Source: Chthoniobacteraceae bacterium
GTDB taxonomy: Bacteria > Verrucomicrobiota > Verrucomicrobiia > Chthoniobacterales > Chthoniobacteraceae
Length of the DNA stretch: 47,875 nucleotides
NCBI GenBank assembly: GCA_947471505.1
Contig: CANIWM010000048.1
Location: forward strand, 1-47,875
Reading direction: 5' to 3'
Position numbers and translations under genes: made by a program. Positions 1 through 47,875 of this stretch are shown piece after piece; the first letter of the stretch is position 1; every line of letters starts with the position of its first letter. Below the pieces are notes generated by a model that had not been told where the DNA came from, searched no databases, and saw nothing but the letters and a program-made list of their open reading frames with translations.

Positions 1-145
1 CCTAAAAACGGCAGTTGAACGGATTTTCAGAGAAAAATGAGCCTTGGACGGGTGAGTGATTTTCAACTGCTCCGCAGTTGGCAATTTCCAGAGTAAAATA
101 CCCTATTTTTCGGCCTCAAAAACGGGGTCAACTGCCGTTTTTAGG
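1..145. repeat. MITE-like element with 18-bp terminal inverted repeats
   Basis: Bases 1-18 (cctaaaaacggcagttga) are the exact reverse complement of bases 128-145. Between them lies a smaller perfect hairpin, caactgc (64-70) and gcagttg (74-80) with a 3-base loop, which uses the same 7-base core that is present in both outer arms. No open reading frame fills the element. A 145-bp non-coding unit with perfect terminal inverted repeats fits a miniature transposable element, or the remnant of an insertion sequence. The left flank is outside the window, so a target-site duplication cannot be checked. It could instead be a transcription terminator region for the minus-strand gene ending at 224. Confidence 0.5.
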
Positions 146-223
146 ATGAATTGGTCAAACGCACCATCACGCCGACACAGGTCTATGTGCAAGGAGGCCG
201 TAGGGGGATGATATCTTGGCCAA

Positions 224-3200
224 TCAAGGCTTGGTCACTCGCAGGCGAATGTATTGCGCCGAGCTCGACGTTGTTGTGCTGCGCCACATCTCGGACGCCA
301 TGCTTCCGGTGACTACCCGCGCTACCATTTCGGCGGGTGTCCAAGTGACGAGATCGTCGCTCGTTTCGCAAAGGCACGAGACGTCTTCCGCCAGAAGATT
401 GTGAGGGAAGGTGAGCGTCAGCCGACCCGTGACGTCCACGCCCGCGACGAGTGCGCCGGGACCGCTGGTATTGGATGAGGGGTTCGTCCCGAGTGCGTGT
501 TCGATCAGTGCTGGCAGCGCGTCGAAATCGCCATCGGACGCAGCGACACCGGCAAAAGACACCGCATCGCTTCCGGCGGGGTTGCCGCCGATCGTCGTGC
601 TGTTGCGCCATGCCGCCGGCTGGTTGGCGGCGATGTTTGCGGGGAGAACTCGCGAGAGGCTGTAGCCGCCACCGTCCGCGCCTTGGGGCCACGGGAGTGC
701 GCCGTCGTAGGTGAACGAATCGAGCGTCGCGCCGCCCGTCGGTGCGCTGGAGAAGGTGATGAGCTCGCCACCATCGTCGAGGTTTCCGTCGTAGATGCCG
801 GCGACGGGGACTTCGGTGCCATACGCCGCACGAAAGGCGAACAGGTCTTTCACGATGACGATGCGTTCGCCGGGCGCGAGCAGGGTGTCGAAGTAGTCCG
901 AGAACGTAAATGCGACTCCGGCGGTGAGCGCTGTATTGCGTAGATTCACTGCCCGCGTGCCGATATTGCGAAGCTCGATAAACTCCTGCGCATCTCCCGC
1001 TGTGGGGTTGTAATTCAGCTCGCTGATTACGATATCACCGGGCGCGACGGCAGTTCCGATTTGGAAGTATGCCTCATTCAATGCGGACCAGCCGGTGCTC
1101 GCGTTTTTGTGCCGCGATTTGATGACCGCGCTCTTCGTCAGCGCTGGAAGCGCGGGGCTCGTGCCAACCACGAAAAGCTGCGCAGTCGGCGAAATCGCAC
1201 CGCCAGGCAGCCGCGGATCGGAGCCATCGAGCGTGTAATAGATCTGCGCGGAGGTCGGCGCCGCCGGACCGGTGAACGTCGGTAGAAAGCCGCTTGAGAC
1301 GCTCCCTCCTTGCTGGTTGAGCAGCGGCGCTTCGCGATTCTCTGCAGTTGGCGGATAAAAGCCGCTCGTGCGGAGCTGCCCGAGCACGGTCGCAGTGTTC
1401 GGCGGCATCCAGGTATTCAGGACGCTATCGCGTGCTACGATCCACGATGGGTACGTCCGAAAATTGGTCGCCGAATTTGAATACCACCGGGCGCATTCGC
1501 TCTTCAGTGCTTTCTCGATCTGCGCACACCGTGTGCGTAGTCGCTGATCATTGCGGGCTGGGGTGAGCACCCCGCTGTTGAAATACATCCGGTAAATTCG
1601 GTCCGACAAGAACACCCGATGATCCACTGTGTTCGCATTCCACAGTCCCGAGAATACATCGCCCGGACCATCGCCGGACTTGCGCGTCGGAGTCAGGCCG
1701 GCGGCCGTGTAAACGAGGCGGTCGCCCCAGCCGTCCCATGTCGAGTCGGATGCTTTTAAAAAGCCGTCGCCGTCGTTGAGGAATATCTTGAATCCACTGC
1801 CCGCGACGGACGGCCCGGCGATGCGGTACTCGCCCTCGCAGCGGCCAAACATCCACATCAGCAACCAGTCCGTGTATTCCCCGAGGTCAATAAATGGACG
1901 CACGCCGGTGAAGTTGGACCGAAGTGATTTGATGCGCGCCCACGCACTGCCGTCGCCGTCGGCGATGCTGCCGACATCCCACGTGACGCCGATGTTTGCG
2001 TTACCGTTGATTGTCTCGTAGTTGAGGTCGCTGCCGCCGAGATAGCGCGCCGCCATCTTTGCGTCCCAGTGCTCACGCGCATGATAGACGCCGTGATACA
2101 CACCGTTCAGATACATGTGCACGAAGCGCCCGTGCGGATGCAGCGTTCCGGTTTCGAGCATCGTGTCGTCCGTGAAAACATTCCCCATGTAAAAGCCGCG
2201 CTGCCTCATGTCGTGCTCTCCGGCGCGGAAGTCGATGGTGTCAAACTTCGTCACCGGACGCAGCCCATGGTCGTAGCCTTCGTAGATCGGGTAATCCAGA
2301 CTGGTCGCTCCATACTCGCCCTTGAACGAAATACGCATCGCGCGCTTCGCGAAGTTTGCCGCCGAGTTTCCGTAGTTTTCCACTCCGCAGTTTTCTTGGA
2401 AACCGACGACGCCATCCGGCCGAATCCACTCGACCGATGCGGGCACCGCGGCCGTCGTTAAAATCGTGCTGCCCGTGGAAATCGACACGCTTGGCAAATC
2501 CCGGAGGCTCTCGATTTTCTCTGCATCGGTCGGGCTTCCCCCGTTTGCCCATGTGAAGACGGGCGACGTGATCAGGCTGTTGAGGAAAATGTAAGTATTG
2601 GTCCGCACATCCGATGAAATCGCCCCGGTCTTGTATGCTGCCGCGCGCAAGATCGTCGTCGCGGTGACCGCGATGGGCGCAGTGTAAACGGTCCCCGTCG
2701 TGCTCGTGGGCGCGGCACCGTTCGTCGTGTAACGGATCGTCGCGCCGGCCGTCGTCGTGGTTAGCGCTACGTTCTGCGATAGATCGTAGAAGCCGCGCGC
2801 AACGGAGAACACCGGATCCTGCACGATCTCCGAATAGACTGCGCCGTTCGCCGCCCCCGGCGTCGGCGGCTGCATGTAGCCGACCACGGCGCCCGAGTCT
2901 TGCCCGTAGCTGATGTTTGATTGCTGCGCGGGAAACTTGAGCGGTTCGGGATACGTCGCAGGAATCTGCTGGAGCACGACACTTCCAGGCCCGACGAGCG
3001 CGAAGTAGTCGCCTGCGTTTGATAGTTTGAAATTCGTGTGCAAGGGCGCCGCAGGGTTTATGTAATTCTTGCCCGAACAAAACACGACGAGTCGGCCATT
3101 TCCCGGCACCGACGCTCCAGCCGGAAACGCCCACTGAAGAGGAATGTCGGCCTTGTTCGTGAGAAAATAGCCGGCCAAATCGAAGCGATACGGGCTCGAA

Positions 3201-4054
3201 TTCGTCAGCTCGATCCAGTCCGGGCTGTCACCGTCTTGATCATTCAGACCGCCGTCGTTTTCCGCCAGCAGTTCCGTAATCAGCGGCGGCGTTTGTGTCA
3301 CATTCACGCCGATGTTCACCGTCGCGGTGCTCGTTCCTCCCGAGCCAGTCGCACTCAGCGTGTACGTCGTGCTCACGGTGGGACTCACCGAATAACTTCC
3401 AGTCGCGCCAGTCAGCGCGATCGCCCCGGGATTCAGCGTCAGGGAAGTCGCGCCTTCCACGTTCCACGAAAGCGACACGGTCTCGCCCGCCGCGATTGTT
3501 TCATCGCTCGCGACAAACGAAACGATCTTCGGCGGCTGCAAGCCATACACTTCCACCTCGGCGATCTGCGGATTGTAGCCCGCGCCGTTCAAATTCACGA
3601 CGCGGATGAAACGCCCCGCAAACGTGCCGGTCGGGTTTGCAGACGCCACCATTGTATCCACGCCGCCCATCCCGGAGTTGCTCCCGTCGGCCCGCAGCGT
3701 CGCGATCCAGTTTTGCGCCCCCGGCACACCGCCGTTGTCTGCAAACACGCGGACACTGTCGTTGCTCAATCGCTCCGGGCAGCAACTTGCGCGATTGCGA
3801 AGCACGATACTCGAAAGGGTGTAAGTCGCCCCGAGATCGATCTGGTAATAGAAGCCCGTATTCCCCGACGCCGCATTCGGGTGGGTGAATGTCGCAGCGT
3901 TTCCATCGACGACATTTGTGACCGGGTATCCAGAAATCAGCGCCGCCGAGGCCGTGATTGGTTTGTTCAGCGCAAGGTTCGTCTGGGCACGCAGAGACGA
4001 ACCGCAGAAAAGCAGGCAGATGAGGAAGAACAACGGTACGCGGAAAATTCGCAT
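224..4054 (-). CDS. Secreted CotH kinase-like protein with lamin-tail, chitobiase-like and discoidin-like domains
   Basis: A 1276-aa secreted mosaic. Residues 1-24 form a signal peptide (start chosen at the Met directly before it; the frame stays open upstream but lacks protein-like sequence). Next come an F5/8 type C-like domain (about 25-170, LALNKPITAS), an Ig-like domain (about 176-262), a first lamin-tail domain (about 265-420, PDWIELTNSS), a chitobiase-type beta domain (about 425-490, IRYTTNG), a CotH-kinase-like core (about 520-860), a second chitobiase-like domain (YYTLDGSDP, about 930), a second lamin-tail domain (about 1005-1138, EFIELRNIG) and a C-terminal tail with DALPALIEHALGTNP typical of Verrucomicrobia. 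CotH proteins are secreted protein kinases in spore formers; the substrate here is unknown. The usual D...NN part of the CotH active site is not obvious, while NDGDGF is kept. It diverges from the gene at 4262. Confidence 0.85.
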   Translation of the reverse strand: MRIFRVPLFFLICLLFCGSSLRAQTNLALNKPITASAALISGYPVTNVVDGNAATFTHPNAASGNTGFYYQIDLGATYTLSSIVLRNRASCCPERLSNDSVRVFADNGGVPGAQNWIATLRADGSNSGMGGVDTMVASANPTGTFAGRFIRVVNLNGAGYNPQIAEVEVYGLQPPKIVSFVASDETIAAGETVSLSWNVEGATSLTLNPGAIALTGATGSYSVSPTVSTTYTLSATGSGGTSTATVNIGVNVTQTPPLITELLAENDGGLNDQDGDSPDWIELTNSSPYRFDLAGYFLTNKADIPLQWAFPAGASVPGNGRLVVFCSGKNYINPAAPLHTNFKLSNAGDYFALVGPGSVVLQQIPATYPEPLKFPAQQSNISYGQDSGAVVGYMQPPTPGAANGAVYSEIVQDPVFSVARGFYDLSQNVALTTTTAGATIRYTTNGAAPTSTTGTVYTAPIAVTATTILRAAAYKTGAISSDVRTNTYIFLNSLITSPVFTWANGGSPTDAEKIESLRDLPSVSISTGSTILTTAAVPASVEWIRPDGVVGFQENCGVENYGNSAANFAKRAMRISFKGEYGATSLDYPIYEGYDHGLRPVTKFDTIDFRAGEHDMRQRGFYMGNVFTDDTMLETGTLHPHGRFVHMYLNGVYHGVYHAREHWDAKMAARYLGGSDLNYETINGNANIGVTWDVGSIADGDGSAWARIKSLRSNFTGVRPFIDLGEYTDWLLMWMFGRCEGEYRIAGPSVAGSGFKIFLNDGDGFLKASDSTWDGWGDRLVYTAAGLTPTRKSGDGPGDVFSGLWNANTVDHRVFLSDRIYRMYFNSGVLTPARNDQRLRTRCAQIEKALKSECARWYSNSATNFRTYPSWIVARDSVLNTWMPPNTATVLGQLRTSGFYPPTAENREAPLLNQQGGSVSSGFLPTFTGPAAPTSAQIYYTLDGSDPRLPGGAISPTAQLFVVGTSPALPALTKSAVIKSRHKNASTGWSALNEAYFQIGTAVAPGDIVISELNYNPTAGDAQEFIELRNIGTRAVNLRNTALTAGVAFTFSDYFDTLLAPGERIVIVKDLFAFRAAYGTEVPVAGIYDGNLDDGGELITFSSAPTGGATLDSFTYDGALPWPQGADGGGYSLSRVLPANIAANQPAAWRNSTTIGGNPAGSDAVSFAGVAASDGDFDALPALIEHALGTNPSSNTSGPGALVAGVDVTGRLTLTFPHNLLAEDVSCLCETSDDLVTWTPAEMVARVVTGSMASEMWRSTTTSSSAQYIRLRVTKP

Positions 4055-4261
4055 GAGTGAGTTTCGAAATGAGAGGCGCAAACCCACTATCGAACAGGTC
4101 GGGAAAAATGACAGTCGTTTTGCGAGGGGCTTCTTTCCCGAGGTTCCGTGGACGATTGCCTTGGAAGTTTTGCGGTTCCGGCTGTGCCGAGTTTGATGCG
4201 AACGTGCTTTCCCTCGCCAAGACGAGCGGAGTTGGGCGCGTAGTATTAGATTCACCGCCAC

Positions 4262-6730
4262 ATGAAAATCCATCGCCTCGTAGCACTCCTGCTCACGCTC
4301 ACTATGTCCGCATTTTCGGCGGAGCCGCCAAAGACTCCGCCGGACCTCACTCGAGATAGTGCGGTGGACCGCAAGTTGACTTACAACCTTGGGTCGACGG
4401 GGCTTCGGGGGTGGATTTATACGAAGCCCGCGAATTATCTCGATAGTCTGCAAGGGCGGACGACGGCGGCGAGTCGGCAAATTCTCGTGACCCATGTGGG
4501 CGCTAAATCCCCGGCGGATGGAGTGGTGAATGTGGATGATGTGATCCTCGGAGTTGGCGGGAGGCCTTTCAGTGAGGATGCCCGGAAGAGTTTGGCAGGG
4601 GCGATCCAGTTGGCCGAGCAGACGGGGAGTTTGAAGATGACGATCTGGCGTGCTGGCAAGACGCAGGACGTGGAGTTGAAGATGCGTGTGCTCGGGGCAT
4701 ACAGCGCGACGGCGCCTTACGCCTGCGCGAAGTCGAAGCTCATCTTCGAGGATGCTTGCAAGGTGCTCGCTGCGGAGCCGCTGAAGGACGGGATCATGGG
4801 CTCTATCAGCGCGCTGGCTCTGCTTTCGACGGGGAATGCGGAGTATTTGCCGAAGGTCCAGGAGTTTGCGCGCAAGATGGGGCCGACGTCCCTGAAGCTG
4901 GAGCTGAAAGACGGGATGGTGGTGTGGGATTGGGGCTACCGGAATCTTTTCCTGAGCGAGTATTTTCTGCTCACGGGCGACAAGGAAGTGCTCCATGCCA
5001 TCAACGAATATACGCTCACGCTGGCGAAGGGGCAGAGCCTCTATGGCACATTTGGGCACGGACTTTCGCGGCTCACACCGGAGGGAAAATTGCACGGCTC
5101 CATCCCGCCATATGGGCCGGTCAATGAGGCTGGGCTGATCGGGAATCTGGCCATCGTGATGGGGAAGAAGTGCGGCGTAGCGGATCCGGAAGTGGACGCA
5201 GCCATCGCGAGGGCTGCGGGATTTTTCGGCTACTTTGTCGATAAGGGCTCGATTCCATATGGCGAGCACGAGCCCTGGCCTTATCACGAAAACAACGGGA
5301 AGGTCTCCATGTCTGCCGTGCTCTTTGCTCTGCAAGGCAACAAGGTGAAGGAGGCGCAATTTTTCGCAAAAATGGCGACTGCTGGATACCGGAGTCGCGA
5401 GTGCGGGCACACGGGGCAGGGGTTCAGCTACCTGTGGAGCGCGCTCGGCGCGAATGTCGGCGGGCCGGCGGCGGCGGCGGCGTTTGTGCACGAGGCATCG
5501 TGGCATCTCGACCTCGTGCGGCGCTGTGATGGCTCCTTAACCTACGACGGTGGCGAGCAATACGGCCCCGGCAAAACGGACGACGACACTTACTACGGCA
5601 AGAGCGGATACTACGGCCTCAGCCCCACTGCGACGTATGTGCTCACGTATGCGTTGCCGTTGAAGAAGTTGTGCATCACCGGCAAGGAAGCCAAGCCCGC
5701 GAACTCGCTGAGTGCGGCGGAAGTGACGAGTGCGATTGCATCCGGGCGCTTCGATACGGCGCGGACAAAAATGACTCCAAAGGAGTTGGTGGCAGCGTTT
5801 GGCGATTGGTCGCCCATCGTGCGCGGCTGGGCGGCGGATGAGCTGGCCGAGCGGCCCGAGGCGAAGGCGATGGTGCCAGAACTTATCGCGCTCGCCGATG
5901 GCAAGGACGTGCACATGATCCAAGGTGCGTGCGAGGCGCTCGGTGAAATCAAGAGCGTAGAAGCTTTGCCCGTTTTGGTTCGCCGGCTTTCGCATCCCGA
6001 TCGCTGGGTGCGCTTCAAAGCTGCGCAGGCGATCAAAAAGATGGGCGGCGCGGCAAAACCCGCCATCCCGGAAATTCTGAGTGCACTCGTGCAAACCACC
6101 GAGCCGCTGCTGCCTGTGAACTGGGCCGATCCCATCCAACTCACTCACGGCCAGCTCGCCGCCACGCTATTCGAGGGCCCGCTCGCCGATGCCGTCCAAG
6201 CCGCCGACCCGAAGCTGCTTTATCCCGCAATCCAAGCCATCTCCCGCAACGCCGACGGAATGGCCCGCGCGAAACTTCGCAGCTTCTTTGACCGGCGGCT
6301 TAAGCTCGAAGACGTGGTGGCTCTCGCGCCAGACATCTTCGCCGCAGTGAAAACCCCGAGCCCGGCGGATACGATGTTTAGTAATGAAATCCGGATGGGC
6401 GGCTTCAAGGCGCTGACGAAATACAACTTCAAAGAAGGCGTCGAAGTCGGCGTCGAGTTCGCGAAAACGCAAGGCGGGCACGGGAGTGAAAACCGGACCG
6501 GTGAAATCATGAAGGAGATCGTGAAATACGGAACTGCCGCGCGTGGAGCGATCCCGGGCCTGCGCGAACTGATCGTTTCCTTCAACGAGCAATGCGCTCG
6601 CGGCGAATACCCTAAGGGTGAACTCAACAACCGTCGAGTTGGGGCTGTGGAAGATGCGATTAAAGCCATCGAGACTGCCACCTCACAGCCCGAGTTGCGG
6701 AGCATCGCGGGGACGCCGAAGGCACAGTAG
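4262..6730 (+). CDS. Secreted PDZ and HEAT-repeat protein, DUF6288-like
   Basis: An 822-aa protein with an N-terminal signal peptide (about 1-20, ending SAFSA). A PDZ-like domain follows (about 70-143, with SPADGVVNVDDVILGVGG), then a large helical region (about 150-465) rich in Gly, His and Tyr that reads like an alpha/alpha barrel, and HEAT-like repeats (about 495-620, e.g. RWVRFKAAQAIKKMG). The arrangement matches proteins annotated as DUF6288 in Planctomycetes and Verrucomicrobia, whose function is not established. It is probably periplasmic or secreted. It diverges from the CotH/LTD gene across a 207-bp spacer, so the two may share a control region. The family call is from memory of sequence style; the PDZ assignment is firmer than the DUF assignment. 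Confidence 0.8.
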   Translation: MKIHRLVALLLTLTMSAFSAEPPKTPPDLTRDSAVDRKLTYNLGSTGLRGWIYTKPANYLDSLQGRTTAASRQILVTHVGAKSPADGVVNVDDVILGVGGRPFSEDARKSLAGAIQLAEQTGSLKMTIWRAGKTQDVELKMRVLGAYSATAPYACAKSKLIFEDACKVLAAEPLKDGIMGSISALALLSTGNAEYLPKVQEFARKMGPTSLKLELKDGMVVWDWGYRNLFLSEYFLLTGDKEVLHAINEYTLTLAKGQSLYGTFGHGLSRLTPEGKLHGSIPPYGPVNEAGLIGNLAIVMGKKCGVADPEVDAAIARAAGFFGYFVDKGSIPYGEHEPWPYHENNGKVSMSAVLFALQGNKVKEAQFFAKMATAGYRSRECGHTGQGFSYLWSALGANVGGPAAAAAFVHEASWHLDLVRRCDGSLTYDGGEQYGPGKTDDDTYYGKSGYYGLSPTATYVLTYALPLKKLCITGKEAKPANSLSAAEVTSAIASGRFDTARTKMTPKELVAAFGDWSPIVRGWAADELAERPEAKAMVPELIALADGKDVHMIQGACEALGEIKSVEALPVLVRRLSHPDRWVRFKAAQAIKKMGGAAKPAIPEILSALVQTTEPLLPVNWADPIQLTHGQLAATLFEGPLADAVQAADPKLLYPAIQAISRNADGMARAKLRSFFDRRLKLEDVVALAPDIFAAVKTPSPADTMFSNEIRMGGFKALTKYNFKEGVEVGVEFAKTQGGHGSENRTGEIMKEIVKYGTAARGAIPGLRELIVSFNEQCARGEYPKGELNNRRVGAVEDAIKAIETATSQPELRSIAGTPKAQ

Positions 6731-6957
6731 TTCCGGACTTCGGTCTGGACGACGTCGCCGCCCGTTAGCTTCGCCGGAGCCGATCCACAGGTAGAGCAGG
6801 TAAATCGAGTCCTCCGCCCCGGAGCTCGCGTGAACGTGAAATCATTTTCCTCGACGGCGGTATTTCCGGGGAACGCTTGCGACGCAAACTGGAACATTCT
6901 TGTCGCAAATAAATCGTCGCCAGCGTGGTGGTAAAGCGTCCAAGCTCACCAAAATAA

Positions 6958-8796
6958 ATGATACGCGAAATACGACCGATGAGAACTCTCTCATACATGA
7001 TTGCGACGCTGATAGTGGGAATCGGGGCTTTTTTGATAGCGCCTTTTGTCTCCGGTCAGCCGACTCGCGTGGCTCCGCTTCCAAAGCCTGTTGTTGAGGC
7101 GCCGAGTAATCCGCAGCCGGCAAAGCCCGAGCCGATCTTACTGGTTCAAAATACGGTGCCACCGCCTGCGCCGCCCGTCGTTCCGGCGGCACCCGCTGCG
7201 CCTGTTGCGCCTGTCGCGCCTGTCGCGGCCCCTGAGTTGGTGCCCGTCGTGCCACCGGCGATCCCTGTGCCGAAGCTCCAGAAGAAGGACAAGAATCGCA
7301 AGGCGTCGGACGATTTTTTCATCGGCCCTGTGCGCAAGCTTGAGTTCGTGTGGGAGCCGGAAGAATGGGAGTATTTGAAGCGCGATAATCGTCGCTATGC
7401 GGAGTGCGACATCATCGAGACTTTGCCGGATGGGACTACGAAGACGCATAAGCACGCGGCGGTGAAACTGAAGGGCGCAGCGGGGAGTTTTCGCGGGCCG
7501 GATGATAAGCCGGGGCTCACCATTAGTATGGATAAATACAAGGGGGCTGAGCGATTTCACGGGATGGATAAGTTCCACCTGAATAACGGTGCCCAAGATG
7601 GGAGCTTCCTCAACGAACTGGTGGGTGGCGAGTGGTGCCGGGCGAGCGAAGTGCCTGCTTCGCGCTGCACGCATGTGCTCGTGAAATGGAACGGGCGTGA
7701 GCTGGGGCTGTATCTGTTTAAGGAAAGCTTCTCGGATGACTTTCTCGCTTACTTTTTCGAGAAGACGGATGGCAGCTTTTACGACGGGCATTTTATCGCC
7801 GAGGTGGATGGTGATTTGGAGAAGCAGCAGGGTGCGGACCGGAAGGACAAGTCGGACCTGAAGGCGCTTGCGGCGGCGTGCAAAATTGGTGACCCGAAAG
7901 CGAAGTGGGAGGCGGTGGCAAAGGTGCTGGATGTGGAGGAGTTCTTGCGCTCGCTCGCTCTGGAGACATTCACCTGCCACTGGGATGGCTACAATTTTAA
8001 CCGGAACAACTACCGCATCTATTTCGACCCGAGGACGGGGAAGGCGAATTTCTTTTGTCATGGGATGGACCAGCTTTTCAGCGACGCGAGCTGGCCCGTC
8101 GTGCGCGACCCAGGCTCGCTCGTCGGGCAGACGGTCTTTAGTAATCCTGAGTGGAAAAAGCGTTACCGGGAGATCGCCGAGGAGATTTATACGAAGGTGC
8201 TCAAAGGGCGCGATTGGGAGGTGCGGATCGCGGACCACGGAAAGAAGATCGTGGAGGCTTTGAGCAAGCAGAACCCGCAGTGGGGGAAGGATTTCCAGGG
8301 CCAGATTACGGCCACGCAACAGCGCGTGATGGGGCGTATCGCGGCTATCGGCAAGCAGTTCGGGGATATGCCCAAGCCGTTCGAGTGGAAGAACGGTGTC
8401 GCGAAAATCGGAGGCAAGCAATGGCGTGGCGAGGGGAGCGGTGGGCTGGATGAAGTGCAGGTGGACGGGCAACGCTGCTACCACTTAAAGGCGGACGGGA
8501 GTTCGTCGGCGTCGTGGCGGCGAACCGTCGCGTTGGAGCCGGGTAAATATCGCTTTGAGGCGATGGCAAAGGTGGCGAATGTGGATGATACAGGTGATGA
8601 AAGCGGGCGCGGCGCGGGCCTCCGCATCAGCGGAGCGCAGCGGGCCGCTGGGTTCAAAGGGACGAGTGGCTGGCAGAAGTTGGCGTATGATTTCGACGCG
8701 ACGGGGGCGGATGTCGTCCTTGTGGCTGAGCTTCGCTCCAAGAATGGCGAGGTGTGGTTTCAGGACGAAGGGTTCCAGCTTGTGCGGGTGAAGTAG
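6958..8796 (+). CDS. CotH kinase-like secreted protein
   Basis: A 612-aa protein with an N-terminal membrane or signal segment (about 8-34), a Pro/Ala/Val-rich linker (about 35-105) and a CotH-like core (about 115-430). The core keeps the family hallmarks: LGLYLFKESF-type strand, HWDGYNFNRNN (about 340-350) and HGMDQLF (about 367-373), corresponding to the D..N.NN and DxD-like metal and ATP sites. Residues about 465-612 look like a beta-rich carbohydrate-binding or galactose-binding-like domain. A second ATG at 6979 gives an equally good signal peptide (MRTLSYMIATLIVG); neither start has a clear Shine-Dalgarno sequence. It is the second CotH-type protein within 9 kb and unlike the first it retains the catalytic-type motifs. 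Substrate unknown. Confidence 0.82.
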   Translation: MIREIRPMRTLSYMIATLIVGIGAFLIAPFVSGQPTRVAPLPKPVVEAPSNPQPAKPEPILLVQNTVPPPAPPVVPAAPAAPVAPVAPVAAPELVPVVPPAIPVPKLQKKDKNRKASDDFFIGPVRKLEFVWEPEEWEYLKRDNRRYAECDIIETLPDGTTKTHKHAAVKLKGAAGSFRGPDDKPGLTISMDKYKGAERFHGMDKFHLNNGAQDGSFLNELVGGEWCRASEVPASRCTHVLVKWNGRELGLYLFKESFSDDFLAYFFEKTDGSFYDGHFIAEVDGDLEKQQGADRKDKSDLKALAAACKIGDPKAKWEAVAKVLDVEEFLRSLALETFTCHWDGYNFNRNNYRIYFDPRTGKANFFCHGMDQLFSDASWPVVRDPGSLVGQTVFSNPEWKKRYREIAEEIYTKVLKGRDWEVRIADHGKKIVEALSKQNPQWGKDFQGQITATQQRVMGRIAAIGKQFGDMPKPFEWKNGVAKIGGKQWRGEGSGGLDEVQVDGQRCYHLKADGSSSASWRRTVALEPGKYRFEAMAKVANVDDTGDESGRGAGLRISGAQRAAGFKGTSGWQKLAYDFDATGADVVLVAELRSKNGEVWFQDEGFQLVRVK

Positions 8797-8798
8797 GC

Positions 8799-8816
8799 TG
8801 AAACGGTGGCGTTTCA
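8799..8816 (+). terminator. Possible hairpin after CotH-like gene
   Basis: A perfect 7-bp stem (tgaaacg / cgtttca) with a 4-base loop lies 3 bases after the stop codon at 8796. There is no T-run after it, so it is at best a weak or factor-assisted terminator, or a 3' end stabiliser. Confidence 0.3.
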
Positions 8817-8894
8817 CAAACGTTTCACTTCCCCGACGATGCGGGACGCGCTCTAATAAGACCCCACTCCCTCCGGTATTTAATACACTCTACT

Positions 8895-10358
8895 ATGGAC
8901 ATTTTCATCCTTCGCGGCGGCGAACAGACAGGGCCGTTCGACGAGCAGGCCGTGCAGAAACTCATCAAATCCGGTGCGGCGCGCCCGCACGACATGGCGT
9001 GGCGCAAGGGTTTGCCTGCTTGGTTGCCTGTGAGCGAGGTGCTGAATCCCGGTAGCGAAAAGCCGAGTGAGCCACCGCGAGTCGTGCAAGTCTCAGGGGT
9101 CCAATCGGCGCCTCAGTCTGTGCCGCCTGCGACGGCGAAACAGAAGGCGCTGCTGAAGTATCTCGGAGTCGAGTTTTCCGACAAGGCGTCGAAAGGGGAA
9201 GCTGCTCTCTTGGTGAGCGACGCGCTGGAAGCCCCAAAACTCCAAGCGCGCCTCGCGAAATGGAATGAAGAGAAGACGCGCCTGCATAGCGATGTCTTCG
9301 CCGATGAGATCGACCATCGCAAGGCGGGGCGGGGCGCGACTTACGTGGAGCTTTGCCAGACCCAAGGCGTCGGGGTGGTGCAAGATGTGACGAAAGCGCA
9401 CTGCCAAGTGCTTGTAGAGTCGCTCGACAAGCGCTTCCCCTCGTGGGAGGCGAGCCCAAAGGATGCACTTTGGCATTACTTTTTCCCTGCCATCGCCGAG
9501 CATTTCCCCATGCTTGTCATGGATGAGTGGAAGTCGAAGTTGCGCTTTGGCAGCACGCCCAAAGGTGCGACATCCAGCGCGCATATCTCGGGTGCTATCT
9601 CGACTTCGCCGGAGCGTGGGCCGAGCCCGGTGCAGGCTGCCGCTCGCGGCGTCGTGTATGGTCTTGCCGCGCTGGGGCTCATCATCGGGGCGATGCAGCT
9701 CATGAAGCCGAGCGATTCCGCCCTCGCCAACAAAGGTGCAGCCGCGACGCCCCCGCCGACTCCGCCTCTGCTACCCGATGCTCCCGTGCAAAAGCCGCCG
9801 ACCGATGTCCCACTCATCGCTGCAATCGACCCGGTGCCTGCATTGCCGCTGGAGCAACCTTTCGTGCCTGCGGAGCCTGCTGTGCCGGTGCCTGCCGTGC
9901 CCGCTCCACCCGCCGAGCCTGTGCCCGCAGCGCCGCCCATGGCTACCCCCGTCGCCCCGCCGATTCCGCCTGTAAATCCGGTCCCCGCGGGCCCTCCGAC
10001 GCTCCCTCGCGCGGATACCGTCGCGCCGCCGATCACTCCGACTCCGATGACCACGCCCACTGTGCCCGTCGCACCAGTTGCGCCGGTGGCGAAGACGGAC
10101 CTCACGCTCACGAAGCCCGTAAGCGTCCAGCTTCAGTTTGGAAAAGTGGTGCTTCCAGCCGGGACGAAAGTGAAGTTCCTCGGTGCGATACCCACGGGGC
10201 TGAAGTGTAATTTCAACAACAGCATCATCGTCGTTCCTGTGACCTCGACGGACTACGATGGCCCTCAACTGCCCGCCGCACCCGCCACGCTCCCGCCGGG
10301 GATCCCTGCGCCGACTCCTGGGACGCCGCCCAAGCCCGTGACTCCGACCGATTTATAG
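8895..10358 (+). CDS. GYF_2 (DUF4339) domain membrane protein with Pro/Ala/Val-rich region
   Basis: A 487-aa protein. Residues 1-50 are a GYF_2-type domain (GPFDEQAVQKLIKSG, then a conserved Trp-rich tail AWRKGLPAWLPVSEVL). Residues about 80-225 are a conserved-looking helical region that contains KQKALLKYLGVEFSDKASKG, a pattern also seen in other verrucomicrobial proteins. One transmembrane helix lies at about 252-272. A long low-complexity stretch of Pro, Ala and Val (about 277-405) follows, then a short beta-rich end (about 410-487). The layout suggests a cytoplasmic GYF domain tethered to an extracytoplasmic stalk. GYF_2 domains are generally taken to mediate protein-protein contacts. The partner is unknown. 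Confidence 0.8.
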   Translation: MDIFILRGGEQTGPFDEQAVQKLIKSGAARPHDMAWRKGLPAWLPVSEVLNPGSEKPSEPPRVVQVSGVQSAPQSVPPATAKQKALLKYLGVEFSDKASKGEAALLVSDALEAPKLQARLAKWNEEKTRLHSDVFADEIDHRKAGRGATYVELCQTQGVGVVQDVTKAHCQVLVESLDKRFPSWEASPKDALWHYFFPAIAEHFPMLVMDEWKSKLRFGSTPKGATSSAHISGAISTSPERGPSPVQAAARGVVYGLAALGLIIGAMQLMKPSDSALANKGAAATPPPTPPLLPDAPVQKPPTDVPLIAAIDPVPALPLEQPFVPAEPAVPVPAVPAPPAEPVPAAPPMATPVAPPIPPVNPVPAGPPTLPRADTVAPPITPTPMTTPTVPVAPVAPVAKTDLTLTKPVSVQLQFGKVVLPAGTKVKFLGAIPTGLKCNFNNSIIVVPVTSTDYDGPQLPAAPATLPPGIPAPTPGTPPKPVTPTDL

Positions 10359-10407
10359 CCCACGGCGCACTTGCACAGTGCGCGCGCTCCACCCTATCAC
10401 TGCACCC

Positions 10408-10935
10408 ATGACACGCCTCGTCACAGCCATTGCCACGGTCGCCCTTCTGGGTGCCTGCGCCTCACGGAAAGAACCGCCACGCATTACCGCCATCGCCAGC
10501 GCGGAAGTGCTCCCACTTGCCCTTTCGGACGACTTTGCCTTCACCAAAGTCTCCACGTTTTCGAACGACCCGCGTGACCCGCGGACGCAAAAGCCGACGA
10601 CGAGCGCGATGATCCAGTTTGAGCGTGCGAGGGTGAACTTTGGGGCTGTCAGCGGCTACGATCGCGCCGAGCGATACGGGCATTATTTTAACGTCTGGTG
10701 GAAGACTAGGCGGCCCGCAGATGTCACCGTGCGACTAGAATACCGGCAGGAAAATATCGCCTCCCACGTTCAAGCTAAGGAGCTCCACTACACGGCGCAA
10801 AAGGGGACGGTGGAGAGCCAGTTCACCGTCATCGGAGACGAGTATCGGGATGACGGGAAGATCACCGCTTGGCGACTCCTGCTCATCGTGGATGGGAAGA
10901 TTGTCGGACTCCGCCAGTCATTCCTGTGGAACTAA
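10408..10935 (+). CDS. Hypothetical lipoprotein
   Basis: A 175-aa protein starting MTRLVTAIATVALLGACAS, a typical lipoprotein signal with lipobox LGAC and lipidation Cys at 17. The start was placed at the ATG that gives this signal; a GTG at 10378 in the same frame would add ten residues ahead of it. The mature part (Phe/Tyr/Trp-rich, beta-strand-like, e.g. HYFNVWWKTRRPADVTVRLEY) contains no domain I recognise. It lies 49 bp after the GYF_2 gene and 48 bp before the STAS gene on the same strand, so the three may be co-transcribed. Confidence 0.75.
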   Translation: MTRLVTAIATVALLGACASRKEPPRITAIASAEVLPLALSDDFAFTKVSTFSNDPRDPRTQKPTTSAMIQFERARVNFGAVSGYDRAERYGHYFNVWWKTRRPADVTVRLEYRQENIASHVQAKELHYTAQKGTVESQFTVIGDEYRDDGKITAWRLLLIVDGKIVGLRQSFLWN

Positions 10936-10983
10936 GTTTGAACATCGGCACCGAATGAGGTATCTGTCCTTCACAGACCGTAA

Positions 10984-11478
10984 ATGATTAGGCCACCGAG
11001 CATCTTTGCCGACACCGAGAGCGACCACGCTGTGTTGATCCGTGTCGAGGGCAAGGGCGAGTTCACCAATAGCCCGTGTCTGAGGGATTTTGCGGAGAAG
11101 ATGATCGCTGAAGGGCGACGAGCGTTCGTCGTGGATTTGAAAAACTGCCCCTCGATGGACAGCACATTCATGGGCACGCTCGCGGGGATCACGATGCGCC
11201 TTACGGATGCTGGCGGAGGGAAGCTCTGGGTCATCAATCGCAACCACCGCAATACCGAGTTGCTCGACGATTTGGGATTCACCGCGCTCTTTGAGGAGGG
11301 CCCCGTTCCCGCCTGTGGCACGTCCGCTGTCCCGCTCGACTTTGTTGCGGATAAAGCCACCACGCGCGAGGTCATGCTTGAAGCGCACGAGGCGTGTATC
11401 AAAGCGAACCCGAACAACGCCGAGAAATTCAAAGATGTGCTGGAGCATCTCGCCGACAGCGCGCGGCGGGCGAAGTAG
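10984..11478 (+). CDS. STAS domain protein, anti-sigma factor antagonist-like
   Basis: A 164-aa protein whose residues about 10-110 form a STAS fold: an N-terminal strand pair, then AFVVDLKNCPSMDSTFMG (about 47-64), corresponding to the DxSxxxxxDSxxxG signature in which a Ser or Thr (here S60 or T61) is phosphorylated in the SpoIIAA family. The C-terminal 50 residues are helical. STAS proteins bind anti-sigma kinases or act in phosphatase-controlled switches. No RsbW-like kinase or PP2C phosphatase is in the window, so its partner is unknown. Its stop codon abuts the stop codon of the opposite-strand gene at 11479 with no base between them. Confidence 0.82.
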   Translation: MIRPPSIFADTESDHAVLIRVEGKGEFTNSPCLRDFAEKMIAEGRRAFVVDLKNCPSMDSTFMGTLAGITMRLTDAGGGKLWVINRNHRNTELLDDLGFTALFEEGPVPACGTSAVPLDFVADKATTREVMLEAHEACIKANPNNAEKFKDVLEHLADSARRAK

Positions 11479-12030
11479 CTACGATTTCGACAGCAGTCGC
11501 TTCTCGATCTCTTCTAGGATTTGTCGCGTGGGCTTGGTGTCGAATTTGTAGTCATCGACGATGAATTCGCACTGCTTGCCGTCCAGTGTGTAGCGCACTT
11601 TTGCGATGCCTTTGGAGTCCCAGAGTTTTTTGCCGACGCCGATGATGGAGGGGAAGGGGACGCGCACTCCGCTCGTCGTCGTGACGCCGTCATCGTCCAT
11701 GCGGAGGGTGCGGTTGATTTGCGTGAGCCAGTAAATGAGCGCGCCGAGGCCGAGCGCGGCGCATAGGCCGCCGATGATGTATTGGCCCAGGATGTCTTTG
11801 TATTCGTAGAGTCGGTGAGGGGGTTCGGTGCTCCAGTTGTTTTGCTTGGCGACTTCCTCCCATTTGCCGGCTTGGCCCTTCAGTCGCTCGTGCTCGCGCC
11901 AACGGTCGTTGCTTTTTGGCCAGCCGATGAGGCCGTCGAACACGAACCACGCGCCAAATCCAAGCAGCAATAAGGCAAGGAGGAGCTTCTGTTTTTTCCA
12001 GACAGGTGTGATGCGGGCTTCGACGGTCAT
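11479..12030 (-). CDS. Membrane protein of unknown function, two transmembrane helices
   Basis: A 183-aa protein starting MTVEARITPVWKKQK. Transmembrane helices at about 15-36 and 83-103 enclose a charged loop with several Trp and Arg (WREHERLKGQAGKWEEV). The C-terminal 80 residues look like a cytoplasmic beta-rich domain resembling bacterial PH-like modules (strands around RTLRMDDDGVTT, VRYTLDGKQCEFIVDDY). The frame continues upstream, but that part is Cys/Pro-rich and overlaps the opposite gene's start region, so the Met before the hydrophobic segment was chosen. The PH-like idea is an inference from strand pattern only. Confidence 0.7.
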   Translation of the reverse strand: MTVEARITPVWKKQKLLLALLLLGFGAWFVFDGLIGWPKSNDRWREHERLKGQAGKWEEVAKQNNWSTEPPHRLYEYKDILGQYIIGGLCAALGLGALIYWLTQINRTLRMDDDGVTTTSGVRVPFPSIIGVGKKLWDSKGIAKVRYTLDGKQCEFIVDDYKFDTKPTRQILEEIEKRLLSKS

Positions 12031-12118
12031 GGGTTCATTTTTCGCGGGGAAAAAAGAATGCGGCGAGAGAAAAAGAACGCAGCGTTGAAAAGCTGCGGCG
12101 AAACGATAGGACCGGCGC

Positions 12119-13036
12119 ATGAGATTTCCGAGATTACCCATCGCTTTCTGGCTGCTGCTGAGCATCTGCACCCATGCTGCACCGCAGCAACCTGCCCAGC
12201 CGACGAGCGGACCCGGCGGTGCAAAGTATGCACATGCGACAGTGCGCGAGAGCGAGTATGGCGCTGGCGGGCAGCGGTTCTGGCTGTTTGAGCCCGCAAA
12301 GCCTGCACCCAAAACGGCTCCTCTCATTATCTTCCTCCACGGCTACAGTGCGACGCGGCCTGAGCCGTATCTCGGATGGATCACGCACCTCGTTCGCCGG
12401 GGAAATATCGTCGTTTATCCGCAGTATCAAAAAGACCTGCTCACCCCGCCGCCAGAGTATCACTCGAATATCGCAGCGGCGATCCGGCGAGCGTTGGAAG
12501 TGCTTGCGGAGGAGGGCCATGTTGCGCCGGACCTCGACCGCGTGGCCGTCGTGGGGCACTCGGCGGGTGGGGTCGGCTCCGCCACGTATGCGGCGCGAGC
12601 GGCGGAGGATAAATTACCGATTCCGAAGGCAATTTTGCCCGTCCAATCCGGGCAGGGCGCGGAGAACGGGGTGCAAATCATCCCTCTCAGTGACCTCTCG
12701 ACGATCCCCACGACGACTCGCGTTGCGATTGTTGTGGGAGCGGACGACCACTTCGTCGGGACGCGCAGTTCGCGCAAGATTTGGGAAGGTGCGAAGCACG
12801 TGAGTGAGCGGCGGTTTATCACGGTCCAATCCGATGCCCACGGCACGCCGCGCCTTTCGTCGGGGCATCTCGCGCCGTTGGCACCCACGGCAAATGCGCT
12901 CGATTGGTTTGGCTATTGGCGGCTCTTCGACGAGTTGTGCGATGCGGCCTTTTCGGGTCGTCCATTTGAGCCTTCTCCCGCGATGGGGAAATGGAGCGAC
13001 GGTACGGCGGTGGCACCGCTACTTATTGAGCGGTAG
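12119..13036 (+). CDS. Secreted alpha/beta hydrolase
   Basis: A 305-aa protein with a signal peptide (about 1-21). The alpha/beta hydrolase signature is complete: an HGY oxyanion strand end (74-76), nucleophile elbow GHSAGG with Ser 148, an acid candidate in GADDHFVG (Asp 209 or 210), and a His candidate in SDAHGTP (His 241). The overall look is closest to chlorophyllase/PAF-acetylhydrolase or dienelactone hydrolase-type esterases. The substrate cannot be told from sequence. The 3' end overlaps the convergent gene at 13023 by 14 bp. Confidence 0.83.
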   Translation: MRFPRLPIAFWLLLSICTHAAPQQPAQPTSGPGGAKYAHATVRESEYGAGGQRFWLFEPAKPAPKTAPLIIFLHGYSATRPEPYLGWITHLVRRGNIVVYPQYQKDLLTPPPEYHSNIAAAIRRALEVLAEEGHVAPDLDRVAVVGHSAGGVGSATYAARAAEDKLPIPKAILPVQSGQGAENGVQIIPLSDLSTIPTTTRVAIVVGADDHFVGTRSSRKIWEGAKHVSERRFITVQSDAHGTPRLSSGHLAPLAPTANALDWFGYWRLFDELCDAAFSGRPFEPSPAMGKWSDGTAVAPLLIER

Positions 13037-13631
13037 CGATCCACGGAATCATCGCGTCCGCGGCGAGTAGGAGACCGCCCGCGAAGAACCGTCGCTGACG
13101 TATGAGGGCGATCGCAGCTACGAGCGGTGGAAGGGTGAGCGGCCCCCAAAATGCGAGTTGCCACTGGCTGAGTAATACGCCGAGCACCGCAATGCCGAGG
13201 CATATCCAGCCTGCCAGGAGGGACTTTTCATCGAGGTTGTAGCGGAGCCGCAGCCAGCACCACGCGAGGATCGATGTCCACTGTGGTGCGGGATTTGTAC
13301 CTTCCGGCGGCGGCACTGAGGGGTCGAGTGCGACGGGCAGCGGAAGCCATTGCGACGAGCCAGCGATTTGGACGAAGTCGCTCCGGTTTACGGTGTGGGT
13401 GAGTGCCATCTCGACGACCCGTTTGATGGTGAACGGTCCGGCGATGCGTCCTGTTTGGAGTACGTAATAATAGACTTCCGGCACAGCGGGCTCGGGATCC
13501 GTCGATTCGTCTTCATCGACTGGGTTTGGGATGATCACGGGCAGTTTTCGCTCAGCGTTGGGTGCATTCGGTTCCATTGAGGCAGGAACGCTACTTTGAA
13601 CGGTTGCGGGAGTGTGTCCAATGCTTTGCAT
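13023..13631 (-). CDS. GYF_2-like domain membrane protein
   Basis: A 202-aa protein with an acidic, Pro-rich N-terminus, a GYF_2-like module (about 53-100: YYYVLQTGRIAGPFTI ... QWLPL) and three predicted transmembrane helices (about 138-155, 162-178 and 183-199). Its ATG overlaps the dprA stop codon (TAATG, base 13631), so it is likely translated by coupling to dprA. It is the second GYF-type membrane protein in the window. Function unknown; the gene order suggests, but does not show, a link with DNA uptake or simply a shared transcript. Confidence 0.75.
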   Translation of the reverse strand: MQSIGHTPATVQSSVPASMEPNAPNAERKLPVIIPNPVDEDESTDPEPAVPEVYYYVLQTGRIAGPFTIKRVVEMALTHTVNRSDFVQIAGSSQWLPLPVALDPSVPPPEGTNPAPQWTSILAWCWLRLRYNLDEKSLLAGWICLGIAVLGVLLSQWQLAFWGPLTLPPLVAAIALIRQRRFFAGGLLLAADAMIPWIATAQ

Positions 13632-14755
13632 TACTTTCCTGTGAGGATGTAACGTTGGCCGGGGAGGGGCTTTGCGAGCCGCTTGAGCTCTAGGCCGAGG
13701 AGTGTGCTGCTAACTTTGTAAGTGGGGAGACGTGTGGCGGAGCACAATTCGTCGAGTGAAAGTTCGCCGACTTGTAGGGCGGTGAGGAGGAGTGTTTCCT
13801 CGTGGTTGAGCTTGGGTGGGGTGATGATTGGGAGTTCGCCTTGCTGTTCGGTGGTTTGCGTCTTTCTTTTGCCGACAAAGGGGAAGAATTGCTCCAGCTC
13901 GTCGAGCACATCTTCCGCGCCGATGATGAGTTTCGCGCCTTGTTGGATGAGGCGGTTGGAGCCTGCGCTCGTGGGGCGGTCGATGGGGCCCGGCACGGCG
14001 AAAACGGTGCGCCCGTGGTCAATCGCCTGGTTGGCGGTGATGAGCGCGCCGCTGTTCATCCCGGCTTCTACGACGACGAGCGCATTCCCCCAGCCGGCGA
14101 CGATGCGGTTGCGGTAGGGGAAAGTCTGGCGGTCAGCCGGGCGCATCATGGGATATTCGCTGACGATGGCTCCGCTTTCGGCAATTTTTTCGGCGAGGCC
14201 TTTATTTTCCGGTGGGTAGAGCTTGGAGAGTCCGCTGCCGATAACGGCGATGGTGCGGCCTTTCGCGGCGAGTGCGCCTTGGTGGGCGGCGGTGTCGATC
14301 CCGCGCGCGAGCCCGCTCACGACGGTGTAGCCTGCGTAAGCGAATTGGTAGCTGAGCTTTTTCGCGCACTCGGTGCCGTAGTGCGTCACATTGCGAGAGC
14401 CCACGACGCTGATCGCGCGTGAGTCTTCAGCTTTTAGCTCGCCCCACACGTAGAGGACGAAGGGTGGGTTATCAATGGTCCGCAATGCCACGGGATACTC
14501 CGGCGCATCCCATGTGATGACTCGTGCGCCAAACGCTGCGATGCGCTCTAGCTCGGCGGGGAGATCGATGGTCTGCTGCCAGTTTGCAATCGCCGAGGCA
14601 GTCTCGGAGCCGACGCCCTCGACGGATGCGAGCGCATTGCGCCCGGCGTTGAGAATAGCCTCAGGACTGCCGAGCGATGCGAGCAGGGCGCGTAGCCGGA
14701 CTGGCCCGAGTCCGGGGATCATGTTGAGCGCGATGCAGGCTTCAGTTTCCGTCAC
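13631..14755 (-). CDS. dprA: DNA-processing protein DprA (Smf)
   Basis: A 374-aa protein that fits the DprA/Smf family along its length. It has an N-terminal helix-hairpin-helix/SAM-like part (about 1-65, GLGPVRLRALL and VEGVGSETASAI), a Rossmann-like DNA_processg_A core (about 75-290) with VVGSRN (117-122), SGLARGIDTAAHQGAL (147-162), FPYRNRIVAG (212-221) and GALITANQA, and a C-terminal winged-helix domain (about 315-374). DprA binds incoming single-stranded DNA and loads RecA during transformation. It is cytoplasmic. It heads a two-gene unit with the GYF-like membrane gene. Divergent from the small membrane protein at 14851. Confidence 0.96.
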   Translation of the reverse strand: MTETEACIALNMIPGLGPVRLRALLASLGSPEAILNAGRNALASVEGVGSETASAIANWQQTIDLPAELERIAAFGARVITWDAPEYPVALRTIDNPPFVLYVWGELKAEDSRAISVVGSRNVTHYGTECAKKLSYQFAYAGYTVVSGLARGIDTAAHQGALAAKGRTIAVIGSGLSKLYPPENKGLAEKIAESGAIVSEYPMMRPADRQTFPYRNRIVAGWGNALVVVEAGMNSGALITANQAIDHGRTVFAVPGPIDRPTSAGSNRLIQQGAKLIIGAEDVLDELEQFFPFVGKRKTQTTEQQGELPIITPPKLNHEETLLLTALQVGELSLDELCSATRLPTYKVSSTLLGLELKRLAKPLPGQRYILTGK

Positions 14756-14850
14756 GCGGAGCGTTGTAGTGGAAAGCGAAGCAAACGTCCATCGGGGGAT
14801 TCAAATGCTCGCTTGCCCGAGTGTCGCACGGTGGGTAGGCAGGTTTGGAA

Positions 14851-15168
14851 ATGGCGACGCTCAAACAAGAACCACACATCCGGCGAGGCATCTGGTGTCT
14901 CGTCGTCGGCGTGTTTACTTCGTGGCTCGGTGTCGGGTTTCTTTTCATCCTCGCGGCGGTGTCCTTCGGATTTGTCGCGATGTTCGGGCGGCGAGCTGGG
15001 CGGGGTGTGCTGCTTTTTGTTTCGTCGCTTGTGCTCGGGTGGTTCTCGGTAATCGTATCGTTGCATGTGTGGGCGTTCGTGGGCGTGATCGCGTTTCTCA
15101 ATACGCGAGATGCGAGTGCGACCGAGGCTGTGCCGGCGAAAGTTGTGCCGGCAAAATTGCGGAAGTAA
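14851..15168 (+). CDS. Small membrane protein, DUF4190-like style
   Basis: A 105-aa protein with two long hydrophobic helices (about 15-42 and 51-85) separated by a short basic turn (GRRAGRG), and a short hydrophilic tail. The double-helix pattern with Gly-rich turns resembles DUF4190-type small membrane proteins, but similarity is weak. The ATG at 14851 was preferred to a TTG two codons upstream. It lies between dprA (divergent) and hflX (same strand). Confidence 0.6.
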   Translation: MATLKQEPHIRRGIWCLVVGVFTSWLGVGFLFILAAVSFGFVAMFGRRAGRGVLLFVSSLVLGWFSVIVSLHVWAFVGVIAFLNTRDASATEAVPAKVVPAKLRK

Positions 15169-15262
15169 AGCGAGTGGCGCGCACTTTACCGCTTGCCGAT
15201 TCTGCGCGAGAAGTGGAGCGTCGGTGCTTGGAAATTACTGTGGCATTTTTAACTCAACGAGA

Positions 15263-16591
15263 ATGAAGCCGGCACTGCTTATCGGTCCTTACACCGAACA
15301 CGATTTGCGTGACGAAGCGGCAAGCCTGCTGGACGAATTGGCGGAACTCGTCCAGACGCTTGGCGTGCCGATTGCCGACCGTATGCTGATCCACCATCGG
15401 GAGATGCACGCTCGGTATTTGCTGGGCTCGGGCAAGGCGCAGGAAATCGCCGAGCGGGTTAAGGCAGAGGACTTCGGCGCGGTTGTGATCGATCACGATT
15501 TGTCGCCGAGCCAGCAGCGGAATTGGGAGGAGCTGGCGGGCGTGCCGGTATTCGATCGGCAGAAAGTGATTCTCGATATTTTTGCCCGGCGTGCGCGGTC
15601 TCGCGAGGCGCGGCTGCAAATCGAACTGGCGCAGCTCGAATACTCGCTGCCACGGCTCACGCGGGCTTGGGGGCACTTGGGAGGGCAGGGCGGCGGAATC
15701 GGCGGCAAGGGCGATGGCGAGAGCCAGCTTGAGCAGGACCGTCGCCGAATGTGGAAGTCGATGGACCAGCTCAAACGCGAGCTCGTGGATGTCCGCCGAC
15801 AGCGCGCAACGCAGCGCAAGGATCGGCAGCGGACGCCCGTGCCGAATTGCGCTATCGTGGGATATACGAATGCGGGGAAATCTTCGCTACTGCGCCGACT
15901 TACCGGTGCCGAGGTGCTAGTCGAGGATAAGCTGTTCGCCACTCTCGATACGACGACGAGGAAGGTCGCGCTGCCGAACAACCAGCCGCTTCTACTTACC
16001 GACACAGTGGGCTTTGTCCGTAAGCTGCCGCACCGGCTTGTGGAGGCATTTATGGCGACTCTGGAAGAGGCCGCGCAGGCAGATTTCTTGATCCATCTGC
16101 TCGACGCGAGTGCTCCGGAAGTGGACGTATTTTTCGATACGACGATGAAAGTCCTCGGGGAACTTCATGCGGACAAGCGGCCAATGGTCGTTGTTTTCAA
16201 CAAGATCGATAAAGTGGACGAGCCTGCGGTGCTCAATGGGCTTCGGATGCGGTTCGAGGATGCGTTCTTCGTCTCCGCCCAGACGCGGGAGGGATTGCCG
16301 AAGCTGCTCGAGAAAATGGCGGAAATGGCGGCACCGGGGACCGTCACTCGCGCACTCCGCCTCCCACCATCGCAAGGGCAGCTCGTAGCGAGGCTCCACC
16401 GGCATGGAAAAGTCCATGAAGTAACTTACGATGGGGCAGACACTTTGCTTACAGTGACGATCCCGTCTCGGATGGTGTCGGAATGCGAATTGTTTGCCGA
16501 CAGACCAAGCGGCCGGGAAGTGCCACAAAATGAAACGTTTTTAGAGACAAATGAAGCCGCAACCGTTAGTTCGATGACCGCTGAAATATGA
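15263..16591 (+). CDS. hflX: Ribosome-associated GTPase HflX
   Basis: A 442-aa HflX. The N-terminal HflX domain (about 1-180) holds the Gly-rich GGQGGGIGGKGDGESQLE segment (140-157) and the helical stretch typical of the family. The GTPase domain has G1 GYTNAGKSS (200-208), G2 Thr region ATLDTTTR, G3 DTVG (247-250), G4 NKID (313-316) and G5 SAQ (338-340). HflX splits stalled or hibernating ribosomes. The frame remains open upstream to 15110, but that stretch is Cys/Arg-rich and unlike HflX; MKPALLIG at 15263 matches the usual start. The next gene begins 30 bp downstream. Confidence 0.95.
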   Translation: MKPALLIGPYTEHDLRDEAASLLDELAELVQTLGVPIADRMLIHHREMHARYLLGSGKAQEIAERVKAEDFGAVVIDHDLSPSQQRNWEELAGVPVFDRQKVILDIFARRARSREARLQIELAQLEYSLPRLTRAWGHLGGQGGGIGGKGDGESQLEQDRRRMWKSMDQLKRELVDVRRQRATQRKDRQRTPVPNCAIVGYTNAGKSSLLRRLTGAEVLVEDKLFATLDTTTRKVALPNNQPLLLTDTVGFVRKLPHRLVEAFMATLEEAAQADFLIHLLDASAPEVDVFFDTTMKVLGELHADKRPMVVVFNKIDKVDEPAVLNGLRMRFEDAFFVSAQTREGLPKLLEKMAEMAAPGTVTRALRLPPSQGQLVARLHRHGKVHEVTYDGADTLLTVTIPSRMVSECELFADRPSGREVPQNETFLETNEAATVSSMTAEI

Positions 16592-16621
16592 AGATGCGCA
16601 CGTATTCACTTTTGGAAAACA

Positions 16622-19600
16622 ATGAAGTTTCTCGATAGATTTAAGCGCAAGGCGCCGACGGAGCCGCCGTTGCCTGAGCAAAAACGGACTCAGGAACAAA
16701 AAAAAGCTGCGGAGACGCCCGCTGCGAACAAACCCGAAGGAAAGGGACCTGGGAAGTTTGTCCCTGCTCCGGCGCCAGCGCCGAAAAAGCCCACTACGAG
16801 TGAGAACGACCTGCGTCTCGAACTCGGCGATTTTCTTCACCGTATTCCGGCCCATCTCCTTTTGCCCGGGCCGCATGATTTAAAATCAGAGTTGCGCTTC
16901 GACATAGGCGATCTTTCCGACCGTATCGCTAAGGGGCAGACGACAGTCGCGCTGGCCGAGATTTACCGGCGTGTGCCCACGATTTTCCGAGGCGAAATCC
17001 TCGATAGCGACAATATCGAAATCCGCTTCCCGTGGCAGAAGCTCGCAAAACTCGTGAACCTCGCGAAACCCATTGGCCAGCAATCCGATGCGGCGACGGC
17101 CAGCCCGATGCCTGCGCTCGCGGAGAAGCTGCGTTCCACGAAAAAGGCGGTTCGAGCCATAAAGACGGGTGAGTCAGCCGACGAAGCGGGACAGACTCTG
17201 CAGGCGGCGACGCCACCTGTGCTACCAGGGCGTAACCCCGGGGCAAAGCCGGCAACTTGGTTTAGCAAGTCCACCATTGAGGCTGCCCCGGTCGCTCCCG
17301 TGGAACCCCCGGTCGCGACTGGGAACTCTGGTGATATGTCGGCGGTCACCTCCGCACCGCTCACTCTAAAGCTGCAGACTCCCCCGTCCGATCCAGCGCC
17401 CGAGCCAGCCGACGCGAAGCCTTTGGAGCCAGAGGCGGGGCCCAACATCGCCGAGGACATGCGCTTTACCGACCTGCCTCAGGAAACGCAGCGGCGGTTT
17501 GTGACAATGAAGGGTGAATACGAACGCCAAATCGCCGAGATACAGGCTCAGCGAAAAAGCATCACCGAGGCGAAGGACCGGGCGAACGAGGAGATTGAGA
17601 GCCTCAAAAAGGAACTCGACCGGAACCTTAACCTGCTCGCTAAAGAGCAGACTGCCAGCTCGATCGGGCATGATCTTGTCCAGCACCACCAAAAGGAACG
17701 CGAGGAGTTGCTGGCGCAAATCGATGCGCTTAAAGCCCAAATCGCAGCATCCCCCGCATCGTCCACGCAGGACAGCGCCGACAAAGACGAGCAGCTCGCA
17801 TCTCTAACCAGCGAAAGGGATGCGCTCCTCCAGCAGAAGGCCTATCTTTCTTCGCAACTCGCCGAGATGACGAATCGTCGCGGTGCGCCGTCAGGTGGTG
17901 CCACTTCCACCCAGTCGCAGAGGCAGGTGGATGAGTTGCAACGACGCATCGCGCTCCTTGAAAGTGCGCAAAAAGAGGCTGCGCACGAGCTACAGCGCGA
18001 AAAAGAAGCCAAGGGGAAAATCGAGAAACTCCTCGCAACCGCCGATCGTCTTCAGCAGGAGAGCGCCCTGCACATGGATGAGATAAAGGGCGAAATGCGG
18101 AAGGATGTAGAGGCAGCGTTTCGCAAGAACATCAAAGATCTCGAAGACCAGCTCGCCGCTGCTCGCAGCGTGGCTCACCAGCCCACGGTGGCACCAGCGC
18201 TGGAGCCCACCGAATCCTCGTGGCAATCGGAGGCTCTTGTGCAGATGGAGGCCGACATCGAAAGCTATCGTGAGCGCATGAAGGTGCTCATCCGCGAGCG
18301 CGATGAAGCACGAGATGCAGCGCTCTCGCAAGTCGAAGCAATTTCCAACGACGAAATCCTCTCGCTCAAACAAGCGGTTGACGAGGCAAAGGCTGACGCT
18401 GAAAGCAAGCGTGCAGAACTCGAGGAACTCCGCAACAACAGCGCCGCCGAATTGGAAGGCTCCCGCAGTTGCATCTCGGACCTACAGGTGGAACTCGCGG
18501 CAGCTTTGGAGGCAGCGCAAACGAGCGAGCCCGTTTCTGCGCTAGATACGCCTGAGTTCGCTCAACTGCGTGCCGACTACGAACATGCGAATTCGCTGCT
18601 CGCAGAGATTCGTCGTGAACTCGCCGAGCAGGTATCCAATCAACAGCAGCTTTCCGCCGAAAAAGATGCTCGCATTCGTGAGCTTACCGAATCGCTAGAG
18701 AGCAGCCGGAACGCAGCCTCCAACCCACAGGAGTTCCCGGATTTCAGCGTCGAAGTCGAAAACCTGCGCGCTCGACAAAACGAAGAACGGCAGCAGTTTG
18801 AAGTCGAACGCAAGGGGCTCATCGAAGAGCGATCCAAAGCCGCTTCGGGACTCCAAGAACTCAGCCAGAGCCTCCAGCAGCAACTACAGGAAATCATCGA
18901 AGAACGCGACCAGCTCAAAGCAAAACTCGCCGACCTCGCCGCCGACATGGAGGCCGAATCGCAAGCGCACGAGGATCTCCTCACGACTCTCGACAAAGAC
19001 CACACTTCCGTCGTTCAAGCCAAGGAACAGCTTGCTCGCCAGCTTGCTGCTGCCGAAGAGGCTAGGCATGAACTCGAGCAGCTACGGGGGCAGTACGACC
19101 CTGGACTCCAAGCCGAGAACGCCCGACTGCGCGCTGAACTCGACGAAGCGCGCCGGGTGCGCGACGAAGTCCAGCAAGCACTCGATACGCGCACGGCAGC
19201 GCTTCACGAAAACGAAGCATCGCTCACCGCCATCACTCGCGATCATCAAGAGATTTCCGCACGGCTTCAGGAGTTTGAGCACCTGCGCAATTCAGCCGAG
19301 AGCGAATCGAACCAAAAAATTCAGGAGTTGCAGAGCGAAAGCAACCGACTCGCAGCTCGCCTTGCCGAAACAGAAGCGAGCCTCGCGCAGATCTCCGGTG
19401 AGCGGCACGACTTGGCGACCAATCTTGCCGCGATGGAGCAAAATGCCTCGCTCGAAGAAAAAGTCGCAAATTTAGAACGCACATCCGCCGCCGCCCTCGA
19501 AGCCGAGCGCGCCGCCTTTGCTGAGCGTCTCTCCGCCGCCGAGCAAGAACGGAACACACTCCAAAGCAGCCTCCACGAGGTCGCCACCTACGAGCACGCC

Positions 19601-20608
19601 ATCGCCGCGCTCCGCACAGAACGCGAAAACGCAGTCGCAGCACTCGCCGCAGCCGAACGCATTCACGCAAGCGCACTCGCCGAAGTTGAGCAGCGCTACC
19701 GCGACGGGCTCTCCGGCCCAGCTCGCGAGATGGAGCAGCTCCGAGTCGGTGCCGAGACGCTCCGCGCAGAACTCACCGTAGCTCGCAAGATGCAAGGCGA
19801 AGTCATGAACCTTCTCGAGAAGGAAAGGGAGCAATTCACCGCCGCCAAAGCCGAATGGGCGCGCAAGATCGAATCCGTCGATGAAGCTCGCCGCCAAATC
19901 GGCACCCGCCTCGACGATCGAGAACAAGCCATCCGCCTTCTCCAAGAAAAGCTCGGGCAAACCGACCATGTGCAAGACCGCCACAAAGCGGACCTCGCCG
20001 ACCTTCGCCAAGCCATCGACGCCGCCCGCCGCGAGAATGAGCAACTCGGAGCTCGCGCCGCCGCAAGCGAGCAACAATTGCGCGATGAAATCGCATCCCT
20101 CACTCAGAAGATGGAACAGCTCATCGGCGAGAAGCATCAACTCAACGCCCGGATGGAACAGCTCGACGCAGCTCAACGCGAGCAGTTGGAACTCGCTGCT
20201 GTAGAAACTCGCAATGCTCACGCAGCCCGCGAGGAAGTCGCCGCCGAACTCGAAGCTGAGCGCACCCGCCGCCAAGGCGACATCGCCGTCGCACTGCGCG
20301 ACCGCGACGAAGCCCTCCGCGCCGCCGGGCAGGAACTCACCCGCATCGAGCAAGAGCTCGCCCGCACTCGCGACCAACGCGATATTTTTAAGCGTGAGAA
20401 AGACGATCTTGCCCGTCGCGTCTCCCAAGTCACCGAGCAGCAAAAGCGAATGCTCGACGACATCGCCACCGGGCTAGGTCACACGCCTCCAAGCGCGCCG
20501 CGCCCCGTAACGCCGAGCGTGATCGAAGTGCCTGCCGAAGAGGGCAATATCCATCTCCAGCGCGTCCGGCCCGTCCCTATCCGTCCTCCGCAGGTGAAGA
20601 TTCTGTAG
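16622..20608 (+). CDS. Large coiled-coil protein, unknown function
   Basis: A 1328-aa protein. Residues 1-55 are basic and Lys/Pro/Ala-rich. Residues about 59-160 form a compact conserved-looking segment (LELGDFLHRIPAHLL, FDIGDLSDRIAKGQTTVAL, IEIRFPWQKL). After a Pro/Ala linker (about 165-285), about 1000 residues (286-1285) are almost unbroken Glu/Gln/Ala/Leu/Arg heptad sequence, i.e. a very long coiled coil. The tail is short and Pro/Val-rich. There is no signal peptide or membrane helix, so it is probably cytoplasmic, perhaps a structural or scaffold filament. SMC-like ATPase motifs are absent. The stop lies 4 bp from the convergent gene's stop. Confidence 0.85.
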   Translation: MKFLDRFKRKAPTEPPLPEQKRTQEQKKAAETPAANKPEGKGPGKFVPAPAPAPKKPTTSENDLRLELGDFLHRIPAHLLLPGPHDLKSELRFDIGDLSDRIAKGQTTVALAEIYRRVPTIFRGEILDSDNIEIRFPWQKLAKLVNLAKPIGQQSDAATASPMPALAEKLRSTKKAVRAIKTGESADEAGQTLQAATPPVLPGRNPGAKPATWFSKSTIEAAPVAPVEPPVATGNSGDMSAVTSAPLTLKLQTPPSDPAPEPADAKPLEPEAGPNIAEDMRFTDLPQETQRRFVTMKGEYERQIAEIQAQRKSITEAKDRANEEIESLKKELDRNLNLLAKEQTASSIGHDLVQHHQKEREELLAQIDALKAQIAASPASSTQDSADKDEQLASLTSERDALLQQKAYLSSQLAEMTNRRGAPSGGATSTQSQRQVDELQRRIALLESAQKEAAHELQREKEAKGKIEKLLATADRLQQESALHMDEIKGEMRKDVEAAFRKNIKDLEDQLAAARSVAHQPTVAPALEPTESSWQSEALVQMEADIESYRERMKVLIRERDEARDAALSQVEAISNDEILSLKQAVDEAKADAESKRAELEELRNNSAAELEGSRSCISDLQVELAAALEAAQTSEPVSALDTPEFAQLRADYEHANSLLAEIRRELAEQVSNQQQLSAEKDARIRELTESLESSRNAASNPQEFPDFSVEVENLRARQNEERQQFEVERKGLIEERSKAASGLQELSQSLQQQLQEIIEERDQLKAKLADLAADMEAESQAHEDLLTTLDKDHTSVVQAKEQLARQLAAAEEARHELEQLRGQYDPGLQAENARLRAELDEARRVRDEVQQALDTRTAALHENEASLTAITRDHQEISARLQEFEHLRNSAESESNQKIQELQSESNRLAARLAETEASLAQISGERHDLATNLAAMEQNASLEEKVANLERTSAAALEAERAAFAERLSAAEQERNTLQSSLHEVATYEHAIAALRTERENAVAALAAAERIHASALAEVEQRYRDGLSGPAREMEQLRVGAETLRAELTVARKMQGEVMNLLEKEREQFTAAKAEWARKIESVDEARRQIGTRLDDREQAIRLLQEKLGQTDHVQDRHKADLADLRQAIDAARRENEQLGARAAASEQQLRDEIASLTQKMEQLIGEKHQLNARMEQLDAAQREQLELAAVETRNAHAAREEVAAELEAERTRRQGDIAVALRDRDEALRAAGQELTRIEQELARTRDQRDIFKREKDDLARRVSQVTEQQKRMLDDIATGLGHTPPSAPRPVTPSVIEVPAEEGNIHLQRVRPVPIRPPQVKIL

Positions 20609-20612
20609 GTCG

Positions 20613-23600
20613 CTACGCCCGCTTAAATCCACGCATTGAGAGCGCCGCGAGCGCCATCAGCAGGCCCGTAAGAGCGAGTGTGGAGAAGCGGGCGAACCAT
20701 GAGGCGGTGCCGCGCGTTTTGGCTTCGATGCCGATTTGCAGGTCGGCTTGCGTGTCCACGGCGACGGAGCGGCTGAAGGTGAGCAGGCGGCCTTGCTCGG
20801 GGATGTTGGCCTGTATGACGGCGGGCGCGGAGACGGCGGCGTCTTGCTGCTGGATGAGGCGCTCGGCGAGCTTGGTATAAGCGGCATTGTCGTCGGCGCT
20901 GTTCCGATCAATCAGCGTCTTGGCTTCCTGCTGGCTGTAAGTGTTATCGCGATTTTCGGCGGCGCGGAGTTTGCCGGTGATAGCGTCGGCTTCGCCAGTC
21001 ACAGCCCCCTTTTGCACGTTGAGGCCGACGATGGCTTGCTGGAGCTTGAGGTTGTGGAGTTGCACGCGGGCGTCTTCGTTGAACGCTTGGTCGTGCTGGC
21101 TGAGGTTGAACGCATTTCCAAACGCTGCTCGCGCTTGTTGGGTGTTGCCTTGTTCGAGGGCTTTGTTGCCGAGCACGAGTTGTTGCTCGGCGGCTTTCGT
21201 CTTCTCCTTCTGCTGGCTCACTTCGCTGCTGAGGTAGCTCTGCACATCTATGGTCTGTGCGCGCTGGACGACTCGCTCTTCCTGCATTTGCAGCGTGCCG
21301 GTCCATTTGAAAACGTTCCACTTTTCGTTGAGATAGACGTTCCAGACGATGTTCTCCAGCGGCAGGTCGAACTTCGGCGCGAGGAGTTTCAAGTCGTCGG
21401 GTTTGCCGACTTGGCTGCTGTAAAAGAGCGTCACAGGGATCGCTTCGCCGCTCTTCGATTGCTGCTCCAATGGGATCAAAATCTGGTCCTTTTCCCGCCA
21501 AGGCCACACGCCGTTGCGGTTCACGTAGGCGAACCAAAAGGTCGCGTCTTTCGGCAGGGTCACGGCGAGGAGCCGCTTGTCGCCGGGCAGCATTTCCATG
21601 CGGACTTCGGTGAGCATCGCGCCGCTGTCGGCGATGACGGATTTGAGCGTGATGCTGTTCACCCGCGCAGGCAGGAGCTTCGTGGCCTCGTAGCGCTGGA
21701 GCGAAAAGGGGAGCACGAATGCGGGCTCCACGAGCCGGTAGGTAAAGCTCGCCGACGCTGCCGCGAGGTCTTGCAGCAATGCGCGCGGGATGCTCTGCCA
21801 CTCGGCTGGCTGGAGCGCGGGCGGCACTGCGGTGGCGCGGAGTTGGAGCCGCCCGGACGATTGCACGGTGACGAAGCCTCCCTGCTTATTCACGTCTGCC
21901 ACTTGCACGCCGACGATGCTCGTCTCCGCTGATTGTGGGGCGAGGGGCGTCTGGTAGGTCGCTTGCAGAAAGTATGCGCCGATGACGCGGCGGTGCAGCT
22001 TCACTTCCCACACGCCGTCTTTTCCCAGCAGGAAATCGGCGACCTGATCGCCAGTGAACTTCACGCTTTCCGCGCCTGCGGGCAGCGTCACGCGGAAGGA
22101 CTTCAGTCCGGTGTTCTCGATCTGATACTGGAGGTTCGCGGTCACTTTCACCTGCGCTTCGCCGATGAGCGCGTGCTGGAGGCTGGTGACTTGCACCCAC
22201 GCATCCACTTGCTCGACATCGAGCGCGAGGCTCCACGGCGTCTGCAATACGCGGAAGGCCAGGACGCCCTTTTGCTTGATGCCGGACTTCTGCGGATCGA
22301 GCTGCGTGACGCCTTCGCGCTTCGCGACTTGCAGGCGCATCCCTTGCTCGGGCACGACGACGAATGTGCCGCGTTGTTTCGATGCTTCGCGGAAGACGAG
22401 CTGCGGAGTCGGCCACGCTTTCACCGCTTTCATGCCGGGGCCGGTGAGCGAGATGGCGAACTGCTGCGCGCCCTCGGTGCGCCCGTTGAGGTGCATGGTG
22501 ATGATGCGCGCGTCGCCCGCCTTCGCCTCCGTCCAGTGGCTCACAGCCTTGCCCGCGATGGATTCCACATCCATCCCGGCGGGCAGCGCGAAGCTCAGTT
22601 TGAAAATGCCCGCGCGGGTGATTTCGACGTTCGCATTGATGGCGAGTAGCGTGCGGTCTTCGCCGAGCGAGAGCGTGTCCTGCGACTCCACGCGCACGTC
22701 CGGCTCGACGGCGGTGGCTTTCAAAATGGCGGTCGCTTTCACGTCGGAGTATCGGAACGAGCGCCGCACGGTGAGGCCGGGAATCTGGCTGGCCAGCGCG
22801 GTCGCGAGGTTGCCGGGGAAGTCTTCCAAATTGATCGCGGTGAGGGTCTGGGAGGCGACATCGTCGAGCTGCACTTCGTTGCCCGTGGCAAAGCCCACCA
22901 TGCCGATTTGCGTCGCCGCGCCGTCGAGCGCAATGAGCCCGACGCTTTGCGTGACGGGCAGCGGCCCGGTGGCGACTTGAGAGCGGATGAGCAGCGCAAA
23001 CGCCCGCGACTGCGCTGGCGCGATGCCGACGCGGAGCTTGCCGGTGTCGGGGTCGAAGCGCCATTGCGAGACGATGCCGACGGCCACTTTGTTGTCCTTC
23101 GCGGGGACGAGTGTGATGGGATCGATCACGTCTGTGATGGTCGCGCCTTTCGGCACGGAGAGGACGAGTTCTGCCAGTTCACCCTGCTCAGGCCGGACGG
23201 TCACATGATGCAGCCCTTCCACCGCGCCCGCCGTGGGCACGTAGAGCTGTGTCAACTCGGTGTGAAACTTGGCCTTCTCCCGCGAGATGTCGCGGCTGCG
23301 CGGCTTCCAGGCGATCCAAGCGTCGTTCGCCGGAGCCAAGACAAGCGTGGCGACGGTGTCCTTCTCGGGCCGAGTGCGGCTGACGGAAACGGCGTGTGGC
23401 GAGGACACGTCCACGTCGAGTTTGGCCAGCGTGAGCGTGAGGGAGTTCACGAGTCCGAACTGCGTGGGCAGCGTGAAGCCGCTCGCGCCGTCCCTCTTCG
23501 TCACTGCGATCTGATACGACAGCTCGACATCGAACGTGCCGGATTCCAGCGCGAGCAAATGTTGCGCGCGTTTCTTATCCGCAGTCGCGACGATGAGCTT

Positions 23601-26600
23601 CAGCGAGGCTTCGGGCATGGTGGCCTTTGTCAGAACGGCGGGGTCGAAGAGCAGCGGGAGACGCTGCCCTTTCTCCGCCTGCCAATGAATCTTCACCGTC
23701 GCCAGCGCGAACTTCTCATCCACACGAATCGTCTGCACGACAGTCTCGGCGACCGGCGCATCCTTCGGCAGTTCTTGCGCATTGCCAAACGCAACGAGCC
23801 CACAGACGAGCAGCGCGGCGACCGCGGTGCGGCGCAGCGAGCGGAGCGCGGGGATGGCGATGTGCAGCACGGCGAAGAATCCGATGACCGCAAAGAACCG
23901 GCCCGCGCCGTCCTCGGAGCGAAGCGCCGCCCACGCCAGCAAGAGCCAACCGAGCAAGAGGAACTCGCGCCGCGATTTAATCCACGAGTAAAGCCACGCG
24001 ACGACTGCAAGTAGCACGAGCCAGCCGCCGCCAAAGAAACTCTGCGGCGATTCTTCCACGGGGACGTTCGAGATTTCCGCCGTGAGCGCGCTGCCGGGCT
24101 GCTGCACGGGCGCGAGGAAGGCGACGGTGCTCGGCGCAGACTGGCGCTGATGATGCGATATATCCGCGAGGACGAAGAGCGCGTAGCACGCGATGAGGAA
24201 TGAGATGCAGCCGAGCGCCAGCCCTGTCGAGTAGCGCGCGGAGAACTTCGGAGCGCCCTTTGCCTTGCGCCAGGTGAAGATGGCCATGACGAGCAGAAAG
24301 AACACGCCGAAGAGCGCTGTCGTCGCCCGCGCACGGTCGTTCTCCAGCACCCGCGCGAGCATCGCGAACCCGGACGCATCCGTGAGGCCGCCGACGGGGG
24401 CCAGCGTGCCGCCGCGATACGTGAGGCGCTGCGCGGTGTCGGGCTCCAGCTTCCAGTCGGCGAGCATCACGGGGGCGCTCACGGTGGGCGTGGCGATGCT
24501 GAGATTGCGCGGGTCTTTGGCTCGCGAGGCAAACTTCAGTTTGATGGTGAGCACGGCGTTCGGGTCGGCTTGTTGTGGGAGCGGGATGAGGTTCGCGTTC
24601 GCATCGGTGACGGGCACGACGTTCGCGTCGTTCACCGTCGTGGACCAAAGCTGCGTGTCGGGCGGGAGCGAGACGCGGAAGTGCGAGTTGCCGCGATTTT
24701 TCACGAAGTAGTGCGCGTCGGTGACGGCCTGACCTTCCTTGGAAATGTGCGTGGTGAGCGAGGCGCGGTCCACGACTTGCCGGATGGAATCGCCCTGCGC
24801 CAGCGGACTCAGCTCCAGCTTCAAATCAAATGGCCGTGCAGCGTAGCGGTAGGCGGCGAGGATGGGTGCGTCGAAAAAGAGGCGGTATTCCGGCGGCACT
24901 TCGCCGGTCTCCAGCGGGAGCAATCCGGGCGAGACGGTGACGGGCTTCACGAGGAACTGATACGCGCTGATGACGAGCGTGTGGCCTTGCTCCGACTGCG
25001 CATCGAGCGGGCGCGCGCCGGTGAATGCCAGCGTGTCGCCCTGCGATTTGAACGGGCGCTCATACGTGGCGAGCAGCGTGTATGCGCCGCTCACGGGTGT
25101 GTGGAGCTGCACAAGAAATCCGCCGTCCGTCTTCTTCCAACTGCGGATGTCTTTGCCGACGAACTCGACATTAAAATACTCATCGGACAGCTCGACCTTG
25201 AACGCCGCAATCGGCGAGCCGGAGATGACGTAGTTCAGCACGCTGCTGCCATACGCGATGCCTTCGCCGATGGAGAAAAGGTGGAGCGCATCGGCTTGGA
25301 TGGACTGCGGGAGGCGCTCCACATTCAGCGTCGCGGCCCACGCGGGCTCGCTGAGGCGGAACGCAACTTGGATGCCTTGGATTTTGCGGGGGAAGAACGC
25401 TGTCGCCACTTCCGTGAGCGCCTGCGTGCGTCCGGCAGTGAGGCGGAACCCCGCATCGGCAGAGGCTGCGATGTGTCCGCGTGTGGACTTCGCCTTAACG
25501 ACTTCCACGCGAGGCAGCACCCACTCGGCGGCTCCGAGTGCGGCGTTGCGCTCGATGCGGAGTTGCACGATTTGCCGACCCGAGACGGGCTGGCCATAGA
25601 CGATGCCGATCTCCGATTCCGTGTCGGCATCGCGCTGGAAGTGGTCCACCATTCCCGCCGCCGTGAGCTTGGCGATGACGTAGCCTTTCGGCACGCGCAG
25701 GAGCAGTTCGCGGAGTGGGGCTTCGCGAATATCGAGTTCGAGTTCGGCGTCCACGCTCAGTTCGTTTTCGCCGTGATGATACACGAGGATTTCGGACACG
25801 GTGAGTTCTGGGAGGATTTGGTCTGCGCCGATGCGGAGGGCAAACTCTGCGCCGGAGAAGCGGTAGGCGAACCGCTGGGAGCTGTTCGTCGGGAAGACGG
25901 CTTTCGTGCGGTCTGTCTCGGGGAATTGTTCGGGCGAAACTTGGGATAGCCCTTTGGATTGCACGACTTCCAGCCGCACCGCGCCCGCATTCACGATGCG
26001 AAAGTAGCCGGAGAAGCGCGTGGCATTCTCGGGCCGAAGTTCCATCGCATCCACGGTCTGCGGGAATGCGCCGACGGGCGTTTGCGTCTTCACTTGGAGG
26101 GTGAAGGAGTCCTTCTGTGGTTGGTTAAAAGTGACGGTGAGTTTGCGCTCGTTGGGGTTTGCGCCGGGCTCGACTTTTTGGCCGAGGACGTGGTCGCCGA
26201 CGACGCTGGTCAGCTCGCCCGCGCCGCGCAGGAGGATGACGACGCTGGAGAGTTCGCCTTGCATCACGCGGTAGTCGAGCAGCGCCGTTTGCCGCATGAT
26301 TCCTGGGCCGACGCTGATTTGCGTGAGCATCTCGGCTGCGTAGAAAAGGCGGCCTTCGGCTTCGGGCGGCGCGGTTTTCCACGAGAGCTTCACGCTGCCA
26401 TCGGGTGGGAGGAAGCTCTGGAAGTTTTCGCCGACGCGCTCAGGCCGCGCGGCGCCGGCGAAGTCGAATTGCGTGTCGGCTGCGAGCCCTTGCAGCGCGA
26501 TGGGCTGGAGCGCGCTCGGTGCGACGCGGAAGTTCACGGAGTTCCACGGGCCATTCTGATTCACGGCGGCGTTGAACTTAAACGACACGGGATACTCGCC

Positions 26601-27509
26601 CGCTTTGTCGAAGTTCAGCACGTAGCGCCCGGCGGTGGCGGTAATGCGCCAGTCGGCGTGCTTCGGGAGTTCTGTGAGCGCGATGCCGCCGGAGAGGAGT
26701 GTGAGCGAGCCGCCTTTGGGGTTCGCGACGCGCGCGGTGGCGGTGAGGACGAATGCGGCGTTGGGCGCGGCGAGTTGGCCGGTGAGCTTGAAGTCTCGGA
26801 GGACGACTTGGCGTGTCTCGGGATCGGCGATGGAGATTTTGAGCGGGAGCGTATAGGCTGCGCCGTGGAACTGAAATGCCAGCGGCTCGGGGTCTTCGGG
26901 TGGCAATATCCCGCGCATGGGCTCGGGGAGATATTTGGGTTCGAGAGGCAGGAGTCCGGTCGCGCCTTCCACCTTTACGTCGAAGTCGGGCGTGGCTTCG
27001 ACGCGCACGAATCCGTTGAAAAGTCCGGCTTGTGGGGGAGTCACCGTGAAGCTGGCGACGGGCGATTTCCACGTCTTCATGTCGCGCTCGGCGATGATGG
27101 TGATGGTGAGTTGCGCGAGCGGCTTGTCGCCTTTCTTGGGCCGTAGAATCAGCGTGCGGGGACCTCCGGGCTCTTGGCGGATGCCCCAGTCTTGCAGCCC
27201 TTCGCCGGTGACTTCTTTGAGTTCGCCTTCGCCTGCGAGGGTGAGCGTGAGTTCCTTCGGCTCGCCTTGGAGGATGTCGAGCGTGGCCTCGATGGTCGTG
27301 CGGATTTTCTCGCGCGAGACGCGCGTCCATTGGCGGACGCTGGTGGAGTAGATGATCTTTTGCTCGGTCGTCGGTGCGCCGAAAGTGCCTTCGATGGTGA
27401 GCTTGGCTTTGCCGTCGGCGACGCCGCCTTGGATGGCGAGGTCTTTGACTTCGGCGGTCTGCGCGAAAGCGAGCAGTGGTGCGAGGATGAGTGCGAGGAT
27501 GTGTTTCAT
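20613..27509 (-). CDS. Giant (2298-aa) membrane-anchored beta-rich protein with internal duplications
   Basis: Starts with a signal peptide (MKHILALILAPLLAFAQ). Residues about 20-1055 are beta-strand-rich and probably extracytoplasmic. A cluster of about six hydrophobic segments lies at about 1063-1246, the last of which (TAVAALLVCGLVAFGNAQ) looks like an internal signal peptide. Residues about 1247-2265 are again beta-rich, with a coiled-coil stretch near 2110-2150, and a final helix at about 2272-2292 is followed by a basic tail. Strong internal repeats exist: AFR..(E/T).W...L.VE.. ... GAY.L.ATY..P occurs at about 713-830 and again at about 1749-1860. It follows the VWA gene by 156 bp on the same strand and is probably its partner. 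No known family was recognised. Confidence 0.85.
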   Translation of the reverse strand: MKHILALILAPLLAFAQTAEVKDLAIQGGVADGKAKLTIEGTFGAPTTEQKIIYSTSVRQWTRVSREKIRTTIEATLDILQGEPKELTLTLAGEGELKEVTGEGLQDWGIRQEPGGPRTLILRPKKGDKPLAQLTITIIAERDMKTWKSPVASFTVTPPQAGLFNGFVRVEATPDFDVKVEGATGLLPLEPKYLPEPMRGILPPEDPEPLAFQFHGAAYTLPLKISIADPETRQVVLRDFKLTGQLAAPNAAFVLTATARVANPKGGSLTLLSGGIALTELPKHADWRITATAGRYVLNFDKAGEYPVSFKFNAAVNQNGPWNSVNFRVAPSALQPIALQGLAADTQFDFAGAARPERVGENFQSFLPPDGSVKLSWKTAPPEAEGRLFYAAEMLTQISVGPGIMRQTALLDYRVMQGELSSVVILLRGAGELTSVVGDHVLGQKVEPGANPNERKLTVTFNQPQKDSFTLQVKTQTPVGAFPQTVDAMELRPENATRFSGYFRIVNAGAVRLEVVQSKGLSQVSPEQFPETDRTKAVFPTNSSQRFAYRFSGAEFALRIGADQILPELTVSEILVYHHGENELSVDAELELDIREAPLRELLLRVPKGYVIAKLTAAGMVDHFQRDADTESEIGIVYGQPVSGRQIVQLRIERNAALGAAEWVLPRVEVVKAKSTRGHIAASADAGFRLTAGRTQALTEVATAFFPRKIQGIQVAFRLSEPAWAATLNVERLPQSIQADALHLFSIGEGIAYGSSVLNYVISGSPIAAFKVELSDEYFNVEFVGKDIRSWKKTDGGFLVQLHTPVSGAYTLLATYERPFKSQGDTLAFTGARPLDAQSEQGHTLVISAYQFLVKPVTVSPGLLPLETGEVPPEYRLFFDAPILAAYRYAARPFDLKLELSPLAQGDSIRQVVDRASLTTHISKEGQAVTDAHYFVKNRGNSHFRVSLPPDTQLWSTTVNDANVVPVTDANANLIPLPQQADPNAVLTIKLKFASRAKDPRNLSIATPTVSAPVMLADWKLEPDTAQRLTYRGGTLAPVGGLTDASGFAMLARVLENDRARATTALFGVFFLLVMAIFTWRKAKGAPKFSARYSTGLALGCISFLIACYALFVLADISHHQRQSAPSTVAFLAPVQQPGSALTAEISNVPVEESPQSFFGGGWLVLLAVVAWLYSWIKSRREFLLLGWLLLAWAALRSEDGAGRFFAVIGFFAVLHIAIPALRSLRRTAVAALLVCGLVAFGNAQELPKDAPVAETVVQTIRVDEKFALATVKIHWQAEKGQRLPLLFDPAVLTKATMPEASLKLIVATADKKRAQHLLALESGTFDVELSYQIAVTKRDGASGFTLPTQFGLVNSLTLTLAKLDVDVSSPHAVSVSRTRPEKDTVATLVLAPANDAWIAWKPRSRDISREKAKFHTELTQLYVPTAGAVEGLHHVTVRPEQGELAELVLSVPKGATITDVIDPITLVPAKDNKVAVGIVSQWRFDPDTGKLRVGIAPAQSRAFALLIRSQVATGPLPVTQSVGLIALDGAATQIGMVGFATGNEVQLDDVASQTLTAINLEDFPGNLATALASQIPGLTVRRSFRYSDVKATAILKATAVEPDVRVESQDTLSLGEDRTLLAINANVEITRAGIFKLSFALPAGMDVESIAGKAVSHWTEAKAGDARIITMHLNGRTEGAQQFAISLTGPGMKAVKAWPTPQLVFREASKQRGTFVVVPEQGMRLQVAKREGVTQLDPQKSGIKQKGVLAFRVLQTPWSLALDVEQVDAWVQVTSLQHALIGEAQVKVTANLQYQIENTGLKSFRVTLPAGAESVKFTGDQVADFLLGKDGVWEVKLHRRVIGAYFLQATYQTPLAPQSAETSIVGVQVADVNKQGGFVTVQSSGRLQLRATAVPPALQPAEWQSIPRALLQDLAAASASFTYRLVEPAFVLPFSLQRYEATKLLPARVNSITLKSVIADSGAMLTEVRMEMLPGDKRLLAVTLPKDATFWFAYVNRNGVWPWREKDQILIPLEQQSKSGEAIPVTLFYSSQVGKPDDLKLLAPKFDLPLENIVWNVYLNEKWNVFKWTGTLQMQEERVVQRAQTIDVQSYLSSEVSQQKEKTKAAEQQLVLGNKALEQGNTQQARAAFGNAFNLSQHDQAFNEDARVQLHNLKLQQAIVGLNVQKGAVTGEADAITGKLRAAENRDNTYSQQEAKTLIDRNSADDNAAYTKLAERLIQQQDAAVSAPAVIQANIPEQGRLLTFSRSVAVDTQADLQIGIEAKTRGTASWFARFSTLALTGLLMALAALSMRGFKRA

Positions 27510-27530
27510 AGGTGTGAGTTGGTTAGCGAA

Positions 27531-27648
27531 GTGGTGCAGGCGACTCGCCTGCATTGTCTCGAAGGCGACTCGCCTGAGTGTGTGATGTCCCTTTGGGACT
27601 TCCGGCGGGTCGCCGGTCAGGACTTTGCAGGCGGGTCGCCTGCACCAC
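27531..27648. repeat. Palindromic intergenic repeat between the VWA and giant genes
   Basis: Arms 27531-27553 (gtggtgcaggcgactcgcc plus four bases) and 27626-27648 are reverse complements with one mismatch in 23. The short palindrome aggcgactcgcct recurs three times (near 27539, 27563 and, with one change, 27629), so each arm is itself a hairpin. This is a REP-like intergenic element; similar 'VVQATRL'-coding palindromes occur in Verrucomicrobia genomes (recalled). It may stabilise or end the upstream transcript. Confidence 0.75.
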
Positions 27649-27665
27649 TACTGGTGTGCGTGCGT

Positions 27666-30600
27666 TCATCGGCCTGAGATGCTCTTGGCTTGCCGGATCA
27701 TCCATTCGAGTTTCGCGGGGCGCGGGTCGGCTCCGTAGATGGCGGGGATGCCGTTGACCATTCCGAGTAGGCGGTCGGTGGTGACTTCGGCGGCGTAGGG
27801 GCTTTGCGCGAGGAACTCGGAGAATGCGGCGGCGGTGGCGGCGAGTTTGAGGCTGGTGCTGCTTTGCTCCAGCGCCGGTGCGGGCTGGGTAAAGGGGACG
27901 GTCCACTCGTGCTCGTGGTAGTCGCCGGTGCCGGGGACTTTGAAGCGGACGCGCACGGTGGCCACGTCGCCGGTGCCGCGTGGGTTCACTTCGATGGCGT
28001 AGAGCGCGTTGCCAGATTCTGCGGCTCCGATCTCGGCGGCGTCCACGGTGTTGTCGCGGAACTGCTCTTTTTTGAGCTGATGTTTCGCGTAGCCGAGCTG
28101 GCGGTAAGCGATGACGCGCGCAGGGTTGAACTCGACTTGCACCTTCACATCCGAGGCGGCGACGCGGAGGGCTCCGGCGAGCTGCCCGGCGAACTCGGTG
28201 GCGGCGGCTTCGGGGGTGTTGATGAAGCCGTAGCGGCCATCGCCGTTGCGCGAGAGTTGCTCAAGAAGGTCGTCGTTGTAGCCTTCCCAGCCGATGCCGA
28301 AGCAGTCGAACGCGACGCCTTGTTTGCGGTGGCGCTCCACTTTTTCTTTCAGCGCGGTGGCGCTCACGTTGCCGAGATTTGCTGCGCCGTCGGTCATCAG
28401 GACGACGCGGTTCACGCTGCCGACTTGGTAGTGCTTGAGGGCGGTGGTGTAGCCGAGGTCCATCGCTGCGCCGAGGTCGGTGCCGCCTTGCGGGGTGATC
28501 TCGCCGACGCGCGCGGTGAACTCGCTGGCTTTGTCGCCGGTGACGCCATCGGCCCAGAGCCTTGGTGTGCGGGCGAAAGTGATGATGCTCAGTTTGTCGG
28601 CGGGCTGGAGTTGCTTGGCGAGGACGGTGAGCGATTCTTTCAAAATGCGGACGCGGTCAGCGCGCTCCATCGAGCCCGAGTTGTCGAGCAGCAGGACGAT
28701 ATTGAGCGGGCGTCCGGGCTGGCGACCAGCGGCGGCGGTCTTTACCGAGAGGCGGAGGAGGTCGCGGTTTTGGGCGAAAGGATAGCGCGCCCGCTCGGCG
28801 GCAAATGCCAGCGGCGCACCGGGCGCGGCTTCGGGGTCGCGGTAGTCGAGAGCGTTGATGAACTCCTCGCTGCGCACGCTGGCTACGTCGGGCATCGCGC
28901 CCTTTTCTAGCGCGGCTCCGGCGAGCTTGAAGGACACGTCGCTGACGTTGAGGGAGAAGGTGGAGAAGGCGTTGTCTTTGGTGGTGACTTCGGGCTGCGG
29001 AGTCGGCGGCGGCTCGGTGGGCTTTTGCGGCGCGGCTGGCTCGGCGAGTTGCTTTTGCACTTCGGCGACGGGCTTCTCGTCGGCCTTTTTCCCTTTTTCG
29101 GCGAGCTTTGGCAAATCCACGCTGTCGGAGAAATCTTCGGCATCTTTGATGGCGGCGAGCCTCTTCACGGGGGCTTGGGCTTTGTCCCGCTCGACGCCTT
29201 GCAGGGCTTGGATGGGTTCGCGTTTCGCGAGGGTAAATGTGGATGTGGATGCTGTCTGCGAGACGATGTCCACTTGTGGCATGGGCGCAGTCGGTTGGAG
29301 CTTCGACTCGTCGGTGAGTTGGTGGAGGGATTCAAGCTGGGGCTCGGTGATCGCACTCGTGCCTGCGGTGCCGAAGAGCAGCGCATCAATCGCGTTTTCG
29401 CTGATGGCGAGGGAGCCGCTGCGGTTGCCTGCGGTGATCGGCTTTCCTGCGACGGGTGCGGTGAAGTCCTGGGTGGGCGTTGGGGCGTTGGTGGTGACTT
29501 TTCGCGTCGAGAAGATCGGCTGGTTGATGACGGAGGGCGTGATCACGTTCACGGTCTCGACGCCGTTTGCATCCTTCGAGGTTGTTTGGATGGGCGATCC
29601 GTAGTTGATGAAGCCCTCGAACTCGACCGCTTGCGGAGCGAGGTCGAGGTCCGCGGCTGCTTGATCCCCCCATTGCTGCGCTGGGACAAGTGTGCCGCCC
29701 GTGACGGTCAGCGTCCCTGCTCCTACGCTCGTCACGCCTTCGTAGCGGTTGCCGCCACTGACAGTGAGTGTGCCTGCTCCTTCGCGCGTCAGCGCTGGGG
29801 CATCTCCATTCACTGCGGTAGCTCCGCGTCCATTCCCGCCATCCAGCGTGCCGAACCAAGTTTGCCCTGCGGGCGGAGCGGGCGCTGCCTTTTGCTCGAA
29901 GACGTAATCGGAAGTCACATCGAAGCCCAACGCCGTATTCGGTGTCGCCTGCGTCGGGGTGCGGCCAAAGCGCGTCTCGGTTTCAGGAGCGGAGGCCATT
30001 CCTTTGGGCACGGGGACTTCTTCACCGGCTGAGGTTGCGCCGGAGGCTTTGGATTTATTAACGATTTCGACAGTCCTTTTGTCGAAGCGGCGGTAGGGCC
30101 GTTCCCATTCTTTCGACACCTCCCACATCGCTTGCTCGCGGGTGCTCTCTTGGGCGACTTCGCCCAATTGCTCCTTCTCCTCCGCGATCCCCGATCGGCG
30201 TTTCTCAGCGGCGAAGTTGTAGCGGTCTCTGCTGAGGGCTTTCTGCGCGGCGATGTCTGCGAGGTCGAAGCGTGCGAGGTCTTGATACTGCTGCGCATCG
30301 AGATGATCCTGCTTCATCTCCTCCACCTTTTGGCGGAAGTTCGGTGTCAGCTTCTTATTGTAGATGTCTGGCGCTTCGAGGTTCGAGAGGAGCTTGATTG
30401 CTCTGGGGGAGTCGGGATTTTGTTGCAGGACTTCTTTCAGCGAGTCCGCAGCGGCGAGATTTTCTCCTTTGGTGATTTGTTCTTCCGCCAGCCGCAGTCC
30501 GGCTTCCGTCAGCCCACGCTTTGCATCCTCGCGACTGGCGGCGGTGGCGGGAGCATCCGGGGTGCTTGCGGCGGCGTTCTTGTAGTGTGAGAAGGCGGCT

Positions 30601-32171
30601 TCGTTGTCGTTCGCTTTGAGGGCTTCGCGACCTTTGGCGATCTCATCGCGGCCTAGCGATTCCCGTTGTATCCGGCGATGGAGTTCGCGCTCGGCGGTAA
30701 CTTCGGTTTTGGCGGGACTCGCTGTAGAAAAAGGCGCGAGCGGACCGTTGATGTTTATTTTCCCAGCGGTCGAGAGCGGTTCGGAAATCGCAGAGGGCTC
30801 CACGACGGGTATCGCAAACAAATTGAGCACGGGCGGCAGGGCTGGTGGGGGAGTGGCAGGGCCGGAGGTGGGTGTGCGGGCGGCGAGTTCATCCCCCAGC
30901 GCAACGTTCGCGTCCGCAGGATTGGTGGTCGGCGCGTTCCCGAGGGTTCCTCCGTTGGTGAAAAAGGAGCGGTTGTCGGCGACTGCGAGCCCGTCTGTGG
31001 TGGCGGTACCGTCGGCTGTCAGCGCAGTGCCGATGCCACCGAAGACTCTCGGTGCGGGAGTGTAAATCTTCGCTTTAACTTCAGCGTCCGTTCGCTGTTT
31101 GCCGTCGCCCTCGCGAAATAACTGGCTCGTCGCTGACGATAGCGAAGTGGTGGCTGGGTGTCCGGGGAACTTTTGCAAACGTTCGTCACGATCTGCAATC
31201 GCTCCGAAGTCTTCTGCCTTCCCGGCAGTCTCTCCAAATGCCCAGTGGTTCGTGGCTGTGACGGGCGGAGTCTTCAGACCTTCGCCGCGAGCGGCACTGA
31301 AGCCGGCGTTATCCGCCTTCGCGAGAGTGCTGCCCGCTCCGCCAGCAGAAAAACCATCCACATGTCGGGAAAGGCCGGAGTCGAAATTGGATACGAACCC
31401 GTGCGCAACCGGTGCGCCGCCACCGACTCCCAATCCTGATTGGTCCCCGCCCTCAGCGGGAGCGGCGGACGGGAGGTAGATGCCGTTGCTTTGAGCGGGT
31501 GTGGGGTTGGGCTTTGATTCGGCGTAGAGGGCGAAACTCTTGGTCGCGACAGATGCATCAGGCGGTGCGGCAGCCTCGGGTGAGGGGTGCATTTTGTCAC
31601 TGCCCCCCCGTGACGTTCCTCGGGGCAGCTCGATCTCCTTGGAAATCTTGCCGGACTGGCTCGCCCAGCCTCGGTTCATCCCATCGCTATCCCCGTCCAC
31701 CGCGTATCTCCGCATCGCTGGCCCACTGCGCATCTTTGCATACACGGGAAAGCAAATCGCCACGCCGGTGACGAATACCACCGAAGCCGCCAGTCCCATC
31801 GGCACCATCCATTTCCAATCGCGGCGAGGCTTCCGACGCACGGGCGTTGGCAGTAGCTTGGGCGTCTCGCCCATGTGCGCGCGCTCTTCATGGGCGGGAC
31901 GCCCAAGCCACTTCCCCCGAAAGGTCGCCAGCAATTTCTCCCGCCGCTCTTTTGAAAGTGACAGCGGCTCGGCTGGGGCCGTCTGCTCGGGGAGGGTGCG
32001 GGCCTCGCGCAGTAGGTCCACGGCGTGGCGGAGGCGGGCGTGCAGGGCGCTCAGTTCTGGGTCGGCTGCGATTCGGGCGTGTAAAGCGGCGGCTTCAGCG
32101 GGCGAGAGTTCGCCCATGAGGAGGGCGGTGATGCGCAGCTCTAGTTCTTCGCGTGGTGTGAGTGGGTTCAT
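27666..32171 (-). CDS. Anti-sigma-like / von Willebrand factor A membrane protein (YfbK/DUF3520 type), mosaic
   Basis: 1501 aa. Residues 1-60 look like the helical N-terminus of an anti-sigma factor (LRITALLMGELSPAEAAAL); one membrane helix lies at about 121-143. The extracytoplasmic part includes a Verru_Chthon-like span (about 450-478, PVVEPSAISEPLSTAGK), a TPR-like helical region (about 500-700), an autotransporter-like repeat (about 790-825, GAGTLTVSGG) and a secretin-like span (about 830-885, VEFEGFINYGSPIQT). The C-terminus is a YfbK-type unit: FSTFSLNVSDVSF, a VWA domain with intact MIDAS (D1163-x-S-x-S, T1231, D1261), and a DUF3520-like tail. The start is fixed by an AAGGAGG six bases upstream. 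It follows the ECF sigma gene and precedes the giant gene, so it is probably the membrane sensor and sigma regulator. Confidence 0.88.
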   Translation of the reverse strand: MNPLTPREELELRITALLMGELSPAEAAALHARIAADPELSALHARLRHAVDLLREARTLPEQTAPAEPLSLSKERREKLLATFRGKWLGRPAHEERAHMGETPKLLPTPVRRKPRRDWKWMVPMGLAASVVFVTGVAICFPVYAKMRSGPAMRRYAVDGDSDGMNRGWASQSGKISKEIELPRGTSRGGSDKMHPSPEAAAPPDASVATKSFALYAESKPNPTPAQSNGIYLPSAAPAEGGDQSGLGVGGGAPVAHGFVSNFDSGLSRHVDGFSAGGAGSTLAKADNAGFSAARGEGLKTPPVTATNHWAFGETAGKAEDFGAIADRDERLQKFPGHPATTSLSSATSQLFREGDGKQRTDAEVKAKIYTPAPRVFGGIGTALTADGTATTDGLAVADNRSFFTNGGTLGNAPTTNPADANVALGDELAARTPTSGPATPPPALPPVLNLFAIPVVEPSAISEPLSTAGKININGPLAPFSTASPAKTEVTAERELHRRIQRESLGRDEIAKGREALKANDNEAAFSHYKNAAASTPDAPATAASREDAKRGLTEAGLRLAEEQITKGENLAAADSLKEVLQQNPDSPRAIKLLSNLEAPDIYNKKLTPNFRQKVEEMKQDHLDAQQYQDLARFDLADIAAQKALSRDRYNFAAEKRRSGIAEEKEQLGEVAQESTREQAMWEVSKEWERPYRRFDKRTVEIVNKSKASGATSAGEEVPVPKGMASAPETETRFGRTPTQATPNTALGFDVTSDYVFEQKAAPAPPAGQTWFGTLDGGNGRGATAVNGDAPALTREGAGTLTVSGGNRYEGVTSVGAGTLTVTGGTLVPAQQWGDQAAADLDLAPQAVEFEGFINYGSPIQTTSKDANGVETVNVITPSVINQPIFSTRKVTTNAPTPTQDFTAPVAGKPITAGNRSGSLAISENAIDALLFGTAGTSAITEPQLESLHQLTDESKLQPTAPMPQVDIVSQTASTSTFTLAKREPIQALQGVERDKAQAPVKRLAAIKDAEDFSDSVDLPKLAEKGKKADEKPVAEVQKQLAEPAAPQKPTEPPPTPQPEVTTKDNAFSTFSLNVSDVSFKLAGAALEKGAMPDVASVRSEEFINALDYRDPEAAPGAPLAFAAERARYPFAQNRDLLRLSVKTAAAGRQPGRPLNIVLLLDNSGSMERADRVRILKESLTVLAKQLQPADKLSIITFARTPRLWADGVTGDKASEFTARVGEITPQGGTDLGAAMDLGYTTALKHYQVGSVNRVVLMTDGAANLGNVSATALKEKVERHRKQGVAFDCFGIGWEGYNDDLLEQLSRNGDGRYGFINTPEAAATEFAGQLAGALRVAASDVKVQVEFNPARVIAYRQLGYAKHQLKKEQFRDNTVDAAEIGAAESGNALYAIEVNPRGTGDVATVRVRFKVPGTGDYHEHEWTVPFTQPAPALEQSSTSLKLAATAAAFSEFLAQSPYAAEVTTDRLLGMVNGIPAIYGADPRPAKLEWMIRQAKSISGR

Positions 32172-32177
32172 CGGTGG

Positions 32178-32184
32178 CCTCCTT
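32178..32184 (-). promoter_or_regulatory. Shine-Dalgarno of the VWA gene
   Basis: Minus-strand AAGGAGG lies six bases before the ATG at 32171. It decides the start of the 1501-aa protein. Most other genes in the window lack such a strong site, so this gene is probably translated efficiently despite the long repeat-filled leader. Confidence 0.7.
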
Positions 32185-32190
32185 CGAGAT

Positions 32191-32340
32191 TGCCGGATAC
32201 CGGAGCGTGAGTCTCGCGTGCGGGGTGCCTTTCTCTGAAGGCGTGCGTCTCGCTCCCCGGCAGGATGCCGGCGAGGACGGGCTGGAAGCCCGCGCTCCCC
32301 GGCACATGTCCCTTCGCATCGCCGTGATGTATGCGGTTCA
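32191..32340. repeat. 150-bp direct repeat, copy A
   Basis: Identical to 32431-32580 except at four positions (32224, 32301, 32329 and 32333), with a spacing of exactly 240 bp. It contains palindromes such as gccggcaggatgccggc-like arms and cgggctggaagcccg. It is an intergenic repeat and not a gene: in translation it gives the recurrent spurious 'FQPVLAGILPG' peptide. Confidence 0.85.
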
Positions 32341-32417
32341 TTGGTAGTTCTGTGGAGGGGGGAAATGTGAGCCAGCCGAGAAGAAGGGTGCGGGGGAGCG
32401 CGGGCTTCCAGCCCGCT

Positions 32418-32440
32418 GTATCCGGCATCCTGCCGGATAC
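32418..32440. repeat. Perfect 10-bp hairpin joining the two 150-bp copies
   Basis: gtatccggca (32418-32427) and tgccggatac (32431-32440) pair perfectly around a 3-base loop. The right arm is the first ten bases of copy B. Just upstream, 32391-32415 is an inverted copy of part of the repeat (partner near 32518-32543), so the spacer between copies A and B is built from inverted pieces of the same element. Confidence 0.8.
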
Positions 32441-32580
32441 CGGAGCGTGAGTCTCGCGTGCGGAGTGCCTTTCTCTGAAGGCGTGCGTCTCGCTCCCCGG
32501 CAGGATGCCGGCGAGGACGGGCTGGAAGCCCGCGCTCCCCCGCACATGTCCCTTCGCATCGCCGTGATTTATCCGGTTCA
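32431..32580. repeat. 150-bp direct repeat, copy B
   Basis: Second copy, 146 of 150 bases identical to 32191-32340. The near identity implies a recent duplication or gene-conversion event in the leader between the sigma gene and the VWA gene. Confidence 0.85.
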
Positions 32581-32597
32581 CTTTCGGGGGTAAAAAG

Positions 32598-32932
32598 AAC
32601 CCTTCAACAGGTTCAGGGAAGAATGTTCCAGGCTCCATCAACCCTTCGACGGAGCTGGAAGGAAACCTTTTCACCTCCGTCAACCCTTCGACGGAGCTGG
32701 AAGGAAACCTTTTTACCTCCATCAACCCTTCGACGGAGCTGGAAGGAAACCTTTTCACCTCCATTAACCCCTCGACGGAGCTGGAAGGAAACCTTTTCAC
32801 CTCCATTAACCCCTCGACGGAGCTGGAAGGAAACCTTTTCACCTCCGTAACCCTTCGACGGAGCCGGGAAGAAACCTTTTTACCTCCGCCAACCACTCGG
32901 TGGGGCTGGAACGAAACCTCCCTTGGTCTGTC
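32598..32932. repeat. Tandem array of eight 42-bp units
   Basis: Units start at 32598, 32640, 32682, 32724, 32766, 32808, 32849 and 32891, a period of 42 (one step of 41). The core is cccttcgacggagctggaag, an imperfect palindrome with ccttc/gaagg ends. Middle units are nearly identical and outer units diverged; the first (cccttcaacaggttcaggg) resembles a palindrome widespread in bacterial intergenic DNA. It lies in the 838-bp gap between the sigma and VWA genes, which otherwise holds only the 150-bp repeats. Confidence 0.9.
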
Positions 32933-33009
32933 AATCAGTTCGGAGATAGGGCGACTTTGTGTTTTGCAGTCGCGAGTGGTTGCTGGGGGCTGGGTGATTT
33001 GCGTCGGGT

Positions 33010-33558
33010 TCACCGTGCCACCTCCGTATTGGCCAACTCGGCAGCCATTGCTTTGAGCGCGTGGTGGAGGAGGTAGCCGACGTGGCCGACTTTGAGCCCC
33101 GTCTTTTCCGCGATCTCGCCGTAGGAAAGATCGTCGTCGAAGCGCAGACGGATGATCTCTTTACTCCGCTCGTCGAGGGTCTCCAAGACGAGGCGGATGA
33201 GGCCGATACTTTCGCCTCGGGCGATTTGCTCATCGGGCATGGGCTGGGGGTCGGCGGCATCCTCCATCGGAGCGTCTTCCTCGTTGCCCGCGAGCACCAT
33301 TTTCGAGGAACGGCGCTGGTGGTCCACGACGAGATTGTGGACGGTGCGGTAGAGCCAAGGCTGGGGCTGGCGGACGGTTTCAAATTGCGTGTGAAGTTTC
33401 ATAAATGCCTCCTGAACGACATCCTCCGCCGTGCTGAAATCGCCGAGCAATCGCCGGGCATACGCCAGCAACGGCGACTCCAGAGCAGTAAAAACCTGCT
33501 CGGTCGTCTCCCACTGTGGCGCAGGCGTGCTCGGGTCGTCCGGTGTCTTCACGGCCAT
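33010..33558 (-). CDS. RNA polymerase sigma factor, ECF (sigma-70 family)
   Basis: A 182-aa ECF sigma factor. Region 2 spans about 22-88, with the core-binding DVVQEAFMKL (46-55) and the -10 recognition helix around PWLYRTVHNLVVDHQRR (67-83). An acidic linker follows, then region 4 (about 118-172) with LDERSKEIIRLRF and the helix-turn-helix LSYGEIAEKTGLKVGHVGYLLHHA. It is the first gene of the sigma / VWA / giant-protein row on the minus strand. The next gene starts with an anti-sigma-like segment, so this sigma factor is probably held at the membrane by that protein. Target promoters cannot be told from the window. Confidence 0.93.
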   Translation of the reverse strand: MAVKTPDDPSTPAPQWETTEQVFTALESPLLAYARRLLGDFSTAEDVVQEAFMKLHTQFETVRQPQPWLYRTVHNLVVDHQRRSSKMVLAGNEEDAPMEDAADPQPMPDEQIARGESIGLIRLVLETLDERSKEIIRLRFDDDLSYGEIAEKTGLKVGHVGYLLHHALKAMAAELANTEVAR

Positions 33559-33750
33559 TTTAGTTTCTGGGCGGCAAAATCATCGGCGCATCAAGCAGCT
33601 TGCCAGCGGTAAAAGTGAGAGTCGGTGGTCATCGTTCATAGGGTCAGACGGGGGGCGCGCACCTTTGTTAGAAAATAGGCGGAATTTGTGCGAGAGGAAT
33701 GTGGGGGCGGGGGAATGGCGGTGTGTGTGTGCCCGAAGTCGCGGCAGCGA

Positions 33751-33910
33751 CAAGGAGCGGCGACATTCTTGTCGCTGTCCCCATAGCGCGAAGCGCCCAA
33801 TCAGATTCGCACGGCTCTCGGGGGTGGTGCGATTCTCTGGATTCGCACGTCGCTCGGAGATTGGGCGCTTCGCGCTTTTAGGACAGCGACAAGAATGTCG
33901 CCGCTCCTTG
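33751..33910. repeat. 52-bp imperfect inverted repeat
   Basis: Arms 33751-33802 and 33859-33910 pair over 30 and 18 bp, separated by a 4-base internal loop (ccat against taaa). The 56-base centre holds two copies of attcgcacg. Part of one arm (gggcgcttcgcgc) recurs just outside at about 33910. It fills most of the 399-bp gap between dnaN and the sigma gene; I see no gene in that gap. The motif with gacattcttgtcgctgtcc looks like a dispersed REP-type element of Verrucomicrobia (recalled). Confidence 0.88.
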
Positions 33911-33957
33911 GGCGCTTCGCGCCAATTCCACTTTTAATCACACCCCATTCCATCCCC

Positions 33958-35052
33958 CTACGAGATGCGCATCGGCATCAGCACGTAGAGGAACGGCGTG
34001 GCGATTTTCAGCACGCCGGGGCTCATCTCGTCGATGAGATCAATGTGGATTTCTTCGTCGGAGAGATTGCGCAGCGGGTCTTGGAGGAAGCCGGGGTTGA
34101 AGGCGATGGACATGTCCTTGCCTTTGTAGTTCACGGCCATGGACTCGTGGGCTTCGCCGACTTCGGGAGTGTTGGAGACGATTTCCAGGTTGTTCTTCGT
34201 GAAGGTGAGCTTGATGGAATTGCTCTTCTCGCTGGAGAGCAGCGCGACGCGGCGGACGGCTGCGGCAAAGAGTTCGCGCTCGACGGTGACGCGCTCGCGG
34301 GTCTCTTGTGGGATGACTTGCTTGTAGTTCGGGTAGTTGCCTTCGACGAGCTTGGAGACGAGCGTTTTGTTGTTCGCTTCAAAGGCGACGTGGTTCTCGG
34401 TGACCATCATTTTGACATCGCCGACTTCGAGCAGCATCCGCTGGAGTTCGCCGACGCATTTGGTCGGGATGATGATGTCGATTTCCTGACTGCGAGGGAA
34501 TTCCGTCTCGATTTCGCACAGCGCGAGGCGGCGTCCGTCGGTGGCGACGAGGGAGAGTTTGTTTTCCTTGAAGGTGAAAAGGATGCCGTTGAGCACGTAG
34601 CGTGTCTCGTCGGTGGAGATGGCGTAGGCGGTCTTGCGCAGGGCGTCTTTGAGATCGTTCTGCTTGAGGGTGAAGGTCTTGGCGTCTTCGAGCTTCGGGA
34701 GGGCGGGGAATTCTTCCTCGGCGATGCCCATCATTTTGAAGAAGCTCTGCCCGCAGCGCAGCGAGGCGTGGTTCTTGGAGTCCACCTCCACCGTCACGTC
34801 GGAATTGGTGAGTTCCTTAACGATTCCGCCGAGTCGGCGGGCGGGGAGCGTGGTGCCGCCGCTCTTTTCGATATTGGCTTCCACGGAGGTGGTGATGCCG
34901 CAGTCGAGGTCGTTGGTGGTGAATGTGAGGCGGCCTTCGTCGGCGCGGATGAGGACGTTGGAGAGAATGGGGAGCGTCGTGCGCGTGCTGACGACGCCCT
35001 GAACGGTGACGAGGGCTTCTAGGAGTCTTTCCTTGGCGATGCTGAATTTCAT
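33958..35052 (-). CDS. dnaN: DNA polymerase III subunit beta (sliding clamp)
   Basis: A 364-aa DnaN of normal length with three clamp domains: MKFSIAKERLLEALVTVQ at the start, TLPILSNVLIRA, DETRYVLNGILFTF and LSLVATDGRRLAL in the middle, and the C-terminal YVLMPMRI motif that forms part of the partner-binding pocket. It forms a ring dimer that tethers replicative polymerases to DNA. The frame extends 26 codons further upstream, but MKFSIAKE is the usual start. No dnaA, recF or gyrB is adjacent, so this is not a classical origin cluster. It diverges from the amidase gene across 96 bp. Confidence 0.97.
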   Translation of the reverse strand: MKFSIAKERLLEALVTVQGVVSTRTTLPILSNVLIRADEGRLTFTTNDLDCGITTSVEANIEKSGGTTLPARRLGGIVKELTNSDVTVEVDSKNHASLRCGQSFFKMMGIAEEEFPALPKLEDAKTFTLKQNDLKDALRKTAYAISTDETRYVLNGILFTFKENKLSLVATDGRRLALCEIETEFPRSQEIDIIIPTKCVGELQRMLLEVGDVKMMVTENHVAFEANNKTLVSKLVEGNYPNYKQVIPQETRERVTVERELFAAAVRRVALLSSEKSNSIKLTFTKNNLEIVSNTPEVGEAHESMAVNYKGKDMSIAFNPGFLQDPLRNLSDEEIHIDLIDEMSPGVLKIATPFLYVLMPMRIS

Positions 35053-35148
35053 GTACGTTGTGGGCTGGTTTTTTAAGAGTTGCGGCTGTTTGACGGAATA
35101 TCTTGTGGCTGGCAAATCTTTTTGACGCAACGGATTGATAAATGAGAG

Positions 35149-36438
35149 ATGTTCCCATCTGTGAACAAGTCATTTTATCTTTCGGGGCTGTGGGCGGTTT
35201 TGTGTTTCTGCGCGCTGCCTGCCGCTTGGGCACAGCGAGTGACGCCACTCGCGGGGGCTCCCGATTGGGCACGGCTAGAGGCGTTTCAGCAGACGGTGAC
35301 GCGGGCGGAATTTGTGCGACTGCTCGATACCGTGTTCGCGCCGAATGGAGCTTGGAGCGGGGTCATCGAAGTCGGCGAAACGGAGGCGGTCATCTATAAA
35401 ACGCTGACGCCGCCGGAGACGATGAAGCTGCGCTTTGCTGCTGACGAAGCCACGCGGAAGCCAACGCCGAAGTTTTGGAGAGCCGCAGCGGAAATTCCGA
35501 AAGGCGACAAGCCGCTGGCGAATGTGAAGATCGTCCTCGATCCCGGCCACATCGGCGGAAAGTGGGGACTAATGGAGGAGCGTTCTTTTTCGCTAAAAGG
35601 CGATGCGCCAGTGCAGGAGGGAGACATGACGTTGCTCGTCTCCCAGCTCGCCGCCAAGGCCCTGCGCGAGCTGGGCGCGGAGGTGACGCTCACGCGGAAC
35701 GACGCTGCGCCGACTTCGCCATTTACCGTGGATGGGCTGAGGCCGCAGGCGCACAAAGAACTGGAGCTTCTCGGCATCGCGAACGTGCGCGAAAACTACG
35801 ATGGCCCGCGCGACCCACTCAAAGCGGAGACCGTGCAATGGCAAGCGGAGAAGCTCTTTTACCGCGTGGCGGAAATCCGCGAGCGCGCCCGGCTGGTGAA
35901 CGAAAAACTACGGCCCGACCTCGTCGTGTGCGTTCACTTTAATGCCGATGATTGGAGCGACCCGGAAGCCCCCGTCTTTACGGAGCGTAACGATCTTCAC
36001 ACGCTCATCCACGGCTGCATGAGCGCTGGCGAGCTACGCTTCGACGACCAGCGGTTCGAGATGCTCGTGAAGCTGCTCGGCGGAATCCACCCCGCAGAAC
36101 TCGCCGCCGCGACGACGGTGAACGGATCGCTGGCACGCGCGACCGCGCTGCCGCCATTCGCCTACCTCACCGGCAACGCTGTGCGCGTGGATGCGAACGA
36201 GTTCCTATGGGCGCGCAACCTCCTCGCGAACCGGCTTTTCAACTGCCCCGTCGTCTTCCTAGAGCCCTACCGGATGAACCACGCGGAGACTTACGCACGG
36301 ATGCAGGCGGGCGATTTTGACGGCGAGCGCGAAGTCGCCGGGAAGCAGCGCCCGAGCATCTTCCGCGAGTATGCCGGGGCAATCGTCGAGGGGCTGCGGC
36401 GGCATTTCGAGCGGGCTGATTCTTCCCCACGCAAATAA
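35149..36438 (+). CDS. N-acetylmuramoyl-L-alanine amidase family protein
   Basis: A 429-aa protein with a signal peptide (about 1-29, ending AAWAQ). The Amidase_3-type zinc fold starts near 125: IVLDPGHIGG (zinc His 134), a Glu at 157 in the QEGDM segment, VCVHFNAD (zinc His 263) and a late catalytic-type Glu in FLEPYRMNHAE (Glu 372). It cleaves the amide between muramic acid and the stem peptide in the periplasm. The sequence between the motifs is longer than in AmiC, so it is a divergent member. GAGAG lies just upstream of the ATG. The GNAT gene follows after four bases. Confidence 0.85.
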   Translation: MFPSVNKSFYLSGLWAVLCFCALPAAWAQRVTPLAGAPDWARLEAFQQTVTRAEFVRLLDTVFAPNGAWSGVIEVGETEAVIYKTLTPPETMKLRFAADEATRKPTPKFWRAAAEIPKGDKPLANVKIVLDPGHIGGKWGLMEERSFSLKGDAPVQEGDMTLLVSQLAAKALRELGAEVTLTRNDAAPTSPFTVDGLRPQAHKELELLGIANVRENYDGPRDPLKAETVQWQAEKLFYRVAEIRERARLVNEKLRPDLVVCVHFNADDWSDPEAPVFTERNDLHTLIHGCMSAGELRFDDQRFEMLVKLLGGIHPAELAAATTVNGSLARATALPPFAYLTGNAVRVDANEFLWARNLLANRLFNCPVVFLEPYRMNHAETYARMQAGDFDGEREVAGKQRPSIFREYAGAIVEGLRRHFERADSSPRK

Positions 36439-36442
36439 CGAT

Positions 36443-36934
36443 ATGCACATCCGAACCGCTACCATCGCAGACATCCCGTTGCTCCGCTCGCTGGCGCATG
36501 AAATATGGCACGCGCACTATCCGGGGATTATCCCCGTGGAGCAGATCGAGTTCATGCTCGGCTGGATGTATTCAGCGGAGGAAATCGAGCGCCAACTCGG
36601 CAGCGGCACGCGTTGGGAATTGGCGGAGTGCGATGGCGAAAGCGTCGGTTTTCTCAGCTACGGCATCGAGCCCGACCAGCGCGTGAAGCTGCACAAACTC
36701 TACATCGCCACCGCTCACCAGCGGCGCGGCCACGGCCAGCAGATGCTCGCGCACGTCCTACAGCAAGCCGTGGAGTTGGGCGGCACGGAGGTCTGGCTGC
36801 AAGTGAACAAACGCAACACCTCCGCCGTCGCTGCTTACCTTAAAGCGGGCTTCCATATTGCGCAGGAGGCGATGTTCGACATCGGGCATGGCTTCGTGAT
36901 GGATGATTATCTAATGGCGCGCGCGTTACCTTGA
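36443..36934 (+). CDS. GNAT family N-acetyltransferase
   Basis: A 163-aa single-domain GNAT: MHIRTATIADIPLL at the start, acetyl-CoA loop QRRGHGQQML (93-102, the Q/RxxGxG/A motif), and the late VNKRNTSAVAAYLKAGF strand-helix element. The start was placed at MHIRTA, four bases after the amidase stop, which implies one transcript. The acceptor is unknown; related proteins acetylate small amines or protein N-termini. Confidence 0.88.
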   Translation: MHIRTATIADIPLLRSLAHEIWHAHYPGIIPVEQIEFMLGWMYSAEEIERQLGSGTRWELAECDGESVGFLSYGIEPDQRVKLHKLYIATAHQRRGHGQQMLAHVLQQAVELGGTEVWLQVNKRNTSAVAAYLKAGFHIAQEAMFDIGHGFVMDDYLMARALP

Positions 36935-36954
36935 TGTGATTTATTTTCCCTGAA

Positions 36955-37500
36955 ATGGAAAATCCCTCTTGCTCCGATTTTACTGCGCCCCGTAGATTCC
37001 AGACTCACAGCAAGCCACAACCAACTAGACCTCACACATTGGACTTAAAAGATATTAAAGAGCTCGTCGCTCTCATGAGGAGAAACGACCTGTCGGTTTT
37101 CAAATTCGAGCAAGAAGGGTTCAAAATCACCCTCAAGCGGGGCTCCGAGCCCGTCATCACCACCACCGCTGTCGCCGCGCCTGCGGCCTATCAGCCCGTG
37201 GCGGCACCCGCCGCAGCCATCGCTGCGCCCGCAGCCGCACCCGCAGCCAGCACCGAGAAGCTGAAGGAAATCCTCTCGCCGATGGTCGGCACCTTCTACG
37301 CAGCCCCGGCCCCGGACGCCCAGCCATTTGCCAAAGTGGGCTCGGACATCGCGCAAGACAGCGTCGTCTGCATCATCGAGGCGATGAAAGTGATGAACGA
37401 AATCAAAGCCGAGACCACCGGAACCATCGTCGAAATCGTCGCGGAAACCGGCAAGCCCGTGCAATATGGGCAAGTGCTTTTCCGCGTCCGGCAAAAATAA
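36955..37500 (+). CDS. accB: Acetyl-CoA carboxylase biotin carboxyl carrier protein
   Basis: A 181-aa AccB. The N-terminal helical part (LKDIKELVALMRRNDLSVF) leads into an Ala/Pro-rich linker (about 75-100) and the biotinyl domain (about 105-180) with EAMKVMNE, biotinylated Lys 145. It carries biotin between the biotin carboxylase and carboxyltransferase in the first step of fatty acid synthesis. The ATG at 36955 adds about 28 residues with an atypical Pro/Ser-rich sequence; a TTG at 37039 in the same frame would give 153 aa, the usual family length, and may be the real start. accC follows, separated only by a broken HicB-like gene. Confidence 0.95.
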   Translation: MENPSCSDFTAPRRFQTHSKPQPTRPHTLDLKDIKELVALMRRNDLSVFKFEQEGFKITLKRGSEPVITTTAVAAPAAYQPVAAPAAAIAAPAAAPAASTEKLKEILSPMVGTFYAAPAPDAQPFAKVGSDIAQDSVVCIIEAMKVMNEIKAETTGTIVEIVAETGKPVQYGQVLFRVRQK

Positions 37501-37503
37501 CGG

Positions 37504-37667
37504 ATGAAACGCGAATTTAACGTCATCATTGAGCGGGACAGCGAAGGCTTTTACGTAGCCCTCGTCCCCAGAGCTTCCGGGCTGCCACACGCAGGCCCGC
37601 TCGCTCGACAAGCTCCACACTCGTATTCAGGAAGCGATTGAGCTTTGTCTCCCTGAACTCTCAACCA

Positions 37668-37678
<11 letters not shown>
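37504..37678 (+). pseudogene. HicB-like antitoxin with a one-base frameshift
   Basis: From the ATG at 37504 the sequence reads [20 protein letters not shown], the start of a HicB-family antitoxin. After the CCCC run at 37566-37569 the frame shifts; in the next frame it continues [16 protein letters not shown] and then [15 protein letters not shown], the rest of the HicB partial-RNase-H fold, and stops at 37678. One extra C explains the break. The tail overlaps the accC start at 37668. No hicA is nearby. It is a broken solitary antitoxin, unless the C-run is a sequencing error or a slippage site. Confidence 0.8.
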
Positions 37679-39029
<1,351 letters not shown>

Positions 39030-39042
39030 AAGGCTCTGCGGG

Positions 39043-40152
39043 CTACAAAGCGAATAGTTGCGCAGCGCGCGTAGCCGCACGTTCGAGCAGTGTCTCGGCG
39101 GATTGCATCGCCTCGCTGAGCGACATTGGGCGGTCGGTAATAGGGACGAGTGCGTCGAATAATTTTGCGCGCTCGGCTGTTTGCGTGACCGCTCCTGCGA
39201 ATGCGACGACACGCTTTCCCGCGGCGCGCGCACGCTGAGCGATGCCCGATGGGCCTTTGCCGTCGAGCGTTTGGTCGTCGAGACGCCCTTCGCCGGTGAT
39301 TACTAAATCTGCGGCGGCAATCCGTTCGTCGAGGTTCATGGTTTCCGCCACGATGTCGAAGCCAGGGCGGATGGTTGCATCGCAAAAAGTCAGCAACCCG
39401 AAGCCCAATCCTCCCGCAGCACCTGCCCCAGGAGTATCTCGAAAATCGCGCCCGAAGCTCGCCGCGCAGACTTCTGCGAGATGCCTCATGCAATACTCTA
39501 GGAGCTCGACAGCATGAGGGTCGGCACCTTTTTGCGGAGCATAGACGCGAGCGGTGCCCCGTTCGCCCACGAGAGGGTTCTGCACGTCGCTCGCGGCGAT
39601 GATTTCGGGCAGTGCAAGGTTCGAGGGGCGCTCGATTGCGGTCAGCAAATCAAGGGTGGCCGGGAGCGGGCGGTAGTCGCCGGCACCGTTGAAAAACCGG
39701 TAGCCGAGCGCACGGGCGATGCCGATACCGCCATCGGTGGTGGCGCTACCGCCGAGGCCCACGAGGATTTTTTTCGCCCCGCGAGCGATTGCGTCACACA
39801 GCAGGATGCCGGTGCCGGAAGTATCCGCCTGAAAAGGGTCACGCTCGTCGGGCTTGAGCCGCCAGAGTCCGCTGGCCTCGCTCATTTCGATGATGGCGAG
39901 CTGTTGCGCGGCGACCCAAGCGTAGCGCGCGTCGATGTCGCGTCCGAGCGGGTCCTTGCTCGGGACGGTCATCCACTCCGCGCCGAGAGCCGCGCCGAGA
40001 GATTCGGCGAACCCTTCTCCTCCATCAGCAATAGGAGCGAGGTCGGCCTTCAGATCGGGAAAGACGACGCGAAATCCGCGCTCAATGGCTTGTGCGGCGG
40101 CCAGAGCGGTGAGCGAGCCTTTGAACTTATCAGGAGCGATCAGGAGACGCAT
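39043..40152 (-). CDS. Glycerate kinase (GarK/GlxK type)
   Basis: A 369-aa class I glycerate kinase. Signatures are MRLLIAPDKFKGSL at the start, PIADGGEGF, the Gly-rich LVGLGGSATTDGGIG, GAGAAGGLGFGL and VITGEGRLDDQTLDGKGP near the end. It phosphorylates D-glycerate, usually to 2-phosphoglycerate, linking glycolate/glyoxylate or sugar-acid breakdown to glycolysis. No other gene of such a pathway is beside it. It is cytoplasmic. Confidence 0.94.
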   Translation of the reverse strand: MRLLIAPDKFKGSLTALAAAQAIERGFRVVFPDLKADLAPIADGGEGFAESLGAALGAEWMTVPSKDPLGRDIDARYAWVAAQQLAIIEMSEASGLWRLKPDERDPFQADTSGTGILLCDAIARGAKKILVGLGGSATTDGGIGIARALGYRFFNGAGDYRPLPATLDLLTAIERPSNLALPEIIAASDVQNPLVGERGTARVYAPQKGADPHAVELLEYCMRHLAEVCAASFGRDFRDTPGAGAAGGLGFGLLTFCDATIRPGFDIVAETMNLDERIAAADLVITGEGRLDDQTLDGKGPSGIAQRARAAGKRVVAFAGAVTQTAERAKLFDALVPITDRPMSLSEAMQSAETLLERAATRAAQLFAL

Positions 40153-40194
40153 TTCGGGGTTCTGTGGATTGATCTACCAAGTGTGTTGCTCCGA

Positions 40195-40743
40195 CTACTT
40201 ACCGTCTTTCAGAGGGTCCTCCACCTTCAGGGGAGGGGTCTGTCCACCCGCGTCGTCTTTCGGGTTCTCTGCTTCGGGTGTTCCCCCCTGCGTGCTCCAA
40301 GTCGTAGTTTTGATGCGCTTGGCGCGACGCGATGGATGGGCTGAGATGGCGTTTTTTTGCTGCTGCAAAAGCAGGAGGTGGTTCTTCTGATTGGGCCTTG
40401 CATTGTTCCTCGCAGTCAGGAAGTTGTGGCTGGAGTGGTTTGCTTGCTTCAGCAGCGCGTGCTGGTGGGCCGAAGTGTTGGAGTTTGGAAAAGGTGGGCG
40501 CTTTGGAGGGTTGGCATTGTGGTGGCGCGATGCTTGGAGCAAGAGCGCGCTGGAGTTCCTGTTTTTGCGAGCGTTCGCGAGGAGCGCGGATTTACCCGCG
40601 TTCGCCTTTTGCAGCAGATGCGAGTTGTCGGGCCGCTTGGGCTTCGGCACGGGAGGGCGCGGGCGGGTCGGCAGCGCGACTGCCGGAAGGCACATGAAAG
40701 CGGCAACGACGAGTGAAAATATGACGCGGAAGCGGGTAGGCAT
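40195..40743 (-). CDS. Small basic secreted protein with Leu-Leu/Asn-rich quasi-repeats
   Basis: A 182-aa protein with a signal peptide (MPTRFRVIFSLVVAAFMCLP ...AVALP; start chosen to give it, although the frame is open for 43 more codons upstream). The mature part is rich in Asn, His, Gln, Lys and Arg and carries repeated short blocks: HLLQKAN (42), ALLANAR (53), ALLLQAS (66), ALLKQAN (96), FLTARNN (108) and HLLLLQQ (122). The last 30 residues are acidic and Pro-rich. No domain was recognised. It may bind a polyanion such as nucleic acid or envelope polymer; that is an inference from charge only. Confidence 0.6.
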   Translation of the reverse strand: MPTRFRVIFSLVVAAFMCLPAVALPTRPRPPVPKPKRPDNSHLLQKANAGKSALLANARKNRNSSALLLQASRHHNANPPKRPPFPNSNTSAHQHALLKQANHSSHNFLTARNNARPNQKNHLLLLQQQKNAISAHPSRRAKRIKTTTWSTQGGTPEAENPKDDAGGQTPPLKVEDPLKDGK

Positions 40744-41099
40744 CTCGCCCCGAAAATAGGCGGCGATTCTCAGCCTGCCAACACGAAGTTTCACAATTCT
40801 CCTCGCGATTACCCAAACGCCACCAGTGATGCCGCCCGACCATCCTACGCCTTTCGATGCTGACGGCGGCACGTGGTTCGACAGTAAGTCTCATCGCTCA
40901 GCGTCACTCCGCCTGCGACCATCGTGGAGGCCGTGCTCGTAGTGGCCACCAGCCCCGTCACAGAGTCATCCGTCGTCGGGAACGGCGTCAGTCAAAAATG
41001 GAAAATGTTACGAGCATTTATCGTGTGATTTTTTCTTTTCCATAGTCTGAATCCGCTTCCGGTATCAGCTTTGCCATGCACTTTTCTCCACACCCGATG
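40744..41099. other. Intergenic stretch without a recognisable gene
   Basis: 356 bp between the basic secreted protein and the superoxide dismutase. On the minus strand, about 40845-40992 reads as a 48-codon Thr/Ser-rich stretch ending at a TAG, but it begins after a stop and has no start with a ribosome site. Around 41020-41045 the DNA is AT-rich with a T-run. No repeat or RNA gene was seen. Confidence 0.5.
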
Positions 41100-41804
41100 C
41101 TACGTGTCTTTCGCGAAGCGCTGGCCTACGAACTCCCAGTTGATCACGTCTTGGAAGGCTTTGAGGTAGTCGGCGCGGCGGTTTTGGTAGCGGAGGTAGT
41201 AGGCGTGCTCCCAGACATCTACGCCGAGGAGCGGGAGGCCGCCTTTGCTCAGCGGGGTGTCTTGGTTGGCGGTGGCTTCGACGGTCAGTTTCCCGCCGCG
41301 CAGGACGAGCCACGACCAGCCGGAGCCGAACTGCTTGAGCGCGGCGTCGTTGAATGCTTCCTGCCATTTCGCGACGGAGCCGAATGCGGCTTCGATGGCC
41401 TTCAGCAAGTCGCCCTGCGGGCCGCCGGTTCCCTTTTTGAGCAGTTGCCAGAAGAGCGCGTGGTTGTAGTGCCCGCCGCCGTGGTTGCGGATGTCGGTGC
41501 GCACGGCTTCGGGGGCGGCGTCGAGGTTTTTGAGCAGGTCTTCGATGCTCTTGCTGGCGAGGTCGGGGGCTTTTGCGATGGCGGCGTTTAGCTTGGCGAC
41601 GTAGGCGGCGTGGTGCTTGTCGTGGTGAATCTTCATCGTCTCTGCATCGATGGCGGGCTCGAGTGCTTCGTAGTCGTAGCCGAGCGGCGGGAGCTTGAAG
41701 ACTTCCGGCGCGGCGACAGCGGGCGCTTGGGCGAAGAGATTGCCGGCGGCGAGTGCGGTAGTCGCGGTGGCGAGTGTTTGGATGGCGGTGCGACGTGTGA
41801 TCAT
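41100..41804 (-). CDS. Superoxide dismutase [Fe/Mn], Tat-exported
   Basis: A 234-aa Fe/Mn superoxide dismutase with a twin-arginine signal (ITRRTAIQTLATATTALAA, cleavage likely near 26). Metal ligands by family alignment are His 60 (KIHHDKHH), His 115 (NHALFW), Asp 196 and His 200 (VDVWEHAYYL). It converts superoxide to oxygen and peroxide. The Tat signal implies folding with the metal in the cytoplasm and action in the periplasm or outside. Whether it uses Mn or Fe cannot be decided here. Confidence 0.95.
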   Translation of the reverse strand: MITRRTAIQTLATATTALAAGNLFAQAPAVAAPEVFKLPPLGYDYEALEPAIDAETMKIHHDKHHAAYVAKLNAAIAKAPDLASKSIEDLLKNLDAAPEAVRTDIRNHGGGHYNHALFWQLLKKGTGGPQGDLLKAIEAAFGSVAKWQEAFNDAALKQFGSGWSWLVLRGGKLTVEATANQDTPLSKGGLPLLGVDVWEHAYYLRYQNRRADYLKAFQDVINWEFVGQRFAKDT

Positions 41805-41857
41805 AGTGGTGTTAAAGAGCGGGCAAAGGCGTTGCGCTTAGAAGTTCCGTGTTCTTT

Positions 41858-42217
41858 CTACGCGCGCAGGCTGCACCGGGCGGTGGGCGTCTCGTGGACG
41901 ACGATTTCGGCGAGGCCGGGACATTGCGCGGCGATTTTCTCCCAGAACCAAGTGCACATGTTTTCGATGGTAGGGTTTTCGAGTCCGGGGATTTCGTTGA
42001 GGTAGGCGTGGTCGAGCTTTTCGAGCAGCGGGCGCATGGCGCGGGAGATGTCGGCGTGGTCGTAGAACCAGCCAGTCTTCGGGTCGCGCTCGCCTTCCAC
42101 GGTCACTTCGACTTTGAAGCTGTGTCCGTGCATCTGTCGGCACTTGTGGCCCTCCGGCGCGTGTGGAAGCGTCTGGGCGGCCTCGAAGGTAAAATCTTTT
42201 GTCAGGCGAAATCGCAT
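41858..42217 (-). CDS. queD: 6-carboxytetrahydropterin synthase QueD-like
   Basis: A 119-aa protein of normal QueD length, starting MRFRLTKDFTFEAA. It keeps the catalytic Cys in EGHKC (26), two zinc His in MHGHSF (30 and 32), the D-H pair in EKLDHAYLNE (69-70), PGLENPTIEN, and the C-terminal catalytic-type Glu in HETPT (109). The first zinc His of E. coli QueD (in FEAAH) is Gln 15 here. The usual role is the second step to queuosine/7-deazaguanine. No other que gene is adjacent. The frame is open 44 codons upstream, but that stretch does not look like QueD. Confidence 0.88.
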   Translation of the reverse strand: MRFRLTKDFTFEAAQTLPHAPEGHKCRQMHGHSFKVEVTVEGERDPKTGWFYDHADISRAMRPLLEKLDHAYLNEIPGLENPTIENMCTWFWEKIAAQCPGLAEIVVHETPTARCSLRA

Positions 42218-42270
42218 GGCTGCACGGAATACGACGAACGGCTCGCGTGCAAGCCTGCGCAACCAATCCG

Positions 42271-43113
42271 TTATGCGCTCGCAGCTTCCAGCGCGGCGTG
42301 GTCGATGGTAATGAGCCGTCGCTTTTTCGCACCGAGGCGCGGGATGCACTGGATGAGCGCTTTCGTGTAGGCGTGCTGTGGGTTGCCGAGGATGTCTTTC
42401 GTCGCCCCATACTCGACGATCTTGCCGCGGAACATGACGGCCACTTTGTCGGCGAAGTTGCCGATGATCCCGAAGTTGTGGGTGATGAGGATGATGGCCA
42501 TGTCGAGCTTGCTGCGAAGCTCGCGGAACTGATCCATGATTTGCGCCTGAATGGTCACGTCCAGCGCGGTGGTGGGCTCATCGGCGACGAGAAGATCAGG
42601 CTGGCAGGAGAGCGCCATCGCGATCATCACGCGCTGCTGCATCCCGCCGCTGAGTTGGTGCGGGTAATCGTGGAGACGCTGGGCGGGATTGGTGATGCCG
42701 ACGAGGTCGAGGTGCTTGATGATTTCGGCGTCTACATCGCGCACTTCTGGGCGGTGGAGCTGAATGGCCTCGGCGATCTGGTTGCGGATGGTGAAGACGG
42801 GATTGAGCGAAGTGCTGGGCTCTTGGAAAACATAGGCGATGCGCCCGCCGCGCAGCCTGCGCAGCTCGTCGGCTTTCATCGTCAGCACGCTCTTGCCGTC
42901 GAAGATGATCTCGCCGCTGGCGTAGCGCGTGGGCGGCTCGGGGAGGAGGCGGGTGAGTGCGAGGCCAGTGACGCTTTTGCCGCTGCCGCTTTCGCCGACG
43001 ATGGCGAGGGTTTCGCCTTTTTCGAGGGTTAGGTTGATGCCTTTGACGGCTTCGACGATGCCGCCTTCGGTGTGGAAGTGGATGGCGAGGTTGCGGATTT
43101 CGAGGAGTGGCAT
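42271..43113 (-). CDS. Peptide ABC transporter ATP-binding protein (DppD/OppD type)
   Basis: A 280-aa ABC ATPase: Walker A GESGSGKS (40-47), Q-loop Gln 97 ([11 protein letters not shown]), signature LSGGMQQ (154-160), Walker B LLVADEP (174-180) and H-loop in LITHNFG. The style is DppD/OppD, but the C-terminus is short: the oligopeptide-specific extension after HAYTKAL is cut to about 30 residues, whereas relatives run to about 320 aa. It powers the permeases at 43770-45729. No second ATPase (DppF/OppF) is in the window, so it may work as a homodimer or with one encoded elsewhere. Confidence 0.92.
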
Positions 43114-43125
43114 GGTGAAGCGGGT

Positions 43126-43332
43126 TTAGTTTTTACGACCAGCCTCAATGTCCGCAACAATCTGCTCCACGGTGAGGTGTCCAATAATTGATTCGCGCTC
43201 GGCAGTGTAGTCACCTTTGCTTTTGTAGATGCTCTGGAGAAAACGGACGAACTCGCCCCGGCTCAATTCCCGGCGGAGGATCATGAACGCTTTTTTGCGT
43301 ATCTCTTCATCGTTGTGAGTCGTGGATTTCAT
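43126..43332 (-). CDS. Small PIN-partner protein, antitoxin-like
   Basis: A 68-aa helical protein, MKSTTHNDEEIRKKAFMILR and then ELSRGEFVRFLQ with SKGDYTAERESII. This resembles small proteins often found beside PIN genes of the same type (pattern L...G.+RFLQ...GDYT.+R..., recalled). Its ATG overlaps the PIN stop codon (ATGA), so the two are translationally coupled. It may neutralise the PIN protein. Its position downstream of the PIN gene, rather than upstream, is as seen here. Confidence 0.7.
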   Translation of the reverse strand: MKSTTHNDEEIRKKAFMILRRELSRGEFVRFLQSIYKSKGDYTAERESIIGHLTVEQIVADIEAGRKN

Positions 43333-43766
43333 TGCGGCGGGAAACGTAACACCCATGCGACTGGGTTTTCAACTGCGACGTTTATGGACTCACTCAGACG
43401 CTTCGCTCGTTTCAACATGCGGTCATCGGTCGTGAGGAGCCAGTCGCACCGCGCGGATTCGGCGCACGCGATGTGCAGGGCGTCGAGATCGCCGAAACCG
43501 AGTGATGCAAGGTGGTTTGCTCGGGTTTGGAGCGAGTCGGTAAGTTTTACCGTTTCACTACGAATGTCATCGTCGAGCATCGTCTTCGCATCTCGACGTT
43601 CCTCATCGGGGTCTCGCGCGACCTCGTAAGCCACGGCGTCGCTGCTGACGATCTCGATTGCTGAATCGAGGATGGCTTCGACGGCAGCCCGTTCGGCCTG
43701 TATCCGAGGCTGTTCGTCTTCTTCAAAAACCCGCCCAAGGCAGCAAACGTGGAGATAGATTCGCAT
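43329..43766 (-). CDS. PIN-domain protein, toxin-like, first catalytic Asp replaced by His
   Basis: A 145-aa PIN-fold protein starting MRIYLHVCCLGRVF. Relatives read MRIYLDxCCLNRPF, so the usual metal-binding Asp 6 is His here (CAC, one base from GAC). The other acidic positions are kept: Glu 48 region (SDAVAYEVARDPD), Asp 95 (DALHIA) and Asp 114/115 (LLTTDDR). PIN toxins are RNases; the change probably weakens or abolishes cleavage. The gene starts only three bases after the dppC-like stop and is followed by the coupled 68-aa protein, so the pair sits inside the ABC operon. Confidence 0.82.
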   Translation of the reverse strand: MRIYLHVCCLGRVFEEDEQPRIQAERAAVEAILDSAIEIVSSDAVAYEVARDPDEERRDAKTMLDDDIRSETVKLTDSLQTRANHLASLGFGDLDALHIACAESARCDWLLTTDDRMLKRAKRLSESINVAVENPVAWVLRFPPQ

Positions 43767-43769
43767 GTT

Positions 43770-44789
43770 CTACCCGCGCTTGGGATCGAACGCCTTCCTC
43801 AGCGAATCGCCGAGCAGGTTGAGCGAGAGCACGAGGCCGAAGAGCGCGGTGGTGGCGGCGGTGAGGTTCCACCAGACGACGGGGTCGCGGCTGAGTTCGC
43901 TGCGTCCGCTATCAATCATCACGCCCCAGCTCGCGGTGCCGACGGGGCAGCCGACGCCGAGGTAGCTGAGGATGGCTTCGCTGAGGACGATCCCGCTGAA
44001 GCCGAGGACGAAGTTAATAAGCACGAGGTGCATCACATTTGGCAAAAGGTGGCGCGTGATGATGTTCCAGTGGCTCTGCCCGAGGGCGCGGGCGGCGGTG
44101 ATGTAGCTGCGCTCGCTTTGCCGCATCGTCTCCCCGCGCACGAGGCGGCAGAGGCCCACCCAGCCGGTGACGCCGAGGGCGATGCTGATGCTGCCGAGGC
44201 CGGGACCGAGGACGAAGAGAATGGAGACGAGCAGGAGAATCTCGGGGATGCTGGCGAGGGTGCTGTAGAGGTATTGAATGATGTCGTCCACCCAGCGACG
44301 GAAGTATCCCGCGAAGATGCCAAACAGCGCGCCGAGCGGGATGTAGATGGCGCTGGTGAGCCCGCCGATGATGAGCGCGGTGCGGCAGGCTTTGAGCGTT
44401 TGCACGAAGACGTCTTGGCCGAGTTGGTTCGTGCCGAGAATGTGGTATCGGCTGTTGAGCGGGTCGGGCTGCGGCTTTGTGTCGGTGAGGATTTGGTTGG
44501 AAAATGGGGCGCTGTAGCTGCGTTCGTCGGGGATGCCGCCAATGACGAAATCGAGCAGGCTTTTTGTCGCGCCGCCGCCGACGGGAACGCGGCAGGTTTC
44601 CAGTGCGCCGATGAAGAGGTAAATGCAGACAACACAGAGCGCGATGACGCCGGTGCGGTCGGTACGGAAGCGCGTGGCGGCGCGGCTCCAGCGTTCGCTA
44701 CGGGCGGCGCGGGTGAGCATCGTGGCGATGCCGCCGAGGCCGAGGATGAGGAGGATATCTTGCGTGAGCCAGTGGGTGAAGATGTCCAT
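43770..44789 (-). CDS. Peptide ABC transporter permease (DppC/OppC type)
   Basis: A 339-aa inner-membrane permease with about six helices, beginning with extra N-terminal helices and a periplasmic loop, then the LGTNQLGQDVFVQTLKACR entry and the BPD_transp_1 core. The EAA-type loop is ERSYITAARALGQSHWNII, and the C-terminus has SWGVMIDSGR ... NLLGDSLRKAFDPK. It pairs with the DppB-like permease, one base away. Together they form the channel for peptides or a similar solute. Confidence 0.92.
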   Translation of the reverse strand: MDIFTHWLTQDILLILGLGGIATMLTRAARSERWSRAATRFRTDRTGVIALCVVCIYLFIGALETCRVPVGGGATKSLLDFVIGGIPDERSYSAPFSNQILTDTKPQPDPLNSRYHILGTNQLGQDVFVQTLKACRTALIIGGLTSAIYIPLGALFGIFAGYFRRWVDDIIQYLYSTLASIPEILLLVSILFVLGPGLGSISIALGVTGWVGLCRLVRGETMRQSERSYITAARALGQSHWNIITRHLLPNVMHLVLINFVLGFSGIVLSEAILSYLGVGCPVGTASWGVMIDSGRSELSRDPVVWWNLTAATTALFGLVLSLNLLGDSLRKAFDPKRG

Positions 44790-44790
44790 T

Positions 44791-45729
44791 TTAGCTGAGC
44801 CGGATGCGCGGGTCGGCGGCGGCGTAGAGGATGTCGGTGAGGATGAGGGCGGCGAGATACAAGAGCGCGCCGAGGTAGGCGCAGGCGAGGACGACGGGTT
44901 CGTCGGAGGTTTGGATGCCGAGGACCATGACGTTGCCGATGCCGGGGATGCCGAAGAAGCTCTCGATGAGCAGCGTGCCCATGATCAGTTTCGGGAGTTG
45001 GCCGACGGTGAGCGTGATGAGCGCGATGAGCCCGTTTTTTAGCACGTGCCGCGACAGGACGCGCGTGGCGGAGAGCCCTTTGGCGTGGGCGGTGCGGACG
45101 TAGTCTTGCGCGATTTCTTCGAGAAAGACCGCGCGAAACATCCGAGCATCATAGCCGAGATTGATAATAGCCATGATGGCCACGGGCAACAGGAGAAAGC
45201 GCACGCCGTCCAGCCCCGCGTGGAAGCCGGAGACGGGGAACCAGCCAAGCCCGAGCGCGACGACGGCTTGGCCGAAGATGATGTAAACCATCGTCGGCAC
45301 GCTCATCATCACCACGCAGAAAAGCGTGATGGTGCGGTCGGCGGCGGAGTGCCGGACGAAGACCTGATAAAGCGAAAGCACGAGCGCAAAGCAGAGCCCG
45401 AGGATGAAGCCGGGGAGCGTGACGCAGAGTGACGGGCCGACGCCGTCGAGGAACGTCTCGCCCATCGGTCGCTTGGTGACAGTGGATGGCTGGAAGTCAA
45501 AAGTGGCGAGCTGTTTTACGTGCGTGGCGAACTGCCGGTAGAGCGGAAGGTTGCGGCCATTGTTTTCGATCCACTCGGCGCGAGCGGTGACTGAGGACTT
45601 GGGGCCGAGCGCATTGATGGCGGCGTGCTCCGGCGTATTCACCACGCGGAAAAGCACGAAGGTGAGAAAGATGACGCCTAGCAAAATCGGGACAGCGTAG
45701 AGCAGGCGGCGGATGAGGTAGTTCAGCAT
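44791..45729 (-). CDS. Peptide ABC transporter permease (DppB/OppB type)
   Basis: A 312-aa permease: MLNYLIRRLLYAVPILLGVI at the start, the large periplasmic loop, then the core helices with an EAA loop (DYVRTAHAKGLSATRVLSRH) and the C-terminal FFGIPGIGNVMVLGIQ ... DPRIRLS. The start is one base after the binding-protein stop and its stop is one base before the DppC-like start, a tightly packed operon. Confidence 0.93.
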   Translation of the reverse strand: MLNYLIRRLLYAVPILLGVIFLTFVLFRVVNTPEHAAINALGPKSSVTARAEWIENNGRNLPLYRQFATHVKQLATFDFQPSTVTKRPMGETFLDGVGPSLCVTLPGFILGLCFALVLSLYQVFVRHSAADRTITLFCVVMMSVPTMVYIIFGQAVVALGLGWFPVSGFHAGLDGVRFLLLPVAIMAIINLGYDARMFRAVFLEEIAQDYVRTAHAKGLSATRVLSRHVLKNGLIALITLTVGQLPKLIMGTLLIESFFGIPGIGNVMVLGIQTSDEPVVLACAYLGALLYLAALILTDILYAAADPRIRLS

Positions 45730-45730
45730 G

Positions 45731-47674
45731 TTACGCGGTCTGGTTTTTACTACGGCGCACGGCGCGGACGAATGCCGCGATGCCTGCGAGCGCGAGCCCG
45801 CCGAGCGCGAATGCTGGCCAGAGCGCGGGTTTGTTCAACTCACGCTGGAGCCGCTCGCGCATGACGGTATCGGTGACGAGGTATTTGTGCCCGCCATCCA
45901 CTTCATACATGAGGTTGTTGTGCGTGAGCGGGGCCCACGGCTGCAAGGTGAGGTAGGCGGCTTTGTGGAAGGTCGGGATTATCGGGCATTCGTCATCGAG
46001 GATTTTCTGGAGCTTGCGCGTCATCTCCAAGCGCTCGGGGCCGTTCTCCGTCACTACCATTTGCTCGAAGAGGCGATCATATTCCGCATGGCGGAAGCGG
46101 AAGTAATTTTTCCCCACGGGCGATTCGTTCTTCGAGTAAAAGAGCATGAAGTAATTTTCCGGGTCCGGGTAATCCGCGCCCCAGCCGGTCGTCGTGCAGA
46201 TTTGGAAGTCGCCGCGATCTTCGATGTCTTGCAACCGCGCAAACGTCACAGCGTTCACCTTCACCTTGATGCCGAGCTGCTCGAAGCACCGCTGGTCAAA
46301 CTCCATCCGCTGCCGCTCCTCGCTGCCTGCGCCTTGGCCGGTAAGCGTCAGTTCCAGTTGCTTGCCGTCTTTGTCGCGCCCTCCGGGATAGCCCGCCTCC
46401 GCGAGCATCTGCTTCCCCTTTTCTAAGTCGAACGGATACCGCTTTTTGCGCTCACGGTCGTGGCCGAAAATGCCCGACGGAAGCAGTTGCGTCGCGACCG
46501 GTGCGACGCCCGCGTAGAAGATTTCCGCGTAGCGTGCGCTGTCCGTGGCGTAGGCAAGAGCCTGTCGCAGTTTGAGGTTTTTGCCCACCACGGGGTCGTC
46601 CATATTGAAGGAAATCCAGAACGTCGAAATCTCGAACGCGGGCTCCAAGATGGTCCCGCGTTTTTGGAACTCCGGTGACAGCGTGCGCATCGGCGACACC
46701 ATCGCGTTGAAAGAGTCTTTATCCACTGCCATGATGTCGAGGTAGCCCTGCCGGAAGAGCACAAAGCGCGGGATGTTCTCGTGGTAAATGGAGAGCTGTA
46801 TCTCGTCTATAAAAGGCAACTGCTTGCCAGCCAGAGTCTTGAGCCACTCAGCCTTCGCAGCCGGGAAGCCGTCGCCGGGGAAAACCGTCGTCGTGTAGTT
46901 CGGCACGCGCTCCAGCGTCACCCGCGAGCGCGGCGTGTAGTTCACGATACGATACGGCCCGGTGCCCACGCAGGCAAACTTGCGGAAGTCTTCGCGCCCA
47001 TTTTTCCCATCGTAATAAGCCACCGCCTCGCGGGCGACCGGCGAGGTGCATTGATACGCCAGCCAGTAAAGAATCTGCGGGTACTTTTTCGTGAGCCGCA
47101 TCCGAAACCGATACCGGTCCAGCACCTCTACGCCTGCGACGCGCTGCGTGGCGTAGTCGAGCTTCTTGCCCGCGGCTTTGTGCGTCTCCGCCATGCCTAC
47201 GAGACATTCCTCAAACGTGCTCTCGAAGGGACTTTCCACCGCCGGGTCCGCGATGCGCTGGAAGACATACTGGATGTCCTCCGCAACTAACTCCCGCCCT
47301 TTCCCGCCGGGAAAACACTTATCATCATGAAAGCGCACGCCCTCTTTTAGCCGGAACTCGTAGCTCAGCCCGTCCGCCGCTTTCACCGGCATCTCCGCCA
47401 GCATACAGGGCGTCAACTCGTACGGGTCCGTCTTCATCGGGTGATACTCCAGCAGCGTATCATAGACGCCCTCGATGACTTTGCGGCTGATCTGGTCGTA
47501 AGTGAACTGCGGGTCGAAGCTACGCGGGTCTTCGCGAATCGGCTGATAGCGCACGACCCACGGCGTCCCGTCCGGGCGCGTCTTTTGCAGCGCGGCGGGG
47601 TGCGGATTATTGTCACACGCAGCCAGCCACAAAGTGGCGGCGAAGGCGAAAAGTCGTGTGAGTTGGCGAAGCAT
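45731..47674 (-). CDS. Peptide/solute-binding lipoprotein with C-terminal membrane helix (SBP_bac_5)
   Basis: A 647-aa family 5 extracellular solute-binding protein. It starts MLRQLTRLFAFAATLWLAAC, a lipoprotein signal with lipidation Cys 20. The mature part has family landmarks DPQFTYDQISRKVIEGVYDTL, FRLKEGVRFHD, VGTGPYRIVNY, LKLRQALAYATD and GWGADYPDPENYF. Unlike most relatives it also ends in a hydrophobic helix (about 618-637) and a basic tail, so it may be anchored at both ends. Another Met nine codons upstream is a possible start. It is first in the operon with two permeases and an ATPase and supplies substrate to them. Confidence 0.9.
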   Translation of the reverse strand: MLRQLTRLFAFAATLWLAACDNNPHPAALQKTRPDGTPWVVRYQPIREDPRSFDPQFTYDQISRKVIEGVYDTLLEYHPMKTDPYELTPCMLAEMPVKAADGLSYEFRLKEGVRFHDDKCFPGGKGRELVAEDIQYVFQRIADPAVESPFESTFEECLVGMAETHKAAGKKLDYATQRVAGVEVLDRYRFRMRLTKKYPQILYWLAYQCTSPVAREAVAYYDGKNGREDFRKFACVGTGPYRIVNYTPRSRVTLERVPNYTTTVFPGDGFPAAKAEWLKTLAGKQLPFIDEIQLSIYHENIPRFVLFRQGYLDIMAVDKDSFNAMVSPMRTLSPEFQKRGTILEPAFEISTFWISFNMDDPVVGKNLKLRQALAYATDSARYAEIFYAGVAPVATQLLPSGIFGHDRERKKRYPFDLEKGKQMLAEAGYPGGRDKDGKQLELTLTGQGAGSEERQRMEFDQRCFEQLGIKVKVNAVTFARLQDIEDRGDFQICTTTGWGADYPDPENYFMLFYSKNESPVGKNYFRFRHAEYDRLFEQMVVTENGPERLEMTRKLQKILDDECPIIPTFHKAAYLTLQPWAPLTHNNLMYEVDGGHKYLVTDTVMRERLQRELNKPALWPAFALGGLALAGIAAFVRAVRRSKNQTA

Positions 47675-47735
47675 GGCGAGGCGGTGTAGTCGCTCGCGCA
47701 TTTTTTGCAACGTCGGAGCGATGGAATGTCGGCGA

Positions 47736-47773
47736 CGGTACAAAAGCGGAATTCTTGCCGGTACAAAAGCGGA
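47736..47773. repeat. Two direct copies of a 15-bp motif, IS21-like end
   Basis: cggtacaaaagcgga occurs at 47736-47750 and again at 47759-47773, 23 bp apart. Multiple direct repeats of this kind next to an element end are typical of IS21-family ends (recalled). After them, at 47829, an ATG opens a frame (MFNDPEPEFWVVDEG) that runs off the window, preceded directly by ggagg. It may be the start of a transposase-type or other gene; too little is visible to tell. Confidence 0.45.
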
Positions 47774-47875
47774 CCGTGTTTTACAGAGAAAAAGCGCCGA
47801 GAATAGGGGGCCAAATGTTGGTTGGAGGATGTTCAACGACCCAGAACCTGAGTTTTGGGTGGTGGATGAGGGTGA

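Follow-up and report, generated by a model that had tools for sequence, protein, structure and literature searches.

Sigma/anti-sigma pairs are a common bacterial means of sensing the envelope, and the target of the anti-sigma ectodomain is often obscure. One subgroup, the zinc-binding anti-sigma (ZAS) factors, is marked by the motif HxxxCxxC. PilY1, which carries a C-terminal PilY1 domain, is to our knowledge not an anti-sigma factor. Its VWA domain is reported to be connected with type IV pili, and a role as surface sensor has been proposed for the protein (PMC9210963). Among anti-sigma factors of cell-surface signalling, PupR has a periplasmic STN (secretin/TonB) subdomain that shares its fold with the signalling domain of its partner (PMC7186176), and in the FoxA/FoxR pair the partner is reported to protect the anti-sigma factor from proteolysis (PMC11637429). 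Among the matches listed from the open-access literature, judged by title and the start of the abstract, we found no described protein with the architecture presented here.

The window, a 47,875-nt stretch of a contig from a Chthoniobacteraceae bacterium, encodes on the minus strand, on which all features given below lie, a mosaic anti-sigma/VWA protein of 1501 aa (P0001; 27666..32171), recognised from its open reading frame and profile scans. It comprises an anti-sigma-like end, a transmembrane segment, a middle (linker) of ~900 aa and a YfbK-type VWA end. This last part had been proposed in a preliminary description and is borne out by Pfam, with vWF_A (46.1 bits, cut-off 25), VWA (55.3 bits, cut-off 23.8; residues 1157–1323, 28203..28703) and YfbK_C (108.7 bits, cut-off 25; residue 1334 onward, 27669..28172) all over their cut-offs. 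The anti-sigma-like N-terminus (residues 1–115, end approximate; 31827..32171) matches the NCBIfam model NF010501 weakly (E 0.0018, under cut-off), and three of seven homologues (G018, G031 and G004) match NF052375 at E 6.7e-9 to 3.6e-7, also under cut-off. Residues 1–115 of P0001 contain no cysteine and hence no ZAS motif. One membrane span follows the N-terminal domain, as found by a hydropathy scan of the homologues and by reading the sequence of P0001, in which the predicted segment covers residues ~122–144 (approximate; 31740..31808). The anti-sigma nature of the N-terminus is supported by the adjoining upstream gene for an ECF sigma factor (33010..33558; profiles and conserved position), and gene context and sequence together make P0001 a candidate ECF anti-sigma factor that would bind and inhibit this sigma factor.

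The linker contains in-frame pieces of other proteins. In NCBIfam scans of the whole protein, NF042912 (Amuc_1098_fam) matches three stretches at E 1.5e-53 (best residues 486–706 on profile positions 20–242) and TIGR02600 (Verru_Chthon_A) matches two at E 9.8e-19 (best 448–485 on 1045–1082), with scores of 182.1 and 66.8 bits that lie under the respective cut-offs of 750 and 332.3 bits, P0001 being neither a full Amuc_1098 secretin nor a full cassette protein A. These scans cover the spans named in the preliminary description and agree with its reading of them: the TPR span at ~500–700, held to be secretin-like, lies inside the NF042912 match, the later span likened to the near-C-terminal part of secretins lies inside a significant secretin profile match, and the Verru_Chthon A-like span lies inside the significant TIGR02600 match. 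The secretin core, said to be absent between the secretin spans, was not detected either, with neither PF00263 nor any other Pfam secretin domain in P0001 up to E 1. A local secretin profile places piece 1, the TPR region (residues 477–712, 30036..30743), on positions 22–259, piece 2 (residues 832–895, 29487..29678; VEFEGFINYGSPIQT...VINQPIFSTRKVTT) on 722–785 and piece 3 (residues 904–952, 29316..29462; GNRSGSLAISENAIDALLFG) on 572–619, so that pieces 2 and 3 stand in reversed order; a stretch at 397–428 is weak and unproven (iE 0.07). A local cassette-A profile places cassette A piece 1 (residues 330–392, 30996..31184) on positions 317–376 and piece 2 (residues 448–482, 30726..30830; PVVEPSAISEPLSTAGKIN...) on 1053–1087. 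An autotransporter-type repeat at residues 794–824 (29700..29792) scores 22.8 bits with TIGR02601 (NCBIfam cut-off 19.85) and 21.5 bits with PATR, the Pfam model of the repeat (under cut-off 27). Beyond the preliminary description, the profiles add the secretin piece that is out of order, a second piece of cassette A and this repeat. Neither local profile matched any of 790 shuffled linkers (60-aa windows). A structure model of secretin piece 1 (mean pLDDT 75, at least 82 in 15 of its 26 ten-residue blocks) predicts that it keeps a helical-repeat fold; for secretin piece 2 alone, no solved structure matched up to E 1.

The genome of P0001 carries full-length secretin (contig C3) and cassette A (contig C7) genes elsewhere. 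Identity to this secretin is 63, 68 and 65% over the three pieces in one comparison; in a second it is 61% over piece 1, 71% over piece 2 and 38% in an alignment of 106 columns in the region of piece 3. Identity to this cassette A is 51 and 73% over its two pieces.

Downstream of P0001 lies a gene for a 2313-aa protein without a family over cut-off (20613..27554; open reading frame, profiles and conservation). An ECF sigma gene is found within 1.5 kb upstream in 58 of 63 testable loci, and in 60 of 64 the gene that follows downstream encodes a protein of ~2300 aa; the ECF sigma factor, the anti-sigma-like VWA protein and the ~2300-aa protein constitute a conserved verrucomicrobial cluster, presumably an operon. 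No captured pieces were found in the window's own 2313-aa protein, and none of 63 homologues of it, some incomplete, had a local secretin or cassette-A profile match. When 44 C-terminal stretches (from the window's giant protein, 42 homologues of it, and L112, an outside protein from a separate contig) were run against NCBIfam, one member had a secretin match and one an autotransporter repeat, in each case probably L112, which carries a secretin piece.

The comparison of orthologues suggested in the preliminary description shows that P0001 is not a one-gene oddity: the ends are conserved among homologues while the middles differ and turn over, many homologues having different captured pieces. 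With E 0.01 as the threshold, 34 of 18,950 NCBIfam families matched in a scan of 74 homologous linkers, and the 25 listed include the Amuc_1098-type secretin (24 of 74 linkers), the EpsF (15) and CspC-type (12) chain-length families, GspD (11), two further chain-length families (8 each), cassette A (6) and the autotransporter repeat (6). Pfam matches in the same linkers comprised TPR families, Secretin (7), Secretin_N (6), PATR (6), Wzz (5) and STN (4), with no pilin family. Among the families listed, exported enzymes appear only via single-member matches to the murein-enzyme models MltD, NlpD and ActS, which are taken to be the single LysM domain detected by Pfam. The in-frame linker pieces correspond to surface-protein repeats and to genes for the trans-envelope machines of the cell itself, namely the pilus/type II secretin and cassette protein A, with polysaccharide chain-length proteins and pilin-like stretches in addition among homologues. 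Of 79 linkers, 13 contain a secretin motif of the type LGDxPxxGxLF (0 of 790 shuffles). A sequence pattern for the autotransporter repeat, too strict to replace the profile count, picked up 2 of the 79. As 27 of the 79 carry none of the marks tested, no piece is required. Of ten paralogous VWA anti-sigma proteins scanned at E 0.05, one has a secretin piece (L118, E 2.2e-6) and one an autotransporter repeat (L119, E 3e-4). In G006:C40 a stretch that looks secretin-like by eye falls short of E 0.05, but its DNA matches that genome's own secretin over 56 nt (75% identity, E 7e-4).

In a tree of secretin TPR regions, a supported clade unites the G000 and G006 pieces with secretins from G000, G006 and G009, the piece from Chthoniobacter flavus groups with that genome's own two secretins, and the starred branches require at least three label changes. 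This topology supports more than one capture event, each drawing on the secretin of the lineage concerned, and recurrent, donor-restricted capture into the linker is well supported. The 12 genomes searched have one secretin over the Amuc_1098 cut-off in nine cases, two in one and none in two, with further secretin-like ORFs under it. Other proteins in relatives also carry secretin pieces. Blastn of 15 genes against donor loci gave 187 DNA matches, from 12 of the genes, with identities of 65–93% (146 at 65–80%); matches that reach 88% span no more than 27–50 nt, and as no long high-identity match was found, no capture mechanism is readable from the junctions. For the two closest genes, dN/dS is 0.59 in the captured pieces (bootstrap 0.44–0.83), 0.71 in other linker stretches (0.45–1.24), 0.14 in the VWA domain and 0.06 in the secretin itself, the captured pieces being weakly constrained. 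Of 15 homologue pairs, 11 have finite values for both regions, and in every one of these the ratio is higher in the linker than in the VWA domain. Between G000 and G006, dS varies from 0.016 at 713–792 and 0.096 at the TPR piece to 0.25 at 1051–1330 and 0.53 at 447–484, and such unevenness fits a recombining region.

Tentatively, and with a chance that we put a little below even, we read the linker pieces as bait that couples the anti-sigma factor to envelope machines. The linker would sit in the periplasm, the same compartment as the captured parts in their donors, where by analogy these parts might dock on, or compete for, the machines' assembly partners or quality-control proteases; an altered assembly state would leave the anti-sigma factor open to proteolysis and free the sigma factor, and the switch would draw its conserved part from the VWA domain and the giant downstream protein. 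In favour of bait stand the pieces with donors in their own genome, the machine families in the linker scans, the pilin-like stretches, the secretin motif, the secretin tree, the conserved gene order, the piece-free giant protein and the predicted fold of secretin piece 1; PupR is a precedent for an anti-sigma factor that has a subdomain of secretin/TonB type in common with its envelope partner, and FoxA/FoxR for protection from proteolysis by the partner. That dN/dS in the captured pieces is near that of other linker stretches and well over that of the VWA domain and the secretin counts against bait, as do the higher linker ratios in the homologue pairs, the 27 of 79 linkers bare of every mark tested and, for pilin-like pieces, the lack of a Pfam pilin family in the 74 linkers and the 3 of 10 singly scanned segments with no pilin match up to E 1. 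It is more doubtful that this is a phylum-wide self-mimicry sensor, whose bait would be refreshed by repeatedly re-copying parts of the genes of pilus, secretion and exopolysaccharide machines as these evolve. A serious rival to coupling, with a considerable chance of being correct, is neutral accretion, by which a tolerant, mostly disordered spacer takes up in-frame fragments through gene conversion or illegitimate recombination and sheds them again over time. The fragments would be inert and the donor restriction only apparent, in that the spacer tolerates only parts of proteins that are already exported, soluble and often repeated. It would account for dN/dS being relaxed in pieces and spacer alike, and in the linkers of other pairs, for the uneven synonymous divergence, for the very long branches of the G009 and G018 pieces in the TPR tree, as if decayed, and for the secretin pieces in other proteins. 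It sits less well with the mostly single secretin per genome over cut-off, given such pieces in 24 of 74 linkers, with the near absence of exported enzymes among the families listed, save the single-member murein-enzyme matches, and with a giant protein free of such pieces, though that protein perhaps has no tolerant spacer; nor was any of the 187 donor matches young enough to reveal a mechanism.

Pilin-like stretches occur in a few homologous linkers: with 85 aa of L135 as the query, short ORFs were matched in 10 of 12 genomes (best E 2e-17), and the one ORF inspected has a prepilin-like look, L187 matches GspG at 4e-5, and 2 of 10 homologous segments (L187, L150) give a pilin-type match at E 0.01 or better, while 3 of the 10, scanned singly, give none up to E 1. 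Membrane and juxtamembrane segments look pilin-like in several homologues, and 15 of 79 linkers (2 of 790 shuffles) have a juxtamembrane motif of LPALAKAK type, which does not cluster on the VWA tree (its 13 positives take 13 changes, against a mean of 12 after shuffling). With VWA-based surface sensing published for PilY1 (PMC9210963), the protein could be a mechanosensor whose pilin-like parts join a pilus or pseudopilus and whose VWA domain would respond to force or to contact with a surface. This is unlikely, as P0001 itself has no pilin match in NCBIfam and no PilY1-type domain in Pfam, pilin-type matches at E 0.01 or better are confined to those two of the ten segments, and the prepilin cleavage/methylation signal TIGR02532, not found in P0001, appears among the ten segments only in L187, at 12.1 bits (cut-off 16.3). 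Slightly less probable still is an ordinary multidomain fusion, in which one or a few ancestral secretin or chain-length fusions were inherited and slowly lost. The chain-length pieces of seven homologues (L128, L129, L132, L134, L137, L142 and L148; those of L128 and L142 recognised by eye and motif only) do share a site before the VWA domain, and secretin presence takes 13 changes on the VWA tree against 20.9 for shuffled labels; but secretin TPR pieces are scattered over several places in the secretin tree, pieces are permuted in G002:C128 as well as in P0001, one donor type supplies different parts in different lineages, and the strict chain-length motif, which misses members such as L137, takes 6 changes for 8 positives (shuffled 7.7). 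An assembly or gene-calling artefact joining contigs of unrelated genes might be suspected, the window coming from a 153-contig draft genome and most homologues from metagenome bins. It was rejected, and is scarcely credible: a second genome has this layout too, at 88% identity, and the soil isolate Chthoniobacter flavus Ellin428 carries a similar mosaic (L130) inside a 321-kb contig, in addition to which there are long open frames and a gene order conserved in dozens of loci.

If the pieces act as bait, the targets may be legible in the gene itself, since what it has captured would name the machines, and the differing patchworks hint at a new way to tie a regulator to pilus and secretion machines. 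Functional pieces would mean that a sensor can keep up with its target through recurrent within-genome fragment capture; neutral ones would leave an unusually clear natural record of bacterial gene-fragment capture, at one defined site and from same-genome donors. Either way, secretin or cassette-A matches here do not mean secretins or cassette proteins and are a warning for annotation.

Set beside known systems, P0001 shares vWF_A, the VWA core and the YfbK C-terminal region with YfbK-type VWA proteins (PF12450/VWA/PF12034), to which it adds an anti-sigma-like N-terminus, a membrane segment and a captured middle of ~900 aa. The Amuc_1098-type type IV pilus secretin (NF042912) is the donor of three of its pieces, without the secretin core, and Verru_Chthon cassette protein A (TIGR02600), whose family cut-off P0001 does not reach, the donor of two. 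With PilY1, the VWA domain is the only shared domain found. The cell-surface-signalling anti-sigma factors PupR, FoxR and FecR resemble P0001 in having an ECF sigma gene partner and one membrane span. Unlike them, P0001 has no FecR or STN match in Pfam up to E 1, and proteins of its type carry many species-variable pieces from several machines together with a terminal VWA domain.

The open reading frame at 27666–32171 on the minus strand encodes a 1501-aa product (P0001), in which Pfam places a VWA domain with YfbK-type N- and C-terminal companions. The preliminary description had placed secretin-like and Verru_Chthon-like pieces in this VWA/anti-sigma protein; position and pieces were both borne out, the latter by NCBIfam matches in separate stretches, three to the Amuc_1098_fam secretin (E 1.5e-53) and two to Verru_Chthon_A, the cassette protein A (E 9.8e-19), which we take to be pseudopilin-like. 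One autotransporter-type repeat scored above the NCBIfam cut-off and below that of Pfam. As the secretin and cassette-A matches lie far under full-length cut-offs (182 of 750 and 66.8 of 332.3 bits, respectively), they are fragments. Local profiles built from 11 secretins and 9 cassette-A proteins located secretin pieces at residues 477–712 (profile 22–259; the TPR piece), 832–895 (profile 722–785) and 904–952 (profile 572–619), the last two reversed in order relative to the profile, and cassette-A pieces at 330–392 and 448–482, with no match to either profile in 790 shuffled linkers (60-aa windows). The TPR piece is predicted to retain its helical-repeat fold (mean pLDDT 75, pTM 0.47, 8-sequence alignment), and a single hydrophobic span suggests that the linker, the part between the membrane segment and the VWA domain, would lie outside the cytoplasm. 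Elsewhere in the same genome (6.07 Mb), the only matches to P0001 at E ≤0.001 were a secretin gene (contig C3), a cassette-A gene (C7) and two VWA proteins (C20 and C2), and the cassette-A model matched only the cassette-A gene and P0001.

Among the matches listed, 53 of 57 genomes (its own included) matched P0001 at E ≤0.001, the similarity being confined in most to secretin-like or VWA-like stretches. Proteins matching at both the anti-sigma and VWA ends were found in G006, G003, G004, G018, G024 and G031; the G009 homologue has an open 5' end and that of G033 is truncated by a contig end. The middles of homologues with both ends differ among genomes. The G006 protein (88% over the whole length versus P0001) arranges its secretin and cassette-A pieces as P0001 does, with the repeat under cut-off. 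In G024, assumed to be Chthoniobacter flavus Ellin428, secretin accounts for ~490 aa and autotransporter repeats are also present. G018 combines a diverged secretin TPR piece with a piece of cassette A, and cassette-A pieces were seen in G031 as well. Both G003 and G004 have an autotransporter repeat, G003 in addition a weak cassette-A piece (E 0.0048); the G009 middle holds a short secretin piece. On G002:C128, a protein presumed to belong to the family, with its VWA end lying off the contig, shows cassette-A pieces out of order and, after them, a secretin piece.

Scanning named genomes with a C-terminal alignment gave a phylum sample of the best 80 of 101 loci, all with verrucomicrobial record titles; as two peptide patterns were used, close relatives are favoured. 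An unbiased scan of 74 linkers against 18,950 NCBIfam families (E 0.01; overlapping families, so that counts are not additive; 25 of 34 families listed) recovered the Amuc_1098 secretin in 24, EpsF in 15, CspC-type chain length in 12 and two further chain-length families in 8 each, GspD in 11, cassette A and the autotransporter repeat in 6 each, and pilin models in 2, 1 and 1. Six of the 80 loci are not in this set: L176, L181, L189, L190 and L199, which were truncated or lacked a recognisable VWA start, and L196, a relative of L194. Pfam returned TPR, Secretin (7), Secretin_N (6), PATR (6), Wzz (5), STN (4) and single matches including LysM and FliL, and no pilin family in the 74. Pieces could be located by single-linker scans in eight of nine linkers, L180 having none. 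With local profiles, secretin pieces were present in 32 and cassette A in 7 of 79 linkers (the 80 loci minus L189 and L199, plus P0001); adding motif patterns, 52 bore at least one mark and 27 none. Short xVGYx motifs, resembling the start of verrucomicrobial exported proteins, occur in the linkers of L128, L134, L137, L139, L182 and L187 (6/79 versus 5/790 shuffles).

Profile support for pilin-like stretches is modest. The membrane segment of L134, L135, L150 and L187 continues into a pilin-looking NNLRxxxxxKxQWA stretch, and in 10 of 12 other genomes an 85-aa L135 query found similarity to short ORFs (E down to 2e-17). The ORF inspected, from G024, resembles a prepilin and contains GGFTLVEIMIVVAIIALLAAIAVPNF. 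Among ten segments scanned, pilin-type matches at E ≤0.01 came from L187 (GspG, 4e-5) and L150 (PilA, 4e-4), weaker ones (E 0.016 to 0.2) from L134, L164, L142, L138 and L135, and none from L153, L158 and L169. P0001 had no NCBIfam pilin match.

The evidence is good both for the mosaic architecture and for recurrent capture. In a TPR-region tree of 21 secretins and nine VWA-protein pieces, hand-chosen from 14 with matches (L157, L183, L192, L195 and L196 were left out), the P0001 and G006 pieces group with secretins of their own genomes and G009 (100/96), and the C. flavus piece with both secretins of its genome (96/91); starred branches require at least three label changes, and the G009 and G018 pieces sit on very long branches of uncertain placement. 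On a tree of 77 VWA regions, 63 of them scored for complete linkers, the number of changes required (shuffled mean in brackets) was 13 (20.9) for secretin presence with 28 positives, 6 (9.5) for the TPR piece with 10, 8 (11.2) for the LGD motif with 12 and 3 (4.9) for cassette A with 5, indicating both inheritance and turnover in counts that do not separate gain from loss. The existence of full-length donors and the nesting suggest that capture ran from donor to linker. The metagenome bins behind four loci (L122, L131, L159 and L160) bear the names Prosthecobacter debontii or Akkermansia muciniphila in their titles. As L131 and L159/L160 stand apart on the VWA tree although all three have the A. 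muciniphila title, the species names of those bins look unreliable.

In 58 of 63 testable loci an ECF sigma gene lies on the same strand ≤1.5 kb upstream, and in 60 of 64 a ~2300-aa protein starts ≤2.5 kb downstream, so that the three genes form a conserved cluster and presumably an operon. Among the five sigma misses, the gene overlaps a start codon set too early in L143 and L145 and lies downstream in L178. Between the sigma and mosaic genes of the window, at 32191–32936, a 42-nt unit is repeated in tandem, with about seven register copies, and a 150-nt sequence occurs twice (97% identical); a 281-aa ORF over this region (32168–33013) is probably spurious. The 2313-aa giant protein (20613–27554) has no Pfam or NCBIfam family above cut-off and, conserved downstream of the anti-sigma gene, merits its own study. 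On the opposite strand, 16622–20608 encodes a 1328-aa protein with SMC-type coiled-coil matches under cut-offs.

Local profiles found no secretin or cassette-A match in 63 giant-protein homologues, nor did NCBIfam match either type in the window's copy; VWA anti-sigma paralogues carried a secretin piece in 1/10 and an autotransporter repeat in 1/10. Secretin pieces also occur in certain other proteins of G024, G033 and G031. The linker is thus a favoured, yet not the sole, landing place. Large proteins at L113 3724–8544 (G024:C52) and L114 6134–9967 (G033:C600) contain a stretch of secretin N-domain in the central part, and L115 1770–5006 (G024:C62) has secretin core and N-domain pieces after a sensor-like part, presumably of M56/BlaR1 type from motifs judged by eye. 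At L112 598–4686 (G031:C336), a giant-protein C-terminal part carries a secretin piece and, by eye, an autotransporter-like repeat.

Neutral accretion of fragments in the linker is a reading we regard as nearly as plausible as the functional one. Between the genome of P0001 and G006, dN/dS was 0.59 (0.44–0.83) for all donor pieces, 0.76 (0.43–1.54) for the TPR piece, 0.71 (0.45–1.24) for other linker stretches and 0.30 for the stretch with piece 2 (72 codons, no interval), against 0.14 (0.07–0.25) for residues 1051–1330 including the VWA domain and 0.06 for the full secretin genes. The linker ratio exceeded the VWA ratio in all 11 homologue pairs with finite values (15 compared, some alignments surely matching up non-homologous stretches). 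This weak constraint argues against strict function. Synonymous divergence is also strongly uneven from one part of the gene to another, suggesting recombination. What speaks against random accretion is that the recognised donors are trans-envelope machine parts and surface repeats, and we tentatively favour a linker that would couple the anti-sigma factor to such machines. No prior description of the architecture was found among the matches listed in a mostly open-access literature. The coupling would have analogues in PupR, whose STN subdomain is reported to tie the anti-sigma factor to its envelope partner (PMC7186176), and in FoxA, reported to shield FoxR from proteolysis (PMC11637429).
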